Made by a program: the position numbers and the translations under genes | NCBI RefSeq assembly: GCF_040499845.1 | Contig: NZ_CP159342.1 | Coordinates: forward strand, 1,054,001-1,118,000 | DNA: 64,000 bases | Direction of reading: 5' to 3' | DNA from: Micromonospora sp. CCTCC AA 2012012 | Lineage (GTDB): Bacteria > Actinomycetota > Actinomycetes > Mycobacteriales > Micromonosporaceae | The notes under the pieces: generated by a model | The model's input: only the letters and a program-made list of their open reading frames with translations | Told to the model about the DNA's origin: nothing | The model's database searches: none | Shown here: positions 1 through 64,000 of the stretch, piece after piece | How positions within the stretch are numbered: the first letter of the stretch is position 1 | How the letters are laid out: every line of letters begins with the position of its first letter

Positions 1-337
1 GCTGGGGCGGGTCGATCTCGACGAAGCCGAAGAGTCGTTCGATGAGCTGTAGAGCCTGGGTGTGGTAGCGGTCGGCGAAGCCGCGGCAGATCGCCGGCTT
101 GGCCGCGGGATGCCGGTAGTGGGGGAGTGTGTCGTGGCAGACGATGAAGGACTCCCGGCGGCGCGCTTCGGTGACGAGGTCACGCAGCCGGCCGGCCGCG
201 AGGTGCATTCTGTTGCCGGGAGCGAAGATGCAGGTGTCGCACTGTCGTGACAGCAGCCGGGACTTGCCGAGGGCCGGGTCACCGACGCTCAGGTCGGCGC
301 TGCCGTCCGAGCTGTCGGGGGCGGGCACGGGTTCCAT
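1..337 (-). CDS. Hypothetical Cys-containing protein (3' end outside window)
   Basis: The reading frame runs off the left edge, so the C terminus is missing. The ATG at 337 has an AGGAGG site just upstream. About 112 residues are visible: a short acidic N terminus, then a C-D-T-C-I-F pair, a segment rich in Arg, a C-H-D-T motif and a further Cys in AICRGF. The Cys/His pattern suggests a small metal-binding protein, but this is inference. I recall similar short proteins in actinobacterial phages and mobile elements, without a known function. It heads away from the next gene on the same strand, with a 174-bp gap. Confidence 0.7.
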   Translation of the reverse strand, partial: MEPVPAPDSSDGSADLSVGDPALGKSRLLSRQCDTCIFAPGNRMHLAAGRLRDLVTEARRRESFIVCHDTLPHYRHPAAKPAICRGFADRYHTQALQLIERLFGFVEIDPPQ

Positions 338-511
338 GAGGGTTCCTCCTGCTGGTCGGTAGGGCTGCGCGTCGTCTCAGCGGCGGCCCTTGCTGTACGT
401 GCCGTGAACGTGGTCCGCGGCGGGCAACGAGTCGGTGCGGGTCGCGCGGGGACACGACAACGCCGACCCCGGGGACGGGGCCGGCGCCGAGAAGAGGCAT
501 GAAGGGGCCGG

Positions 512-1105
512 TCAGGCGGACTCGGCGGCGGGTGGTTGCAGGGCGACGGTGAGGCGGTCGATGGTGGGCCATCCGTCGGTGTCGGATTGCCACGCCTGCG
601 CGTCGCCGGAGGTGGGGAAGGGGCCGACGACGGCCAGTTGGGCGCGGTCCCGGTCGAGCAGCACCAGGCCGACGCTGGTCGTGTCCCCCGGTGGGGTGTG
701 GGCGGCTGATGCGATGTCGGGCGGCACGGTCAGCCACTCGTCGGGGCGGATGGTGGGGGTGTCGGGGTGGTGCAGGGCGGCGGGGGTGGTGGCGGCGACG
801 CGGGCGTCGCGCATAGCCAGGTGGGGGGCGTAGTCGGCGGCTGCGGCGCGGCCTCGGATGGGGCCGTGGAGGGACAGGGCGGCGTCGGTGGTGACGGCGA
901 GCAGTGCGTGCGGCTGGGGGTCTTCGTCGGTGTCGAGCAGGGCGACGCTGAACGCGTCGCGGCTGCTGATGTCGATCAGGGTGAGCAGGGCCGGTCGGCC
1001 GGTGGTGGTGTCCCAGCGGACGACCTCGAAGTGTTCACCGGTGAGGGTGAGGAACCGCTGGTAGGCGTGGTTGTTCGCGTCGAACGGGTATGGGGTGTTC
1101 AGCAT
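512..1105 (-). CDS. Hypothetical protein
   Basis: 197 residues from an ATG preceded by GGAAGAG. The protein is soluble with no signal peptide or membrane segment. The N-terminal half contains a strand-rich stretch around residues 20-70, and the C-terminal half ends in an Ala/Pro-rich tail. I do not recognise the family. It lies 32 bp downstream of the 1138-2151 gene on the same strand and is probably co-transcribed with it. Confidence 0.7.
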   Translation of the reverse strand: MLNTPYPFDANNHAYQRFLTLTGEHFEVVRWDTTTGRPALLTLIDISSRDAFSVALLDTDEDPQPHALLAVTTDAALSLHGPIRGRAAAADYAPHLAMRDARVAATTPAALHHPDTPTIRPDEWLTVPPDIASAAHTPPGDTTSVGLVLLDRDRAQLAVVGPFPTSGDAQAWQSDTDGWPTIDRLTVALQPPAAESA

Positions 1106-1137
1106 GATGTCGCTCTTCCGGTGGGTTGGGGATGGGC

Positions 1138-2151
1138 TTAGCGGGCGAGGACGGAGACGGTGTCGCCCAGGAGCAGGGGCGCTCCGTCAGGGCCCTTGAT
1201 GTGGGAGTGGATCCAGATGCGGTAGGGCCGGCCGTCGGCGTCGACCAGGCGCCGCCAGTGGCCGCGCACGATGAACCGGACGCGGTAGTGCCACTTCGCC
1301 TCACCGGTGGGTTCGGCAGCGGGTTTGGTGCGGCGGAGCATGACCACGCGGGTGTCGTGGCGGATGCTGGCGCGTAGCGCCCGACGGCGCGCGGGCCGGT
1401 CCAGGGGTGGGCGAGCGACGGTGGCGATGGGTTGTTCCTGTATGCGCCAGAACGCGTACAGCACTGCCGCGACGGCCCTGACGCACAGCGTCGACTCGTC
1501 GATACATAACCGGCCGTCGGGCGCGCTCTCCCAGTCGACGTCCACGGCCTCGGTCAGGTCGTGGTGGCCGCGGATCGGGGTGCCGATGGGGAGCTCGGCG
1601 AAGGTGTTGAGCACGTAGGGGCCGAACTGCGCGGCGAGTTCCGGTGCCTCGGCGAGCTGGTCGCGGCGGCGGGCGGCGGCGGGGTCGAGGGGGTCGTCGC
1701 GGTCGGCCCACCCGGTGATCCACCAGCTGGTACGGCCGCTGTCACGGTTGTGGACCTTCGCCCAGGTGATCGCGCCGATGGACGTGACCTGGCCGCTGAC
1801 GGCGCGTTCGTAGATCGGTTCGGGGAGGAAAAGCACCCCGGTGTCGCTGGGCGCGATGTCGCTGCCGATGGTGTCGCCGGTCAGGTCGAGGGCTTGGGCG
1901 GCGGCGGCGATGATCGCGGTCATGGCGGGGGCGAGGACGTAGGGTTCGCCGTCGTGCCACGGCTGGTGCGCGATGCGGCTGAACGCGTCGATGACCGTCT
2001 CGTTGCCGATCGTGTCGTCGACGCGGGCTTCCAGCCAGGCTCGCAGGTACTGCTGGGCGAACCGCCCACGGCAGTAGTCGGTCATGCGCAGACGTAGGTC
2101 GACCGCCGCGCGGGCGTAGCCAGCGAGTGTCTTCTCGGTCTGGAAACTCAA
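1138..2151 (-). CDS. Hypothetical phage/mobile-element-type protein with C-terminal RGHWR motif
   Basis: 337 residues. The start is a TTG at 2151 placed 6 nt after AAGGGAG; no better-placed ATG exists upstream. The N-terminal two thirds are globular with a W-rich strand (about residues 140-160, SWWITGW). The C-terminal 70 residues carry R-F-I-V-R-G-H-W-R-R followed by H-I-K-G-P-D-G-A-P-L. That tail resembles, from memory, one found in a family shared by actinophages and plasmids, sometimes compared with the anti-CRISPR AcrVA2. The match could not be tested here, so the function is open. It belongs to the minus-strand run of element genes. Confidence 0.7.
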   Translation of the reverse strand: MSFQTEKTLAGYARAAVDLRLRMTDYCRGRFAQQYLRAWLEARVDDTIGNETVIDAFSRIAHQPWHDGEPYVLAPAMTAIIAAAAQALDLTGDTIGSDIAPSDTGVLFLPEPIYERAVSGQVTSIGAITWAKVHNRDSGRTSWWITGWADRDDPLDPAAARRRDQLAEAPELAAQFGPYVLNTFAELPIGTPIRGHHDLTEAVDVDWESAPDGRLCIDESTLCVRAVAAVLYAFWRIQEQPIATVARPPLDRPARRRALRASIRHDTRVVMLRRTKPAAEPTGEAKWHYRVRFIVRGHWRRLVDADGRPYRIWIHSHIKGPDGAPLLLGDTVSVLAR

Positions 2152-2231
2152 GTGATTCTCCCTTGTCAGGTGGGGTGCCGCCGGTCAGTTCGGGCCTAGG
2201 TCAGGGCTCAGCGGTTGACGGCGGCGGCTGG

Positions 2232-2567
2232 TCACGCGGCGCGCGGCCAGAGCGCGCGCCGCTGCCGTGGTGGTGCTGGCGGGGGCGTCATGGGGTGGAA
2301 CCAGCCAGCGAATCGGGTCGCTGCGGCGGCGGCCGGTACGGCAACTCGTGCGCGGCCGCGGGCCAGGAGTGTGGGTCTGGTGGCGGCGTGGCGGGCCCGC
2401 TCGGCGTCGCGTGCCGGCGGGCACGGATACGCCTCGCCGGCGCAGCGCAAATTCCCGCAGCGGCCCGCCCTTCCCGGATGGGGTTGGTGCGCGGCGGCGA
2501 CGTCGGCGGCGAGCAGCCACAGCAGGACGTCGGTGACAGTGCGCGGGACGGGGCGGCGGTGCGACAT
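2232..2567 (-). CDS. Small Cys-rich hypothetical protein
   Basis: 111 residues from ATG 2567, chosen because a recognisable segment begins there (PVPRTVTDVLLWLLAADVA). This is followed by a Cys cluster in the pattern C-x4-C-x6-C (RCGNLRCAGEAYPC). Small proteins with this C-x-N-L-x-C-A-G-x-x-Y-P-C pattern are common in actinobacterial mobile elements, as I remember them, with no known role. The Shine-Dalgarno site is weak (AGAGG, 12 nt away). The overlapping longer frames in other phases look like GC-rich shadows. Confidence 0.5.
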   Translation of the reverse strand: MSHRRPVPRTVTDVLLWLLAADVAAAHQPHPGRAGRCGNLRCAGEAYPCPPARDAERARHAATRPTLLARGRARVAVPAAAAATRFAGWFHPMTPPPAPPRQRRALWPRAA

Positions 2568-2764
2568 GGCGGGGCTTGTCCTCTCGGAACTGGTGTTGGC
2601 GCGGGTGGTCGCCGCCCCGGCCAGCGGTGTGGGGATACCGCTGTCGGGTCCGCCCGGGGCGGCGACCGGATGCAGTGACGCTCGACTTTCCGCATTGATC
2701 AAGTCGTCCACGGGCGGAGACGGCCGGGGCGCGGTGCGTGCCGTTGGCCGCTGCGCTGCTTGTG

Positions 2765-3580
2765 CTAGTCGTCGCGGTGGATGAGGCGGCAGTCGGGTAC
2801 GGCGGGGTCGTCGTGGCGGTAGTCGTCGAGGCGCTGCTCGTAGTGGGCAGGCTGATCGCAATGCCGGCAGCGCAGAGGCACGGCCACGTCGAGGTCGACA
2901 CCGTCGGGCCCTTGCCTGGTCGTGTGGTCATGCGCGGCGAAGCGGCAGGTGCCGTGGGTGCAGAACGTTCGGCCGGGTGCGCGCAGGCGGGCGACGACCA
3001 GGCCCTGCACCGCGACCGTGAGGCCGATGCTGTCGTCGGTGCCGTCGTAGGGGACACCGGCGGCGATGAGGTAGTCGCTGCCGTCGAGGTAGCGGTGCAG
3101 GTCGGTGGAGGAGCCGACGCCGGCCGGGACGATCCCTTCGCTGATGTCGTCGTCGATCGCGGCGACGATCCGCTCGGCGAAGCGTCGTATCGGCTCGGCC
3201 CGATCGGCGGTCGGCGGCGGTGCGGGTTGGTGGTGGGCCAGCCAGATCCGGATCAGGGCCTGCAGGTGACCGATCTGAGTGGCGCGCTGAACGGTGAGGG
3301 CGGACAAGCGTGGGCCATGGCCGTGCAGCACACCGAGCGGATCGAGAGCGGGCGCCGGCTCCCCGGGCCCGACGGCCAGCGCGCAGCGGACATCGGCGAG
3401 GTGCGCGGCGATGGTGTCCGTGTTGCGGGTGAGAGCGGCTTCGGTGCTGCTCAGGGCGTGGCAGGTGTCGTCGATCGCGGCGGCGATCACCGGCAGCGCG
3501 CCGGTTGCGTGTCGAGCGGCGGCGACCGCGTCGTCGGTGATGTCGTGGCCGGTGTACTTGCGGATGAGATCAGATGTCAC
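2765..3580 (-). CDS. Hypothetical protein with C-terminal Cys/His cluster
   Basis: 271 residues. The frame is open further upstream, but the GTG at 3580 has AGGAGAA 5 nt before it and the sequence becomes protein-like from there (TSDLIRKYTGHDI). Residues 1-150 are mainly helical, with many Ala and His. The C-terminal 60 residues hold C-T-H-G-T-C, then C-R-H-C and D-C. This looks like a zinc ribbon preceded by His residues. No family is recognised. It is separated from the DUF4192 gene by 196 bp. Confidence 0.65.
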   Translation of the reverse strand: MTSDLIRKYTGHDITDDAVAAARHATGALPVIAAAIDDTCHALSSTEAALTRNTDTIAAHLADVRCALAVGPGEPAPALDPLGVLHGHGPRLSALTVQRATQIGHLQALIRIWLAHHQPAPPPTADRAEPIRRFAERIVAAIDDDISEGIVPAGVGSSTDLHRYLDGSDYLIAAGVPYDGTDDSIGLTVAVQGLVVARLRAPGRTFCTHGTCRFAAHDHTTRQGPDGVDLDVAVPLRCRHCDQPAHYEQRLDDYRHDDPAVPDCRLIHRDD

Positions 3581-3776
3581 GGGGTTCTCCTGGCGGCGGC
3601 CGTTCGGTACAGCCGGGTGCATGAGGGTGTCGCCGGTGCCGCGATGTCGCCGATGCGCAGGCTGGCTGCGTACCCGCGGCAGTTGTCGGCGCTGCCACGA
3701 GCCGGTCGGCGCAGCCAGTCGCACGCGGGCCGGCAGACGACGCGAGGCATCCAAGACACGGGAGATGGGGGTGAAT

Positions 3777-4784
3777 TCACGCGGTGGGTTCACCTGTGGA
3801 GGGCCACTGCTCAAGGACGGCAGGTGGGATTCCGTCGCGTAGCGCACGGTCGAGGATGTGCGCGAGGCGGTAATGCGGGTCGGCGGTCAGGGCCCGGTCG
3901 AGGGCGACCGCAGCCAGCGCGCCGAGACCTTCACGCCAGGCGGCGAACGCGAGAAGGCTCGCCGGGGCAGCGGCCAAAGACGGGTCAGCCCGGCGGGTGA
4001 GGTCGGTCCACACGGCCATATGCCAGGGTTGGGTGCCGGTGGTGGCCTCCCAGGCGATGTCCCGCACGGCGATGTGCGTCAGCAGGACCGTCAGCCACGC
4101 CACCTCGTCGTCAGCGGCGACGTGCTCGTCGCGGTAGCGGTCGAAGGTGTCCTCGACCGCGGCGCGCCCGAGGCGGATGACCGCCGCCCGACCGCCTGCC
4201 GCCTGCACTGCGGTGAGACGCTGGCGGGCACGGCGGGTGGCGGCCGTCATGGCATCACGGGCAGGCCCGGTGACGGCAGCGACGCTGGCGACGAGGGCGG
4301 CCCGGTCGGGTAGAGCGACCTGACCGGCGGCGATGGCGCGTACAGCGGTGGCGGACGTGGTGGGGTCGAAGGGCAGGCCATCGACGGGACAGCAGCGGGG
4401 GTCACGGCACTGATAGGAGTAGAAGCGGCCGTCGGTGACGCGCAGCGTGTCCAGCAGATCGATCCCTGCCGCCAGCAGCCGCGGACGCAGCACGTCCACC
4501 ACAGGAGTGACAATGGGAGCGGCCCCGTAACCGACCACAATTACGGCGGTAGCGGACACGTTGCCCAGCACCACGATCTGCTGCGGGGCAAAGGCGTTGA
4601 CCCATCTGGTTACCTCCGCGGGATCGGGCAAGTCGGCTCGGCTGACCACGGTGACCTTGGTGCCGGTCAAGCCCACGGTGACGACGCTGTGGGTGGGATG
4701 GAACCCGAGCAGGTAGGGCACGGCGGCGAGCACGTCCGCAGGAGAGGCCAGGGACAGCCGAGCTGGTAGGTCGTGATGGTTCAC
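3777..4784 (-). CDS. DUF4192 domain-containing protein
   Basis: 335 residues. GTG 4784 is chosen because AAGGAG lies 10 nt upstream and the conserved family start follows directly: residues 6-40 contain L-S-L-A-S-P-A-D-V-L-A-A-V-P-Y-L-L-G-F-H-P. This is the hallmark of DUF4192, an actinobacterial family of unknown function often found in chromosomes and on conjugative elements. The central part has the expected Cys-rich strand (RDPRCCP) and the C terminus is the Ala-rich helical domain ending in a repeated helix. Length fits the family. Nothing in the context reveals its role. Confidence 0.88.
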   Translation of the reverse strand: MNHHDLPARLSLASPADVLAAVPYLLGFHPTHSVVTVGLTGTKVTVVSRADLPDPAEVTRWVNAFAPQQIVVLGNVSATAVIVVGYGAAPIVTPVVDVLRPRLLAAGIDLLDTLRVTDGRFYSYQCRDPRCCPVDGLPFDPTTSATAVRAIAAGQVALPDRAALVASVAAVTGPARDAMTAATRRARQRLTAVQAAGGRAAVIRLGRAAVEDTFDRYRDEHVAADDEVAWLTVLLTHIAVRDIAWEATTGTQPWHMAVWTDLTRRADPSLAAAPASLLAFAAWREGLGALAAVALDRALTADPHYRLAHILDRALRDGIPPAVLEQWPSTGEPTA

Positions 4785-5642
4785 GGTGGTGGAACTCCTT
4801 CGAGTGAGGGTGACAAGGCCCGGCAGGGGTTCGCGGGCGGCCCGCGGACCCCGGTGCGGGGGTGTGACCAGGTGCAGGGGGTGTGTTGTGCGGTGTCCGC
4901 CGCCGCGGTGGCGCCGGGCGGCGACGGGTGGGTTGTGGCCAGCCGAGACGGCGGCGGGGACGCCGGTGCCGCCGAGGCCGAGACGGGCGCCGAGGGTCCG
5001 GCCCCGGTGAACGGCGACGACGGCGGTAGACAAGCGGCGTTGTTGCCAGGCGTGCAGCGCCGCGACGAGGTCGGCGCGGTAGCGGTGGTGTTATGCGAGA
5101 GCAACGACCAGGCCAGCGGTCTGCTCGATATCGGTGTTCCCGCCGCGCGCAGTGTGGGCTTGCTAGGGCGAGGGCGTGACATGCATGGCCGACAGGAGCC
5201 GCGCAGCGTGCTGGTCGACGTGTGCACGGGTGGTGGCGCTGACGTGCTTTGGCAGGGCGCACATCCGCCGCTCGGGTAGGGTCGGGTGGGTGGCCGAGGT
5301 GCGCGACGTAGCTGGCGTAGCGCGGTTGCCGGCCGGGCCGAACAGCCGCTGGCTGCTGTCCTCGCACGGGTCAACGTGAGATGCAGGTCCAGGCGGACGG
5401 CGACAGAGTCATGCAGGTGGCATAGGCACGTCCGAGCCTTCAACCGCGGTGAAAGGGCCAGCGAGTTCAGCCGGACGGCGCAGGAACGGGCAGGGCGGCA
5501 TCAATCACGTTTCTCTGCCCGTGGGTCGGGCGTCGAGGGCACTGTGTGCATCCATACCTGTCGACAAAGGTGAAGTTGTGGAGCGGGCGACATGCGATCA
5601 GCAGGTACCAGCAGTGCGATGTCTGCTCGACGAGGTGCTGGG
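4785..5642. other. Intergenic stretch without a convincing gene
   Basis: About 860 bp between the DUF4192 start and the small frames near 5.6 kb. Several long open frames exist on both strands, but all are Pro/Arg/Ala-rich and lack a credible ribosome-binding site with a recognisable product, so they are read as GC-rich shadows. One minus-strand stretch around 5170-5380 has a slightly more protein-like composition without a start codon and may be a decayed gene. Confidence 0.4.
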
Positions 5643-5840
5643 ATGACTCGTGTGACCGCCGACCGGCCGATGCTCGTCAGCGTCGTGGATCACTGGTTCT
5701 ATCTGCAAAGGCCGACCTTCATCGACGTTGAGCAGACCTATTGGATTGATCATGAGACCAGCGAGTTGTGTGTGGATCGAGGCGATGACCGTGTAACCCG
5801 GCACGAACGTGCCCGACACGCCGATTGGATGGGCCGGTAG
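5643..5840 (+). CDS. Possible small hypothetical protein
   Basis: 65 residues from ATG 5643, which overlaps the TGA of a preceding open frame (ATGA). The composition (VDHWFYLQRPTFIDVEQTYW) is more balanced than the surrounding shadow frames and the DNA is less GC-rich. No homology is recognised. It may equally be a remnant of a larger gene. Confidence 0.25.
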   Translation: MTRVTADRPMLVSVVDHWFYLQRPTFIDVEQTYWIDHETSELCVDRGDDRVTRHERARHADWMGR

Positions 5841-6144
5841 TCGAGATGTCGCTCGTCAAGGTCAGCTGTCCGATGCGGGTGCGGCGTGTAGCGTTGACCG
5901 CTTATGGCCCGGGGCCGGCCGGTTACGAGGCGGTGCGGCCGAGCGACGAGGGGCTATCGCGCGTGGGCATCGTTATGCGGATTCAGGCAGCCGTAGCGCT
6001 GTAGCAGGTCGGCGTGTCGTCAGGCGCGGTCGATCTCGCGGAGCATCAACGCGTCAATCGCTCTGTCCTGTGCTGCCGTGGTGGCCGCACGCGACGCCCG
6101 CCACCGCCGGTCCGACTGTCACGCCCGGAAGAGCCACAGCGGGG

Positions 6145-6411
6145 ATGCTGTTTTACCCGTCGTCGTTCACGCTCTCTGGTTCGGGTACGACGAACGGGTG
6201 GAGCCGAGGGACCATCGCCATCCACGGCTACCTCTACCAGCCGTCCGGGGCCCTGGACCGGCAGTACGACAACTCCTGCGCCAACTCCACCTACTGCACG
6301 CTACCCACCTGGTCGTTCTGCCCGGCGATCCCTGGCCTTTGGCGCTACGTCGTTCGCGGCAGCGGGCCGGGCGGCACCGCGTCGGACAGCGCGACCGCTA
6401 TCGTGCCGTAG
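6145..6411 (+). pseudogene. 3' fragment of a secreted protein gene
   Basis: About 88 residues with the look of an exported actinobacterial protein: Ser/Thr/Gly-rich strands, four Cys in NSCANSTYC and SFCPAIPG, and a Tyr/Val-rich C terminus. No signal peptide is found in frame upstream, where the frame becomes Arg/Gly-rich nonsense. I therefore infer that the 5' part has been lost. ATG 6145 could in principle give a short intracellular protein. The gene ends 22 bp before the next plus-strand gene. Confidence 0.4.
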
Positions 6412-6433
6412 GGGACACATTCAGGAGCAGACC

Positions 6434-6901
6434 ATGACGCATCAGGCACCCCAGGTTGACTTCACGGTGTGGGACGTGGACGAACACCCGCCCATGAGCC
6501 CTCTGGAGGTTTCGACCCTTGACGCGGGGACCGGCACGCCTAACGCCGTAGGGCTGACCCGGGGTGCCAACCCTGGCGAAGGCCCTGGGGTGACGGTCTG
6601 GTCTTTCGCCCCGCAGGCCATCGAACAGTTTCCGCTCTGGCTGACGCAGCACGCGGCCATGGCCTTCGTAGCGCCCTACGCCGCTGCTGTCGGCGTCACG
6701 CACCGGGAAGCGACCGACCGTATCCGCCTTCTTCTCAAAGAGGGCGAGCCGACCACCCTTACCGTTGATGGCTCACCCGTCGCGGCCGTGGCCTACCAAC
6801 TTCACGACGACTGGCAGGCAATCGCGTCCCGCGACCCGGCCGTTCCGGTGACGGTGGCATGCAGCGGACGCGACCGCCCCGCGGCGCTCTCCACCGCCTG
6901 A
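6434..6901 (+). CDS. Hypothetical protein
   Basis: 155 residues from ATG 6434, with AGGAG 5 nt upstream. The middle (about residues 55-85) resembles a substrate-contact helix region, and residues 90-125 read like a prevent-host-death/antitoxin-style strand (TLTVDGSPVAAVAYQLHDDWQAIA), but this resemblance is weak. No firm family. It is one of a few small plus-strand genes embedded in an otherwise minus-strand region. Confidence 0.6.
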   Translation: MTHQAPQVDFTVWDVDEHPPMSPLEVSTLDAGTGTPNAVGLTRGANPGEGPGVTVWSFAPQAIEQFPLWLTQHAAMAFVAPYAAAVGVTHREATDRIRLLLKEGEPTTLTVDGSPVAAVAYQLHDDWQAIASRDPAVPVTVACSGRDRPAALSTA

Positions 6902-7032
6902 TCCGGCCTGCTCGAACCGGTTCGCCCCGGCCCATCTCCTTCCCCCGTGGGAGACGACCCGGGGCGGCCTCTATCTGCCCTGAACACCTCCGTCCGCACC
7001 GGCCACTGGCCGGCACGGTCCGGGAAGGCCCC

Positions 7033-7215
7033 ATGAACCCGGCTACCGCCGTCCTGGTCGAGCGCCTGTGCGAGGCGAGCGCCATCGACCATCCATTCTC
7101 CGCCGCGCCGCGCCGCGCCGCGCCGCGCCTGAGCCTGAGCCTGAAGCAGCACGACGCGGGCCCGCAGGTGCTGCTATCCCTGGGGGACCTGATCGAGTCA
7201 TTCATCGACGCCTGA
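7033..7215 (+). CDS. Small hypothetical protein
   Basis: 60 residues from ATG 7033, with GGGAAGG just upstream. The middle is encoded by a (CGCCG)n microsatellite (7101-7129) followed by three TGAGCC-type hexamers, giving AAPRRAAPRLSLSLK. The C terminus (VLLSLGDLIESFIDA) is helix-like. It ends immediately before the ATG of the next small frame, so the two may be translationally linked. Function unknown. Confidence 0.4.
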   Translation: MNPATAVLVERLCEASAIDHPFSAAPRRAAPRLSLSLKQHDAGPQVLLSLGDLIESFIDA

Positions 7216-7362
7216 ATGGTGCGGCCCACGTGTCCGGCCTGCTTGATGCTCTCGCCGAGTCGCGCCCGCGCCACCGTCACTGACGCCATCGAGGTGGCCG
7301 GGATGATGCAGAAGCCTCCATCGGTCATCTTCGATTACACTGACCGCAGGGCGAAGGCATGA
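7216..7362 (+). CDS. Small hypothetical protein with CPAC motif
   Basis: 48 residues. The ATG directly follows the TGA of the previous frame. It has a C-P-A-C pair near the N terminus and a helix (ATVTDAIEVAGMMQ). There is no separate Shine-Dalgarno, so translation would depend on coupling. Its end overlaps (ATGA) an open frame at 7359 that looks frameshifted. Confidence 0.35.
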   Translation: MVRPTCPACLMLSPSRARATVTDAIEVAGMMQKPPSVIFDYTDRRAKA

Positions 7363-7500
7363 CCGTTACACGCCGCCGGGGCACGCTCCCGCGCTGGCCT
7401 TCACGATCAACGCGAACACCGATGAGGAGATCAGCACGCACGTCTTCCCCGGAGCCGTGACGCGCCTGCGCGCAGGGTGCCAGCGACCTACCAGGTCAAG
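7359..7500 (+). pseudogene. Possible frameshifted small gene
   Basis: ATG 7359 starts a frame reading MTVT, then Arg-rich sequence. The frame beginning at 7370 instead reads a much more protein-like stretch (PGHAPALAFTINANTDEEI). A small indel near 7368 would join them. This is an inference from composition only. Confidence 0.2.
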
Positions 7501-7530
7501 TGTCACCAGTTACAGACGCGCCGTCCGTGG

Positions 7531-8619
7531 TCATGCGGGTAACAATCCGGCGAGATCGGCGCGGGCCTGTGCCAGGGTCTCCGTCGCCGGTTGAGACGCC
7601 CCCCACCAGGCCTGGAGGTCACGCGCGACGAGCAGATCCAGCTGGCCGACATGGTGCACAAGCCATCGATCCTGAGGGACACGCACCATCCTGGTGCGAG
7701 GGACCAGTTGCGCGCCGAAGGCGTCGAGGAGGGCGTGCTCTTCTATCTCACGGTGGCTGTCCTGGCCGGTCTTCCTCTCTGGCAGGCCCTGCTGCTCCTG
7801 TCTGAGCTTCCACTCGCTGCCGAGGCCGAGCAAGCCGCGACTACGCCGGACGAAGCCGTAGCAGGCCCATGATGCGCAGGCCTGGAGAGCGTCGAGCGCC
7901 GCGGCCACGTCGGCGTCCGAGGCCGGCCGACCGTCGGGGAGGGGCCCGACCGCGAACGCCACGTGGCCTTCGTGGGGAAGGAAGCTCACCGCACGGAACC
8001 GAGCACCCTTCACAGTGACGAGGTGGTCACCCCGGGCACCGGAGACGGCCAGACTGGCCGGGAGAAGAGCCTCGACCAGTTCCTCGTCCGCCACGGACCA
8101 CCTGACGGTCCCGGTCGTCACATGCGTGTCCGCCCAGCGGGACGACGCTAACCAGGAGAGCCCGGATCGCACGGCGTCGCGCAGTGCTTCCGGAGACGTC
8201 TGCCAGTGCGGGATGTCGGCGAAGCCGTCGTGCTCCGCCGGGATCGTCACCCGGCACTCCAACAGTTCCACCTCGAGATCTGCGCGCCGCACCCGTGCCG
8301 GGCTGACCGGGTACGGGACGAAAGCGCCGCCGATGTGGGCCCGGGTCAGCTCGACCGCGACGGGTTCGAGCAGCAGGCGCAGGTTGTCCCCATCCGCCAC
8401 CACCAGGCAGACCCCGTCGGGCGTGGCAACGACCTCTTCCACCACCGGGATGTCTTCTTCGCTGCCGTCGAGGTCGTCGGTCACTCGGTCGACGATCGCC
8501 TTGACCCGGGGCAGCAGTCCGACCGTCTCCGCTGCTCCCGCCAGGAGCAGAGTGACCCCCGGCTCCTCCCGTGCATCGTCGAACCAGGTGTCCCACACCG
8601 CCTGCTCAATCCTGGCCAT
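7531..8619 (-). CDS. Hypothetical protein
   Basis: 362 residues, taken from ATG 8619 because the sequence upstream in the same frame is Arg/Ser-rich and unlike the body. The protein is acidic and soluble, with WDTWFDDAREEPGV at the start, a strand-rich middle and several Trp. The C terminus contains RTRMVRVPQDRWLVHHVGQLDLLVARDLQAWW. No signal, membrane segment or known motif. The Shine-Dalgarno is poor, so the start is uncertain. It is isolated by 337 bp from the VWA gene. Confidence 0.65.
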   Translation of the reverse strand: MARIEQAVWDTWFDDAREEPGVTLLLAGAAETVGLLPRVKAIVDRVTDDLDGSEEDIPVVEEVVATPDGVCLVVADGDNLRLLLEPVAVELTRAHIGGAFVPYPVSPARVRRADLEVELLECRVTIPAEHDGFADIPHWQTSPEALRDAVRSGLSWLASSRWADTHVTTGTVRWSVADEELVEALLPASLAVSGARGDHLVTVKGARFRAVSFLPHEGHVAFAVGPLPDGRPASDADVAAALDALQACASWACYGFVRRSRGLLGLGSEWKLRQEQQGLPERKTGQDSHREIEEHALLDAFGAQLVPRTRMVRVPQDRWLVHHVGQLDLLVARDLQAWWGASQPATETLAQARADLAGLLPA

Positions 8620-8956
8620 GGTTGAGGTCGCCCCCACCCTTTCCGGTCGCTCTGGCACTGATGCCACGCGTTCCCTGCGGATCCTTTTACCCCTCCAGCG
8701 TCGGTCGGCCGAGCTAGTAGATACCAGTGGAACTGTCCTGCGCGGTGACGACAAGCCGCCAGGAACCTGCGGAGAGCCCGCCGGTGCGGTCCCGAACAGT
8801 CGCCGCTCGCAACGACTCTCCTGCCGTAATCGGCTACCTTCAGTTCAACCCCGTATAGACGCTCTGGGTAGGACAGCCCCGACGAGGGCGGTTGCCCAAC
8901 GCCAACAGCGGGACGCAATCCACTCATGCAGCTGCCCGGCGAGCATCTGCGTGTTG
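8620..8956. other. Intergenic stretch, no feature seen
   Basis: 337 bp between the start of the 7531-8619 gene and the end of the VWA gene. It presumably contains the promoter for the former. No convincing gene or repeat is visible. Confidence 0.4.
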
Positions 8957-10552
8957 TCAGGCGCTGTCGAGGGCGGCGACGGCGGCGTCGGCGATGACGC
9001 CCACCGCGTGCACCGGGTCGTCAACGAGCAGCGTGGTGGTGTGAGCGAACGTGTGCCCGGTCAGCTTCGCGGGACGAAGCCACAGCACGGTGCAGCCGCT
9101 GTGGTGCAGGGTGCTGATGAGCTTCTGCGCGGCATCCGGGTCGGGCAGGTCCCCGTCGGAGACGACGGCGAGCATCCGCAGCGTGGAGCGGTGCCGCAAG
9201 TTCAGGAGGGTGTCGGCGAGTTTCACCGCGTCGACGAACGCGGTCGTGCCGCCGGCGGCTGCCATTTCGAGCACCTGTGTGGGGTGGCGGCGGGGTGCGG
9301 TGAGCAGGGTGGCGGTGCTGCCGAACGCGATGGTGGTAGTGGCCGCATGGGTGGTGTGGGCGGCGTGGGCGAGGATCCACCCGGCGGAGGACATCGGCGC
9401 GGCGTAGGAGTGCATGGACCCGGAAGTGTCGACGAGGACGGCCAGGTGCAGGGTCGGCTTGTGCGGCGGCAGTGTGGTTCGCCGCTGCCATGGGGTGGCG
9501 GTGGGCATGGCTCCGGCGGCGATCTGCGCCTGAGCGGTGATCGCGTGGCGGGTGCGCAGCCGCCCCGGTGGAACGGTCGTAGGTCGGGTCGCCGGTTCCG
9601 GGTGCCGGATCCGCGCTTGCCGCAGCCGGGCGGCGAGGTGGCGGGCGGCGCCGCGTTCGGCGTCGCTGGGGTCGCGGCGTGTCCACGTGGCGGGGGCGCG
9701 GTGGTGGGATTCGATCTGGCGGGCGGTGTATTCGGCGGAGGTGAGTCCGGCGGCGTGGGCGAGGTATCCGGTCAGCGCCTGGGCGAGGTGGCCGGCGAAC
9801 ATCCCCGAGTCGGCCGCGGGTGGTGTGGGCTGCTGGTCGGGGTCGATGCCGAGGACGCGGCACCACCGCCACGCGAGGGTGATCATCTGTGGGGCGTCGG
9901 TGTCATCGACGGTGTGGGCATGCCGCCAGATGTCGCGCAACGCCAGGAGGCGCTTGCGGCCGAGGACGGTAGTGACGGCGGCGCGAACCCCTCGGATGTC
10001 CTTAGCGGTGATGATGCGGGCGTCGACGCGGGCGAGGAGCAGGGCAGCGAGTTGTCCGGCGTGCCACGGATCGTCTACCGGTACGCCGTCGGGGTTCAGC
10101 AGGTGGGTGACGGTGTGGCGTAGCCACCTGCGGTCGGCGCGTCGCCGGGAACGCTGGCGGTGCTCGGCGCGGGATTCTTCGAGAAGGTCGGCGACGGTGG
10201 CGACGACGGGTGGGGTGCCGGGCGGGGTGGTCCACAGGCTGTGGGTGGCGTGGGCTGCCTCGTGGACGAGCAGCCCGTAGGCGGTAGGTACGAGGCGTTT
10301 GTGGCCGGCGCGGGCGGGATTGGTGATGTCGGGGGCGCCGATGTGGATGGCGTCGACCTCGATGCGACGGGCATCGGGGTAGAAGCAGGCCGGTGCGCCG
10401 CCGCCCGCGCCCGGGGCGACGGTGACGGTCAGATCGTGCCGGCCAGTCAAGGTGGGGATGTGCCGGGTCCAGGCGTCACACCAGGCCTGCCAGTCCGGGT
10501 CGGATGCGGCCGTGGGGCTGCCGGTGCGCAGGTGGGTGGGGGAAAGGGCCAT
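8957..10552 (-). CDS. VWA protein with N-terminal HEXXH metallopeptidase-like domain
   Basis: 531 residues from ATG 10552, after GAAAGGACAACCTG. Residues 97-101 are H-E-A-A-H, with acidic residues about 25 positions later (EESRAE, 125-130) that could give the third zinc ligand. A VWA domain with the MIDAS sequence D-T-S-G-S-M begins near residue 376 and runs to the C terminus. This arrangement resembles DUF2201-type proteins (putative metallopeptidase plus VWA). The gene lies 12 bp downstream of a MoxR-type AAA ATPase on the same strand. MoxR/VWA pairs act as ATP-driven chaperone or metal-insertion modules, so a joint function is likely. The target is unknown. Confidence 0.85.
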   Translation of the reverse strand: MALSPTHLRTGSPTAASDPDWQAWCDAWTRHIPTLTGRHDLTVTVAPGAGGGAPACFYPDARRIEVDAIHIGAPDITNPARAGHKRLVPTAYGLLVHEAAHATHSLWTTPPGTPPVVATVADLLEESRAEHRQRSRRRADRRWLRHTVTHLLNPDGVPVDDPWHAGQLAALLLARVDARIITAKDIRGVRAAVTTVLGRKRLLALRDIWRHAHTVDDTDAPQMITLAWRWCRVLGIDPDQQPTPPAADSGMFAGHLAQALTGYLAHAAGLTSAEYTARQIESHHRAPATWTRRDPSDAERGAARHLAARLRQARIRHPEPATRPTTVPPGRLRTRHAITAQAQIAAGAMPTATPWQRRTTLPPHKPTLHLAVLVDTSGSMHSYAAPMSSAGWILAHAAHTTHAATTTIAFGSTATLLTAPRRHPTQVLEMAAAGGTTAFVDAVKLADTLLNLRHRSTLRMLAVVSDGDLPDPDAAQKLISTLHHSGCTVLWLRPAKLTGHTFAHTTTLLVDDPVHAVGVIADAAVAALDSA

Positions 10553-10564
10553 CAGGTTGTCCTT

Positions 10565-11686
10565 TCAGCGTTGCTTGCCGAGGGTCAGAGCGGTGATGTC
10601 GGTGCCGAACTGCTGCCGGAGGGCGGCGAGGACCTGCTCTCGGTCGTCTTCGGGGGCGCGGCCGGCGAGGTTCGCGACCGCGGCGGGAAGCCCGAGGGTT
10701 TTCCGGACGCGCGCGAAGCCGAGCAGTTCCCGCAGCTGCGGCGCCCACGACACCCGCCCCGCCGCCAGGTCGGCGTTGAGCGCGATGGCGGCCTGCACGG
10801 CCGGGGCGGGAACGCCGAGGTGGCGGGCGAGGTCCCAGTCGGTGGTGACCTCGATGTGCACGTCGAAGCGGGAGGCGAGGGCTTCGGTGAGGATCGCGCC
10901 GTGCACGCCGGGGTTGTGGCCGGCGATGACGTAGAACCCGTCGGTGGCGTCGACACGTTCGTTGCGGTAGCCGGGGATGGTGATGACACGGCGTCCGTCC
11001 ATCGCCGGGTACAGCACGGCCAGGACCTTCGGGGGGATGAGGGTGGCGTCGTCGACCAGCAGCGCCCGCCCCTCGCGCATCGCGGTGACGAGAGGCCCGT
11101 ACACGAACTCGTAGCCACCGTCGGGCAGTGGAATGAAGTTGCCGAGGAAGTCCTCCACGACGGTGTCGCCCGTCCCGGCGACGGTCAGCAAATCGGGGAA
11201 CGCGGCTTCGACGAGGGCGGTCTTGCCGGTGCCGGGCGGCCCGTACAGCAGCACGGGGATACGCTTCTCCCGTAGCCGGCGCAGCACGTCCACATCGGTG
11301 GCGCCCGCGAGTTTGCGCGGGAAGTAGAGGTCTCCGTTGGGGCGGGTGACCGGCTGCCGCCGACTCGTCCCGCGGCCACTGCGGGGTGTACGCGGGGCGG
11401 GCGGTGGCATGCTGCCGGCGGCGTCGATACCCGCCTGGGTGATCTGGAAACGGTGCGGGCCGATGTGGTGCGTGGCGTACCCGGCGGCAGTCATCTTCTT
11501 CAACGCCTCGAACACCGCGCCGCTGGAGCGGGCGGCGATCGCGGTACTGATCTCACCAACCTTCAGCACCTTGTCGGGGTGCGCGGCGAGATAAGCGGCG
11601 ACCTGCCGGTATAGGTAGCCGGGCCGGCGGGCGTCACCGGAGTCGAGCGGGACGTCGACGCTGGTGGGCGGTGGTGCGGGATTCAT
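10565..11686 (-). CDS. MoxR-type AAA ATPase with N-terminal winged helix
   Basis: 373 residues. ATG 11686 has AGGAGG 7 nt upstream. Residues 22-95 look like a winged-helix domain (VGEISTAIAARSSGAVFEALKKM). The AAA module follows: Walker A G-P-P-G-T-G-K-T at 149-156, Walker B L-L-V-D-D near 209-213 (Asp where Glu is usual), and sensor-1-like I-A-G-H-N-P. It is the upstream partner of the HEXXH/VWA gene, 12 bp away. MoxR ATPases remodel or load partners through VWA proteins. The fused winged helix suggests DNA contact or self-regulation, which is inference. Confidence 0.88.
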   Translation of the reverse strand: MNPAPPPTSVDVPLDSGDARRPGYLYRQVAAYLAAHPDKVLKVGEISTAIAARSSGAVFEALKKMTAAGYATHHIGPHRFQITQAGIDAAGSMPPPAPRTPRSGRGTSRRQPVTRPNGDLYFPRKLAGATDVDVLRRLREKRIPVLLYGPPGTGKTALVEAAFPDLLTVAGTGDTVVEDFLGNFIPLPDGGYEFVYGPLVTAMREGRALLVDDATLIPPKVLAVLYPAMDGRRVITIPGYRNERVDATDGFYVIAGHNPGVHGAILTEALASRFDVHIEVTTDWDLARHLGVPAPAVQAAIALNADLAAGRVSWAPQLRELLGFARVRKTLGLPAAVANLAGRAPEDDREQVLAALRQQFGTDITALTLGKQR

Positions 11687-11711
11687 ATCGGTGCCTCCTG
11701 TCAGGGGTGTG

Positions 11712-11741
11712 GCCCGCGCGCCCGTCTCCGGGTGCGCGGGC
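11712..11741. terminator. GC-rich hairpin
   Basis: Thirteen-base arms (GCCCGCGCGCCCG / CGGGTGCGCGGGC, one G-T) with a 4-nt loop, in the gap upstream of the AAA gene and downstream of the 11947 gene. No T-run follows. It could terminate minus-strand transcription or sit in the leader of the AAA mRNA. Confidence 0.4.
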
Positions 11742-11831
11742 GGTGGTGCGGTGTCCGCGTGGTGGAGACGGGCGGTAGCGGGCAGCCCAGGGCAGGGACG
11801 GCCGGCAACCACCGTGTGGTGCTCACAGCAG

Positions 11832-11856
11832 CGGCAGCCCAAGGGGTGGGCTGCCG
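11832..11856 (-). terminator. Perfect hairpin downstream of 11947-12258 gene
   Basis: Arms CGGCAGCCCA and TGGGCTGCCG are perfect 10-bp complements around a 5-nt loop. The position, about 90 bp past the stop of a minus-strand gene, suits a terminator, although no T-tract is present, as is common in actinobacteria. Confidence 0.5.
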
Positions 11857-11946
11857 GTCAGGGTGTCGCCGCCACCGGGTGGCGACGACAAGGAACGCAC
11901 CCGACCGCCGGCTGATCAAGTCGAGCCAGGTCGGGCCACGGGATGC

Positions 11947-12258
11947 TTAGCGGCGGCGGAGGGTGACCTCGTCGCGGGGCCGCCGGTTGATCTGCACGGT
12001 CAGGCCGAACACGCTGCCGTCGGACAGCTCCAGCCACACACCCCGATCGAGGGTGAGCACTCCCGCGTCGCGGTAGGTGCGGGCCGAGTCGATGGCCACG
12101 GGGGTGCCGTCGTCGTGGGTGAGCTGCGGCAGGTCGGCGTCGTCGCACAGCTGGTCCAGGTCAGCGGCGGTGAGCAGGTGCCGCATCAGGGCTTGCAGGA
12201 TCTCCTCGTGGCTGTGCTCACCGAACTCGTCATCGGCGTGGGCGTCGAGCATGGTCAT
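11947..12258 (-). CDS. Small hypothetical protein
   Basis: 103 residues from ATG 12258, with GGAAGGA immediately upstream. A His/Glu-rich N terminus (HADDEFGEHSHEEI) leads into a helical segment (LMRHLLTAADLDQLCDDADL). A strand-rich C terminus follows (GVWLELSDGSVFGLTVQINRRP). It looks like a small folded regulatory or adaptor protein. Family unknown. The 12295 gene is 36 bp upstream, so the two form an operon. Confidence 0.65.
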   Translation of the reverse strand: MTMLDAHADDEFGEHSHEEILQALMRHLLTAADLDQLCDDADLPQLTHDDGTPVAIDSARTYRDAGVLTLDRGVWLELSDGSVFGLTVQINRRPRDEVTLRRR

Positions 12259-12294
12259 GGTCCTTCCACAGGTGGGATGGTTGCGGGACGCAGG

Positions 12295-13191
12295 TCAGGT
12301 CTGGGCTGGCGGCGGGTCGGGCAGGTCGCCGGCGATGCGGTCGCAGTCGTAGGGGTGCACGGCGGTCCAGGTCCAGGCCCGACCCATCACCGTGTACCGG
12401 CCGTCCGCGTCGGGACTGATCCGCTCGACAGCCTCGGGATCGTCGTGCACGAGGGTTTCGTCGGCGACGATGACATCGCCGTCGAAGCGCAGGCGGGCCA
12501 GGGACTCCTCCACCATCCGCTGTAGGCGTTCCCCGGTGATGCCGTCGGCGGCGAGCTGCCGGCGGTAGCGGTCGCGGGCGGCCTGATGGTCCGCGACGAT
12601 CGCTTCAGCCACCTGGCGGGTGCAGGCGAACACCGCCCACCCGTTCCACGCGTCGACCAGGGTCCCGGCGAAGCCGACCGGGATCCGCAGGATCCCTTCG
12701 GCGTTGGGTGTCCACGCCCAGTCCTCGGCGAACACGCCGGGCCCGCCCAGGCATATCTGGTCGGGGTGCAGGTGCCGGACGTCCCGGTCGTCGCCACCCG
12801 GGTGCAGGACGATGCGGCACCGCCGGCCGGCTTCGGCTTCAGCGGCCTTGTCGAAGCCGTCGCACCACGCCCACCGCGTCTGCTCGCGCTGGTAGGCGGT
12901 GACCTCGTCCCACGCGGGCGCGCCGTGCGGGGCGTGCGCGGCGTACCGGTCTCGGTCCTCGGCCGCGATGTCCCGGTCGGCGAACGGAAGCCCGTCGGTG
13001 ACCGCCGGGTCCCCGTCGTCGAGGCCATCGAGGACCCGCCGAGCGGTCTCGGACACGTCACCGGCGGCGCGGCCGCCGAAGGTGTACTGCGCCCACCACC
13101 GGGCCGCGTCGCGTCCGGCGACGCCACCGGCCGTGTGCAGCGCGTCGAGCACCTGCTGCCAGCCGTCATCTTTGGGGGGAGAGTCGCTCAT
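12295..13191 (-). CDS. Hypothetical protein
   Basis: 298 residues from ATG 13191, preceded by the same GAAGGACAACCTG leader that precedes the VWA gene. The protein is acidic, rich in Trp and Asp, with no signal or membrane segment. A central part (C-R-I-V-L-H-P-G-G-D-D) and a C-terminal region (RFDGDVIVADETLV) suggest a folded alpha/beta protein. I do not recognise the family. It probably forms an operon with the 11947 gene. Confidence 0.65.
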   Translation of the reverse strand: MSDSPPKDDGWQQVLDALHTAGGVAGRDAARWWAQYTFGGRAAGDVSETARRVLDGLDDGDPAVTDGLPFADRDIAAEDRDRYAAHAPHGAPAWDEVTAYQREQTRWAWCDGFDKAAEAEAGRRCRIVLHPGGDDRDVRHLHPDQICLGGPGVFAEDWAWTPNAEGILRIPVGFAGTLVDAWNGWAVFACTRQVAEAIVADHQAARDRYRRQLAADGITGERLQRMVEESLARLRFDGDVIVADETLVHDDPEAVERISPDADGRYTVMGRAWTWTAVHPYDCDRIAGDLPDPPPAQT

Positions 13192-13376
13192 CAGGTTGTC
13201 CTTCCATCAGTGTTCTGCGAAGTGGGAAGTTGGAGGCGGAGTCGGCCAAGCGGGATCGGCCGAAAAGGGCTGCGCCGTCGGGTCGCGTCGGCGGGTGTGG
13301 CCGCCGGACAGCGGCTGCCGTACGGGGGACAGCGGAAGGAAGCGCCGCGCGTCTGCGCCGTCGCAGACGGACGCCC

Positions 13377-14489
13377 TCACGGCGGGGTGACGGGGCGGCG
13401 TACGGCGGCGAGCTGACCGGACCACGCGGACAGGCGGCTGATCTTGACGACGTCGCCGCTGTGCGGGGCTTGCACAATCAGCCCCTGCCCGAGATACAGG
13501 CCGACGTGGCCGGGACGGGCGGCGCTGCCCCGGCTGCCGGGAATGAACAGCAGGTCTCCCGCCCGCAGGTCCCGGTAGTCGCCGACCGCGGTACCCGCGT
13601 GGACCTGCTCGCTGGTGGTGCGCGGAAGGGCGATACCGGCGGCCCGGTACGCCTGCTGGATGAGGGACGAGCAGTCGCACTGGCGTCGAGCGACGCCGGA
13701 GCGCGGCGCGGTGCAGTCCCCGCCGAACGTGTAGGGGGTGCCGAGCTGGGCGAGGGCCCAGCCGATCGCGGTCACGACGGGCAGCGGCGTGTCGGGCGGC
13801 AGCGCGAACCCGGCGGGCAGGGGCACCTGTTCACTGCCGGCCTGCCCGTCGCCGCCGTCGACCAGGCACAACGGGTTACTCATCGCCTGCTCCAGATCGC
13901 CGGCGACGGGGCCGGCGGGGGTGCCGCCGGCCAGGACACGGATCAGGGCGATCGCGTCGTCTTCCCACGCCGCGTACGCGCCGGGAAACGCGGAGCGCTG
14001 CACGGCCTGCGCGGCGTCGGTCAACGCCATGGCCTGCCAGCCGTCGACGGCCAGCAGCGCCGTGTAGAACTTCCCAGCCGCGTAGCGGGGGTCGCGCAAC
14101 TGGGTAGGGCTGCCCCACCCCTGGGACGGGCGTTGCTGGAACAGCCCGACGGAATCGCGGTCCCCGCCGGGCAGGTTGCGCAGGCCGGACTCCTGCATCG
14201 CGGCCGCCAGGGCGATGACCCAGCCGCGCGGCGGCACCGTCAGCTCTTCGCCGACCGCGACGATCACCGCCGCATTGGCCGTCTGCTCGCTGCTCCACCC
14301 GCCGGCCGCGGTGGCGGCGGGCGGGGCGGTGAGGGTGGGCAGCAGCGGCAGCCCGTCCGGGCCGACCGTGCGGTAGCAGGCGGCGGACGCGGTGCCGCCG
14401 CCGGTGAACAGGGCACCGATGGCGGCCGCGCACAGCACCAGCACGGCGATCACCCCGACGGCGACAGCGGCCAGAGCGCGGGCGGTCAC
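13377..14489 (-). CDS. Bifunctional peptidoglycan hydrolase (lysozyme-like plus NlpC/P60), VirB1-like
   Basis: 370 residues. GTG 14489 overlaps the stop of the upstream gene (GTGA), which fixes the start. Residues 5-28 form a membrane anchor. Residues about 55-175 look like a lytic transglycosylase/lysozyme domain (A-M-Q-E-S-G-L-R-N then S-V-G-L-F-Q-Q-R-P). The C-terminal 150 residues are NlpC/P60: catalytic Cys in C-D-C-S-S-L near residue 270 and His in R-P-G-H-V-G-L-Y near 327. This two-domain layout matches CwlT/TcpG-type hydrolases that open the wall for Gram-positive conjugation. I therefore infer it serves the secretion operon at 21.9-28.5 kb. Confidence 0.85.
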   Translation of the reverse strand: MTARALAAVAVGVIAVLVLCAAAIGALFTGGGTASAACYRTVGPDGLPLLPTLTAPPAATAAGGWSSEQTANAAVIVAVGEELTVPPRGWVIALAAAMQESGLRNLPGGDRDSVGLFQQRPSQGWGSPTQLRDPRYAAGKFYTALLAVDGWQAMALTDAAQAVQRSAFPGAYAAWEDDAIALIRVLAGGTPAGPVAGDLEQAMSNPLCLVDGGDGQAGSEQVPLPAGFALPPDTPLPVVTAIGWALAQLGTPYTFGGDCTAPRSGVARRQCDCSSLIQQAYRAAGIALPRTTSEQVHAGTAVGDYRDLRAGDLLFIPGSRGSAARPGHVGLYLGQGLIVQAPHSGDVVKISRLSAWSGQLAAVRRPVTPP

Positions 14490-14977
14490 GGGAGCGCGCC
14501 TGTCGTCGGCAGACCGCAGAGCCGCGGAAGGCCGTAGCCGGGCGCGGAAGGCAGGCAACCGGCGAGCGGGTAAGCGCCGGCGCACATGCCGTCCTCGGTG
14601 TACACCCTGATCGTGTCGGTGTCCTGCTCGATGAGGTAGATCCATGCGGCGTCGAGGTGCCCGGCGTGGCACAGCGGGAACACCGAGACGGGCTCTGGCA
14701 CGTCGAAGGGAAGGGGAGCCAGGGGCATGCCGACGCCGGGCACCGGCTGCTGCCCACCGACTCCGGCGGTGGGGGTGGGGTGCGGGTCGAGGTGGTGCCA
14801 GTCGCAGGCGAGGATCGCGGTCACCAGCGCCCGCGTGTCGCGGCGGGCGTGACCGGCCCAGATCGCGGCCAGCATGGGCAGCACGACGGCCGGGTGGCCC
14901 CCATCGAGCAGGAACCGGGCGTGCACGAGCTGCGCCCTGTGGGGGTTGGCGGCGCCGATGTAGCAGTGACTGTTCAC
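14486..14977 (-). CDS. Hypothetical protein coupled to cell-wall hydrolase
   Basis: 163 residues from GTG 14977, with AAGGAG 10 nt upstream. The protein starts NSHCYIGAANPHRAQLVHARFLLDGG and has one Trp-rich helix (WAGHARRDTRALVTAILACDW). The C terminus carries an acidic strand (YLIEQDTDTIRVYTEDG). No motif is recognised. Its stop overlaps the start of the NlpC/P60 gene by 4 nt, indicating translational coupling and perhaps a linked role. Confidence 0.65.
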   Translation of the reverse strand: MNSHCYIGAANPHRAQLVHARFLLDGGHPAVVLPMLAAIWAGHARRDTRALVTAILACDWHHLDPHPTPTAGVGGQQPVPGVGMPLAPLPFDVPEPVSVFPLCHAGHLDAAWIYLIEQDTDTIRVYTEDGMCAGAYPLAGCLPSAPGYGLPRLCGLPTTGALP

Positions 14978-15117
14978 GGGACAGGGCTCCTTCAACGAGA
15001 GGGGGTTGACGCGGCGGGACGGGCTGTCAGGGCTGGAGGTGCTCCGGCAGGGGCGGCCAGGTGGTGGGTGGCGCGGCAGCCGACGACCGGCTGGTCGGGC
15101 CCGGGCCGGTGGGTGGG

Positions 15118-15684
15118 TCACGCCGTGCCCCCGCACGTCGTGGGACGGGTGTCCTGTGCGGTGGCGGCCAGGAGTGCGGCCAGACCGGGACGGGTGCCGG
15201 GCGTGCCGGGGTCGGGGGTGTCGTCGACGAGGAGCAGCGGGTGGTCCTCGCCGCGCAGGTGAGTCAGCTGGTAGGCGCGGCCGTCGATGTCGACGGCGTC
15301 GATACGGCGCGCCGGGCCGCCGAGGGTGGGGATGTCGTCGTAGCAGGCGGCCCAGGCCAGCAGCCGTGCGTCCGGCGCACATGCCCGGATGCGGCCGCTG
15401 ATGGCGGCGAGGGTGGCCCGGTAGGGGGCCGTCGCGGACGGGTAGTGCAGAGCGTCGGCGAGGCGCTGCAGCAGGGTAGGAAGCCCCGTCGCGTCCGTGG
15501 GCAGGTCTTCGCGGCGCAGCGGGAACTCCAGGCTCCGTATTTCGCGCAGCCCCGCCGGCCCGGCGGCGGGCTGGTCGTGGAGGAGCAGCAGCGTCGCGGG
15601 CTGGCCCCAGCCGAGCAGGTCGGCGTCGGCGTTCGCGGCGAGGAGGCAGGCACTGAGGGTGTGGACGACGGTGAAGGACAACAC
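15118..15684 (-). CDS. Hypothetical protein, related to 17833-18411 product
   Basis: 188 residues from GTG 15684, with AAGGAGG 8 nt upstream. Near the C terminus it has A-V-D-I-D-G-R-A-Y-Q-L, then R-G-E-D and L-L-V-D-D. The product of 17833-18411 carries the matching A-C-D-V-D-G-R-H-Y-Q-I, R-G-L-D and V-V-L-D-D. The two appear to share a domain that is otherwise unrecognised. Function unknown. Confidence 0.65.
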   Translation of the reverse strand: MLSFTVVHTLSACLLAANADADLLGWGQPATLLLLHDQPAAGPAGLREIRSLEFPLRREDLPTDATGLPTLLQRLADALHYPSATAPYRATLAAISGRIRACAPDARLLAWAACYDDIPTLGGPARRIDAVDIDGRAYQLTHLRGEDHPLLLVDDTPDPGTPGTRPGLAALLAATAQDTRPTTCGGTA

Positions 15685-15715
15685 TCCGGTCCTCCTTGCG
15701 GGCGTAGGTAGGGAA

Positions 15716-15748
15716 AGGACCCCGCAGCCGGGTCGGCTGCGGGGTCCT
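15716..15748 (-). terminator. Strong hairpin downstream of GGDEF gene
   Basis: Arms AGGACCCCGCAGCC and GGCTGCGGGGTCCT are perfect 14-bp complements around a 5-nt loop. It lies 23 bp past the stop of the GGDEF gene (minus strand), as expected of a terminator. Confidence 0.7.
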
Positions 15749-15770
15749 CGGTGGGCCGGGGAGGGGCGGG

Positions 15771-16406
15771 TCAGCGGAGGTGACGGTCGCGGCTACGCGC
15801 GGTGGGAGTGCGGTGCGGCTGGTACTCGCACACGCCGCTGCCGGTGTGTTTCGCCGCGTACATGGCGGCGTCGGCCTGCGCGAGGAGCTGCCGGGGCGTG
15901 GCGGAAGGCTGGTGGAGGTGGGTGTAGCCGACCGACGCCGTGACCCGAAGGGGGCCGTTGACCACGCGGATCGGTTCCGCGGCGATCACCTGCCACACCG
16001 TGTGGGCGACGGCGGCGGTGTCGTCCCGGTCGCCCGACACGAGCAGCGCGAACTCGTCGCCGGAGAGTCGGGCCGCGATGCGGACCGGGGTGGGGATGCG
16101 GGTCAGGAGACGGCCGATCTGATCGAGCAGGTCGTTGCCGGCGTCGTGGCCGAGGGTGTCGTTGACCGTCTTGAACCGGTTGAGGTCCAGCAGCACCACC
16201 CCCACGGGCGTGGTGTCGGCGAGCGCGGCGCGCAGATGGGTGAGGAACAGCCGCCGGTTCGGCATGCCGGTGACCTCGTCGTGGGTGGCCTCGTAGCGGG
16301 CCGCGGCGAGGGCTTGCTGCTGGCGCCACAGCAGCGCGCCGGCGAGGGCGAGACCGGCGAGGATCCCGCCGACAGTGGTGACGATGACGTACAGGGTGGG
16401 ACACAC
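15771..16406 (-). CDS. Membrane-anchored GGDEF protein (diguanylate cyclase)
   Basis: 211 residues. GTG 16406 is preferred to the upstream ATG because GAAGGAG lies 8 nt before it. One membrane helix (about 8-30) is followed by a short linker and a GGDEF domain: A-T-H-D-E-V-T-G-M-P-N-R-R, L-D-L-N-R-F-K-T-V-N-D-T, and a signature reading S-G-D-E-F near residue 116. SGDEF keeps the catalytic Asp/Glu and can be active in this family. The inhibitory RxxD site is absent. It would make c-di-GMP at the membrane. A role in cell-surface behaviour during transfer is inference. A hairpin follows the gene. Confidence 0.88.
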   Translation of the reverse strand: MCPTLYVIVTTVGGILAGLALAGALLWRQQQALAAARYEATHDEVTGMPNRRLFLTHLRAALADTTPVGVVLLDLNRFKTVNDTLGHDAGNDLLDQIGRLLTRIPTPVRIAARLSGDEFALLVSGDRDDTAAVAHTVWQVIAAEPIRVVNGPLRVTASVGYTHLHQPSATPRQLLAQADAAMYAAKHTGSGVCEYQPHRTPTARSRDRHLR

Positions 16407-16499
16407 TGAAGTTGCTCCTTCGGTAATAAGGAGCACCGGGGGCGGGCGTGAGTCGCCAAACTTCGACGTCCGCCCCTGGGCTACCTGACAGGGGTCGGG

Positions 16500-17285
16500 C
16501 TATCGGCTGACGGGCGCGTACTGGAAGGTGGCCGGCTTCTCCACGGTCTGGACCGCCGTGCCGGCGGCGGCCAGCTTGACCGCCGCGTTGTACACGGCGC
16601 CGGCGCTGGCTTTCTTCGTCCCGGACCCGGCGTTCGCGGCGTCGATGAGCTTGCACAGCTCACCGGTCTTGTACTGCCGGTCGGGATGGGCTTCGAGGAT
16701 GTCGAGCACCGCGCCGGACAGCGACCCCTTCGGTCGACGGCAAGATGTCGCCGAGGGGCCCTCACCGCGGGCGTCGGCGTGGCTCTCGGCGGGATCGGCT
16801 ACTCGGTCGGCTGCTGAACCCTGGTCCGCGTCCGCCGAGAGTCGGGGTTCCTCGTCGTCACGACGAGGTGGTGCCGTGACCGGCGCGGTGAGCGCACTGG
16901 CATCCGGCCCCGAGGCTTCCTCGCCGATGTTCCCGTCTGCCGGAATGATCTGCTCGCCCTCCGGCCCTGGGGAGTCGGTGGTGTCCGGTGTGGCCTGCTC
17001 CGGCTCGTCATCGGGCCCGTCGGCCGATGCTTCAGGGGAGAGCGGGTCGGCTTGCGTGTGAGCGCGGCCGCTGTCGGTCAACCGCCACAGGGCGCGGTTG
17101 CCGTCGGTGGAGAACTTCTCGACCTGGCCGGTCTGCTCCCAGGCGCGCAGCTTCGCCGTCGCGGTGGAGTAGCCGAGCCCGGCGTGGGTGGCCACGGCTG
17201 CGGCGCTGGCCTCGCCGAGAGCGCCGAGCGCGGCGAGGACCTTGAACATGGCGTGCGCCGGCACCTGCTCTGGGGTATCGGTCAT
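16500..17285 (-). CDS. Double winged-helix DNA-binding-like protein
   Basis: 261 residues from ATG 17285, with GGAAGGGA upstream. Residues 8-75 form a winged-helix domain (LGEASAAAVATHAGLGYSTATAKLRAWEQTGQVEKF). Residues about 80-175 are an acidic, Pro/Ser-rich, probably disordered linker. Residues about 185-258 form a second winged helix (GSLSGAVLDILEAHPDRQYKTGELCKLIDAA). Such proteins occur on actinobacterial conjugative elements. A role in transcription or plasmid biology is plausible, but no target is evident. Confidence 0.75.
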   Translation of the reverse strand: MTDTPEQVPAHAMFKVLAALGALGEASAAAVATHAGLGYSTATAKLRAWEQTGQVEKFSTDGNRALWRLTDSGRAHTQADPLSPEASADGPDDEPEQATPDTTDSPGPEGEQIIPADGNIGEEASGPDASALTAPVTAPPRRDDEEPRLSADADQGSAADRVADPAESHADARGEGPSATSCRRPKGSLSGAVLDILEAHPDRQYKTGELCKLIDAANAGSGTKKASAGAVYNAAVKLAAAGTAVQTVEKPATFQYAPVSR

Positions 17286-17362
17286 GGGCGTGTCCCTTCC
17301 AAGGGGTGGAGGTCAGCACTGATCCACGCTTCGAACGCGGCGCCGATCAAGTGCACGGGGAT

Positions 17363-17662
17363 CTAGAACGGGGATTCGGCGGGAGCGGACGTCGACCGCG
17401 GCGCCTGCGGCGGGCGGCGTTCTCCCGGGTGCGGCCGGCTCAGTTGCTTAGGTGCAGCCGCAGCCGTAAACGGAGAGGCGTCGAGGTGGTGTAAGTCCCA
17501 GGACCAGTGGTAGGCGCCGATGCTGTAGTAGCCGTTTCGGTCGGGGCCACCGGAGCATGGGAAAAGGGAAAGGGCGGCCTGTTGCCGGCCAGGCGTGGGT
17601 GCGGCCCCCAGCCCGGGGCGTCCCGGCCGGCCATCGAGCTCTGTACGGGCACGTGTGGCCAT
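17363..17662 (-). CDS. Doubtful small hypothetical protein
   Basis: 99 residues. The C-terminal two thirds (CSGGPDRNGYYSIGAYHWSW, then DLHHLDASPF) look more like real protein than the competing frames. There is no Shine-Dalgarno at ATG 17662, and the N-terminal 30 residues are Arg/Gly/Pro-rich. The gap 17286-17832 holds nothing better. Confidence 0.3.
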   Translation of the reverse strand: MATRARTELDGRPGRPGLGAAPTPGRQQAALSLFPCSGGPDRNGYYSIGAYHWSWDLHHLDASPFTAAAAPKQLSRPHPGERRPPQAPRSTSAPAESPF

Positions 17663-17832
17663 ACGGCGTGGTGTCGGTCAGGCCAGGTGCTGGTGGATGC
17701 CCGCGCGCGGAGCGGCAGCAGCGAGCGGTCGAAGAGGCGTTGGCGGCCGGCGGCAGCCGGGACCGCGTACCGGATCGGCCGGTGCGTCCGAGGGACCTTG
17801 CCGCGTCCCAGCCCGGGGATGGTGTAGTTCGG

Positions 17833-18411
17833 TCAGGCACGCGCCGCGGTGAGCAGGTGGCGCAGGCAGGCCGGGATGACGGTGGCCCGCACCCGTGCCG
17901 GCGGGTCGTCCAGCACGACGGTCGTGGTGGTGTCGAGGCCTCGGTACCGCAGGATCTGGTAGTGCCGGCCGTCGACGTCGCAGGCGGTGACCGCCCGCAC
18001 CGGGATTCCCTCCTCGGGCGTCGGCAGCCCCTGGGCGGCGGCCTGGCGGCGGCCGGCGTCGCTGGTGTCCAGGCCCTCGCCGAGGAACGCCATCCCGAGC
18101 AGCCGCCGCTGCCCGGCGCGCGCCCACTCCGTCAGCAGCGGCGCCGACTCGGCGGTGGTGAGGTGGGTGGTGAGGGTCTTCAGACCGACCCAGTAGGGCA
18201 GCCGCATGCCAGGGATGGTCTGCGCGTGCAGCCACCAGAACGCCGGGTCAATCGTGAGGGCGTCGGTGTCGATGCGGGGCTGGTGACGGTGGGTGGTGGC
18301 GTCGAACAGGCCGAGCAGCGCCGGCAGGGCATCCCAGCCTCGGGTGTCCGCGTCGCGTTCGACGGCGGTGAGCGCCGCACGGATGGCGGCGGCGCGGTGT
18401 CGTGACCTCAT
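17833..18411 (-). CDS. Hypothetical protein, related to 15118-15684 product
   Basis: 192 residues from ATG 18411, with AAGGAGG upstream. It is helical at the N terminus, with F-W-W-L-H-A-Q and L-P-Y-W-V-G segments. The C-terminal part has C-D-V-D-G-R-H-Y-Q-I-L-R-Y-R-G and V-V-L-D-D-P-P, shared in pattern with the 15118 gene. No family known. It lies in line with other element genes of unknown role. Confidence 0.7.
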   Translation of the reverse strand: MRSRHRAAAIRAALTAVERDADTRGWDALPALLGLFDATTHRHQPRIDTDALTIDPAFWWLHAQTIPGMRLPYWVGLKTLTTHLTTAESAPLLTEWARAGQRRLLGMAFLGEGLDTSDAGRRQAAAQGLPTPEEGIPVRAVTACDVDGRHYQILRYRGLDTTTTVVLDDPPARVRATVIPACLRHLLTAARA

Positions 18412-18544
18412 CAGAGGAGACCTCCTTGTGTGAGGGGTGCGCAGGGTCAGGCCTGCGGTGTCGGGGTGCGGATGCGCAGCGGCCGGGCGGCGCGCCCGGC
18501 TTCCCTCGCGTCCAGGGGCCGGTGCGCGCCGTCCGGCCGGAGGG

Positions 18545-19363
18545 TTAGAGGGCGACCGCGAGCAGCCGCTGGTCCGGCGCGACGGAGTCGAGATGACGCA
18601 GGGCCTGCTCCAGGTAGGTCACCCGGTGGGCGAACGCGTCACTGACCGGGGCCAGCTTGCGGCCATCGGCGGTGAGCAGCGCGTCACCGACGATCGCGCT
18701 GGTGGCGTGATAGTGCTGGTACGCCATCTGGCCTGCCTGATACATCTCCAGCTCCCTCGTGTGGGGCTGGCCAGGACCGGGCGTCGCCGCGGCGTGCATG
18801 CGCATCGCGTTGACGCGCGGCTGCGCGAGGAAGTCGGCCGTGGCGGCCTCGAACGGGTATTTCTGCGGGTCGGTGAGATGGCGGCTGGCGAACACCGGCC
18901 ACGGAATGGCCGGGCGGGTGCCGTGCACGACCTGCTGCCAGATCTGGTAGCGGATCCCGGCACCAACGCCAGCGGCGTGGCGCATACCCTGCAGGTCCAG
19001 CAGCCTGACCGGTCCGCCCGCGCACGGCGCGGGGCGGCCCTTGCGCAGGCCGATCATCTGCTGGCGCTGCCACAGCCGCAGCTGGGCAACTGCCCAGAAC
19101 TGGGGCTTGAGGGTGCCGGCAACCCCGAACCGTGTGTGCAGCTGATGCGCGGTGAGCGCCTCGGCGGGCAGCTCGTCGGGCAGGCAGACGATCATCGTGG
19201 CGATGGTCGGCGCCGGCGTGACGGTCTTCGGGACGACAGTTGCCGGGGTGGGAGCCGGCCGGCGTAGGGGCGTGGGAGTGGCCCTTCCGGCGGCCGGTGG
19301 GGAGGGTGTGGCGGGCACGCGGCTGCCGTGACGGGTCAGCGGGGTGCCGTTCAGAGCGGACAT
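18545..19363 (-). CDS. Hypothetical protein
   Basis: 272 residues from ATG 19363, with AAGGAGGACC upstream. Residues 1-55 are Pro/Ala/Thr-rich and likely disordered. The body has ELPAEALTAHQLHTRFGVAG, then LRLWQRQQMIGL, resembling a small HTH or adaptor segment. A long C-terminal helical region with many Gln, Tyr and His follows. No signal peptide. Family not recognised. This is the first gene of the minus-strand block, so its leader (19364-19897) may carry the block's promoter. Confidence 0.65.
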   Translation of the reverse strand: MSALNGTPLTRHGSRVPATPSPPAAGRATPTPLRRPAPTPATVVPKTVTPAPTIATMIVCLPDELPAEALTAHQLHTRFGVAGTLKPQFWAVAQLRLWQRQQMIGLRKGRPAPCAGGPVRLLDLQGMRHAAGVGAGIRYQIWQQVVHGTRPAIPWPVFASRHLTDPQKYPFEAATADFLAQPRVNAMRMHAAATPGPGQPHTRELEMYQAGQMAYQHYHATSAIVGDALLTADGRKLAPVSDAFAHRVTYLEQALRHLDSVAPDQRLLAVAL

Positions 19364-19897
19364 GCGCAGGTCCTCCTTCGGTGCGTGTGGGCACGCGGGA
19401 TTGACCGGCCCACCGGGTACATGGGTCGGGTCAGAGCGGAAGAGAAGAAGCGGTGCAAGTGGTTGGTGCGACCTCGAGGGCCGTCGCGCGGGGCGCGTGC
19501 CGACCGGCCGGAGCGGGTGGGCGTCGCGTACCGCGGGGTGCGGCGGAGTGTCCCTGAGGTGGGACCGAACCGGGGGTGGAGCGATCTGTGGGGTGTGGTG
19601 TTGCCGGAAACGGTAACGGTGATGTCTGTCAGGGCCTGCCGCCCACGTCGTGGATGCACACCGCCTCTGAGCAGCGCTGTCAGGCGCCGCAGCGCCAGCG
19701 TGGGCTGGTGAGGCGAAGTCACTGTCAGAACCAGCAGTTCTGACAGACGACGGTGTCGGTTGTCAGAGGGCGGAGACGCGCAGCGGGTCATCCACCACAG
19801 CAAGATCGGTGACCGCGGCCCCAGCAGCGGGTGATGCGCGACGACGGTTGACCGAGCGAGGCCATCACGGGCCGCGAGAGCGCCGTATCCTGCTGCG
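19364..19897. promoter_or_regulatory. Divergent intergenic region with CTGTCAG motifs
   Basis: 533 bp between divergent genes. It contains several CTGTCAG/CTGACAG sites (around 19625, 19677, 19722, 19740 and 19758) including a perfect palindrome at 19722-19746. It presumably holds promoters for both neighbours and could be an operator cluster or part of a transfer origin. No gene was found in it. Confidence 0.45.
19722..19746. repeat. Perfect palindrome CTGTCAGAAC-N5-GTTCTGACAG
   Basis: Two 10-bp arms are exact reverse complements around CAGCA. The core CTGTCAG/CTGACAG recurs in the intergenic region at 30 kb. Candidates are a dimeric repressor operator or a nick-site-proximal hairpin. Confidence 0.75.
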
Positions 19898-20647
19898 GTG
19901 CCGCTCCCCTGGTCGACTGCGCTCCGTCTTCTGCCATCTCCGTACGCGAACCGTGCACCGCACAGAGTGGTCGCCGGGCTCCTGGCCGGCGTGCTGCTCG
20001 CAGGCTGTGGGCTCGTCACTGGGAAGGGCCCGACCGCCTTGTTGCGGTTCGCGTTCGCGGCCACCACGGGGGACGGGTTCATGAACCAGTTGCTCACGAT
20101 CTACAACGACGGCCCCACCATGCTGGCCCCGACGCTGGAGTTCACGGCGCTCGACGCCCACCGGCGTCCGCTGCCGACGGTGAGGGTGACCACCGCCTAC
20201 GGCAGTGAACGTGGTGAGTTGGTCATCCCTCCGGGCTTCGGCACGGACGTGCTGATCTTCACAGGGGAGGAAGCCCAGGCGGCGGAGGATGTGACTGTCT
20301 CCGTGCGCACCGCGGAGACGGTGAACGCCCCACGGGTCGACATCGAGCCCGTCGTCACCCCGATGGACGACTCTGGTCGCGTACTCGACCGCAACAGCAG
20401 GTTCACCACTGTGTCGTTGAAAAACGATGACAGCGAACAGATGAGCGTCCGACTCGTGTACATCATCTGGACATGGCCCGAGAAAGACGAGCGTCAGCAG
20501 CCCGATCGCGTGGTACCGGTCGGTGACCTGGTAGTCATTCCACCCAAGCAGACGATGCTCGTGCCGGTGACCGGGGAGGCGCAGGCCGCCGTGGCGAGCA
20601 CTGCGGGACGCATACCGGCCAGTATCAAGGCGTACCTGTCCCGGTAG
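19898..20647 (+). CDS. Putative lipoprotein
   Basis: 249 residues from GTG 19898. A basic N terminus leads to a hydrophobic stretch and a lipobox L-L-A-G-C at about 33-37, so the mature protein should be lipid-anchored outside the cell. The rest is strand-rich with no Cys (LLTIYNDGPTMLAPTLEF, VVIPPKQTMLVPVTG), resembling an immunoglobulin-like fold. No family was identified. It is divergent from 18545-19363 and may be element cargo or a surface component. The start is uncertain because no strong Shine-Dalgarno is present. Confidence 0.75.
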   Translation: MPLPWSTALRLLPSPYANRAPHRVVAGLLAGVLLAGCGLVTGKGPTALLRFAFAATTGDGFMNQLLTIYNDGPTMLAPTLEFTALDAHRRPLPTVRVTTAYGSERGELVIPPGFGTDVLIFTGEEAQAAEDVTVSVRTAETVNAPRVDIEPVVTPMDDSGRVLDRNSRFTTVSLKNDDSEQMSVRLVYIIWTWPEKDERQQPDRVVPVGDLVVIPPKQTMLVPVTGEAQAAVASTAGRIPASIKAYLSR

Positions 20648-20730
20648 GCCCCATGCCGTCGGCTCACCTCGCACCAGCGGGAGCAGTTCGGGTACCTCGA
20701 CCGTCGGCGCCATCTCGAGGTGCTCCCCGG

Positions 20731-21660
20731 CTAATGGCTGGTGTCGGGGCGGGTGAAGCGGTGCGGGTTGGTGGCGGGGCTGTCGGGGCCATGGTCGCTG
20801 GGCAGCTCGTGCAGGCGCCGCCGCCGCCCCGGGTCGGTGGTGAGAGTCCACGCCGCTGCAGCCGGATGCTCGTCGTGCACGCCGGTGACGACCGGCATGG
20901 CGGTAGGGACGCCTGCCAGGGCATGCAAAAGGTTCGCCTCACGACGGCGGCTGCGCACGCGCAGCAAAACCGGGTAGCAGGGGCCCCCTTCGGCAAGACG
21001 CTCGTAGCCACGCAACTTCCGCAGCACCGTCGCCAAAGGCTCCGTGCCGTTGTCGTGCTCGAGGAAGAATCCCACCTCCCGTCCTTCGGCACGCCAGATG
21101 CCGTGCCCGTCCGGACGAACGCCGGCCATGGCGTAGGCGGCGGTGGCGTGCTGCTCGGACCACCACCGCGCCAACTCCACGTCGTCGCGATCGCGCGCGT
21201 AGGCGAGGAGGTCGGTGAAGAGTTGGTTGGTGCCCAGCAGGTGCGCCAGGCGACGACTCGCGACGATACGTTCCGTCCGGTCGATGCTGCTGCGCGGCGG
21301 TCGGGCATCGAGTCGGTCGGGATCGTTGTAGGCGGTGGGGTGGACCAGCATCCCCAGCGGTCCGAGGGCGTACAGGTATTGGCTGTCGCCGGTGGTGATG
21401 TCGACGAACCGGCTGACGGCGTCGATGGTGTGCAGAGTGGCCAACCGTAGGCGGGCAGAGCGGGGCGACGGGAACAGCGCCTCGGTGATCTGGTCGGTGG
21501 ACAGCACGTAGTGCTCGGCGAGCCACGCCAGGAGCTGCCGGTCGCGCATCGTCAATCGGCGCAGGTTATCCAGCCGGGAGCGGCGGCTGCTGACGCTGCG
21601 GGAGGCCAGAAGGCGAGGGTGCAGGGAGGGTGGGTGGAAGACCGGACGATCGGTAGACAC
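20731..21660 (-). CDS. Replication-relaxation (Replic_Relax) family protein
   Basis: 309 residues from GTG 21660, with GAAGGG upstream. Residues 28-90 form a winged helix (LTMRDRQLLAWLAEHYVLSTDQITEALFP), then H-L-L-G-T-N-Q-L-F-T-D-L. Next come W-W-S-E and R-A-E-G-R-E-V-G-F-F-L-E-H-D-N-G-T-E-P. This set is typical of the Replic_Relax family found next to VirD4-like genes on Gram-positive plasmids and integrative elements. The H-x-D-x-G-T-E segment is the conserved core. It may process or bind DNA for transfer or replication. It lies downstream of the coupling-protein gene on the same strand, 252 bp away. Confidence 0.85.
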   Translation of the reverse strand: MSTDRPVFHPPSLHPRLLASRSVSSRRSRLDNLRRLTMRDRQLLAWLAEHYVLSTDQITEALFPSPRSARLRLATLHTIDAVSRFVDITTGDSQYLYALGPLGMLVHPTAYNDPDRLDARPPRSSIDRTERIVASRRLAHLLGTNQLFTDLLAYARDRDDVELARWWSEQHATAAYAMAGVRPDGHGIWRAEGREVGFFLEHDNGTEPLATVLRKLRGYERLAEGGPCYPVLLRVRSRRREANLLHALAGVPTAMPVVTGVHDEHPAAAAWTLTTDPGRRRRLHELPSDHGPDSPATNPHRFTRPDTSH

Positions 21661-21689
21661 GATGCTTTCCCTTCAGGGGAATGGATGGT

Positions 21690-21707
21690 CCCCTCCTGTG
21701 GGAGGGG
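21690..21707 (-). terminator. Short hairpin between coupling-protein and Replic_Relax genes
   Basis: CCCCTCC and GGAGGGG arms with a 4-nt loop, about 210 bp past the stop of the coupling-protein gene on the minus strand. Weak on its own. It could end the secretion operon before the Replic_Relax gene. Confidence 0.35.
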
Positions 21708-21912
21708 TGTCTGGAATCTGCACGCGCGTGACCGTGGCCGGCGGCAGGCGTTTGAGCAGCACTGACAGGCCTCTGAGCGTGGCGGTCGCGGGTGGCCGGA
21801 GCTGACGGCTGATGGAAGGAGAGGTGAAGGGCCAACGGATGGGGCGGCGTCAGCTCGCCTCGGTAGCGCGGCGAGCGCAGAACACTCGTCGCCCTTACCT
21901 CGGCCGTCTCTG

Positions 21913-24426
21913 TCAGGAAGTGCCTCTGCCGCCTTTGGCCTTGGCGCTCGTGTCCTTGCGGGCATGCGACCACCGGTCCACCAGGGCGTCGATGGCGCTC
22001 GTGTTCTGCGGCCGCACCGTCCGCGCGGCGATCTCCCGGATCGCGGTGGCCTCACCGACGACCGGCTGAGGTGGGCGGGTACGCAGCGTGAACGCCGGGG
22101 TCTGCCGGCCGTCCACGACGAGACGGGTCGCAGCGGTGTACGCGTCGAGATGGGTCAGGTCGTGCTCGTCCAGCTCGGGCAGCGTGTGGCGGGCCAGGAC
22201 ACGGGCGTCTTCGGGGGCGCACGAGAAGTAGATCTTGTTGCGGGCGTTCGCCGACGCGGCGGCGAGGAGGTCCTTCGGGAACTGAGCGAGGTCCTGATGC
22301 GACAGCACCAGTGACAGCCGGTACTTGCGGGCCTCGGCGAGCATCGTGTCCAGACTGTTGGCCAGCGTCAGGAAGTTCTGCGCCTCGTCGATGATCAACG
22401 TAGCGTCGCGCCGCTTCTCCGGGGCCGTTCTGGCGCGGGCGGTGGCGGCCTGCCACACCTGCGCCAGGATCAGGGAGCCAAGAAGCTTGCTGGTGTCCTC
22501 CCCGAGTTGGCCCTTAGGGATCCGGACGAGGAGAGCTCCACCGTCGAGGACCTTGCCCATGTCGAAACTCGACTGCGGGTAGCGCATGGTGCGTTTGACG
22601 AAGTCGCGCAGCAGGAACGCCCGCAGGCGCGCCAGGACGGGCCCGATAACCTGCGACCGTAAGGCCGGGTTGAGCTCGTCGTACCACTGCCAGAAGCCGG
22701 ACAGGCCGGCCGGATCATCGAGGTCGACGGTCATCGCCGACCGAAACTGCGCGGAGTTGAGCAGCGGCGGGATGTGCTGCAGGGTGACGTTGGCGTGCCG
22801 CAGCAGAGTCAGACACGCCACCCGCATCACGTCGTCCATGCGGGGCCCCCACGCCTTCGCGAAGATGTTCCCGAAGATCGACACCAGGTTGTCGACCACG
22901 AGGTCGGGGTCGTCACCGGACAGCGGGTTGAGGGTGGGTGGATTCGGCTGGTCGGGGTCGAACAGGACGAGGCGGTCCGCGACCGAGGCGGGCAGCCGGT
23001 CCAGGATGTCCAACACCATGTCGCCGTGCGGGTCGATGACGACGGTGCCGCGGCCGGCCTTGATGTCGTCGACGGCCATGTTGACCAGCAGTGTCGTCTT
23101 TCCGCTGCCGGTGGAGCCGACGACGTGCAGGTGGTAGCGAGCGTCGGGGACGGCCAGGGCGACACCATGGCCGCCGACCTGCGCGTCACCGATCATCTTC
23201 GTGCCGCGCCCGCCCGTGGGCACCGCGACGGGGGTGGGCATGGACTTCGCCCGCGCCCGGTCCAGGCCGGGCACCGCCAGGTCGCGGGGCAGAGCGGCGA
23301 GGGCGGCCAGCTCGGGGGTCGAGGTGAGGAACCCAATGCCGAGCCGCCGCCGGGCGAGCACCGCGGCCGGATGCGGCATGCGGGTGCGGTGGGTGAGGCG
23401 GTTGCGGCCGGAGTAGACCGCGAAGGACGCGGCGACGGTGTCGGCGATACCCCGCAGCCGGGGCCGCTGGTCGGTGGCAACCCGCCGGCTGTCCTTACCG
23501 ATGGCGTACCGCACGGCGGTCTCCCACAGCGGGTGGGATGTCTTGTCGAGGATCGCCCGCACGTCCCGCTCCACCCCCGGATCCCGCCTTCCCACGGCGG
23601 GGCCGGACCGGGGTCGGGCGGAAGGTCCCGGTAGGAACACCTCGATGACCGCGAGCAGCGCGGCTGCCGGGTTGATGGTGGGGATGGGGGTCTTCCCGTC
23701 GCGCAGCCGGGCGGCGGCGCGACGTGCGCGCCGCACCCGGCGGGGTGCGGCGGGGCGGGCGAGGACCTGAACGCAGGCGTGCTCGTCGGCGCGTAGCTGG
23801 GATCCTGCGGACATCAGGGCCCGCAGCGGATCGTTGTCCTGGTCGGTGTCGAAGGGCAGCCATTCGGGGGCGGTGGGCAGCAGGTGCCCGCCGACTGCCG
23901 TCGGCACGTCGATGGGTATCGGTGGTGGGGGTGTGTCGTCGGTGGTGCAGGCGGCGCCCGGCCAGGCGGCGCGGACGGCGGCTTCGACGGCGCCGGGTGG
24001 GACGGTGCCGGGCACCCACATCGAGATGAGCAGCCGCCGGCCCGTCCAGGTGTACTGCCACACCACATGGGGGCTGCCGTAGAGGAGGCGGCGACGTCGG
24101 GACGGGGTGAGGGTGCCGGTGAGGTTCGCCCACAGGGCCGGCGCGCTGTGCGGGTCGACCTCCGGTGGCGGGGCGATCGTCACCAGGCGGGCGCCGTCGG
24201 CGTGCCGCCGATGCCGCCACCCGGCGAGCAGCTGGCGTCCGGCGACGGCGGCGATCAGGGCGGCGGCGGCCACGGCCAGCAGCCAGGGCCGCTGCTGCGC
24301 CCACCCAGCGGCGTCGAGGACCCACCGGGCCGGGACGCTCGAAGGCGCGACCACGCCGACGCCCGGCCCGGGCGGACCGGGCGTCGGCGTGGCGGATGAG
24401 AGAGTGATGCTGGCGGCCGTGATCAC
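21913..24426 (-). CDS. VirD4/TraG-like type IV coupling protein
   Basis: 837 residues. GTG 24426 overlaps the VirB4 stop (GTGA). A membrane helix lies near residues 35-65. The motor follows: Walker A G-S-T-G-S-G-K-T-T near 436-445, then V-V-I-D-P-H-G-D, then Walker B L-I-I-D-E-A-Q-N-F near 675-683, and S-H-Q-D-L-A-Q. These are typical of the DNA-translocating coupling ATPases that hand the relaxosome to the secretion channel. It is last in the 28.45-21.9 kb operon. The C-terminal 40 residues are Lys/Arg-rich. Confidence 0.92.
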   Translation of the reverse strand: MITAASITLSSATPTPGPPGPGVGVVAPSSVPARWVLDAAGWAQQRPWLLAVAAAALIAAVAGRQLLAGWRHRRHADGARLVTIAPPPEVDPHSAPALWANLTGTLTPSRRRRLLYGSPHVVWQYTWTGRRLLISMWVPGTVPPGAVEAAVRAAWPGAACTTDDTPPPPIPIDVPTAVGGHLLPTAPEWLPFDTDQDNDPLRALMSAGSQLRADEHACVQVLARPAAPRRVRRARRAAARLRDGKTPIPTINPAAALLAVIEVFLPGPSARPRSGPAVGRRDPGVERDVRAILDKTSHPLWETAVRYAIGKDSRRVATDQRPRLRGIADTVAASFAVYSGRNRLTHRTRMPHPAAVLARRRLGIGFLTSTPELAALAALPRDLAVPGLDRARAKSMPTPVAVPTGGRGTKMIGDAQVGGHGVALAVPDARYHLHVVGSTGSGKTTLLVNMAVDDIKAGRGTVVIDPHGDMVLDILDRLPASVADRLVLFDPDQPNPPTLNPLSGDDPDLVVDNLVSIFGNIFAKAWGPRMDDVMRVACLTLLRHANVTLQHIPPLLNSAQFRSAMTVDLDDPAGLSGFWQWYDELNPALRSQVIGPVLARLRAFLLRDFVKRTMRYPQSSFDMGKVLDGGALLVRIPKGQLGEDTSKLLGSLILAQVWQAATARARTAPEKRRDATLIIDEAQNFLTLANSLDTMLAEARKYRLSLVLSHQDLAQFPKDLLAAASANARNKIYFSCAPEDARVLARHTLPELDEHDLTHLDAYTAATRLVVDGRQTPAFTLRTRPPQPVVGEATAIREIAARTVRPQNTSAIDALVDRWSHARKDTSAKAKGGRGTS

Positions 24427-26213
24427 AGGTCGTCTCCCTCGTCGTCAAGATGAGCGAGGTCTGCCGGGCGGGTGGTGCACAACTGGTGCTCGGTGTCGGA
24501 GGCGATGGTTTCGAAGCTAGTCCGGTTGGTGCCGCAGATCAGCAGCCCTCGACCGACGCGCGCGGACAGCAGGAGCCGTCGTTCGCCGGCGGTCAGGCCG
24601 AACGGGTCACCGATGGCGTCGATGGCCTGCGGGGCCTGCTTGAGCAGCACCTGCGTGGCGGAGTTCGCGACGACAGCCTGACCGAGGTCGCTGCCCAAAA
24701 CGTCGGCGACGTCCTGGGTGATGACGGTCAATCCGGCGTGGCGCTTGCGGGCGGCCTTGGACATGCGGAACAGGAACCGGGCCCCTTCGCCGTCCCGCAT
24801 GAGCAGCCACGCCTCGTCCACCACCACCAAACGGCGCACCAGCCGGCGGGGGGCGTCGACCTGCCGCCAGATCGCGTCCAAGGCGAGGAGGGTGCCGATA
24901 GCGCGCAGCTCGTCGGGCAGGTGCCGCAGCGACCACACCACCAGGTGCCCGTCAGGGCGGGTGGTCGTTGGTCCGTCGAACAAGTTCGAGAACGACCCGG
25001 CCACCCAGGGGGCGAGGCGCGCGGCGAGCTGCCCGGCGGCAGGATCATCGTCGGCGTGCAGACGGTCCGCGAGGTCCCGCAGCAGCGGGGCGGGCCGGTG
25101 ATGGGTAGCGGGGTCGGCGGTGATGCCCGCGGCCCGGTAGACGGCGAGGATCGCCCGGTCCAGGGCGGCCCGCTCCCCGGGTGGCGGCTGCTGGCCGAGC
25201 AGCACGCTGACGAGGGTGTGCAGGAACAGGCCCCGACGGGTGAGCACGTCGGGGCGGGTGTCCCCGGCGGGCAGGTCGAACGGGTTGACCTTCACCCCGG
25301 CCGCTCCGAGGCGCACCACGGTGCCGCCGACGGCGTCGGCGAGGCGCAAGTACTCGTCCTCCGGGTCGATGACGGCGACCTGCACCTGCTGGTACAGGTT
25401 CCGCAGGATCTCCAGCTTCACGAAGTAGCTCTTGCCGGCGCCGGAGCGGGCCAGGACAACGGAGTTGTAGTTCTCCTGGGCCCAGCGGTCCCACCACACG
25501 ATGCCCCCGGAGTCGGGGTTGACGCCGTAGAGGATGCCGCCCTCGGCCGGGGGATCGCCGGGCAGCGGCGCGGGCAGATCCGCGCAGGCGAGCGGAAACG
25601 CGGCGGCCAACGCGGCGGTGTCCATGGTGCGGCGCACCTGCAGCAGGTCGGTGGCCAGGGGCAGGGTGGTGGTCCAGCCGGCGAGGTGCCGCCACGTGGC
25701 GGGCTGCACCTCGATCAGCGTCGACGCGGCGGCGGCTTTCACCTGCGCGCACGCGTCGAGGAGTTCGGCTTCGGTGCGGGCGTGCACGGTCAAGTAGAGC
25801 CCGACACGGAACAGCTTCGCCACGCCGCGAGCGAGCCGCCGGGCGAGGTCCGCAGCGTCATCTGCGGCGGCCTCCATCGACGGGTCGGACAGCTTGCCGG
25901 ACTCGGCATCAACCCGCCGGGAGGACTCGAAGCGGGCCCGCTGGTTCCGCAACCGGGACGCGGCGACCGGGGCGGGCAGAGGTTCGATGTGCAGGGCCAG
26001 GTCGAGGCGGCCCGGCCAGGACAGCAGCGGCTCCAACCAGGCCGGGCCGACCTCGGCCGGGTAGCCGGTGACCACGAGGGTCGCGGCGTAGCCGTCGCCG
26101 ACGCGCAGCATCCGCGGTGTCACCTCGACCGAGGCGGGAGCAACGGTGGCCGCCAACGCCGACGACTGCCGGCCACCGACGGTGGACGCACGGAAACGGG
26201 TGAGGGCCTTCAT
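24423..26213 (-). CDS. VirB4-like conjugation ATPase
   Basis: 596 residues from ATG 26213, whose ATGA overlaps the stop of the PrgI gene. Walker A R-S-G-A-G-K-S lies near 256-262 and Walker B V-V-V-D-E-A-W-L-L near 463-471, followed by T-Q-D-V-A-D-V. The N-terminal 230 residues carry the usual VirB4 region (G-Y-P-A-E-V-G, then D-L-A-L-H-I-E-P). The protein would energise assembly of the secretion channel at the inner face of the membrane. Length fits short Gram-positive VirB4 proteins. It sits between PrgI and VirD4 as in other actinobacterial systems. Confidence 0.92.
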   Translation of the reverse strand: MKALTRFRASTVGGRQSSALAATVAPASVEVTPRMLRVGDGYAATLVVTGYPAEVGPAWLEPLLSWPGRLDLALHIEPLPAPVAASRLRNQRARFESSRRVDAESGKLSDPSMEAAADDAADLARRLARGVAKLFRVGLYLTVHARTEAELLDACAQVKAAAASTLIEVQPATWRHLAGWTTTLPLATDLLQVRRTMDTAALAAAFPLACADLPAPLPGDPPAEGGILYGVNPDSGGIVWWDRWAQENYNSVVLARSGAGKSYFVKLEILRNLYQQVQVAVIDPEDEYLRLADAVGGTVVRLGAAGVKVNPFDLPAGDTRPDVLTRRGLFLHTLVSVLLGQQPPPGERAALDRAILAVYRAAGITADPATHHRPAPLLRDLADRLHADDDPAAGQLAARLAPWVAGSFSNLFDGPTTTRPDGHLVVWSLRHLPDELRAIGTLLALDAIWRQVDAPRRLVRRLVVVDEAWLLMRDGEGARFLFRMSKAARKRHAGLTVITQDVADVLGSDLGQAVVANSATQVLLKQAPQAIDAIGDPFGLTAGERRLLLSARVGRGLLICGTNRTSFETIASDTEHQLCTTRPADLAHLDDEGDDL

Positions 26214-27169
26214 CGGGGATCCTTCTTCCTGACGGTGGTCGTGTCCGGGCCGGTGATGACGGTGTCGGGGGCGGCGAGGCCACCGGGTCGCGGCGGCCGG
26301 TACGGGTCGGCGGCGGCGGCGACCGCCGCCGTCACGGCAGCGCCGTCGAGGGCGCGGGTGGTCACCCCGAGACCGGACAGGGCGCGGACGGTGTCGTCGG
26401 CGCGGCGGCGAGCGGCGTGCTCGCCCCGCTCGCCGGGGCTGGTGCGGGTGACGATGAGGACCTGCCGGCGCAGCGGGTCCCTGCGGGCGGCCAGGTCGTC
26501 GAGAAAACGGCCGTGGTCGGCCGCCGCGTCGGCCAGGGCCGGATGCGCCAGCGTGTTCGCCGCGCTGGTGAGAGCGCGGGCGGCCGAGTGCAGGTCCACC
26601 GGCTGCGCCGACACGACGACCTGCGTGGGCGTGGCCAGGCTGTTGAGCCAGCGGCCGAACGTGTCGACCAGGGCGGCCTGCTCGTCAGGAGTGCGCAGGG
26701 CCAGGTTGACGGTGGTCGCGGCGACCATCGCCGCCCGCGTCCCACCGAGCCGGATCTCCCCACCGTCGTCGATCGCGTCGGCGGGCAGCCTCAGCGGCGC
26801 CGGCAGCATCACCTGCGCCTTCGGCGCCTGCACCCAGTCGGGGGTCTTCGACGTCGTGTCGGTGGTCGACAGCGCCCGAGAGGCCCGGCGGTAGCGGACG
26901 GCGGCCAGCAGCCACACGTCCAGCGGCAGGCCGTCGCGACGGCCGACCGCGACACCGAACACCAACCCACCGACGACCACGCCGCCACCCATAAGCACCG
27001 ACACCGGCACGACGGTGTGCAGGCACCGCCACACGCCGTAGAAGGCGAGGGCGGCGACGGCGACGATCGCCAACTGCCGGAACGTCAGCCCGTAGGCGAC
27101 CGTGTCGGGGGCGTCAACATCAGCGGGCATCCGCGCCCGACCGACGTCACCTGCGTCGCGGGGCGTCAC
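26210..27169 (-). CDS. PrgI/VirB3-like protein
   Basis: 319 residues. GTG 27169 overlaps the stop of the TrbL-like gene (GTGA). The family segment M-P-A-D-V-D-A-P-D-T-V-A-Y-G-L-T-F-R-Q-L begins at residue 14, so ATG there is an alternative start. Two membrane helices follow (about 33-75). The remainder is a cytoplasmic domain with a Thr/Asp-rich linker and a helix-rich body. PrgI proteins link VirB4 to the membrane channel, and gene order supports this. The body is longer than a minimal VirB3, as is usual for actinobacterial forms. Confidence 0.85.
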   Translation of the reverse strand: MTPRDAGDVGRARMPADVDAPDTVAYGLTFRQLAIVAVAALAFYGVWRCLHTVVPVSVLMGGGVVVGGLVFGVAVGRRDGLPLDVWLLAAVRYRRASRALSTTDTTSKTPDWVQAPKAQVMLPAPLRLPADAIDDGGEIRLGGTRAAMVAATTVNLALRTPDEQAALVDTFGRWLNSLATPTQVVVSAQPVDLHSAARALTSAANTLAHPALADAAADHGRFLDDLAARRDPLRRQVLIVTRTSPGERGEHAARRRADDTVRALSGLGVTTRALDGAAVTAAVAAAADPYRPPRPGGLAAPDTVITGPDTTTVRKKDPR

Positions 27170-28071
27170 CGGGCCACCGCCCGCAGACCGGGAACCGCGC
27201 GGGTGACCTGCTGCACCAGGATCACCCGCACCGCGGAGCCGACCATGTTTGTCCCGCCGCCGCCCGACGTGGACACGACGCGGCGCATCAGCGCGGGAAC
27301 CCGCAGCGTGGTCCACAGCATGACCATCACGACGAACAGGTTGATCACCCCACCGGGTTCGACCGGCAGGCCGAGCACCGGCAGCAGATGGTCGGGGTCG
27401 GTGAGCATCCACTGCCCGGCATACAGGGTGAAGCCCTGCACCACCGGCACCGCCAACGCGCCAATGTAGGAGCGCCACCACAGGCGGGCGACCGCATCGG
27501 TCTGCGGGAGCGCGTGACACGCCAAAGCCAGGGGAGCGAACGCGGTCAGGACGAGAACAACAGCGAAGCGAACAATCACACTGAACGCGGTCGATGCCAC
27601 GAGGACGGCGATGATCGCCACGCAGACCACGAACAACAACACAACGCTCGAGTCCTGCCCGGCGGTAATGTGGGTCCTGATCGCCCGAAGGGCACTGTCG
27701 GTGTCGCCCTCGCCGGCGGTGAGGGTGGCGGTGAGGGCGTTGGCGAGGTCGATGACCATGTCGCACCACAGCTGCGAGAAGTGCGCGGCGACGAACCCCA
27801 CAATCAGGCGGGGGAGAAGGTCCTTGACCGTGTAGCGGGACCGCTCGTCACCACCGGCGGTCAGGGTGAGCACCCCCACGGCGACGAACGCGAGAACGAA
27901 GACGGTGTCCACGACAAGAACCGAACGGCCGGTCAGGGCCTGCACCTGCGGCAGGCCGGTGACGTTCGGGGTGACCAGCAGGGCGCTGCTGATCACACCG
28001 AACAGCGCGTCCAGGGCCGCGAGGATTCCCGTCGCCAGCCAGTCGAGGATCTGGTCGAGCAGCCAGCCCAT
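27166..28071 (-). CDS. TrbL/VirB6-like membrane protein
   Basis: 301 residues from ATG 28071, two bases after the pilin-like gene stop. Five to seven membrane helices are visible: about 15-35, 52-72, 85-105, 140-165, 170-190, 210-225 and 240-260. A W-W-R-S-Y-I-G-A-L-A-V-P-V-V-Q-G-F motif between helices is typical of TrbL/VirB6 channel subunits. The C terminus is basic. It forms the polytopic core of the secretion channel. It overlaps the PrgI gene by 4 bp. Confidence 0.85.
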   Translation of the reverse strand: MGWLLDQILDWLATGILAALDALFGVISSALLVTPNVTGLPQVQALTGRSVLVVDTVFVLAFVAVGVLTLTAGGDERSRYTVKDLLPRLIVGFVAAHFSQLWCDMVIDLANALTATLTAGEGDTDSALRAIRTHITAGQDSSVVLLFVVCVAIIAVLVASTAFSVIVRFAVVLVLTAFAPLALACHALPQTDAVARLWWRSYIGALAVPVVQGFTLYAGQWMLTDPDHLLPVLGLPVEPGGVINLFVVMVMLWTTLRVPALMRRVVSTSGGGGTNMVGSAVRVILVQQVTRAVPGLRAVAR

Positions 28072-28073
28072 GG

Positions 28074-28454
28074 TCAGCCCCCGACGATGCCCTGAACGAC
28101 CTGCAACAGCACCGGCGCCAGGACAGCCAGGCCGTAGCCGACCAGCGCGTTCTTCAACGCGCCCTTGGCCCGCTCGACCTGCGCCGGGTCACCGCCGGCC
28201 GTGGCCCAGTAGACACCCGCGAGCACGAGGAACAGGGTGGCCAACCCGGCGAGCATGCCGACCAGCCACACCTGCAGGTTATGCACGACCACCGGCAGGG
28301 AGTTCACCGCCAGCACCGGCGCGCCGGTGTCGGCGTACGCGGCGGCAGGCACGCACAGGACCAACACGCCGGGGCCGGCAACAGCGGCGACGCGGCCCGC
28401 GACACGGGTCATAGGGGAGTGGAGGAGGACACGACAACGAAGGATGCGGAACAT
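28074..28454 (-). CDS. Pilin-like (VirB2/TrbC-type) membrane protein
   Basis: 126 residues from ATG 28454, chosen because GGAGGTGAAC lies 11 nt upstream. A signal-like helix ends with A-A-Y-A-D (about 23-43), then two membrane helices about 53-80 and 97-123 separated by the short basic loop GGDPAQVERAKG. The pattern of signal plus two helices and small size matches VirB2-type pilins. It heads the secretion operon, upstream of which lies a 280-bp leader containing one copy of the 35-bp inverted repeat. Confidence 0.8.
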   Translation of the reverse strand: MFRILRCRVLLHSPMTRVAGRVAAVAGPGVLVLCVPAAAYADTGAPVLAVNSLPVVVHNLQVWLVGMLAGLATLFLVLAGVYWATAGGDPAQVERAKGALKNALVGYGLAVLAPVLLQVVQGIVGG

Positions 28455-28733
28455 GGGCGGGTTCACCTCCGGCTCCACCCCCGCCAGGGGTGGAGCGTCG
28501 AAACGGCGGGCATGGATGCCGCCGCCGGGCCCGGGAGACAGGGCGTCATCGAACCGCGACAGACCCCGGGAGGAGCACGTCCTCCCTGTCGGATGTACGG
28601 GTATCGGTGAGGTGTCAGCGCACCAAGACGGCGCGGCACCCGAGGTGCCCGGCTCGCGTCACCCCACCTCGGGGCCCGGCGACGGACGGAACCTCCCGAG
28701 CGGCACATCAGCACCGTAGGAAAGGTTCCGCAC

Positions 28734-28768
28734 CCTCAAACCGGCGTTTGTCAGCTCTGGCGGACACC
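28734..28768. repeat. 35-bp inverted-repeat copy 1, upstream of secretion operon
   Basis: Exact reverse complement of 30632-30666. Read towards the secretion operon it begins GGTGTCCGCCAGAGCTGACA. It lies 280 bp upstream of the pilin-like gene. Likely a shared promoter or operator element. Confidence 0.85.
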
Positions 28769-29071
28769 CCCCGACCTGACGGGCGGCTGGCAGCGGGGCG
28801 GCACGTCTGACAGCTCCACCGGATCGCATCTCCGAGACGGGTGGGTTGCGTTACGGACAGCGCGACGGTCAACTCCCGGTTCGGGTCAATCGGTATTGGT
28901 GTCCTGTGCCAGGCCCCGCCCGTCCGATCGCGCCGAGGCCCACGACACAACCCGCGATCCCGCGTCGCACCAGGTCCCACAGCGAGGCTGGCTACCAGGT
29001 CCAGCCCGGTGCGGCGCCGAGCTGGACCGCCACGCTCGCGCGTACTGCGGTAGGGAAGGGCGGCGACAGCA

Positions 29072-29107
29072 GAGGCGGGGTCCGAGCTCGCGCTCGGACC
29101 CCGCCTC
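29072..29107. terminator. Perfect 16-bp hairpin after sigma-like gene
   Basis: GAGGCGGGGTCCGAGC and its exact reverse complement flank a 4-nt loop. It starts 16 bp beyond the stop of the 29124-29981 minus-strand gene and fits a strong terminator. No T-run. Confidence 0.75.
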
Positions 29108-29123
29108 GAGAACATCTCCCAGG

Positions 29124-29981
29124 TCAGGCAGCGGCGGCCGCCGGGCCGGACGTGGTGGTGGCGCGGCCCGCGCGGGTCCGCTCCCGGTGCACGGCCTGAT
29201 TCTGCAGCTGCGCCCGGGCCGCCGGGGACACCACGCTCGTGAGCAGTCCCTTGGCGAGGGCATCCGCGATCCGCTCATCGATGCCGTTCATCCGTTTGCG
29301 CAGCGCGTCGACGGTGATGCCCAGACGCGCGGCGATCGGTTCGATCGCCCTACGGCCGAGCCGCAGGTCGATGTACGGGTCGAGGTCGGTGTGCTCGAGC
29401 AGCCCGAGTCGGGCGGCGCGGCGCACCAGCAGGTCGGGATGGCCGTAGGGAACGTGGGGGGTGCGGGGGCCGGTGACGTGCTCGACGTCCTCCACCGGCA
29501 CGGCAGGGCCGGTGCGGCGCAGCATCTCGTGTCCGGCCCGCCACGCGGCCATGCACAGCGCCGCGTGCGGGGCAGGCTTGGCCAGGTCGACATGGTCGCG
29601 CAGCGCGGTGAGGAAACCGGTGAGGATCTCCGCGTCGAGGTCGTCGGCATCACCGGACCAACCGGCACGCAGGTGACCGGCGTGCCGGCGCAGCGCGGGC
29701 ATCGCCATCGCCACCGCAGCGATCACCCACGACGGGCCGTCGAGACGGGCGCGACGGACCAGCTCCCGCCACACCGCGTCACGCGCCGCGTAGGCGTCAG
29801 GACGGCGCAGCAGCCAGTCCCGCAGCGCCGGAAGTGCCATGACACCAGCCGGTAGGCCCGTGTCATGGCCGAGGCTGTCCAGGTCGAGTGTCATCGGGGC
29901 GGGACCAGTGGTCAACGCCGTGAAGGCCGCATCGACGGCGTCAAACGGCGAGGCAGGCCAGTCCGGGTCGGACACGGTCAT
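29124..29981 (-). CDS. Sigma-70-like DNA-binding protein (hypothetical)
   Basis: 285 residues from ATG 29981, with GGAG 9 nt upstream. ATG 29996 is an alternative. The frame further upstream is Arg/Ser-rich shadow over a motif-dense intergenic region. Residues 85-165 are helix-rich with a sigma region-2 feel. Residues about 215-265 (LGRRAIEPIAARLGITVDAL, then RKRMNGIDERIADAL) look like a helix-turn-helix. I infer a sigma-like or replication/transfer regulator. It sits between the two operons sharing the 35-bp repeat and is the best candidate to act on the TGACA sites. Confidence 0.6.
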   Translation of the reverse strand: MTVSDPDWPASPFDAVDAAFTALTTGPAPMTLDLDSLGHDTGLPAGVMALPALRDWLLRRPDAYAARDAVWRELVRRARLDGPSWVIAAVAMAMPALRRHAGHLRAGWSGDADDLDAEILTGFLTALRDHVDLAKPAPHAALCMAAWRAGHEMLRRTGPAVPVEDVEHVTGPRTPHVPYGHPDLLVRRAARLGLLEHTDLDPYIDLRLGRRAIEPIAARLGITVDALRKRMNGIDERIADALAKGLLTSVVSPAARAQLQNQAVHRERTRAGRATTTSGPAAAAA

Positions 29982-30706
29982 GTCCACACACTCCATGTCA
30001 TCGATGAATAGCCGAGGAGGTGGGCCCCGGCGCCGAAGGCACTGATTGCGCCACAACGACCTCACAGGCCTCTGACAACAGGCCGAGGCGTCGAGGACGC
30101 CACGGGCCGCGCGGACCTGACAGACACCGGCGGCCACCGGCGTCGACTCTGACAACGGTCTGACAAAGTGGCCTTGACCTGCGAACTGACACTGCCAGAC
30201 TGATGGTGACAGCAGCCGCGCCCATGGATTGGACAGCCGCGCCGCGCGCCCCCGCAGGGCCGGCAGCGGTCTGACAAAACTTGGCCGTGACGGCCCGGCC
30301 GCCTCTGACAAAACGCCGGCGTCAGACATCGCCGGCCTGACGGCGGCATGCCACTCCGCGGGGCGAACCGCTCGGACAGCAGCGCCGCCGGACGACATGA
30401 CACCGCCGCGCTGTCATCGACGACACCATGCCGGCATGACACGGCGCGGCGCCGGCCGACAGCGCCGGCCACGCATCGGTGTCACAGGCATCCGCCGTGT
30501 CCGGGGCGGGATTGTCGGTCATCTTCTGTCAGGGCCGTGTCGTCAACTGCCGCGCCGCCGGTCCGTGCTGCACCCGAACGGCCTGCCTACGGTCCCAGCG
30601 GTGGTGCTGTCAGACCTCTGTCAGATCGAGAGGTGTCCGCCAGAGCTGACAAACGCCGGTTTGAGGATGTCAGCGCACCACGGCGCGGCGCGGAGCCCAC
30701 ATCCAG
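29982..30706. promoter_or_regulatory. 725-bp intergenic region dense in TGACA motifs
   Basis: No gene is visible. TGACAA occurs at 30073, 30150, 30161, 30272, 30306 and 30647. TGACAG, TGACAC and TGTCAG variants lie between them. It separates the sigma-like gene from the methyltransferase operon. It may be a control region, an iteron-type origin or a transfer origin. The choice is open. Confidence 0.55.
30632..30666. repeat. 35-bp inverted-repeat copy 2, upstream of methyltransferase operon
   Basis: Exact reverse complement of 28734-28768. It ends 40 bp before the start of the 30707 gene. It is directed the same way towards its operon as copy 1 is towards the secretion operon. A 12-nt GTCAGCGCACCA stretch follows and also occurs at 28614. 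Confidence 0.85.
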
Positions 30707-31600
30707 ATGAGCGAGCACACGCCGCAGCCCCACCCCGACCCTGCCCCACCCGTCGACCCCCACCAGGTCGACCCGACCCTGATCGACCTGGTCGCCGGCG
30801 ACCCGCCGGTACCCATCACCGTGTGGCGCACCGCCCGCACCGACGCCGACACCGGCCACAGCATCGGCGCCCGCCTGGCCTACCGGCTCGTCGCCGCCTA
30901 CAGCCGCCCCGGCGACGCCGTCATCGACCTCACCGGCGACCACGCCCTGACCGCCGTCTGCACCACCGGCGCCCGCCGGCACCACCCGGGCTGGTTCACC
31001 GACGCATCCAGCCTGACCATCGGACCGGCCACCCCGCCCACCCGCCCCGACCCGACCACCAGACCCGATGACAGCAGCGGCGACCTGCCGGACATGAGCA
31101 CCTGGTTCGGCGACGACCTCACCGACCCCGACCTGCCCACCAGCCACCCCGGTGACACGGCACTTGCCGAGGCGACCAGCCTGGTCGTTGCCTGCTGGCC
31201 CCTCGACCCCACCGACACCACCAACCGGAACCGCCTGGCCTGGCTGCTGACCGCATGCGCGCGGCTACTGCGCCCCGGCGGCTGCCTCGTCCTCGTCGTC
31301 ACCGCCCCCCACGGCGGCGTCGCACCAGAGGACTTCACCCCGGTGACCACCGCCGCCGCAGCCGTCGGCCTGGGCTACCTGCAACACCTCGTCGCCGTCG
31401 CCGCGGACACCGACGGCGACACCTTCGTCTACCACGTCACCGACGAGGAACTCCTCACCCTCGCCCAGCAGGCCAGCCACCCAAGGACGGTGGCGCACCT
31501 GCGCGTCCACGCCGACCTGCTCGTGTTCAGCCCGACCACACCACCATCCCCCGCCTCGCAGAGGCAGCGCCGCCGGAAGGGCGGTGACCACCGTGGCTGA
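30707..31600 (+). CDS. Methyltransferase-like protein without clear catalytic motif
   Basis: 297 residues from ATG 30707. Residues 50-75 resemble the SAM-binding start of DNA methyltransferases (A-Y-R-L-V-A-A-Y-S-R-P-G-D-A-V-I-D-L-T-G-D). Residues about 170-190 contain L-L-R-P-G-G-C-L-V-L-V-V, the late strand of a Rossmann methyltransferase. No N/D/S-P-P-Y/F motif is seen, so catalysis is doubtful. Its 3' end overlaps the next methyltransferase gene by 17 bp. It may be a partner or specificity subunit, which is inference. Confidence 0.65.
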   Translation: MSEHTPQPHPDPAPPVDPHQVDPTLIDLVAGDPPVPITVWRTARTDADTGHSIGARLAYRLVAAYSRPGDAVIDLTGDHALTAVCTTGARRHHPGWFTDASSLTIGPATPPTRPDPTTRPDDSSGDLPDMSTWFGDDLTDPDLPTSHPGDTALAEATSLVVACWPLDPTDTTNRNRLAWLLTACARLLRPGGCLVLVVTAPHGGVAPEDFTPVTTAAAAVGLGYLQHLVAVAADTDGDTFVYHVTDEELLTLAQQASHPRTVAHLRVHADLLVFSPTTPPSPASQRQRRRKGGDHRG

Positions 31601-32552
31601 CACCCCTTCCCCCGCCGACCCCAGCCAGCCGGCGATCCCGGCGCAGGACACCCAGCACCACGACGACGCCCACCGCCACACGCCCGACGGGCCGGGGGAC
31701 CTGTCGGTTTGGGCGACCGCGCAGCGCACCGGGCCGGTGCAGCGCCGCGGCCGGTACGTACCCGAATCGGTGAAGCATCCCGCGCGGATGCTGCCGGCGA
31801 TCGCGGCGCACGCCGTGCACGCCTACACCCGGCCCGGGGACCTGGTTCTCGACCCGATGTGTGGGATCGGCACCACCCTCGTCGAGGCGGTCCATGCGGG
31901 CCGCGACGCGATCGGTGTGGAGTACGAGCCGCGCTGGTCGAACATCGCCGACGCCAACATCACCCACGCCCACCACCAGGGTGCCACCGGCCGCGCCTCC
32001 GTGGTCCGCGGGGACGCCACCCGGCTGCGGCACCTTCTGCCCGCGGCCCTCACCGGGCAGGTGGCCCTCGTGGTCACGTCACCGCCGTACGGGCCCACCG
32101 TCCACGGCCTCGTGCGGCCCGGCGTCGACGGGGTGACGAAGTTCGACAACGCCTACAACGACGGCACCGACAAAGGCAACCTCGCCTACCGGGACCTCAC
32201 CGGCCTCACCGACGGCTTCGCGCACATCCTGTCCGGCTGCGCGACCCTGCTGCGTCCGGGCGGCACGGTCGTGGTCACCGCCCGGCCCTGGCGGAAGAAC
32301 GGCCACCTGGTCGACCTGCCGTCGGCGGTCATCGCCGCCGGCGTTCGCGCCGGCCTGACACCGACCGAACGGTGCGTCGCGCTCCTGGCCGCCGTCCGCG
32401 ACGGGCACCTCGTCGCCCGCCCGTCGTTCTTCCAACTCCAAGCCATCCGAAAGGCCCGCACCGCCGGCACCCCCCTGCACCTCATCACCCACGAAGACGT
32501 CCTGATCTTCACCAAAACCCAGCCCGACGCGCCCGGGGCCGCCGATGACTGA
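31584..32552 (+). CDS. Site-specific DNA methyltransferase (N4-cytosine/N6-adenine type)
   Basis: 322 residues from GTG 31584, with GGAAGGGCG just upstream, inside the end of the previous gene. Motif I is D-P-M-C-G-I-G-T-T (about 93-101). The catalytic motif is T-S-P-P-Y-G (about 167-172), followed by L-L-R-P-G-G-T-V-V-V-T. No restriction endonuclease is encoded nearby, so I infer a solitary methyltransferase that may shield the element from host restriction during transfer. It is the second gene of the plus-strand operon. Confidence 0.88.
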   Translation: MTTVADTPSPADPSQPAIPAQDTQHHDDAHRHTPDGPGDLSVWATAQRTGPVQRRGRYVPESVKHPARMLPAIAAHAVHAYTRPGDLVLDPMCGIGTTLVEAVHAGRDAIGVEYEPRWSNIADANITHAHHQGATGRASVVRGDATRLRHLLPAALTGQVALVVTSPPYGPTVHGLVRPGVDGVTKFDNAYNDGTDKGNLAYRDLTGLTDGFAHILSGCATLLRPGGTVVVTARPWRKNGHLVDLPSAVIAAGVRAGLTPTERCVALLAAVRDGHLVARPSFFQLQAIRKARTAGTPLHLITHEDVLIFTKTQPDAPGAADD

Positions 32553-32600
32553 CGACCAGCCCCGACGCACCGACACCCGCCAGACCGCGCGGGAGGTGGC

Positions 32601-33762
32601 GTGAGTGACCTCCAACCCGGGCCCCGAGTCGGATCGCTGTGCACCGGCTACGGCGGACTCGACCTGGCCGTCGAACTGGTGCTCGGCGGCCGGCTCACCT
32701 GGTACGCCGAAACCGACCGACACGCCCGCACCGTCTGCGCCCACCACTGGCCCGACGTGCCGAACCTCGGCGACATCCGCACCATCGACTGGACCCACGT
32801 CGCGCCCGTCGACGTCCTCACCGCCGGGTTCCCCTGCCAAGACATCTCCAACGCCGGGAAACGCGCCGGCATCACCGGCCCCCACTCCAGCCTCTGGTTC
32901 CACATCACCGCAGCCCTTCGCGTTCTTCGACCACCGGTCGTCTTCGTGGAGAACGTCGCCGCCCTGCGCCGACGCGGACTCGACACCGTCCACACCGACC
33001 TGGCCACGCTCGGGTACGACACGAGCTGGCTATGCCTACGCGCATCCGACATCGGCGCACCCCACCGACGCGACCGGCTGTTCCTCCTCGCCACCACCGG
33101 GGGAGAAGCCCCCCACACTGCCCACACCCTGCGCCCGTGACGGCAAAGGACCCGGCCACCACCACGGGCTACCCGACCTCATCGAACCCCACGGCACCCG
33201 TCACCACCTACTCCCGACACCCCGCGCCACCGACACCGGCACCCCCGGCCGCCGCGCCGGACCCGGCTTCCGACCACCCCTGTCCCAAGTCCTACTGCCC
33301 ACACCCCGCGCCACCGACGGACACAAAGGCTGCCCCGGACAACGCGGCTCCCACGGAGACCTCACCCTGCCGTCGGCCGCCGTGCACCTGCCCACGCCCC
33401 GCGCTTCCGATGCGCACGGCGCCGGACACCACGGCGACGGCGGACCCGACCTACGCACCACCATCGCCCACCTCACCCTCGGTGTCGTCGACGACGCTAC
33501 GTGGGGCGCCTACGCACCCGCCATCGCCCGCTGGGAACTCCTGACCGGCCGCCCCGCCCCCGCACCCACCCAACCCGGCCAGCACGGCAAATCGGTCCTC
33601 GCCCCACCGTTCGTGGAATGGCTCCTGGGCCTGCCCGCGTACTGGGTCACCGATCCCACGCTGGCTCTGCCACGAACCGGAGCGCTGCGCGTCCTCGGTA
33701 ACGGCGTCGTGCCCGCCCAGGCGGCCGCCGCCCTGAATCTTCTCCTGAACCGCCACCGCTGA
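32601..33762 (+). pseudogene. C5-cytosine DNA methyltransferase, frameshifted
   Basis: The N-terminal part reads from GTG 32601 (GGGAGG upstream): motif I C-T-G-Y-G-G-L-D-L, catalytic G-F-P-C-Q-D-I, E-N-V, and R-R-D-R-L-F-L-L-A. It then meets a stop at 33140. The next frame carries the rest to 33762, including three LPTPRA(T/S)D repeats of the target domain and R-V-L-G-N-G-V-V-P-A-Q at the C terminus. The shift is of one base near 33090-33125, a GGGGG / CCCCCC region. This is either a sequencing error or a real inactivation. A full product would be about 386 residues. Confidence 0.85.
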
Positions 33763-34050
33763 TCTCCACCCGCCGCCCGAGGGCTCTCGTCAGGCACGTA
33801 CGACGGCCCCACGCAGATCCCTCGGGCGCGCGGTGAACCCCGGACTTCTCGTCACCTCGCACTTCCGGCTCGGCGCGAAGCACCACCTGGAAAGGCGCCT
33901 CACCGACCGCCCGGAGAAGCCGGTACGGCAGACGCCACGCTACGACTTGACCTTGGCGGGGAAGGCAGACGTCAATCAATCACCTCCCAGTCAGGACGCC
34001 ACAGACGGGCTCTGCCCACCGTCCCCACACCGAGAAGATAGAGACCATCC
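33763..34050. other. Intergenic stretch, no feature supported
   Basis: 288 bp after the C5 methyltransferase. One plus-strand frame of 73 codons (33833-34054) has no credible ribosome-binding site. Nothing else was recognised. Confidence 0.4.
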
Positions 34051-34221
34051 ATGACTCAGCGCCCGCCCCTCACCGCGACCCCATCACGGGGTGAAGCACT
34101 CCGGAATACGCTCACCAACTGCGTCGACCGCCACCACCACGGGCGTGCCCCGCTACCGGCACCAACAAGCCGACACGGTGGAACCATCACGCGGAACACC
34201 CACACGACACAGGCGGCCTGA
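34051..34221 (+). CDS. Small hypothetical protein coupled to HTH gene
   Basis: 56 residues from ATG 34051. It is Thr/His/Arg-rich, with no recognised motif. Its stop overlaps the ATG of the helix-turn-helix gene (TGATG), suggesting translational coupling. The ribosome-binding site is weak, so it may be only a leader. Confidence 0.4.
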   Translation: MTQRPPLTATPSRGEALRNTLTNCVDRHHHGRAPLPAPTSRHGGTITRNTHTTQAA

Positions 34222-34982
34222 TGAGCATCGAGGCCGTCACCTGGGCGCTCGCCCACGCACCCAACGTCCCCCCGTCCTGTCTCGCCGTGCTCATCGGCTT
34301 GGCTAACCACGCCGACGATGCCGGCCGGGGCGCCTTCCCCCGCCAGGAACGCCTCGCCTTCTACGCCCGCAAAACCACCCGCTCCGTGCAGAACGACTTG
34401 AAAACCCTCGAAAGTCTCGGCCTGATCCGCCGCGGCGACCAGACACGCACCGCGTTCCTCCCCCCGGACCGCAGACCCGTCGTCTGGGACCTGGCACTCG
34501 AACACCGCAGGCCGCTCCCCACCCCCCACGAACCTCTCGCGCATCCCCAACCAGGCGAGTGCCAGCAACCCTGCCGACTCGACGACACCCCTACACACGA
34601 CCCGACCACGCCGATCCACCCGGGCACCGCTTCCCTGCCGACGACACGAAACGCAGCTCCAGACGGCCCGAAACGCACGTCCGCACGGGGCGAAGCCCAC
34701 TACCCCACGGTACGAAGCCCACTACCAGACGGCACGAACCCCACGTCCGCACGGGACGAAGCCGGCTACCTGACGGCACGACGCACGCTACCGACCGGCA
34801 CGCACCGTGCTTCAGACGAACCGTCATTAACCATCAAAGAAAAACCCGCGCGTCCGCGCACGCGACCGTCGACCAGCAATCGCGCCGACAGTCCTCGCAC
34901 CGACCACTGCACTCGACATCGGGGCAGTCCCGCCCGCAACTGCGGCCCCTGCCGCGCTGAGGCGCTCGGCGGAATGAACTGA
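34221..34982 (+). CDS. Helix-turn-helix protein (HTH_36-like) with repeat-rich tail
   Basis: 253 residues from ATG 34221. Residues 15-80 are a winged helix: H-A-P-N-V-P-P-S-C-L-A-V-L-I-G-L-A-N-H-A, then K-T-T-R-S-V-Q-N-D-L-K-T-L-E-S-L-G-L-I-R-R-G. This is common in actinobacterial replication-initiator-like and regulatory proteins. Residues 140-205 are low complexity with repeated T-S-A-R-(G/D)-E-A units. The C terminus has C-T-x-H-R-G-S-P-A-R-N-C-G-P-C-R-A-E, a small metal-binding-like end. It closes the plus-strand operon of the element. Confidence 0.7.
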   Translation: MSIEAVTWALAHAPNVPPSCLAVLIGLANHADDAGRGAFPRQERLAFYARKTTRSVQNDLKTLESLGLIRRGDQTRTAFLPPDRRPVVWDLALEHRRPLPTPHEPLAHPQPGECQQPCRLDDTPTHDPTTPIHPGTASLPTTRNAAPDGPKRTSARGEAHYPTVRSPLPDGTNPTSARDEAGYLTARRTLPTGTHRASDEPSLTIKEKPARPRTRPSTSNRADSPRTDHCTRHRGSPARNCGPCRAEALGGMN

Positions 34983-35286
34983 TCCATCGACTGGCCGCGC
35001 TTGCTATGACCCTGACGGCGAGTTCGATCGCGGCGGTCGGCTCCCGTCCACCGTTGCCTGGGCAGCATCGACCACCGCGGTCGCCCCGACGGCCAGCTCC
35101 CTGGAGGCCACAGACGAAGCGTCCGCACTGCGGTTGCTACCGCAGCCGTCAGCAGGTGTTGGTAACCGGCGCGCGACGACCATATGCAGCAAAGGTGTAT
35201 ATATTAGATGATCGCTTCGCTAGTCGAAGCTTCCTTGTCGATAACAGTCCTTCTGCCTACAATCCGCCGCCGGATCGGAGCTAAGT

Positions 35287-35829
35287 GTGAGCCAACCGGA
35301 TGACACTGTAGGTCGACTAGCCGATTTGGTGGGATGGGGAGGATTCGCTCGCAGCGAGGTGGATTGGTTGAATCTCACTGAAGCGTGCGGTCACAACTTC
35401 CCACCGGACTATCGCCGATATGTCGAGCGATTCCCGCCTGGCGCCATTGGTCCCCTCACGGTTCATCATCCTCTCCGATGGCCAAGCATTCAGGACTTCG
35501 TCGATTATGCGGCAAACCATCATGATGTAATGAATGACAGAGCCGAAATGGAGGGTGGTTATCCCTATCGCTTTGGCAACTCTGTCGGCGACCTATGTAT
35601 GTGGGGCATCATCCAAGCCGACTACCTACTCTGCTGGCGCATAACAGCTGATTCTCCCGCTGGCTGGCAAACCGTAGTCTGCGACATCTCGATGGACGAT
35701 TCGCCGGAGTCCTACTGCGGCACCCTGACGGAATTGCTGCTGGACCTTGGCGGGCGGCGAGAACCGGTGCCTGTGATCAGCTATGTCACGGAAACAAGTT
35801 TGCCATACAAATTCCATCCCTTCAGATAA
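35287..35829 (+). CDS. SMI1/KNR4 (SUKH) family protein
   Basis: 180 residues from GTG 35287, with GGAG 7 nt upstream. The SUKH signature is visible: L-P-P-D-Y-R-R-Y-V-E-R-F-P-P-type segment (about 37-50), I-Q-D-F-V-D-Y, then G-D-L-C-M-W-G and a Trp-rich strand. SUKH proteins are immunity proteins for nuclease-type and other polymorphic toxins. No toxin gene lies beside it, so it looks like an orphan. The gene and its upstream region are clearly less GC-rich than neighbours, suggesting recent transfer. Confidence 0.8.
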   Translation: MSQPDDTVGRLADLVGWGGFARSEVDWLNLTEACGHNFPPDYRRYVERFPPGAIGPLTVHHPLRWPSIQDFVDYAANHHDVMNDRAEMEGGYPYRFGNSVGDLCMWGIIQADYLLCWRITADSPAGWQTVVCDISMDDSPESYCGTLTELLLDLGGRREPVPVISYVTETSLPYKFHPFR

Positions 35830-36219
35830 CTCTACTTGGACGTTCGGATTCGTTCTCGCTGAGGCCCATCTGCCGGCTCGGTGTGCACCGAAGTGAGAAG
35901 GCTGTCGAGCGGGCGCGGCGGTGACGCGGGCAGGTCGAACCTTCGTTCCATGCCGAACCGTGGCGCCCGGTTGTCGGTGACCATGCCGGAAGCCGCGGTC
36001 GGCACGCCAGCGAGAGTCGCTACGCGGGACGCGACGGCTAGCAAGTGCAGCTTCGTGACCTGCTCGGCGGATCCGAAGGCACCCACTGTGTTGGGCTGCC
36101 GCTTGTCAGGAGGGCGCTCTCCACAGACGCCGATGACAGGACGTCGACGGGAGCAGTGAGCCCTCGATGAGACACGGGCGCGGGTTCGAATGCGGTTGGT
36201 GTGGTGGTCGTCGTGATGG
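35830..36219. other. Intergenic stretch with a possible gene remnant
   Basis: 390 bp. On the minus strand the part 35832-36110 reads as a moderately protein-like frame (QPNTVGAFGSAEQVTKLHLL), but without a start or recognised family. It may be a remnant. Confidence 0.25.
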
Positions 36220-36783
36220 ATGATGCCGGTTGTGATCACCAGGGAGCGCGCTGTCGCGCTTGTCGAGGCTTTGCTGGTCAAGCAGCGACGGGAGGGCTGG
36301 CTGGCCGATGTGCCCGAGGTCGCGGTCTCCAGTGTCGAGGAGCACACGCTCGGGTGGTTGATCTCCTGGCAGTCTGTTGAGTACCTGCGTTCCGGTGATT
36401 TCGGACGGATGCTGGTGGGGCAGGGCCCCTACCTCGTAGATGGGGAAGACGGCAGCATCCACCACATCCCGGTCGCGATATGCGGCTCGGACCGGTGGGC
36501 TGAGGTATATCTGCGGCAGTACAGGGGCGTCAGGCCTGTGGATCCGTTGCTCGCCGACGTCCGTGCCCTCGTGCAGGGTGGGGACAGGATGTCGGCGCTG
36601 CGGTATGTCCGCCGGCAAGCGCCGCGGATGGGCCTACGGGATGCCAAGGCGTACGTCGACGCGGTCAGCGAGGGAATTGAGCCGTCGGAGTGCTTGGTGA
36701 GCCTCGCGCGGGTGGAACCGGAGCCGCTGCCGTTAGCGATCGAGACGCTTGCGGGCCCGTGTCGCCAGGAGGCTGAAGCGTAG
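36220..36783 (+). CDS. Imm35/YrhB-like protein with L7/L12-like C-terminal segment
   Basis: 187 residues from ATG 36220 (36223 and 36232 are alternatives). Residues 1-105 match the YrhB/Imm35 layout: helix TRERAVALVEALLVKQ, strand VSSVEEHTLGWLISWQS, then G-P-Y-L-V-D-G-E-D-G-S-I-H-H-I-P. Residues about 105-155 resemble the C-terminal L7/L12-like helix pair (SALRYVRRQAPRMGLRDAKAYVDA). Imm35 proteins are immunity proteins of polymorphic toxin systems. With the SUKH gene 390 bp upstream, it suggests a small immunity island. Confidence 0.7.
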   Translation: MMPVVITRERAVALVEALLVKQRREGWLADVPEVAVSSVEEHTLGWLISWQSVEYLRSGDFGRMLVGQGPYLVDGEDGSIHHIPVAICGSDRWAEVYLRQYRGVRPVDPLLADVRALVQGGDRMSALRYVRRQAPRMGLRDAKAYVDAVSEGIEPSECLVSLARVEPEPLPLAIETLAGPCRQEAEA

Positions 36784-36996
36784 GCCAACGGCTGAGGAGC
36801 CGTCCGACCGGACACGTCTAGCACCTAGCCGCAGCGATCGCCGCCAGGGCAGAGAGCGTCCGGCCGCAGTACCGGCAGCTGTCGATGAGGCACCGGATGC
36901 GTTTGAGCCTCTTGAACGAGGTGCCGGCCGCTGAAGTGCGGGGGAGCCCTCAGCGGCCGACGTGGTAGTGGACCTCGCGGATCGGGCGCCCGCGCG

Positions 36997-38001
36997 TCAT
37001 GTGGCCGTGGGTGTGACAAGACCCGACTCGTAGGCTGCGATGACAGCCTGCACCCGGTTGCGACAGCCGAGTTTGCGCAGCACTTCAGACATGTGAGTCT
37101 TGACTGTCTCCTCACTGATCACCAGATCAGCGGCGATCTCAGCGTTGGACAAGCCTCGTGCGGCGGCGAGCAGCACCTCTTGCTCGCGTCGGGTGAGGGT
37201 GGCAATCCGCTGGGCCCTCGGCCCGGACGGGGCCCGTTCGGCGGGGCGTGATGGCACGCCGTCGGCGGGCGCGGCCGCTTCGGCGGGTTCCGCCGCTGGC
37301 GGTACGGAGATCGACGCGGCATGAGTGGCCCGCAGCCGTCGCTTCACAGCTCTGGCGAGGACGGCCGTCAGCACGACGGCTGCTACCGCGCCCAGGTACG
37401 CCGCAAGGTAGAACAGTCTGGTGCCGTCGAACCACCGACCCGGGTCTCTGGCGTACAGGTGGATCGGTCCGACGAGCGGCACGCTCCAGTACACCCCGCT
37501 TGTGCAGTAGATCAGTGCCAGGGCGATCGCCAAGGCTGCGATCCACAGCGCGCGTCGGCGGACACCGTCAAAGACCGCTACCCCGAGTACGGCCAGGTTT
37601 GCCAGCCACCAGCCCCACATCATTGTTGTCGCCAACGGTGAGAGCACCCAGGGGATTGTGGTTAGCACGGTCGCTAAGCCGAGGCGATGGCGCGACACTA
37701 CGACCGCGATGGTCGCGGCGAGGTTGGCGAGCCCGAGCGCGATGCGGCCCACACTCGGCACCACGTTGGGAAGGTCGCCGACTGCCTGTGCCGACGGCAG
37801 CCGGGCCGGCGTTGCCAGCAACACGAGCCCCACGATGATCGCGAGCGTCAAAGGTGTAGCCCACTCGGCCGCGACGGTCCGCAGGACGGTCCCAGCCATG
37901 CAGAATCCGACCGAGCGCCTTGTCTGGGTCGCACCTGAGGACACATGTGGAGGGTCAGGATTGGCCATGGCGGCGAGCATGCCAGCGATCTGGTACCTCA
38001 C
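36997..38001 (-). CDS. Membrane-associated LuxR-type regulator
   Basis: 334 residues from GTG 38001 (later ATGs at 37980 and 37968 are possible starts). Residues 45-210 contain about five to six membrane helices. A Pro/Ala linker follows, then a LuxR helix-turn-helix at about 265-330: [22 protein letters not shown], then V-K-T-H-M-S. This is a one-component regulator tied to the membrane, presumably sensing an envelope signal. No receiver domain. It is separated from neighbours and read alone. Confidence 0.82.
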
Positions 38002-38106
38002 GCCTCCCGGACAACGAGGGTTTCTCCTCCCTCGTAGGGGGGAGATCGTGCCGCTGCCCCTACTCCGCCGACTCCAGTGCGGGCCTTCCGGGTGACCGTG
38101 CTTGCT

Positions 38107-38628
38107 TCAGGCGATTCCAGCTTTTGTGTCACCGACCAGGCGTCGCGCCTCGGCGACTACGTCCGTGTCGATCTTCGCAGCCGCCGCGGTCGGATATTCC
38201 TGCCCGTCGTAGATGACGGCCTCGACATACTCGTATGTGTTGTCGAGGTTGATGAGTTCGTCTGCCAGGGGAGTGCCCTCCCTGGTGATGCGGAGATAAG
38301 CCCAGGACGTGAGGTCGCGGGGCGTGATGGCCTGGGCGAGCAGCCGGCGGGCCATGATTCGGACGGCTTCGTCCTCGCCCGCTCGACTGCCCTCCCGGTA
38401 GTAGGTCAGCGAGAGCTCCGAGAGAGCGTCTCCAAGCCAACGGCGCAGTTCGTCACTGTCGCTGCCCGGCGCCGAGGAGATGCCGGCCAGGATCCGAAGA
38501 GACGGACCGTCCACGCCTGCTACAAGACAGTCACAGGCCGCCTTTACCACGTCCGCAGGGGTGGCCTCTCCGACGCTCCAGAGGACGGCGGCGTCCTGAA
38601 GGCGGCTGAGCGCATCCTTGTGTAGCAC
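38107..38628 (-). CDS. Hypothetical protein
   Basis: 173 residues from GTG 38628. It is all-helical in appearance (DALSRLQDAAVLWSVGEATP, then LSLTYYREGSRAGEDEAVRIMARRLLAQ) with a C-terminal acidic Tyr-rich part. No signal or known motif. Similar proteins occur in streptomycetes as I recall. Role unknown. It is divergent from the GNAT gene, with 115 bp between the starts. Confidence 0.7.
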   Translation of the reverse strand: MLHKDALSRLQDAAVLWSVGEATPADVVKAACDCLVAGVDGPSLRILAGISSAPGSDSDELRRWLGDALSELSLTYYREGSRAGEDEAVRIMARRLLAQAITPRDLTSWAYLRITREGTPLADELINLDNTYEYVEAVIYDGQEYPTAAAAKIDTDVVAEARRLVGDTKAGIA

Positions 38629-38743
38629 CGGTACATGGTCCGCCTTCGACCTGACGTTGTCTCTGGCTTATCCGGCCCTTGAGGATCGATGTAACCCGCG
38701 TCCGCACCGTCGAATGAGCGAGGGACCTGTGGAGGATGACACG

Positions 38744-39259
38744 ATGAATACCGAGTCGGACGAGGCGTTGGCCAGTACGGAACGCCTCGTACTACGGGAG
38801 GTCCGGTCACACGACCTGGCGGTGCTTGAGCGGATGTGGCAGGACCCGGTGATGCGCCGCTACCTCGGCGGCCCGGTGCCTGACGAGGTGGTGGCCGAAC
38901 GGCGGGTGGGTGACCACACGGGCAGCCTGATGGTGACGAAGAGGTCCGGGGAGATCGTCGGCTGGTGCCGCCTGGGCCGGTACCGGACGGGAGACCTGGA
39001 ACTCTCGTACGCATTCCTGCCGGAGTGGTGGGGACGGGGCTACGCCCGAGAGGGGTGTGCGGCGGCCGTCGGTCTGGCCTTCGACCGGTTCCCGGACGCA
39101 ACCCGGCTGGTCGCCGTCACGCAGGAGGCGAACCGTCGATCCGTCCATCTCCTGGAAGCCCTCGGCATGGTCCGGGTCGACACCTTCGACGAGTTCGGCG
39201 CGCGCCAGGTGATGTATGCGGTCGACCGTCCGCACAGCATCGACGGGGAGACGAGATGA
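38744..39259 (+). CDS. GNAT family N-acetyltransferase
   Basis: 171 residues from ATG 38744, with GGAGGA 8 nt upstream. It begins with the RimJ/RimL-type R-L-V-L-R-E-V-R-S-H-D, then E-L-S-Y-A-F-L-P-E-W-W-G-R-G-Y-A-R-E-G, the acetyl-CoA binding motif A, and N-R-R-S-V-H-L-L-E-A-L-G-M near the end. It transfers acetyl from acetyl-CoA to an unknown amine. Its stop overlaps the start of the DUF4265 gene (ATGA), so the two are co-translated. Confidence 0.88.
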   Translation: MNTESDEALASTERLVLREVRSHDLAVLERMWQDPVMRRYLGGPVPDEVVAERRVGDHTGSLMVTKRSGEIVGWCRLGRYRTGDLELSYAFLPEWWGRGYAREGCAAAVGLAFDRFPDATRLVAVTQEANRRSVHLLEALGMVRVDTFDEFGARQVMYAVDRPHSIDGETR

Positions 39260-39795
39260 GCCGGAAGTTTCAGGCACAGCAGGGGAAGATGGCGGCCATG
39301 CCTGCACCCGACCGGGACCTTCCTGCCGGAGACCAGCTGATCAAAGTCTGGTTCAGGCTCGTTCCGCGGGAGGGGTGGCTTCCCTACGACACTGAGGGCT
39401 TGTGGGGTCTCGCTGTCGGTCCCGACACGGCTCGCATCTGCAACGTTCCGTTCCTTCAGGACGGCGTGCCCGAGGGAGATGTCGTCCGCTTCGCCCTCGG
39501 CCCTGACGGACTTCCCTGGGCAACCGAACGGGTCCAGCCGTCGGGCAACTGCACGGTGAGACTTCTGCCGAATCCCCGTGGCCCGCTCGGACCGAGCGCC
39601 AAAGCCGTCTACGACCGCCTGGCACCCTTCGGTCTCGGCGGCGAGACGTTCAGCGCGGACCTGCCTCTCGTTGCCTTCACCGTCCCCGCGAGCGCGAATC
39701 TCCTCGAGGCCAAGGCGACTCTGCGACGAGGCGAGGCGGAGGGCTGGTGGAGCGTCGAGGTCGGGTGCGCAACCGATCATTGGTTGGCAGCGTGA
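39256..39795 (+). CDS. DUF4265 domain-containing protein
   Basis: 179 residues from ATG 39256, overlapping the GNAT stop by 4 bp. The DUF4265 pattern is clear: V-W-F-R-L-V-P-R-E-G-W-L-P-Y-D-T-E-G-L-W, then C-N-V-P-F-L-Q-D-G-V-P-E-G-D-V-V-R-F. Proteins of this family have no known function and often neighbour immunity-type genes. Length is normal. Confidence 0.82.
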   Translation: MSRKFQAQQGKMAAMPAPDRDLPAGDQLIKVWFRLVPREGWLPYDTEGLWGLAVGPDTARICNVPFLQDGVPEGDVVRFALGPDGLPWATERVQPSGNCTVRLLPNPRGPLGPSAKAVYDRLAPFGLGGETFSADLPLVAFTVPASANLLEAKATLRRGEAEGWWSVEVGCATDHWLAA

Positions 39796-39966
39796 ACAGC
39801 GGGCGTCGTCCCAACGCCGGTGCCCGGGGGCGCGGGCACAAGTCGGCGGCTGAGCGGCCCTCATTGGTGAGATGGCTTTGGCGGTGATGCGGTCGGCGGA
39901 CATGCGATCCACCGCTTGGTACCGGCGCATGACGAATCCTCTCCCGATCAGCGTTCGGGGAAGTGG

Positions 39967-40251
39967 TCATGAGGGCTCCCACTCGCTCGGACGGAGCCAG
40001 GTCTGCTCATCGCCAGGCCGGACCCGCACGGAGTCGCCTACCTCCAAGGCGGCGAGTACTCCGAAGATGGCGTCCAGGACGGCCCGCCTGTCCGCTGTCG
40101 CACGGACGTCGACGTCGAGAAGAGAGCCACTCTCGCTCGTTCCGGCGCCGGTGACCTCGCCACGTCCGAGGAGAGCACGGTTGAGCTCATCTTCGATGTC
40201 GTCGCGGTCGACGGCGAGTGGACCGTCGATCATGAACTCCACGAAATCCAT
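39967..40251 (-). CDS. Small hypothetical protein
   Basis: 94 residues from ATG 40251, with GAGGTGG upstream. A ferredoxin-like pattern is apparent: strand DFVEFMIDG, helix DRDDIEDELNRALL, strands LLDVDVRA and a second helix RRAVLDAIFGVLAAL. The frame is open a further 78 codons upstream to 40485 with plausible composition, so the real gene could be longer (172 residues). Family not recognised. Confidence 0.55.
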   Translation of the reverse strand: MDFVEFMIDGPLAVDRDDIEDELNRALLGRGEVTGAGTSESGSLLDVDVRATADRRAVLDAIFGVLAALEVGDSVRVRPGDEQTWLRPSEWEPS

Positions 40252-40709
40252 CACGCCACCTCGGTCGCGTGGAAGCTGAGGCGAGTCAACATTCCACCGA
40301 CGGTACGGGCCACGCCAGAGATGTGAGCACATCGACTTGAGGCGGACACCGACGGTCAGGAGATGGATGGCATCGGTGTCGGCCGAGAACGTCACCCTCA
40401 CACCGGAGCGGACCAGGCCTAGCGAGAACTGCTTCACGGCGACCTGAAGGCGCCGCGACGGCGGCACCACCAAATCGAACTCCACAGCCCCAGGCGTAGC
40501 CGGCAGCGGCAGCGGAACGGGCGCGTGGACGAGGACCGCCTAGTCCTGCGCATGAGTGAGTCGCGCCGGCAACTTCACCACATACCTGCTCCGCGGCGAG
40601 GGCGAGTCGCCTCACGCCCAGGGGCGAGGCAGGGCCGGCGGGGGCGGTCCTTTCGTCCCGGGAGTGTGACGTTCGGTCCGGTGCCGGACATAAGCACGTT
40701 GGAGGTGCG

Positions 40710-41276
40710 ATGGACTCTGCGAAGGAGCAATTCACCGGGCTGTACGAGCGTCATCACGGTGACGTGTGGCGGTACGTCGCTCGGCGGGTCATCGCGTCTG
40801 ACGTTGGTGATGTTGTCGCCGAGGTTTTCCTTGTGGCGTGGCGACGCTTGGGTGATGTGCCGGACGGGTCGGCGTTGCCGTGGCTGTACGGCGTGGCGCG
40901 TTTGGTGCTTGCCAACGAGTCCCGGGGCCGTCGGCGGTGGCAGGAGTTGACGCTGCGGGTGGCGTCGGAGCCGGGTCAGGTGGTCGTGGTGGATCATGCG
41001 GACGGGGTGGCAAGCCAGCGTGACGTCGCGGTGGCGTTCCACCGGTTGCCTGTGGGTGATCGGGAGATCCTGCGGCTGGTGGCGTGGGAGCGGTTGACCC
41101 TTGTCGAGGCGGCGGCCGTGCTGGGCCAGTCGCGGACGACGTTCGCGATGAGGCTGATGCGAGCCCGCCGTCGGTTACGAGCGCAGCTCGGCGCGGCGAG
41201 CGACGAGGCGGGGCGGACGCCGAGTGTGGCGCCGTCGTTGTCGAGTGGGGGTGTGAGGCATGCGGGCCGTGGATGA
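40710..41276 (+). CDS. ECF-type sigma-70 factor
   Basis: 188 residues from ATG 40710, with GGAGG 5 nt upstream. Region 2 spans about 5-75 (F-T-G-L-Y-E-R-H-H-G-D-V-W-R-Y-V-A-R-R, then A-E-V-F-L-V-A-W-R-R-L). Region 4 spans about 105-155 (R-L-P-V-G-D-R-E-I-L-R-L-V-A-W-E-R-L-T-L-V-E-A-A). The product directs RNA polymerase to a small regulon. The next gene overlaps by 17 bp and probably encodes its regulator. Confidence 0.9.
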   Translation: MDSAKEQFTGLYERHHGDVWRYVARRVIASDVGDVVAEVFLVAWRRLGDVPDGSALPWLYGVARLVLANESRGRRRWQELTLRVASEPGQVVVVDHADGVASQRDVAVAFHRLPVGDREILRLVAWERLTLVEAAAVLGQSRTTFAMRLMRARRRLRAQLGAASDEAGRTPSVAPSLSSGGVRHAGRG

Positions 41277-42297
41277 GGTGCGCCAGTTGTTGGGTGGCTT
41301 GGACCCGGCCCAGAACGCTGGGCCAGCCGAGGACGGTCGTCGTGAACAGGATCTGGCTCGGATTCTCGCCAGCGATCGTGGGGGAGGCGCGGCGCGAGGG
41401 GCAGTTCCACGTCGTCGTTCCGTGTTGGCCGCGGCCGGCGTGTTGGTCGTGGCGGCGGTCAGCGGTGGGGTTGCGACCGAGATGTCCCGTCGGCCGCGGC
41501 CTGCGTACGCGGTCACCCCGGCGATCCTCAGCTTCGGTTCGCCGGCGAGCGCGGAACCAGCCGGCATCCGGCTTCGGAGCCTGGCTGCCGTGGCAGCGGC
41601 GCAGACCATGCCACCTCGGCCGGCGGGCACGGTGGAGCACTTAGAGTCGGTGAACTGGTTCCTGAACTTCTCGACCTCAGGCGGCCGGACGGTCTCTGCT
41701 GTGGTGCCTCAACAGTGGCAGTCCTGGCGGACCGATGACGACGCCGGCCGCATGATCAAGAGGGATTTGTCTCCGGTCTTCCGTTCGGACGCTGACCGCA
41801 GGCAGTGGCAGAAGTGGGGTGGCCGTGTCACATCGTCGGAGGAAGTGCACGACTATCCGGCTGGCGGATTCTTCAGCAGGTTTCGGGGTGCGGTTCCGGC
41901 GGATGCCGCCGTGTTGCGCGGCTGGCTGGAAGCGGGCACGTCCGCTAATCAGGCACCGGTGCAGTACCTGGAGGACATCGCCCAGCTCGCTGGCATGCGG
42001 TTGCTGAACCCCGCTCAGCGCGCTGCGACGCTGAGACTGCTCGCGGACCTTCCGGGCATGACGGTCACCGGAACCGTCACCGACCGTGCTGGACGCATCG
42101 GGGAAGCCTTCTCAATCACGACCGACGCTCACGGCCTGCCGGCCAAACATACTGTGATCGTTGACCCGCGCTCCGGTGCCCTGCTGGGATACGAGGAGAT
42201 GCTGACCACCACGGCGGGGAGCCTGAATGTGACGACCCCTGCGGTGATCAGCTACCGCTCATACCTCACGGCTGAGTACGCCGCCGTGCCACGCTAA
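41260..42297 (+). CDS. CU044_5270 family protein, probable partner of the ECF sigma factor
   Basis: 345 residues from ATG 41260, inside the end of the sigma gene. A cytoplasmic N-terminal part (V-R-Q-L-L-G-G-L-D-P) is followed by a basic-flanked membrane helix at about 52-70 (SVLAAAGVLVVAAVSGGVAT). The extracytoplasmic domain has W-F-L-N-F-S-T-S and L-L-N-P-A-Q-R-A-A-T-L-R-L-L-A-D-L-P-G. The latter is the hallmark of the CU044_5270 family that sits behind ECF sigma genes in actinobacteria. A membrane-bound regulator of the sigma factor is the likely role. Confidence 0.85.
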   Translation: MRAVDEVRQLLGGLDPAQNAGPAEDGRREQDLARILASDRGGGAARGAVPRRRSVLAAAGVLVVAAVSGGVATEMSRRPRPAYAVTPAILSFGSPASAEPAGIRLRSLAAVAAAQTMPPRPAGTVEHLESVNWFLNFSTSGGRTVSAVVPQQWQSWRTDDDAGRMIKRDLSPVFRSDADRRQWQKWGGRVTSSEEVHDYPAGGFFSRFRGAVPADAAVLRGWLEAGTSANQAPVQYLEDIAQLAGMRLLNPAQRAATLRLLADLPGMTVTGTVTDRAGRIGEAFSITTDAHGLPAKHTVIVDPRSGALLGYEEMLTTTAGSLNVTTPAVISYRSYLTAEYAAVPR

Positions 42298-42581
42298 CGA
42301 AGCTGGCAGGGCGAGGTCGGTAGCTTACTCGCACTTCTTCCCACCTAGGTCACGGTTCGTCAGGAGCGAACCCACGCTTCGCCGGACGGGCCGCGCGTGG
42401 CTAAGCGATGTCTCGTACCGCGTCACCGACGGCAACCAGCTCCTCACCTAGGCCCCACCACCACCGAGACCATCGCCCGGTGCAACGTTCGTAGACCGAA
42501 ACCACCGCTGAAGACGACGGCCGGTAGGAGAGGCGGACATTGCCTTTCTACTGCCAGGGCGGCCGATGCCATACTCCTCGG

Positions 42582-43316
42582 ATGCCAGACAGAGCCGCAA
42601 CGACTCGGTTGGTCGCAGCGGCGGCACGGCATCATCTGCAGCCGCTCGGACTGCATCGGCGAGGCGCTTCACGCGTTTGGCTCGACGATCGGGGATGGTG
42701 GCTGGTCATCGTTGAGTTCCAGCCTTCCCGCTCGCACGGCACCTACCTCAACGTCGGCCCGATGTGGCTGTGGCACGAACGCGACCACTGGTCATTCGAC
42801 GACGGTAGCCGCGTCTACTGGCGTCATGACGCCACCTTCGTGGCACAGCCGCCGATCGGCGAAGCCGGATGGACAAGCTTTCTTGACTTCGTCAACGCCG
42901 AGCAATTCACCCGCGACATGGACACGCTTGCCGGTGTTGCTGCCCAACGGGTCGAGCAACTGCGCAGCCAGTTTCGCGACCCCGCAGCCACCGCTCATGA
43001 ACTGATCTCCTGTGCGACCGGGCGCAGCGAGTCGCCCTGGTGGCAGGCCTACCACGTGGGGAGCGCAGCAGCCCTGGCCGGCGACCCCGACGCCGCACGT
43101 CACGCATTCCGGCGCATCACCGTCGGCAATCTGGACCCGAACTGGGCCCATGACCTCGCCCAGCACGCAAGCCATCTAGCTGACCTTGCCGACGACCCAC
43201 ATGCTCTGCAGCAGCGCGTCATCGAAGCCATCCATGCAACCCGCCAGCTGCTCGAACTACCACCGCTCCCACCCAGCCCATGCCCATACCGTGTGCCTAG
43301 CGGCGGGGGCGAGTAG
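42582..43316 (+). CDS. Hypothetical protein (DUF4304-like N terminus)
   Basis: 244 residues from ATG 42582. The N-terminal 80 residues (HLQPLGLHRRGASRVWLDDR, then strands and Y-L-N-V-G-P-M-W-L-W) resemble DUF4304-type proteins. The C-terminal half is helical, with a TPR-like repeat (GDPDAARHAFRRITVGN). No catalytic motif is seen. The Shine-Dalgarno is weak. The TTG at 42540 is a possible longer start. Confidence 0.65.
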   Translation: MPDRAATTRLVAAAARHHLQPLGLHRRGASRVWLDDRGWWLVIVEFQPSRSHGTYLNVGPMWLWHERDHWSFDDGSRVYWRHDATFVAQPPIGEAGWTSFLDFVNAEQFTRDMDTLAGVAAQRVEQLRSQFRDPAATAHELISCATGRSESPWWQAYHVGSAAALAGDPDAARHAFRRITVGNLDPNWAHDLAQHASHLADLADDPHALQQRVIEAIHATRQLLELPPLPPSPCPYRVPSGGGE

Positions 43317-43639
43317 GCCATCCTCGCCGGCTTGACGTTGTAGCGGCGTGCCGTACACCTGGTCTGCGACAATGGACAACATGGTCGGGGCAGACGCCAT
43401 GAGAGCGGCGGCCGGCTCGCCTGGCCGGGCCAGGCCGCGGTCGTTTTGGACTACCTGCGTATCTCAGCTCTGCCCATCGGTCACCAGTCGTCCTGCCACA
43501 TATTCGGCAGAAGGGCGTGGCAGTGTGGGGAGTACCCGCCGGTCATGGACCTGGTGCCAGCGTTTCACGGTCGTCCGCGCGCGGAGCCCGTCATAGATGG
43601 GTGCGTCGAGTACGCCGGCCCAGCAGGTGCTGTGCGCCT

Positions 43640-43790
43640 TCACCCCCTCAGGGCGGCTTCGCGGAGGTTGTGCCATAGGCGCCATCTGTCGGTGACCTGC
43701 ACGCATTGGGCAGAGCGCGGCGGATGGCCTCGGTGGAGCTCCTCGCAGTCATCCATTGCCCCTGCCGGTCCTGCCGTCGTAACCACCCGT
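43640..43790 (-). pseudogene. ISL3-family transposase fragment
   Basis: On the minus strand one frame gives S-T-E-A-I-R-R-A-L-P-N-A and the next continues V-Q-V-T-D-R-W-R-L-W-H-N-L-R-E-A-A-L before a stop at 43640. Together they match the conserved D-R-W-H-L-W-H-N-L region of ISL3 transposases, with a one-base deletion between. The rest of the element is gone. Confidence 0.7.
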
Positions 43791-43893
43791 CAGTTACATC
43801 GACAACGATGCTGATCCCCACGGCTGGCGCGCGCTCGGTGGTGCGCCAGCCGGGGGTACGCGCGCCTGTCACTGAGATCTACACTCCACCCTC

Positions 43894-45207
43894 GTGCCGA
43901 TCAAGACGACGACGCCGAGTAGGTGTCCGGTCTGTGCCGACGACCTGGTCCTGCCGGAGGCGGGGGCTCTTCCCTGGTGTCCTGCGTGCCGGTGGAACCT
44001 GGATGTGTACGACCCAGCGTTGGGCCCGTGGCGCGGCACCCGGATGATCAGCCGGTGGGGGTTCCGGCGAGGACTGGAGGTCGACCGGGCGACGCATGAG
44101 CAGCTGCTGGCCGACCCGGAGGCGCCGCCGGCCGGGACGTCGTCGGGCGAGACCTGGCTGATCGTGGTCTCCGTGGTGCTGGCCATGCTGGGGGTGGCGG
44201 CGGTGGGCTACCTGGTCTGGCTCTTCGTGGCCAGCGACCTGCCGCCGGGGATCCGGCTGGCGCTGGCGATCCCCGCTGTGCTCGTCCTGCTGTTGGTCAA
44301 GCCGTCGTTCGGGCGGGTGCCGAAGTACGGTGTGCTCACCGACCGCGAGGCACCGCAGCTGCACCGTCTGGTGCGGGAGGTCGCCGAAGCCGCCGGCACA
44401 CCGGTTCCGGACGTGATCTGTGCAGATCTGAGCCTGAACGCCGGTGTCGCCCAGCTGGGCTGGCGGCAGCGCTCGGTCCTCGTCATCGGAGTTCCCCTGT
44501 GGGTGATGCTGCCGCGGCCGGCCCGGGTCTCGCTCCTCGCCCACGAGCTGGGACATCTGGCCAACGGCGATCCGCTTCGGGTGCGGAGGACCGTGCTGGC
44601 GAGGACGTTCGGCAGCCGGGCGGTGGCGGCCACCGGCGGGCGGAACCCGTGGCGACGCGCCGTTCGCTCGGCCGACGCGTTAGCCGAGCAGACGACGGGG
44701 ACGGTCGTTCTCCTCGGAGTGATCGTGCACGGAATCGTTGCTCTGGCCAATGTCGCCGCCGCGACCGGGCAGCTGCTCGTCGACAGCGCGGCGATGCCCG
44801 ACATCCGCCGCGCCGAGTACCGGGCGGATCTCGTCGCCCGCCGGGTCGCCGGCAGCGCGGCCTTCCTTCAGTCCTCCGAGACGGTCCTGCTCGCCGGTCG
44901 GATCTGGCAGGACCTGTGGCATCTGGCGCCGCGTATCGACGGCGAGCAGTTGGAGGCGATGGCCGCTGAAGCCCGGGAACGGCTGGCTGCTCGTCTGCCA
45001 CTGGCCCGTCAGATCAGCCGGCGCACCACCGACCTGTGGAGTACCCACCCGGGCGAAGACCAGCGTATGAGGCTGGTCGAGGCCCTGCCCGGCCTCGACG
45101 GAGCTCTCCGCGTCGACGACAACCGTTGGGACGGGATCGACACCGAGCTCGCGCCATGGCGCCGCGCCGCGCACAACGCCCTTCTGGGAACCCGGGACCG
45201 ATTCTGA
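43894..45207 (+). CDS. M48-family zinc metalloprotease, membrane-bound, with N-terminal zinc ribbon
   Basis: 437 residues from GTG 43894. Residues 11-32 hold two C-x2-C pairs (C11, C14, C29, C32), a zinc ribbon. Membrane helices lie at about 89-110 and 118-137. The active site is H-E-L-G-H at 217-221, with a downstream A-E-Y-R-A-D-type Glu near 310 as third ligand, and a further hydrophobic segment near 250-280. This is the HtpX/Ste24-type layout for cleaving membrane or misfolded proteins. The zinc ribbon in front is an uncommon addition. Confidence 0.88.
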   Translation: MPIKTTTPSRCPVCADDLVLPEAGALPWCPACRWNLDVYDPALGPWRGTRMISRWGFRRGLEVDRATHEQLLADPEAPPAGTSSGETWLIVVSVVLAMLGVAAVGYLVWLFVASDLPPGIRLALAIPAVLVLLLVKPSFGRVPKYGVLTDREAPQLHRLVREVAEAAGTPVPDVICADLSLNAGVAQLGWRQRSVLVIGVPLWVMLPRPARVSLLAHELGHLANGDPLRVRRTVLARTFGSRAVAATGGRNPWRRAVRSADALAEQTTGTVVLLGVIVHGIVALANVAAATGQLLVDSAAMPDIRRAEYRADLVARRVAGSAAFLQSSETVLLAGRIWQDLWHLAPRIDGEQLEAMAAEARERLAARLPLARQISRRTTDLWSTHPGEDQRMRLVEALPGLDGALRVDDNRWDGIDTELAPWRRAAHNALLGTRDRF

Positions 45208-45486
45208 GGAGCTCGCGCAATCCGGGCGGCCCCGTAGTGCGCGGTCCTTGCCTCGTTCGGTCACGTAGCGGTCCGTAATGTCAGTCCGCAACTAGTTCAC
45301 GTCTCGTGCCGTGACAGCCCTGTGGAGCTGGTGGCAACGGTCGAACGGTTGGCCCAGGGATCGACACGACCGCGGAGCAATCTCTCGCCGAATCATTCGG
45401 TTCCGCTGGCCGGCGCGTCCGTCCGGCAGCGATCGCATGGACGACACAACGTGAACCTCCCCGGCGAAGCTCGGTACCTTCGCAAG

Positions 45487-46413
45487 ATGCCAGCTCCCAG
45501 GGCCCGGCGCAGGCGACGCCGGGCCGGATCCACGGCTCAGGCGGGCGGCGACGCGCCCAGGACGATGCACGTCCACGCCAGCGGCGACGTGTACGTCGAC
45601 AACAGTCTCAGCAACAGGACCAGTGTCAGCAGCAGTACCGTCAGCTACGCCCCGGATCAGGCGACCGTGGCCGACGACCTGATGCCGGCCGTGCTGACGG
45701 CGCTTCCGCTGCTGCTGGTACTGCTCCTGCTGTCGTTGACCGGTCAGCACGTCCTCCTCCGTTCAATCGTGCAGGAGGGAAACCCGCTCGGCCTTACGGC
45801 GCTGCTGCTGCCGCTGTTCCTGCCGACCGGCGCGGCGTCGCTCGTCTACCTCGCCCGGCAACGCGGCTGGCTGGACTGGACCCTCCGTGCCACCAACTGG
45901 GCGGCGACCGGCCTCGCCGCTGGATTCGCGATCTTCGTTCCCTTGAACTACCTGCTGTTACAGCTCATCGCGTTCCTGGCGAGCCTCGGGTGGATCTGGG
46001 GCCGGCGCCGGCTGGTGCGGCATCGCCGAGGCATCGCCATTGTCGCGATTACCGTGCTCGCGGCTCTGGTCGTCGAGGAAGGGCTCGCCGAGTCCGGTTG
46101 GCCGCGCTACAGCCTGTCCCGGATCGCCGTCGGACGTGTGGCGGACGGCCTGACGCGGATGAACCTCGGAAGTACCGACGCGAAGCCGAAGCGTTCCGTG
46201 CTCGTGGTGAGCGTCAACGACGGCTACGCGATTGTCGCCTCGACCGGCTATCCACCCAGGATGGAGAGCGTTGCCCCGAGCGAGCTGGCAGGTGGCCGGA
46301 TCTGCCAGCTCAGGCCCCGGGGGATGCAACTCAGTCTCTTCCAGTGGATCGGCAGAGTGATCCCCGCGAACCTGCGGACGCGCCCGGTCGCGGAGTACTG
46401 CCTCGGCCCGTAG
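45487..46413 (+). CDS. Hypothetical polytopic membrane protein
   Basis: 308 residues from ATG 45487. The frame is open to 45322 but poor in composition. The N terminus is very basic (PRARRRRRRAG), then a strand-like H-A-S-G-D-V-Y-V-D-N-S. About four to five membrane helices follow (about residues 65-85, 95-120, 135-160, 160-175 and 185-200). The C-terminal 90 residues are predicted outside the membrane, with an acidic/basic mix and two Cys. No known family. It could be a sensor or anchor. Confidence 0.65.
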   Translation: MPAPRARRRRRRAGSTAQAGGDAPRTMHVHASGDVYVDNSLSNRTSVSSSTVSYAPDQATVADDLMPAVLTALPLLLVLLLLSLTGQHVLLRSIVQEGNPLGLTALLLPLFLPTGAASLVYLARQRGWLDWTLRATNWAATGLAAGFAIFVPLNYLLLQLIAFLASLGWIWGRRRLVRHRRGIAIVAITVLAALVVEEGLAESGWPRYSLSRIAVGRVADGLTRMNLGSTDAKPKRSVLVVSVNDGYAIVASTGYPPRMESVAPSELAGGRICQLRPRGMQLSLFQWIGRVIPANLRTRPVAEYCLGP

Positions 46414-46429
46414 CCCACCGGCATGCTGC

Positions 46430-46690
46430 AACCGGGGATGGTGCGCAGGGACACGTCGCGGACGGTGAGGGCTCCGGCGAAGGCGGCGTACCGGTCGCTG
46501 CGGAGCAGCCATCCGCGGTAGACCGCGACGCCGCCGGCGGGCACGGCTGCGACGGCGCGGTGCGGGTCGTCGCGGTCAACGCGTCGTGGTCGACCACCGC
46601 GAAGTTGATCCCGGCTTCACAAGCAGCGTGGGCCCCTGTGCTGTGGGAAACACTGCTCTGGAGTCCGCCCTGTTCACCGCCGTACGGGTA
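46430..46690 (-). pseudogene. Remnant of an ATP-grasp-type gene (N-terminal part)
   Basis: Two adjacent minus-strand frames give A-C-E-A-G-I-N-F-A-V-V-D-H-D-A-L-T-A, then V-P-A-G-G-V-A-V-Y-R-G-W-L-L-R-S-D-R-Y-A-A-F. This is the N-terminal signature of a family of actinobacterial ATP-grasp proteins. The segments are frameshifted and the rest of the gene is missing. A decayed fragment. Confidence 0.6.
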
Positions 46691-46755
46691 GCCCTGGTTC
46701 CGGGATGCCTGGATGAGTTGTACCGCAGAGTCGTGAACTGTGGTTGCGTGAGGCC

Positions 46756-49083
46756 ATGGATGCGGAGGCGGCGGTCGGAGTGGTTGGCGCATGTCTGACC
46801 ACGGTCGGTGTCGTGGTCGCATACCTGCAACTGCGGCGGACGCCGCGGGCGTCGGCCCTCACCCAGCAGCCAAGCCGGTCGGGCCCCGGCGCGCAACTCG
46901 TTATCGGTGACATCCCGCGTGAGCCGCTGGCGCACATTCGCCGCGAGGGGTTGTTGGCCAGCCTCGAACGGACCGCTGCGTCGGGCAAGCTGTGCTCGCT
47001 GGTGGGCGGACGTGGGGTCGGCAAGACGCACCTCGCGGCTACGTATGCGCGCGATCGGCTGGCGCAGAATTATGCCTGCCTGGTGTGGATCGTTGCCGAT
47101 GATGCCGCTGCGGTAGTCACCGCGCTGGCGGAGGTGGCCAAGCAGGCCGGGGTGACTGACGATGTTGTGGACACGGAGCCGGCGGCGAAGGCCGCCCTGC
47201 GCTGGCTTGAGCAGTTGCGCGCGCCGGCGCTGATCGTGCTGGACAACGCCGTCGCCCCGGATGTCGTCACGCCGTGGCTGCCCCAGAGAGGCAACGTCGA
47301 GGTTGTCATCACGACGACGATGCACGAATTCGCCGTGCTCGGTGCTGAGCTTCGGGTTGACGTGTTCACGCCGGAGCAAGCAGCGGCCTTCCTCTGCGCC
47401 CGCGCAGGGCGCGACGATCTTACTGGCGCCGCGCTCGTCGCCAGTAAGTTGGGACAGCTGCCGCTCGCGCTCGCCCAAGCGGGCGCGGTGATCCGCGGGC
47501 GCCGGCTGTCATTCGCGGAGTACCTGGACGGCTTCCCCTTCATGCCGTTGGGGTCTTCGCTTCCACGGGTTCCAGGAGAGGGATATCCATTCAGTCTCGA
47601 GCAGACGACGCTGCGGTCGATCGCGGAAGCTGAGAACGGCGGCTCCGGGAGCCTGGTGGCCCAGATTATTGATCTTATGGCCGTGCTGTCAGAAGTTGGC
47701 GTGTCCCGCACCCTGCTGCACCAACTGCCGGCAGAGCGAGCGGATGTGGACGCCGCCCTAGGCGCGTTGGCTAACGCTTCCCTGGTGGGGTTTGACGTTA
47801 ATGGTGCGGTGGTGGCAATGCACCGGCTCACCCGCCAGGTGGCCGTCCAGCGGTTACACCGCGAGGGCCGGCTCCAACCCGTGGCCTCGCAGGCCGTGGC
47901 GATTCTCAACGCTGTCACAAATTCTGAACCGGCACCTGGTATCGACGTCATCGACCACATCACTGAGCTGTGGGCCCAGGCTCGCGTGGTCGCCGGGTCA
48001 GTAGACGAGCTTCTGCGTGACCTGCTCAGCCTGCGGCGGTGGAGCGTGCAGCGGCTATCCGATATGGGTGAGTTCGCCAAGGCGGTCGCGACCGGCCTAG
48101 CTGTGCTCGCGGACCACCAGGCCGAGCTACCGGCTGACCATGCATCGACCGTCGAGGCGCGCAGTTGTCTCATCGGTGCGTATCTCGAAGCGGAGCGGGA
48201 AGCCGAGGCGGTCCCGTTCGCCGAGCGGGCTCTCGCTGATTGCGTCCGCCGGGTCGGTCCGGACCATCCCAGCACGGTCCGGGCCCGCAACCGCCTGGGC
48301 TACTGCTGTGAGTGCGCTGGACACCTTGACCGTGCCCTGGAGATCCACCAGTTCAACTTGGAGGAGAGCCTGCGAGTATGCGGTCCTGACGCGCCGGTCA
48401 CGATGGGTGCGAGGATCAACCTTGCCAGCACGTACCGGTCGGTCGGCCGGCTGGCCACCGCGGTCCCTCTGTTCGAGGAGAATCTGCAGGAGAACACCCG
48501 GGCGTTCGGGCTCGATCATCCGTCAACGATCAACGCTCGCGGTGAGCTAGCCCGCATCTACGTTCGGACGGGGCGGGCTGAGGAAGCCATAGAGCTGCAC
48601 GAGATGAATGCCACATTGCTACAGGACAAGCCCGAGGACACCGGGTTTGCCTGGTGGCCGCAGTACCGGGCAGTGGCCTACTCAGCTGCGGGCCGCCACA
48701 GGGAAGCAATAGTGATGCTTCGGTCTGTCCTTCGGCGGTCAAAGCGGGTGATGCCTCGCGACAACCCACGGACCATACGCCTCCGACTATTCCTCGCTCG
48801 AGCGCTGCTGGCAGCGGGGCATCGGAGGGAGGCCCTGAGGCTGTTCGAACAAGTCGTGGCAGACCGGGAACGGGTGTTGGGTACTGACCACCCGGCGTCG
48901 TTGAACGCGCGACGCAATCTTGCGCTGGCGCTCGCTGTCTGCGGGCGCCGACGCCGAGCGCGTAGGCTCATCATCGCCGTGTTGGCCGACTACCGCCGCG
49001 TGCTCGGCACCGAACATCCTTACACCCGCACCGCGCAAGCGAACCTCGTCGAGTTGTCTTCAGCGCGAGAGTTTCCGCTCTGA
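46756..49083 (+). CDS. NB-ARC-type NTPase with TPR repeats and N-terminal membrane helix
   Basis: 775 residues from ATG 46756 (TTG 46744 is a possible start). A membrane helix lies at about 5-25. The NTPase domain has Walker A G-G-R-G-V-G-K-T-H near 85-92 and Walker B A-L-I-V-L-D-N-A near 160-166. It continues with a GxP-type helix L-G-Q-L-P-L-A-L-A-Q-A-G near 240. From about residue 440 on, five to seven tetratricopeptide repeats appear (for example G-E-L-A-R-I-Y-V-R-T-G-R-A-E-E-A). This is a STAND NTPase. Such proteins serve as switches in signalling and phage defence. No effector domain is evident, so the membrane helix could be the output. Confidence 0.85.
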   Translation: MDAEAAVGVVGACLTTVGVVVAYLQLRRTPRASALTQQPSRSGPGAQLVIGDIPREPLAHIRREGLLASLERTAASGKLCSLVGGRGVGKTHLAATYARDRLAQNYACLVWIVADDAAAVVTALAEVAKQAGVTDDVVDTEPAAKAALRWLEQLRAPALIVLDNAVAPDVVTPWLPQRGNVEVVITTTMHEFAVLGAELRVDVFTPEQAAAFLCARAGRDDLTGAALVASKLGQLPLALAQAGAVIRGRRLSFAEYLDGFPFMPLGSSLPRVPGEGYPFSLEQTTLRSIAEAENGGSGSLVAQIIDLMAVLSEVGVSRTLLHQLPAERADVDAALGALANASLVGFDVNGAVVAMHRLTRQVAVQRLHREGRLQPVASQAVAILNAVTNSEPAPGIDVIDHITELWAQARVVAGSVDELLRDLLSLRRWSVQRLSDMGEFAKAVATGLAVLADHQAELPADHASTVEARSCLIGAYLEAEREAEAVPFAERALADCVRRVGPDHPSTVRARNRLGYCCECAGHLDRALEIHQFNLEESLRVCGPDAPVTMGARINLASTYRSVGRLATAVPLFEENLQENTRAFGLDHPSTINARGELARIYVRTGRAEEAIELHEMNATLLQDKPEDTGFAWWPQYRAVAYSAAGRHREAIVMLRSVLRRSKRVMPRDNPRTIRLRLFLARALLAAGHRREALRLFEQVVADRERVLGTDHPASLNARRNLALALAVCGRRRRARRLIIAVLADYRRVLGTEHPYTRTAQANLVELSSAREFPL

Positions 49084-49084
49084 C

Positions 49085-49270
49085 CAGCGGCGCAGGGGCG
49101 GCACCAGCTATGAAATAGGCGTCCCGAGCGTCGGTCCTCGCGGTGCCCGGATGCAGTTCGGCGATGCAGCCATCGCCAGGCCGGGCAGATAGGCCACTTG
49201 ATGGCCAGCAGCATGGGCCACCGCGCGCGGCTGGGCGCCGATCGCGGCCGGGTGGGAGACCGCCACCAGC
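49085..49270 (-). pseudogene. IS110-family transposase fragment
   Basis: Minus-strand frames read A-G-H-Q-V-A-Y-L-P-G-L-A-M and, shifted, E-L-H-P-G-T-A-R-T-D-A-R-D-A-Y-F-I-A. These match the Y-L-P-G-L and T-D-A-R-D-A core of IS110 transposases. Small indels separate them and no complete gene remains. Confidence 0.65.
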
Positions 49271-49379
49271 ACGCGGCCGTGGCGGATGCGGCCGGCGACC
49301 CGGTGGCCAGGGGGCTGACGACGGCAGCCGACAGGAAATCGTCCCCCCGTTTACGCCCCCGAAAACCCCCGCCGACGGG

Positions 49380-49555
49380 TGACAATCAGTGACAAGGTGC
49401 GCCCAGTGGCTGGTTGTGTCTGTGCAGCTCAACGCCCACTTTTCTGGCAATGAACGACAAGTTGGACTCGGACACGAAGGGTAACAAGGGGTTTTGACAA
49501 CCAATGACAAGTCCTGAAGAGGGCTCGACAAGAAGTTGTTGTGGGTTCAATTCCC
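49380..49555. other. Paired TGACAA direct repeats and tRNA T-arm-like sequence (possible att scar)
   Basis: TGACAA-N4-TGACAAG occurs at 49380-49396 and 49495-49511. In each pair the hexamers are 10 bp apart. A GGGTTCAATTCCC segment near 49543-49555 resembles a tRNA T-arm, though the stem pairs imperfectly. This resembles integrase arm sites next to an attachment site. No integrase is nearby. From 49556 to 49983 nothing further is recognised. Confidence 0.35.
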
Positions 49556-49983
49556 CTCGTTCTCAAGGAAGGTCGCGCGGGCCAGTGCAGCGCTGCCACA
49601 GTAGTCGATACGCATAGGAGGAGTGAATTACAGGGAGCCTGGACCCCGAATACCTCGGCAGGCTTCCAGCGGGCCCCGTAAGGCCTCCTAGCTGCTGGGG
49701 GACCTCAGCTCGCACTTTGGGCGAGAAGACGGCTGATCTCCGCAGCCAGATGCTGGGGATTCGGCGGCCTGGAGGCGTAGCTGCGCGGTCGGTGCATGGT
49801 CGATGGCTAACAGCTGGGCGGTGATGTCTCCAACCCGTCAACGCTGCCGGCTTGCCCGCCGCCCGCCGGCCTGCCGTCACAGCGATGCCGAGACTTCCTC
49901 AACCGGCCGGCTGGCCGTCATGGCAGCGAGCGCCGTATCTTGCTCCCGCCGGGTGTCCGTCCCGGCGTGAAAGGGGTCTCGCG

Positions 49984-50481
49984 GTGGTCGTGGTGCGTAG
50001 GCGATGGCGGCTGTTCACGGCTTGCGCGGCGGGGCTGCTGGCGGCTGCGGTGCTGATCTGGCTGTCGTGGCCTGAGCCCGCCCCGCCGCGAGAGCGGCAT
50101 TACCGGGCATTCACGGCTTGCCTCCTGACCGACCAGCGAGGGCTGTCGGGCCCTGACGCCGCAGCCAGTTGGGCGGGTATGCAACGCGCGTCGCTGGCTA
50201 CATCGATCAAGGTGCAGTACCTGTCGGTGGTAGGGGAGCAGACGGCGGAGAACGCTCAAGGGTTCTTCAACACTCTCGGAGTGCAGCACTGCCGTCTGGT
50301 GGTGGCAGTAGGTGCCGCGCCGATCGCGGCCCTGGTCGCGGGCTACCGACGGTTCGCCGATTCCCGTTTCCTCGTCGTCGGTGTGTCGCCGGACCCGGCC
50401 GTGCCTGCCGTGCCGGCTGGCACGGCCGCCGTCGTGACGTCCGGGGTGGAGCGGCAAGTGACTGCGGCTGCCGCCGAGTGA
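49984..50481 (+). CDS. BMP-family-like membrane-anchored protein
   Basis: 165 residues from GTG 49984, with AAAGGGG upstream. A basic start and one hydrophobic helix (about 6-28) suggest a secreted or anchored protein. The rest resembles the first half of basic membrane (BMP) substrate-binding proteins: T-A-C-L-L-T-D-Q-R-G-L, G-M-Q-R-A-S, then V-V-A-V-G-A-A-P. It is too short for a full transporter subunit. It precedes the giant RHS gene by 81 bp. This suggests an accessory role in export or processing, unproven. Confidence 0.7.
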   Translation: MVVVRRRWRLFTACAAGLLAAAVLIWLSWPEPAPPRERHYRAFTACLLTDQRGLSGPDAAASWAGMQRASLATSIKVQYLSVVGEQTAENAQGFFNTLGVQHCRLVVAVGAAPIAALVAGYRRFADSRFLVVGVSPDPAVPAVPAGTAAVVTSGVERQVTAAAAE

Positions 50482-50515
50482 TCTCATAAATTTAAATATT
50501 GCTTTTTCAGCGAAC
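50479..50515. promoter_or_regulatory. AT-rich island before RHS gene
   Basis: The segment CTCATAAATTTAAATATTGC is strikingly AT-rich within DNA that is otherwise strongly GC-rich. It lies 50-80 bp before the RHS start, whose ribosome-binding site is GGGGAGGG. A promoter or a leader element is plausible. Confidence 0.4.
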
Positions 50516-50562
50516 GTCCAGGAAGCTTCTCGCGGGTTTGATCACCAACGGGGAGGGCTGCC

Positions 50563-53500
50563 ATGGGCGGTCAGCGTGTTCATGCCGCGCGTCGTGGGGC
50601 GACCGGGCAGAGTTCGGCCCGGTCCGGCGTCCGTCGCCTGGCCACTGTGCTGGTGGTGGTGCTGGCGCTCCTCACAGCCGCGCCCCGTCAATCGATGCCG
50701 CCCACCGTTGGTAGTGGCTGGCCGCTTAGCTGGTTGACCAGCGTGTGGTCGCTGCGTGCGTCCTGGGGCGCTGAGCCGTCCACCCCGCAGCAGAAGTCTG
50801 GTAAGGCGTCCGGCGGGCACTACGTGCCGGCGGCTCGGGTCCGCGCCCGACCGAGCGGAGAACGGGCCAAGGGCGAACTCGCCCGCTTCCAGCCGCACCG
50901 GCCGACCTCTCAGGTGCGGACGACCGGACCCGGCCGGCAGGGCTACAACGTCCGCACCAGTAAGCGGTTGATGCCGGCCTCCACCGCCACCACCGACGTC
51001 TTCCAGAATGCTGATGGCTCAGTCACCCGGCGCGTCTACCAACGGCCGGTCAACTGGCGTGACACCGACGGCACCTGGCACGCCATCGACTCGACGATCG
51101 TTCAGCGACCCGACGGCCGCTTCACCGTCAAGGCCCACCCGCTCGGCGTCACCTTCGCCGCCACCGGTACGACCGGGCAGCCCCTGGTTGATGTAGCGCT
51201 CGATAGCGACCGCAGCCTCGGCTATGACCTGGCCGGTGCGACTCTGGGCACCACCCGGGTCGACGGCACCGAACTCACCTACGAGCGGGTCCTGCCCGAT
51301 GTGGACGTCCGGCTCGCAGCGGCCGGCACCGACATCAAGGAGAGCCTGGTCCTGCGCTCGGCGCAGGCGCCTACCGAGTACGTCTACCCGCTGCATCTGC
51401 GCGGGCTGACCGCCCGCATCGACGAGGACGGCAACGCCGTGTTCGTCGGGCCGGACGGTTCGGAGGCCGCCCGGATGCCGGTCGGCTACCTCGAGGACGC
51501 CAGCGTCGACGCCTCCGGCGTCGGCGCCATTTCGCACGCCGTGCGATACGACCTCGTCCCGTACGGGGCCGGGCAGGCGCTGAAGGTCACCGTCGACGGT
51601 GCTTGGTTGCGCGATCCGAAGCGGAAGTTCCCGGTGCTGCTGGATCCGTCCACCGGGACGATCAAGACGGCAACCGGCGACACCTACGTGCAGTCGGACG
51701 TCACGGAAAGCCAGCGCTACACCGAGGACAACGTGGCCGCCGGCACGTTCAACGGGACCGCCACCGGCAAGGCGCGGGCCCTGCTGCCGTTCTCCACCTT
51801 CGGTACTACGTACGCGGGCAAGAAGCTCAGCGCGGCCGACCTGAACGTGTTCATGAGCTACCAGGGAATCGGCAACGGGGTTTGCGTCGCCCGCCGTTTC
51901 GACGTCTATCGGGTGACGCAGAACTGGTGGGCCTCCAGCGTCAAGTTCAACACGTTCCCTTCACTGTCGGGCTCCATCGGCAATGCTTCGCCCTCCAGTA
52001 CGGCCGCGTGCGGAAACAGCGCCAAGACCCGAAACGTGGGTACGTGGGTGTCGGTGCCGTTGACCGTCAGCGAGGTCAACGAGTGGGTGACCGGCGGTGG
52101 CACCTACGGGCTGGCAATCCAGGCCAGTGAGACAGACACCGCGGCGTGGAAGCGCTTCACCTCGGCGGACTCGCCGCTGAACTGCACGCACGCCACCTAC
52201 GGCACGATCTCCTGTACGCCGTTCATCGACGTCACCTACACCGACAACGTCGCCCCGCAGGTCGACGTGCGCTACCCGGCGGACAACTACACCGTCGGCA
52301 CGCTCACTCCGGAGCTGGCCGCGAGCGGTCACGACTCCGACGCCTGGCCGAATAAGGGTTTGCGCTACACGTTCGTGGTCAAGGATTCCGCGGGCACCCA
52401 GGTCGCGACCTCCGGCTGGGTGACGACCGGGGTCTGGAAGGTGCCAGCGGGCGTGCTGGCCTGGGGCAAGACCTACACCTACACGGTGCAGGTCAACGAC
52501 TGGTCCACCACCGGTCCGGCCTCGCCGGTGGCATACGCCTTCACCACCGCGGTTCCGCAGCCGATGATCAGCGCGGATCTAGCGCAGAACGGCGGTAAGG
52601 GTTACGAGGCGAGCACCGGCAACTACACCACCTCGGACAGCGACGCCGAGGTCGCCACCGCCGGTCCCGCGCTGTCGATCAGCCGTGACTACAACAGCCG
52701 GGACGTTCGGGCCGACAGCGCGTTCGGCCAGGGTTGGTCGTCGCTGCTCGACATGCAGGTGCGGGAGGAGCCTGACCCGACCGGCACGGTGCAGACCGTC
52801 GCGGTGCGGTACCCCTCGGGGGAGGAGATCGCGTTCGGCCGCAACACCGACGGCACATTCACACCGCCGTCCGGCCGCTTCTCCGTATTCAAGCCGATGA
52901 CCGGCGGATACTCGCTGACCGACAAGGACGCCACAGCCTACGAGTTCACCCGGTCGGTCGGCGGGGGCGTCTACCGGCTCACCCGGATCGCGGACGCGTC
53001 CGGCCGCGCCGAGAACCTGCGCTACGACACCAACGGACTGATCGACCTGATCACGTCAGCCTCATCGGGGCGAACCCTGGCCGTGACCTGGTCCACCCCC
53101 ACCGGCGCCGCCGACCCCCACGTGGCGACGGTCACCACCGACCCTGTCACCCCAGGCGATTCCACCACTCGTCTGACGTGGAACTACGGGTATGACAAGG
53201 ACCTGCTGACCAGGGTATGTCCCCCCGGCACGACCACCGACTGCACCCGGTACGAGTACACCAATGCATCGCAGTACGAGGCGACCACCCTCAACGCCGG
53301 TCCGTACTCGTACTGGCGGTTGACCGAACCGGCTGGTGCAACCAGCGCGATGAGCGCGGTCCTCTCCAACGACGGCGCCGACAACGCCACCTACAACAAC
53401 ATCACCCTCGGCACGTCCGGCCCATTGGCCAGCTCGGCGGCGACAGCGGCCACCTTTAACGGCACCAGCTCCAGCATGCAGCTCCGGCAAAAGTTGGTCA

Positions 53501-56500
53501 CCGAGGCGTCGTACCAGTCGATGAGCCTGTGGTTCAAGACCAGCACAGCCGGCGGAGTGCTGCTGGGCTACTCAGACGATGCGGTCGCGCCGGGCGCCAC
53601 GACGGCTAAGGCGTACGTGCCGGCCCTCTACGTCGGCACCGACGGCAAACTGCGCGGCGAGTACTTCGTGAACCCCACGTCGGCGATGGCCTCCAGCACC
53701 GTCGTCACCGATGACCGATGGCACCACGTGGTGCTGGCCGGTAGCGGCGGCAACCAGACCTTATACCTCGACGGCGCGGTCGCCGGCACCCTGACCGGCA
53801 CCATCAACATGAACTTCACCGGCATCCCGAATGTCTACGTCGGCGCCGGCTTCCTCGGCGGCGGTTGGCCCGCCCAACCGAACACCACCGGCACCGCCTC
53901 GTTCTTCAACGGGTCGATCGCCGAGGTGGCAATGTTCAACAAGACGGTGACCGCGGACACCGTCACCGCGATGTGGAACAGCGGACGGACCGCAGCCCCC
54001 TCACTGTCACAGATCACCAGCGAAGCCGGCCGCGTCCAGGCGCAGGTGACCTACGCCCCGGTCTCCGGCCGGGTCGGCCAGATCACCGACGAGAACGGCG
54101 GCACCTGGCAGATCGGTGTACCGCAGGGCATCTCGTCCAGCCAGGGCTACGTCTCCGCCGTCCTCGGTACCCGCCCGCGCGACTACTTCCGGCTCGGCGA
54201 CATCGACGCCCCGGCCGACGCGGTCAACGAGGTCGCCGGCGGCTCCATGCAGTACCACAACGTCACGTTCGACACCACGCAACCGAACACCACGAGCCCG
54301 TTCCCCGACCGCTTCGGCGCGGTGTTCAACGGCACCTCGTCGTATGTCAGTGGTACCGGGACCGCTGCGGTGGGCACCACGGACAACCCGGCCTCGGTGG
54401 AGATGTGGTTCCGCATCCCGGCCGGCACCGCGAGGAGCGGCGTGCTGTACAGCGTTAACAGCACGCCCACCAGCTCGTCGAACGTGCCCGCGCTGTACGT
54501 CGGTTCAGACGGCATCCTGCGCGGGGGCCTGGAACAGACTGGCGCTGCCATCACGATGACCTCCGGCACCACCAAGGTCAACGACGGCAAGTGGCACCAC
54601 GTCGTGCTGGGCAAGAGTTGGCCCTATGCTCAGGCGCTCTACCTGGACAACAAGCTCGTCGCGAGCACGACCCAAACCTCTCAGGGCGGTGCAAAGCCGG
54701 CCTATATCGGCGCCGGCTACACCTCGGGCCTGGCCGGGTCGTCCGGCTCGACCAGTTACTTCACCGGTGACATCGCCGAGTTCGCGTTCTACGACAAGCT
54801 GCTCACCGCTGCCCAGGTCAACGCTCACTACGAGGCGTCGAAGGCGGTGGGGTCCCCCACGGCCGACACCACCGGCCCGACCCTGACCCCGGTCTCCAAG
54901 GTCACCGTCACTGACCCGGGCGGCAAGGTCGCCACCCGGTACTTCGACCTGGTCAACGGCAACCGGCTGATCGCCGACACCGATGTGCTGGGCAACACCA
55001 CCAGCTACGGCTACGACGTGGGCGGCTTCGCCTCCGTCGAATACGACCCGCTGGGCCAGCTCACCGAATCCGGCAAGGACGTGCGGGGCAACACGATCCG
55101 CTCGACCACCTGCGCGCGACCGCACAACGACGAACTCAGCGAGTGCGACACCACGTACTACAGCTACTGGCCGGACGCGACGACCATCCAGCTCACGCCG
55201 GACGCCCGCAACGACCAGATCACCGACATCCGCGACCCGCGCTCACGCAACGACAAAGACGAGCGCTACCGTACGAAATTCACCTACGACACCGCCGGCA
55301 ACCGCACCTCCATGGTGTCGCCGCCGGTGGCCGACTTCCCTGCCGGCCGCACCGTGTCGATGACCTACACGACGGCTACCACCGCCGCCCAGGGTGGCGG
55401 TGTCACCCCGCCGGGACTGCCGGCTACCACCACCTCGGCCGCAGGCGCGGTCCAGCGGACCGACTACAACTCCGCCGGCGATGCCGTACGGATCACCGAC
55501 GCCTCCGGACTGATCACCGAGTTCACGTACGACGGTCTCGGACGTGCGATCACCCGCAAGGTCATCTCCGACACCTACCCAGCCGGGCTAGTCACAACGT
55601 TCCACTACGACGCCGACGGTCAGGTCACCGAGTCCACTGAGCCGCCGGTAACGAACCGAGTGACCGGCGCGGTGCACACGCTGCACACCGTCGACACCTT
55701 CGACGCCGACGGCAACGTACTCACCCGCACCCAGCAAGACCTCACCGGCGGCGACGCCGACCGGACCGTGACCAACAGCTACGACGAACACGGTCGGCTG
55801 GTGAAGGTCATCGACCCCGTCGGCACCGTCACGCTGCAGGACTACGACGCCTACGGCAACCAGGTCACCGAGACGACCTGCGACAGCGACCCCGTACCGT
55901 CCGCACCCTGCCCCGCCGCTGACGTCCTGCGTCAGCTCCGCAGCACCTACGACGGCGAGGGTCAGATCCTCACCGCCACCCTCACCGGCAAGGACGGCAG
56001 CACCACCCAGCTCATGTCCCGGGCCTACTACGCCAACGGAGACCTGGCGTCCGAGACCGACGCGATGAACTGGACCACCAAGTACGACTACTACAGCGAC
56101 GGCAAGCTGAAGAAGGTCAGCCGGACAGACGGCGTCACCACCCAGGTCCTGGAGGAAAACACCTACGACCAGGCCGGCAACCTGGCCGTCAAGAAGGAGA
56201 ACAACGGCGCCACCACCACCAGCTACCTGTACGACCCCGCAAGTCGCCTGGTCTCGTCGACCGTCAGCCCCGACGGAGTCGACCGCACCAGCACATACCT
56301 GTACGACGGCGACGACCACGTCACCGCGACCCGCACCCTGTCCGGCGCGAAACGGTCGGTGCTGACCACCACCCGCACCGGATACGACCCGATGGGCCGA
56401 CCCACGTCCAGCAGCATCGGCAAGACCGCCGACAGCGGCCCGGTCGGCTGGTGGAAGCTCGACGAAACCAGCTACGACGACAACGCAGGCTTCCTCGGCG

Positions 56501-59500
56501 CCCGGCCATTCGTCAGCTACGACTCCTCCCCGTCGCACAACGACATGGAGTTCACCGCCTCAACGGTGTCCACCAGCGGCGGCGCGGCGACGTTCACCAC
56601 CGCAGGGAACATGCAGACCCCGAACAAGGTGCTCGACACGACCGGGTCCTACTCGGTATCGGCCTGGGTGAAGGCCGGCAACCTCACCGCTACGCAGACT
56701 GCGCTCGGCCAGGGCGGCACCAACAACGCCGCGTTCTCCCTCCAGTACAACAGCAGCCTCGCCAAATGGGCGTTCAGCGCACCCGCCACGGACTCGGCGA
56801 CACCCTCGACCACCTACTCGGCGACGTCAGCGACCGCTGTCGCCGCCAACACCTGGGTACACATGGTGGCCGTCTTCGACGCCGCCACCAAACGGATGTC
56901 GCTCTACGTCAACAACGTCGCCGGCACCTCGGTGACCAACCCGACGCCGTTCGCCTCCGCCACAGGGCTGACCATCGGCGGCAACTCATGGAACACCGGC
57001 GGCAGCACCTTCGTCGGCTCGGTCGACAACGTGCAGGTTTACCAGCGGGCGCTGTCCACCGCCGAGGTGTCAACCCTCTACAACGGCGGCAACGGACGCG
57101 CCGCAGCGGCGCTGTGGACCAACGAGCTGACCACCGTGAACACCGTGGACAAGCGCGGTCTCACCACCGCCGTCCAGGACCCGTTGAACAACGTCACCAA
57201 CTACGACTACGACGAGGCCGACCACGCCGTACAGACCGTCGCTCCGACGGTCACCACGGAGTCGTTCGGGGCGGCGACCGTCAACGCCCGCCCGGTGAGC
57301 CGGATCGGCTACAACGCCTTCGGCGAGCAGGTCGAGGTGCAGGACGCCAACGGCAACGTCACCCAGAGCCGGGTCGACGCGCTGGGCCGCCCATACCAAA
57401 TGATCATGCCGGACTACACCCCTCCTGGCGGCGGCACCCCGATCCTGGGTGCCCACACCACCACCACTTACGACAAGCTCGGTCAGGTCTCCGCCAGCAC
57501 CGACCCGCTAAACAAGACCACCACCTTCGAGTACGACGCGCTCGGCAACGCCACGAAGGTGACCGGGCCGACCGGCCAATTCGCGACCGCGGCCTACGAC
57601 AAAGTGGGTGACCTGCTCGAGTCCGTCGATGCGACCGGCGCGAAGACCACTGCCACCTACGACATGCTCGGCCGCACGCTGACCAGCAGCGACGTGGTGC
57701 GCCAGCCGACCCCGGTCACCAACACCACCACCTACGACTACGGCACCGGCGCGTACGGCACCGGACCGTGGCTGCAGAAAGTCACCACACCCGAGGGCGT
57801 CGCCACCTCCTACGGTTACAACTCCGTCGGCGAGACGATCAGCGTCAAGGACGGGGCGAACAACACCACCCTGATGGACCACGACGGCCTCGGCCGGGTA
57901 GCCAAGACCACCAACCCAGACTCCACCAAGCAGGTCCTCACCTACGACGCCGCTGGCCGGCAAACCCGAGCACAGCAACTCGACCCCGCCAACGCGGTTC
58001 TGATCACCCAGTCGGCCGGCTACGACGACAACGGCAACCTCACATCGACCACGGACGCCCGCAACACCACCACCACGTTCACGTACGACGCGATGGGCCG
58101 GATGACCGGCGAGAACCAGCCGACCACGGCCACCACCTCGCTCCAGACCTCCTTCGGCTACGACGCGGCCGGCAACCGCACCCGATTCACCGATGGTCGT
58201 GCCGTCAGCTTCTGGACTACGTACAACTCCTGGAGCAGGCCAGAGTCCCGGATCGAGCCGACCACCGCGGCATACCCGGACCTGACCGACCGCACATTCA
58301 GCGTGGCCTACGACGCGGCGGGACGGGTGACCGACCAGCTGGCGCCGGGCGCGGTACGCGTACACAACGACTACGACGACCTTGGCCGGTTGACCGGGCA
58401 GACCGGCACCGGCGCTGAGGCAGCGACCGAGAGCCGCAGCTTCGGCTACGACGACGCCGGCCGAGTCACCTCGCTGTCGGTGCCCTCCGGAACCAACACC
58501 ATCACCTACGACGACCGAGGGCTGCCCCTGTCCATCAGCGGCCCACAGGAGAGCGTCTCCTTCGCGTACAACCGGGACGGCAACCTCAGCTCGCGGACCG
58601 ACGCAGCCGGCGCCACCACCTTCGGCTATGACGGCGCCGGCCGATTGCGCACCGCCGCGAACACCACCACCGGCGTCAACCTGACCGTCGGCTACAACCC
58701 CATGTCACAAGTCGCCTCCGTGACCTACGGCTCGGGCAACGTCCGGACGCTGGGCTACGACTACCTTCACCGCCTGAAGACCGACACGCTCAAAAACGCG
58801 GCAGGCACCACCACTCTCGGCTCCATCACCTACGGCTACGACAACAACGGCAACGAGACGTCGAAGGTGACCACCGGCTTCGCCGGCTCCGGCTCGAACA
58901 CCTATACCTACGACCTGGCCGACCGGCTGACGTCGTGGAACAACGGCACCACCACCCTTGGCTACGCCTACGACGGTGCCGGTAATCGCACCCAAGCCGG
59001 CTCGAAGACCTACACCTACGACGCCCGCAACCAGCTCCTGACCGGCAGCGGCGGCGTGACGTACGCCTACACCGCGCGGGGCACCCTCAAGCAGACCTCG
59101 TCCGGGACGGGTGTACTCACCACAGTCTCAGATGCGTTCGGGCAGGTGCTCTCCCAGCAGGCGCAGACTGGTACCAGTACCTATTCGTACGACGCGCTGG
59201 GCCGAGCAAGGCAGCCCAGCTTCCGATACAGCGGGCTCGGCAACGACCTCGCCCAGGACACGGGCACTACGTACACGCGAGGCCCGGGCGGAGAACTGCT
59301 GGCCGAGGGCGCCGGCAACGGAGCGAACTCGGTATACGCCTGGACCGATCAGCACGACGACGTAGTCGGGCAATTCACGGCCACCGGCACGACGCTGAGC
59401 GGCTCGCGAACCTACGACCCACTCGGGGCCGTCATCGCGACCTCCGGACTGCTCGGCAACCTCGGATACCAGTCCGAGTGGACCGACACGACCACAGGCC

Positions 59501-61383
59501 GGATCAACATGCTGGCCCGCTGGTATAACCCCGACACGGGACAGTTCGACATCCGCGACACCGCGAACAACGACCCCACCCCGGACTCGATCAACGCCAA
59601 CCGATTCCAGTACGGCGACGGAAACCCGCTGACCACCACCGACCCCACCGGTCACTGGGGCTGGCCCAGCTGGAAGTCCGTGGTCAACGTCGTGACCCAC
59701 CCGGTCGCGGCCGTGCAAGCAGTCGCGACGTACACCTACAACACGGCCGTTAGCAACTACCACGCGGCGGTCAACACCTACCACTACGTGGCATCCGGCA
59801 AGGCGTGGAAGGACGTCAAACGGGGCGCGAAAAAGCTCGGCCACAAGATGAAGCGGGCCTCCCACTTCGCATGGGAAACCACCAAACGGTGGGCGAAGAA
59901 GAAGGCCCAAAAGGTTGTCGACGCCTATCACGCTACAAAGAGCTGCCTGGCCAAGGGCGCCTCCAAATGCGTGACGACAGCCGCTAAGAAGGCCGTCAAG
60001 CAAGCCGTAACGAGCGCCAAGTCCACGGTCGCTGCGATCAAGAAGGACCCGTGGAAGTTCGTCGCCACCGCCGCGGTGGCCATCGCCGCCACGGTCGCGG
60101 TAGGCGCGCTGTGCGCCACCGGCGTCGGTTGCCTGATTCTGGCCGGTGCGGTCGCCGGAGCCGCCTCCTCCGGCGCCGGCTACATCGTGGACGTCGCCCG
60201 CGGCGACGAAGAGTTCTCCTGGAGAGGGCTGGCCGGCACCATGATCGAGGGCGGCCTGGACGGTGCCCTGTCGGCCGGCATGAGCAAGTTCACCGGCGGT
60301 GCCACCAAGCTGCTCGGCGGTGCGGCCAGCCGGGTGCCAGGCATCGGGTCCAAGCTGCCATCCCTGGGGCGCGGCAGGAACCTGCACGGCGGGGATGAGC
60401 CGAATCCTGCCGCCCGGCCCCGCTCCCGCGGGGAGGAGCGGGAGCCCTCGTCCGGCGGATCCACCAGCAGATGCCCGACGCCTCACAGCTTCGATCCGGA
60501 CACCCGGGTCCTGATGGCTGATGGTTCCAGCAAGGCGATCAAGGACATCGATCTGGGCGATAAGGTTGCAGCTACCGACCCCGAAGCGAAACGAACCGAG
60601 CCGAAGCCAGTAACCGCCCTGCACCACAACCAAGACCGGGACCTGACCAACGTCACCGTCAAGGACGACGAGTCGGGCAAGACGACCGAACTGAAGACCA
60701 CGCAGCATCATCCGTTCTGGGACGTCACCGATGCCACCTGGGTTGACGCGGCTGAGCTGACCGTCGGTCACCAGTTGCTCGCGCACGACGACCAGAAGCT
60801 GGAGGGTGATGGCACCGGCGCAGGCATGGGAGGCGGCGGGCCTGGAAAGCAAGTCAGCGTCGTCGCAGTGGAGAACCACACCGGCGAAGAGGACATGCGC
60901 GACCTGACGGTCGCCGACATCCACACGTACTATGTGCTAGCCGGCACCACGCCGGTGCTCGTCCATAACGTTGATCTAGGTGCCCTGAATTCCTGTCCCG
61001 TTTCATCTACAACCCACTGGGCGGACGTAACGGTAACGGATTCTAGGGGAACCATTGTCCACGATTACTCGATCCGGAGTGGAGCGCAACGCCCATCGGA
61101 GGCGGCCATCGGTCGGGGTGGGGAGACTCTGAGTCATACCGAGAACCGCGCAGCGAGAATGTCTGGCGGTGTTCCGAGCTACGGTCTCCAAATCGTTCGC
61201 GATGATGAATTCTTTATGGAGAGGCCCGCGCCGCTGGATGGCCATGTAGTGATTCAGGGGACTCGGCCGCCCTGTTCGAGTTGCCAGGGTGCAATGAATC
61301 GCGCGGCGGAGGATACCGGTGCTACCTTCACGTACTTCTGGGAGCATGAAGGTGAAGTCCGAGTCTGGCAAAGTACGAGATAA
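50563..61383 (+). CDS. Giant secreted RHS polymorphic toxin with HINT and deaminase-like tip
   Basis: 3606 residues from ATG 50563. A Sec-type signal lies at about 24-45. In order: N-terminal strand domain, DNRLRE-type region (about 367-560), RHS entry region (about 680-820), LamG at about 913-1146, 1206-1430 and 1957-2175, YD repeats between and after these, and the RHS core ending D-P-T-G near 3030. A basic helical region with a hydrophobic hairpin follows (3165-3215). A pretoxin HINT domain begins at C3304 and ends V-L-V-H-N near 3470. The tip (3475-3606) has H3525-T-E3527 and P-C3571-S-S-C3574, the zinc site of nucleic-acid deaminases, closest in pattern to Pput_2613-like deaminases. Release by HINT self-cleavage is expected. 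The last 400 bp are less GC-rich. Confidence 0.92.
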   Translation: MGGQRVHAARRGATGQSSARSGVRRLATVLVVVLALLTAAPRQSMPPTVGSGWPLSWLTSVWSLRASWGAEPSTPQQKSGKASGGHYVPAARVRARPSGERAKGELARFQPHRPTSQVRTTGPGRQGYNVRTSKRLMPASTATTDVFQNADGSVTRRVYQRPVNWRDTDGTWHAIDSTIVQRPDGRFTVKAHPLGVTFAATGTTGQPLVDVALDSDRSLGYDLAGATLGTTRVDGTELTYERVLPDVDVRLAAAGTDIKESLVLRSAQAPTEYVYPLHLRGLTARIDEDGNAVFVGPDGSEAARMPVGYLEDASVDASGVGAISHAVRYDLVPYGAGQALKVTVDGAWLRDPKRKFPVLLDPSTGTIKTATGDTYVQSDVTESQRYTEDNVAAGTFNGTATGKARALLPFSTFGTTYAGKKLSAADLNVFMSYQGIGNGVCVARRFDVYRVTQNWWASSVKFNTFPSLSGSIGNASPSSTAACGNSAKTRNVGTWVSVPLTVSEVNEWVTGGGTYGLAIQASETDTAAWKRFTSADSPLNCTHATYGTISCTPFIDVTYTDNVAPQVDVRYPADNYTVGTLTPELAASGHDSDAWPNKGLRYTFVVKDSAGTQVATSGWVTTGVWKVPAGVLAWGKTYTYTVQVNDWSTTGPASPVAYAFTTAVPQPMISADLAQNGGKGYEASTGNYTTSDSDAEVATAGPALSISRDYNSRDVRADSAFGQGWSSLLDMQVREEPDPTGTVQTVAVRYPSGEEIAFGRNTDGTFTPPSGRFSVFKPMTGGYSLTDKDATAYEFTRSVGGGVYRLTRIADASGRAENLRYDTNGLIDLITSASSGRTLAVTWSTPTGAADPHVATVTTDPVTPGDSTTRLTWNYGYDKDLLTRVCPPGTTTDCTRYEYTNASQYEATTLNAGPYSYWRLTEPAGATSAMSAVLSNDGADNATYNNITLGTSGPLASSAATAATFNGTSSSMQLRQKLVTEASYQSMSLWFKTSTAGGVLLGYSDDAVAPGATTAKAYVPALYVGTDGKLRGEYFVNPTSAMASSTVVTDDRWHHVVLAGSGGNQTLYLDGAVAGTLTGTINMNFTGIPNVYVGAGFLGGGWPAQPNTTGTASFFNGSIAEVAMFNKTVTADTVTAMWNSGRTAAPSLSQITSEAGRVQAQVTYAPVSGRVGQITDENGGTWQIGVPQGISSSQGYVSAVLGTRPRDYFRLGDIDAPADAVNEVAGGSMQYHNVTFDTTQPNTTSPFPDRFGAVFNGTSSYVSGTGTAAVGTTDNPASVEMWFRIPAGTARSGVLYSVNSTPTSSSNVPALYVGSDGILRGGLEQTGAAITMTSGTTKVNDGKWHHVVLGKSWPYAQALYLDNKLVASTTQTSQGGAKPAYIGAGYTSGLAGSSGSTSYFTGDIAEFAFYDKLLTAAQVNAHYEASKAVGSPTADTTGPTLTPVSKVTVTDPGGKVATRYFDLVNGNRLIADTDVLGNTTSYGYDVGGFASVEYDPLGQLTESGKDVRGNTIRSTTCARPHNDELSECDTTYYSYWPDATTIQLTPDARNDQITDIRDPRSRNDKDERYRTKFTYDTAGNRTSMVSPPVADFPAGRTVSMTYTTATTAAQGGGVTPPGLPATTTSAAGAVQRTDYNSAGDAVRITDASGLITEFTYDGLGRAITRKVISDTYPAGLVTTFHYDADGQVTESTEPPVTNRVTGAVHTLHTVDTFDADGNVLTRTQQDLTGGDADRTVTNSYDEHGRLVKVIDPVGTVTLQDYDAYGNQVTETTCDSDPVPSAPCPAADVLRQLRSTYDGEGQILTATLTGKDGSTTQLMSRAYYANGDLASETDAMNWTTKYDYYSDGKLKKVSRTDGVTTQVLEENTYDQAGNLAVKKENNGATTTSYLYDPASRLVSSTVSPDGVDRTSTYLYDGDDHVTATRTLSGAKRSVLTTTRTGYDPMGRPTSSSIGKTADSGPVGWWKLDETSYDDNAGFLGARPFVSYDSSPSHNDMEFTASTVSTSGGAATFTTAGNMQTPNKVLDTTGSYSVSAWVKAGNLTATQTALGQGGTNNAAFSLQYNSSLAKWAFSAPATDSATPSTTYSATSATAVAANTWVHMVAVFDAATKRMSLYVNNVAGTSVTNPTPFASATGLTIGGNSWNTGGSTFVGSVDNVQVYQRALSTAEVSTLYNGGNGRAAAALWTNELTTVNTVDKRGLTTAVQDPLNNVTNYDYDEADHAVQTVAPTVTTESFGAATVNARPVSRIGYNAFGEQVEVQDANGNVTQSRVDALGRPYQMIMPDYTPPGGGTPILGAHTTTTYDKLGQVSASTDPLNKTTTFEYDALGNATKVTGPTGQFATAAYDKVGDLLESVDATGAKTTATYDMLGRTLTSSDVVRQPTPVTNTTTYDYGTGAYGTGPWLQKVTTPEGVATSYGYNSVGETISVKDGANNTTLMDHDGLGRVAKTTNPDSTKQVLTYDAAGRQTRAQQLDPANAVLITQSAGYDDNGNLTSTTDARNTTTTFTYDAMGRMTGENQPTTATTSLQTSFGYDAAGNRTRFTDGRAVSFWTTYNSWSRPESRIEPTTAAYPDLTDRTFSVAYDAAGRVTDQLAPGAVRVHNDYDDLGRLTGQTGTGAEAATESRSFGYDDAGRVTSLSVPSGTNTITYDDRGLPLSISGPQESVSFAYNRDGNLSSRTDAAGATTFGYDGAGRLRTAANTTTGVNLTVGYNPMSQVASVTYGSGNVRTLGYDYLHRLKTDTLKNAAGTTTLGSITYGYDNNGNETSKVTTGFAGSGSNTYTYDLADRLTSWNNGTTTLGYAYDGAGNRTQAGSKTYTYDARNQLLTGSGGVTYAYTARGTLKQTSSGTGVLTTVSDAFGQVLSQQAQTGTSTYSYDALGRARQPSFRYSGLGNDLAQDTGTTYTRGPGGELLAEGAGNGANSVYAWTDQHDDVVGQFTATGTTLSGSRTYDPLGAVIATSGLLGNLGYQSEWTDTTTGRINMLARWYNPDTGQFDIRDTANNDPTPDSINANRFQYGDGNPLTTTDPTGHWGWPSWKSVVNVVTHPVAAVQAVATYTYNTAVSNYHAAVNTYHYVASGKAWKDVKRGAKKLGHKMKRASHFAWETTKRWAKKKAQKVVDAYHATKSCLAKGASKCVTTAAKKAVKQAVTSAKSTVAAIKKDPWKFVATAAVAIAATVAVGALCATGVGCLILAGAVAGAASSGAGYIVDVARGDEEFSWRGLAGTMIEGGLDGALSAGMSKFTGGATKLLGGAASRVPGIGSKLPSLGRGRNLHGGDEPNPAARPRSRGEEREPSSGGSTSRCPTPHSFDPDTRVLMADGSSKAIKDIDLGDKVAATDPEAKRTEPKPVTALHHNQDRDLTNVTVKDDESGKTTELKTTQHHPFWDVTDATWVDAAELTVGHQLLAHDDQKLEGDGTGAGMGGGGPGKQVSVVAVENHTGEEDMRDLTVADIHTYYVLAGTTPVLVHNVDLGALNSCPVSSTTHWADVTVTDSRGTIVHDYSIRSGAQRPSEAAIGRGGETLSHTENRAARMSGGVPSYGLQIVRDDEFFMERPAPLDGHVVIQGTRPPCSSCQGAMNRAAEDTGATFTYFWEHEGEVRVWQSTR

Positions 61384-61414
61384 GCCGTGCTTGAGCAGCT
61401 ATTCGGAGGTGGAG

Positions 61415-61747
61415 ATGGCTAACGAGAGCCGTGTGGATCCGGTTGAAATTCTGGCCCGGGTTGGAGGGGTTCTGCCCGGTATCGGAGGCAGCGAGAGGGC
61501 ATTTCAGGTTGTGTTGGATAAGATTCGCAAGGCGGGATGGGAGTTAAGTGAATCGAGTTATCGCGACGCTCCTGGATCCACTGAATGTGGATCTGTCCTG
61601 ATTGAAGGAATTAAGTACCTCGTCCACTATGGTCCTCGGGTGCGCCGAGACCTGATCGATGATTCGGGAGGAGAGCTTACGCAGCGCCCGATCCTTGGGT
61701 ACGCGGCGTGGGTGGAACCCAGCCTCAGTGACTACAGTATCGAATAG
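61415..61747 (+). CDS. Putative immunity protein for the RHS deaminase toxin
   Basis: 110 residues from ATG 61415, with GGAGG upstream, 31 bp after the toxin stop. It is small, acidic and soluble, with a helix (SERAFQVVLDKIRKAGWELS) and strand segments (ECGSVLIEGIKYLVHYG). No known immunity family was recognised. Position directly behind the toxin tip, size and the same lower GC content all support an immunity role, by analogy with other polymorphic toxin loci. Confidence 0.65.
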   Translation: MANESRVDPVEILARVGGVLPGIGGSERAFQVVLDKIRKAGWELSESSYRDAPGSTECGSVLIEGIKYLVHYGPRVRRDLIDDSGGELTQRPILGYAAWVEPSLSDYSIE

Positions 61748-61802
61748 AGCTGTTGAATCGGGCGCGCGTCGGGTCTCCTGCACCGATAGGTGACAGTTCC
61801 AG

Positions 61803-62066
61803 TCACGCGGCCTGACTGGCCGGTCGAGCCAGGATGGTTTCGGACCCGATATGGGTCATCCGGGACAGGGCTCGTTGGCGTCGACGGCGATGGTGGGTCC
61901 GTTCGACCGAGGTCCCGATCGCGGTCCTCAACTGCTGCCGGGTCGTCTAGGCTCGGCGGTCGAGGACGTTGTTCTGCAGGGGTCCGAAGAGCGATTCCAT
62001 GACGGCGTTGTCGTCGGCGGCGCCGACTCTGCCCATCGACCCGGTCACGTTGTGTTGGTTGGTCAC
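61803..62066 (-). pseudogene. IS3-family transposase C-terminal remnant
   Basis: The minus-strand frame reads V-T-G-S-M-G-R-V-G-A-A-D-D-N-A-V-M-E-S-L-F, then an in-frame TAG where Trp is usual (T-T-R-Q-Q-L follows). It continues E-R-T-H-H-R-R-R-R-Q to a stop at 61803. This is the DDE C-terminal part of IS3 transposases (G-S-M-G, D-N-A, Y-H-R-R-R-R). The upstream part has been lost. It directly follows the toxin/immunity pair. Confidence 0.85.
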
Positions 62067-62225
62067 GGCCGCTGCTCCTGGCCGTTATGGCGCGGGATCG
62101 CGCGCGAACTCGTCGGCGCTGCGCCGCCACGGCATGCCCATGCCCGTCACCAAGGTCCCCGGCCGCTTCGGACGGAGGTACGCAGCGATAGCTGCGTGCC
62201 GCCGGGACGTTGCACCAGCTGCCCA

Positions 62226-62645
62226 CTACGCCGTCAGGACTCTGCTCAGGCCGCGGACGGTGTCGAAGGCCGGGTTGACGTCCCCGGCGTTGGTGTCCTG
62301 CCACAGGTCGCGCCATTCGGAATCCGCGGCCATGATCCGGTCGAGGGCCCTCACTGCGAGTACCGCCAGGTCGTCGGGCAGATCGAGCCGGCCGCCGTTC
62401 AGCAGGAAGTCCGGCGCGTACGGGGAGGTGATCGGCTGCCCGCCGGGCTGCTGCGCGGCCACGATCGCGGCTGCGGCGATCGCCTCGCAGGCGATGTCGG
62501 CGTTCAGGTAGCCGTCCTCGCCAGCGGCTCGGTTCAGTGCCTCGCGGACCAGCACCGGGCGCTTGGCCACGTCGGCGTCGTCGAGGTCACCACACCAGTC
62601 AGCAGCGGTGTCGTTGTCGAACGGTCCGCTGTCCCAGGTCCCCAC
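62226..62645 (-). CDS. DUF4259 domain-containing protein
   Basis: 139 residues. GTG 62645 is chosen because GGAGG lies 5 nt upstream and the family start G-T-W-D-S-G-P-F-D-N-D-T-A-A-D-W follows at once. DUF4259 proteins are small, acidic, helical and of unknown function, common in actinobacteria. The rest matches in length, including the conserved A-L-D-R-I-M-A-x-D-S-E-W-R-D-L-W. It lies between the IS3 remnant and the zinc-ribbon gene, pointing left. Confidence 0.88.
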   Translation of the reverse strand: MGTWDSGPFDNDTAADWCGDLDDADVAKRPVLVREALNRAAGEDGYLNADIACEAIAAAAIVAAQQPGGQPITSPYAPDFLLNGGRLDLPDDLAVLAVRALDRIMAADSEWRDLWQDTNAGDVNPAFDTVRGLSRVLTA

Positions 62646-62722
62646 GAAGCCTCCAAGATCGGTTGCGCGGCATTCTCGCACCGGCCACCGACAGGTTGAA
62701 CTAAGGCGGCTATGGTGCGCGG

Positions 62723-63160
62723 ATGGCGATCGACGGGTCGGGGCCGCGGCGGCCGGGGACGGCAGCGGCCGAGTTCGACGCGTATCTGCGGGAGTTCCGG
62801 GCGGGCGGTTATCCGGTGGCCCGGGTCGTCCACGTGGCGTGTGCGCGGTGCGGCGGGTCGGAGTTCGGGGTGCGGGTCGACGACGAAGCCGGCTACGTCG
62901 ACCGTACCTGCCACTTGTGCGGTGACCGGTGGGTCATGCTCGATGCCCTTGACGTCGCCGAGGACGCCGATCCCGGTGACGCCGCTTGCCTGTGCGGCGG
63001 TGAGCGGTTCGACGTTGCGGTGGGGTTTGCGCTGCGCGAGGACGGTGAGGTGCGGTGGGTGTCGGTGGCGTTGCGCTGCACCGCGGACGGCGTCATCGGG
63101 GTCTACGCCGATTGGAAAATCGACTACTCGCCCAGCGGTCACCTCATGGCCCGGGTCTGA
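62723..63160 (+). CDS. Hypothetical protein with Cys-rich zinc-binding pattern
   Basis: 145 residues from ATG 62723. The middle has C-A-R-C-G-G-S, then C-H-L-C-G-D-R and later C-L-C-G-G. These are typical zinc-ribbon knuckles flanked by strands. It starts 78 bp from the DUF4259 start, in the opposite direction. No enzymatic motif is recognised. A small nucleic-acid-binding or structural role is possible. Confidence 0.7.
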   Translation: MAIDGSGPRRPGTAAAEFDAYLREFRAGGYPVARVVHVACARCGGSEFGVRVDDEAGYVDRTCHLCGDRWVMLDALDVAEDADPGDAACLCGGERFDVAVGFALREDGEVRWVSVALRCTADGVIGVYADWKIDYSPSGHLMARV

Positions 63161-63173
63161 CAGGAGTGGTCGA

Positions 63174-63842
63174 GTGCCACAGCCCCGGTTCCGTTACCAC
63201 CCCGATCCGGTCGCGACCGGATCGGCCGTTCCCACGGTTGAGGCGTGCGTACTGTGCGGGATTGCGCGTGGCTGGCGGTACGCCGGGCCGATCTACGGCC
63301 GCCAGGTCGACGTGCTCTGCCTGTACTGCATCGCCTCGGGTGAGGCGGCGCGGGCATTGACGGGCGGCGTCGACTTCCCGTGCATGTTCACCGACGCGAC
63401 CGACGTGCCACCAGGCGTTCCGTTCGCGGTCGTGGAGGAGGTCACGCAACGCACGCCGGGGTTCGTCTCCTGGCAGCAGCCGAGCTGGCTGTATCACTGC
63501 GGCGACGGCGCAGCGTTTCTCGGCGCGGCCGGATACGAGGAGCTACGCGCCCACCCTGATGCGTTGGAGATGATCCGGGACGATCTTCACCGGCTCGGGT
63601 GGCCGGCGGATCAGGCCGAAGCGATGCTGCGGCGGATGGATCGCAGCGGTGAGCCGGCGGCGATCCTGTTTCGGTGCCTGCACTGCGGCGTGCACCTGGC
63701 CTCCTGGGAAATGGTACATGCTGACGTCGAGGCGAGCGTGCAGGTGCTCGGCCCGGGTCATGAGACGACCGTCGGGCGGCACGCCGGAGCTGTCGGCTAC
63801 CGGACATGCCCATACGCGGGCCGCCCCCGCATTCCTGCTTAG
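63174..63842 (+). CDS. CbrC (UPF0167) family protein
   Basis: 222 residues from GTG 63174, with AGGAG upstream, 13 bp after the zinc-ribbon gene. The family start is plain: P-R-F-R-Y-H-P-D-P-V-A-T-G-S, then C-V-L-C-G-I-A-R-G-W-R-Y, and L-C-L-Y-C-I-A-S-G-E. The C terminus contains F-R-C-L-H-C-G-V-H. CbrC proteins are linked to colicin E2 tolerance in E. coli, otherwise poorly understood. Cys pairs suggest zinc binding. A role in toxin tolerance would suit the locus but is inference. Confidence 0.88.
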   Translation: MPQPRFRYHPDPVATGSAVPTVEACVLCGIARGWRYAGPIYGRQVDVLCLYCIASGEAARALTGGVDFPCMFTDATDVPPGVPFAVVEEVTQRTPGFVSWQQPSWLYHCGDGAAFLGAAGYEELRAHPDALEMIRDDLHRLGWPADQAEAMLRRMDRSGEPAAILFRCLHCGVHLASWEMVHADVEASVQVLGPGHETTVGRHAGAVGYRTCPYAGRPRIPA

Positions 63843-63923
63843 GGTGGAACTCCCGAGTAGTTCTACCCCGGGCAGGCACCTGCTCTTGCTAGCCCCACTG
63901 CCCCTCGACCCCTTGGAGGAGCC

Positions 63924-64000
63924 TTGCAGAAAATCGGCTTGGCAGACGCCATCACGGCCCTACGCGAGGAACTGACGACAGCCATCGAGGCAGCCGGAGC
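63924..64000 (+). CDS. Trypco2-domain protein (5' end only)
   Basis: The frame starts at TTG 63924, with GGAGGA upstream, and runs off the window. The visible residues (QKIGLADAITALREELTTAI) match the start of trypco2, a domain predicted in NTP-dependent conflict systems next to trypsin-like peptidases. The partner domain lies outside the window. Confidence 0.55.
   Translation, partial: MQKIGLADAITALREELTTAIEAAG

Follow-up and report, generated by a model that had tools for sequence, protein, structure and literature searches.

Inverted promoter-like sites flank a sigma-factor-like gene in conjugative elements of the Micromonosporaceae

The window (the whole 64-kb stretch of DNA that was analyzed) contains a T4SS operon and a methyltransferase (MT) operon that read away from each other, and the region between them holds the two arms of an inverted repeat, each directed outward to its operon, and the gene for a sigma-factor-like protein (Table 1). 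This is the one conserved gene between the two sites in the window, and nothing else was recognized there. Pfam matches to P-loop_TraG, T4SS_pilin, TrwB_AAD_bind, and Replic_Relax (which we take to be the MOBC relaxase family) identify the ATPase, pilin, coupling protein, and relaxase of a T4SS-type ICE, and no match was found among plasmid records. Six integrase and excisionase (int/xis) queries gave no match in the window, which suggests that the element may be incomplete; relatives of these genes were found in a second element (L005, see below). A perfect hairpin downstream of the sigma-like gene may terminate the transcript of that gene, and because the hairpin separates the gene from the T4SS site, the T4SS genes would seem to need a promoter of their own. 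A sub-threshold match to the Rfam family BjrC68 at 29077–29102, at this hairpin (23.7 bits, where the gathering threshold is 39; E 0.0044), was judged to be due to chance. Past gene3, at 34221–61383, the window encodes an HTH_36 protein, an Imm35-like protein, a LuxR-type regulator, a DUF4265 protein, an M48 peptidase, and an NB-ARC/TPR protein; a true ECF sigma factor is encoded at 40710–41276, and a reading frame of 3606 aa occupies 50563–61383.

Table 1. Positions of the repeat, the proposed regulator gene, and the flanking operons within the window
Feature	Position	Strand	Remarks
Core site of the T4SS operon; contains the left arm	28731–28772	-	Promoter-like; putative boxes GTCCGCC (28759–28765) and CGGTTT (28738–28743), 15 bp apart
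Core site of the MT operon; contains the right arm	30628–30669	+	Promoter-like; putative boxes GTCCGCC (30635–30641) and CGGTTT (30657–30662), 15 bp apart
TGTCAG-type hexamers upstream of the T4SS core	28774–28830	-	In the direction of the operon; exact copy at 28807
Two TGTCAG hexamers before the MT core, at 30608 and 30619	30608–30624	+	In the direction of the operon
Gene for the sigma-factor-like protein (285 aa), between the two sites; proposed regulator	29124–29981	-	Predicted sigma2-like part at ~64–158, predicted sigma4-like part at ~181–245
Seven arrayed TGTCAG hexamers before the sigma-like gene	30072–30310	-	All in the direction of that gene
Perfect 16-bp hairpin between the stop of the sigma-like gene and the T4SS site	29072–29107		
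Leader of the MT operon	30670–30706	+	Starts with TCAGCGCACCA immediately past the core; relatives share a conserved start
Conserved structured block of the T4SS leader	28564–28645	-	Three helices; includes the 28614 stretch; leader RNA or oriT candidate
T4SS genes	20731–28478	-	Pilin, TrbL, PrgI, VirB4-like, coupling protein, Replic_Relax protein
Methyltransferase genes	30707–33762	+	MT1 (no Pfam match), MT2 (N6_N4_Mtase), gene3 (unknown)

The segments 28734–28768 and 30632–30666 are exact reverse complements over 35 bp, as the original prediction had it, and they form the longest exact inverted repeat of the 64-kb window; when both sites are masked, the longest that remains has 20 bp. Repeats of this kind reached a maximum of only 16–17 bp in 12 first-order Markov simulations, and together these comparisons rule out a chance repeat. 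The accompanying claim that the two arms have the same orientation relative to their own operons was also borne out by the frames that follow them, which start at 30707 on the plus strand (MT) and at 28478 on the minus strand (the first T4SS frame). Similarity continues beyond the arms, to a total of 64 nt at 86% (28731–28794 and 30606–30669). A 12-bp stretch, GTCAGCGCACCA, that had been described as a further shared element is indeed present at both 28614 and 30669, but both copies are on the plus strand and so have opposite orientations relative to their operons. On the MT side it begins at the edge of the core, and on the T4SS side its reverse complement lies ~105 nt past the core; the stretch is part of other conserved leader elements and not of the duplicated site.

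A second pair of sites is present in the same genome at 4,642,225–4,645,907, in a related element (L005) that is 64–83% identical to the element in the window for the four proteins that were compared. With a model built from 77 sites, the 6.73-Mb genome contains four strong sites, which form these two pairs, and the next match has an E value of 0.19. An alignment of the 29124–29981 protein was used to find 64 loci, 43 of them in Micromonosporaceae and 21 in other Actinomycetes (a grouping that rests on record titles). The expectation that related elements would have the same sequence before both operons held in 34 of 45 loci (28 ICE-type and 6 IME-type, the window and L005 included), where both sites are present and always diverge; nine loci have one site and two have none, and a comparable pair was not found in the distant relatives. 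An anchor scan returned 81 matches at its lowest cut-off, as against 0 in reversed control sequence. Four of the 81 (at 37326 in the window, at 3180 in L015, and in L054 and L056) matched at the 21/31 cut-off and were dropped because we judged them unlike the core; as the reversed control gave 0 at 21/31, they are not excluded by that control. Sites are carried by 88 of 300 genomes of the family, and in a sample of 296 genomes from the phylum they were found only in the genome studied here; one other listed genome is of the same genus. In L016, L032, L034, L087, and L119, the orientation of the sigma-like gene is opposite to that of the T4SS pilin gene, the outcome expected of an inversion between the repeats.

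Each arm sits within a conserved site of ~42 bp that ends at the operon leader and, read in the direction of the operon, has the consensus TGTGAG-nn-CGGCAGGTGTTCGCCAGAGCnCACAAACGCCGGTTTGAGGGTG. When the two sites of one element are compared in 6-bp bins, identity is 0.84–0.97 in six of the seven bins of the core and 0.68 in the other; it drops to 0.20 in the bin just outside the core on the leader side and declines more slowly upstream. Identity between the sites of one element is 0.872, whereas sites paired otherwise reach 0.754 (0 of 10,000 permutations attained the own-pair value), although this permutation leaves relatedness in, which the partial correlations given below address in part. 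The copies thus do not differ freely in related elements, an outcome that had been named as one that would tell against a shared control element. TGTSAG hexamers within 50 bp upstream of the sites follow the direction of the operon, with 62 versus 1 at 38 MT-side sites and 71 versus 0 at 36 sites on the T4SS side, a label that also takes in six IME-type loci (L021, L022, L023, L027, L038, and L049) by their relaxase side. The commonest hexamer positions are -9, -19/-20, and -29. In the 600 bp that precede the sigma-like gene, 210 TGTSAG hexamers are in the direction of the gene and 59 are against it (34 loci). The G/C base inside the hexamer varies between elements.

We also analyzed the genes that lie behind the sites in 76 loci (L080–L155), 23 of which repeat elements of the first set. 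Among 138 sites with a score of at least 40, 128 precede genes that our own query list recognizes as pilin/TrbL, methyltransferase, xis-like, or Replic_Relax genes (MT1, 41 sites; pilin or TrbL, 39; xis-like, 23; Replic_Relax, 25); eight precede no recognized gene, and two are at a contig edge. T4SS, MT2, and int/xis genes were seen together in 13 loci, and in every one of these int/xis follows MT2 downstream and shares its strand, so joint control would cover transfer, excision, and methylation.

The presence of sites is linked to the sigma-like gene. All 55 of the 300 family genomes that encode a close homologue (E ≤ 1e-100) have sites, as against 33 of the 245 others; at a looser cut-off (E ≤ 1e-70), five genomes have a homologue but no sites. 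Distances between sites correlate with distances between sigma-like proteins (rho 0.56 for 72 distinct loci; 0 of 2000 permutations), and the partial correlation is 0.45 given TrbL (53 loci), 0.53 given MT2 (52 loci), and 0.48 given MT1 (56 loci), with 0 of 1000 permutations in each case. The converse partial correlations, given the sigma-like protein, are 0.06 for TrbL, 0.10 for MT2, and 0.11 for MT1 (244, 54, and 77 of 1000 permutations, respectively). As judged from these sequence distances, site variation follows the sigma-like protein rather than TrbL, MT1, or MT2. Residue-level covariation between the protein and the site gave neither clear support nor exclusion.

An AlphaFold model of the 29124–29981 protein (pLDDT 77.8, pTM 0.55) resembles sigma2 and then sigma4 domains, in that order. 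Sigma factors account for 48 of the 50 rows listed by Foldseek (best E 0.024) and for all 50 rows listed by VIA, which re-aligns the Foldseek matches, and the closest folds include E. coli sigmaE and domain 4 of M. tuberculosis SigD. The protein has no Pfam match, the Sigma70_r2 and Sigma70_r4 profiles (Pfam or NCBIfam) match none of 30 homologues, and a sequence search of solved structures gave no relevant match (best E 0.34). Sub-threshold Sigma70_r4 matches were found in three of the nine distant relatives scanned (of 21, ten were prepared, and L065, which contains an unknown residue, was left out). As no sequence profile recognizes the protein, we use the term sigma-like and do not assign it to the sigma-70 family. 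Like ECF sigma factors, it has a predicted sigma2-like part followed by a sigma4-like part and a proposed site that is promoter-sized and has two boxes, with a spacing that resembles the geometry of ECF promoters. Unlike ECF sigma factors, it has an extra N-terminal part and no Sigma70 profile match, the strong sites in its own genome are confined to two elements, and its gene lies between its two proposed target operons. The original prediction had suspected this protein of acting at the repeats; the link to the sites fits such a regulator, but its predicted fold suggests a sigma factor more than an operator-binding protein of the classical kind. In four of the nine distant relatives scanned (L052, L053, L054, and L057), the sigma-like frame continues into the T4SS pilin, as if fused, and is 399–476 aa long.

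We consider it likely that the repeat represents two outward-facing copies of one promoter, on either side of the gene for a sigma-like master regulator of an ICE of the Micromonosporaceae. Comparison shows the sites, how they are conserved, that they lie before transfer, methyltransferase, excision, and relaxase-like genes, how they are tied to the sigma-like gene, and which fold is predicted for its product; the mechanism that follows is inferred from these observations. The sigma-like protein would join host RNA polymerase, and transcription would begin at both cores from a GTTCGCC-like box and a CGGTTT-like box separated by 15 bp, with initiation close to where the leaders cease to resemble each other. 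The T4SS/relaxase operon would thus be switched on together with the methyltransferase operon, which xis/int follows in relatives. A second regulator is probably bound by the TGTSAG hexamers, which are ~10 bp apart before each core and form an array before the sigma-like gene. Smaller elements that lack the sigma-like gene or the T4SS have sites before relaxase-like and xis/int genes, and these would probably answer the regulator of a helper ICE. The earlier idea of a duplicated promoter/operator that gives joint control is largely supported by conservation, positions, and the link to the sigma-like gene, with the corrections that the proposed regulator does not look like a classical operator-binding protein in its predicted fold and that excision would be controlled as well.

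The cores might instead be operators of another regulator of the element (for example Replic_Relax, acting through a winged helix, or a presumed protein that binds TGTSAG), in which case a host sigma factor would transcribe the operons and the sigma-like protein would do something else. The arrays of hexamers, and one hexamer that is inverted within the core, resemble binding sites, Replic_Relax is found in both ICE-type and IME-type loci and has one member with a weak winged-helix match, and 11 genomes have sites but no sigma-like match. We regard this possibility as unlikely, because variation in the sites follows the sigma-like protein and, with that allowed for, does not follow TrbL, MT1, or MT2 (the three proteins that the partial correlations cover). 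No sigma-70 consensus promoter was found at 28400–30800, but shuffled sequences lead one to expect 0.0, so the absence says little and has little weight here.

A quite improbable explanation is that the sigma-like gene belongs to a mobile or invertible segment, for which the sites would serve as terminal inverted repeats or for recombination. The sites form an inverted pair whose outer edge is abrupt, the sigma-like and pilin genes have opposite orientations in 7 of 70 loci (5 of 54 without repeated elements), and the distance between the sites that flank it varies from ~1.5 to 12.5 kb. Against this, the sites precede a narrow set of genes, lone sites occur before xis/int or relaxase-like genes, the hexamers read toward the operons, and the sole gene recognized between the sites of the window is the sigma-like gene. 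The dense repeats between the sites (CTCACA is enriched 15.5-fold and CTGACA 7.8-fold) and the conserved structured block nearby would also suit an origin of replication, partition, or transfer made up of iteron-like repeats and paired sites; but at three places the repeats are oriented according to the gene nearest to them, and the cores stop where operon leaders begin and vary with the sigma-like protein. We regard this explanation as very improbable.

If the sites are promoters for the sigma-like protein, sites that lie away from its gene become candidate targets of a helper. In 22 loci, the stretch that was retrieved has sites but lacks sigma-like, T4SS, and MT genes, and 20 of these have int/xis and/or Replic_Relax genes; nine more loci have sites together with a sigma-like gene and Replic_Relax but neither T4SS nor MT genes. 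The 22 sigma-less loci are possible satellites that would use the regulator of a helper. Of the 11 site-bearing genomes with no sigma-like match at E ≤ 1e-10, five consist of one contig (G106, G140, G165, G231, and G249); such genomes fit satellites that await a helper, and they equally show that sites can persist without the regulator. Some satellite genomes hold a sigma-bearing element elsewhere (e.g., G126 and G259).

Three of the 22 sigma-less loci, from three genomes, have two adjoining pairs of sites of different type, with a TGACA and an ACACA spacer (L082, 7079–8818; L083, 6779–8441; L084, 436–2548). Their inner sites face each other at a distance of ~87–553 bp, with no recognized gene between them, and our guess is that this arrangement reflects read-through transcription. 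The first two sites of L083 score low by weight matrix (24.9 and 31.3, below the cut-off of 40, so that they are left out of the 138 sites), yet both reach 26/31 in the anchor scan. By eye, L082 has many more TGACAT/ATGTCA-like repeats, of another spelling, at 7940–8640 between its outer sites. We propose tentatively, and with slightly less than even confidence, that conjugation in many Micromonosporaceae elements is run by a highly diverged, element-encoded sigma factor with a private promoter class, and that satellites pirate this system by promoter mimicry, some of them stacking two types of site in tandem for either of two helper classes.

A helper regulator that is shared with satellites is a known scheme, and it is the type of regulator that is unusual here. 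SetCD is the regulator of the SXT/R391 ICEs. The AcaCD regulon of IncA/C plasmids and the satellites SGI1 and MGI has an element-encoded master regulator that activates transfer, with target promoters before xis and other satellite genes, so that the helper triggers the satellites (PMC7826253, PMC5704250); AcaCD is an activator complex of the FlhDC family (PMC7826253), and further papers deal with related AcaCD/SGI1 material (PMC5397120, PMC4542580) and with SetCD (PMC4344509). The elements analyzed here would resemble this system in having a proposed master regulator of transfer and satellite-like loci with sites before xis or mobilization genes, which would respond to a helper. They differ from it in the sigma-like predicted fold of the regulator, which does not place it in the FlhDC family, in the dedicated promoter pair, in their occurrence in Actinomycetes, and in the two site types that some satellite-like loci have in tandem. 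They are like the actinobacterial ICEs of PMC3218068, which are integrating conjugative elements and include T4SS types; the main text of that paper has 0 occurrences of "sigma factor," "promoter," or "inverted repeat." The S. pyogenes tet(O) fragment is likewise a mobile element with a sigma gene, an IME in which a sigma-70 gene is listed among the carried genes, but no control of transfer is stated in the accessible part of the source (PMC5704250). Searches of the open PubMed Central library gave no account of an actinobacterial T4SS ICE whose master regulator is a sigma factor, which does not prove that none has been published. If the proposal is correct, a family of ICEs and satellites of actinomycetes has a private sigma factor as its on-switch, and this would provide a marker for hidden satellites, a handle on the timing of transfer, and a naturally occurring collection of sigma-promoter pairs whose members changed in step.

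The leaders that follow the sites are also conserved. MT leaders start with TCAGCGCA (offset 0 or 1) in 47 of 56 distinct leaders, and among 56 distinct T4SS-labeled leaders, 55 have TGCGCTGA at +90 to +139 and 54 have the GGGAGGA hairpin; the six IME-type loci are left out of these counts and of alignment A5 (29 leaders). RNA-RNA pairing between the start of the MT leader and the T4SS leader was considered and rejected: complementarity is common, but the three neighboring bases match in just 28 of 63 elements (a count that includes repeated elements; 135 of 5000 permutations were as high or higher), and elements with TCAGCGCT in the MT leader retain TGCGCTGA in the T4SS leader, so the pairing is unsupported by covariation. 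Single-strand folding of the T4SS leader of the window is no stabler than that of shuffled sequences (z -0.16), and the block at 28564–28645 has no Rfam match. In alignment A5, the T4SS leader contains a conserved block of ~80 bp with the helices CCTC/GAGG, GGTG..GCGC/GCGC..CACC, and GGGAGGA/TCCTCCC, and 99.7% of the cells pair, although only helix 1 is informative (two pairs are changed on both sides; 0 of 500 shuffles). From this alignment, the block is a candidate for either a leader RNA or an origin of transfer.
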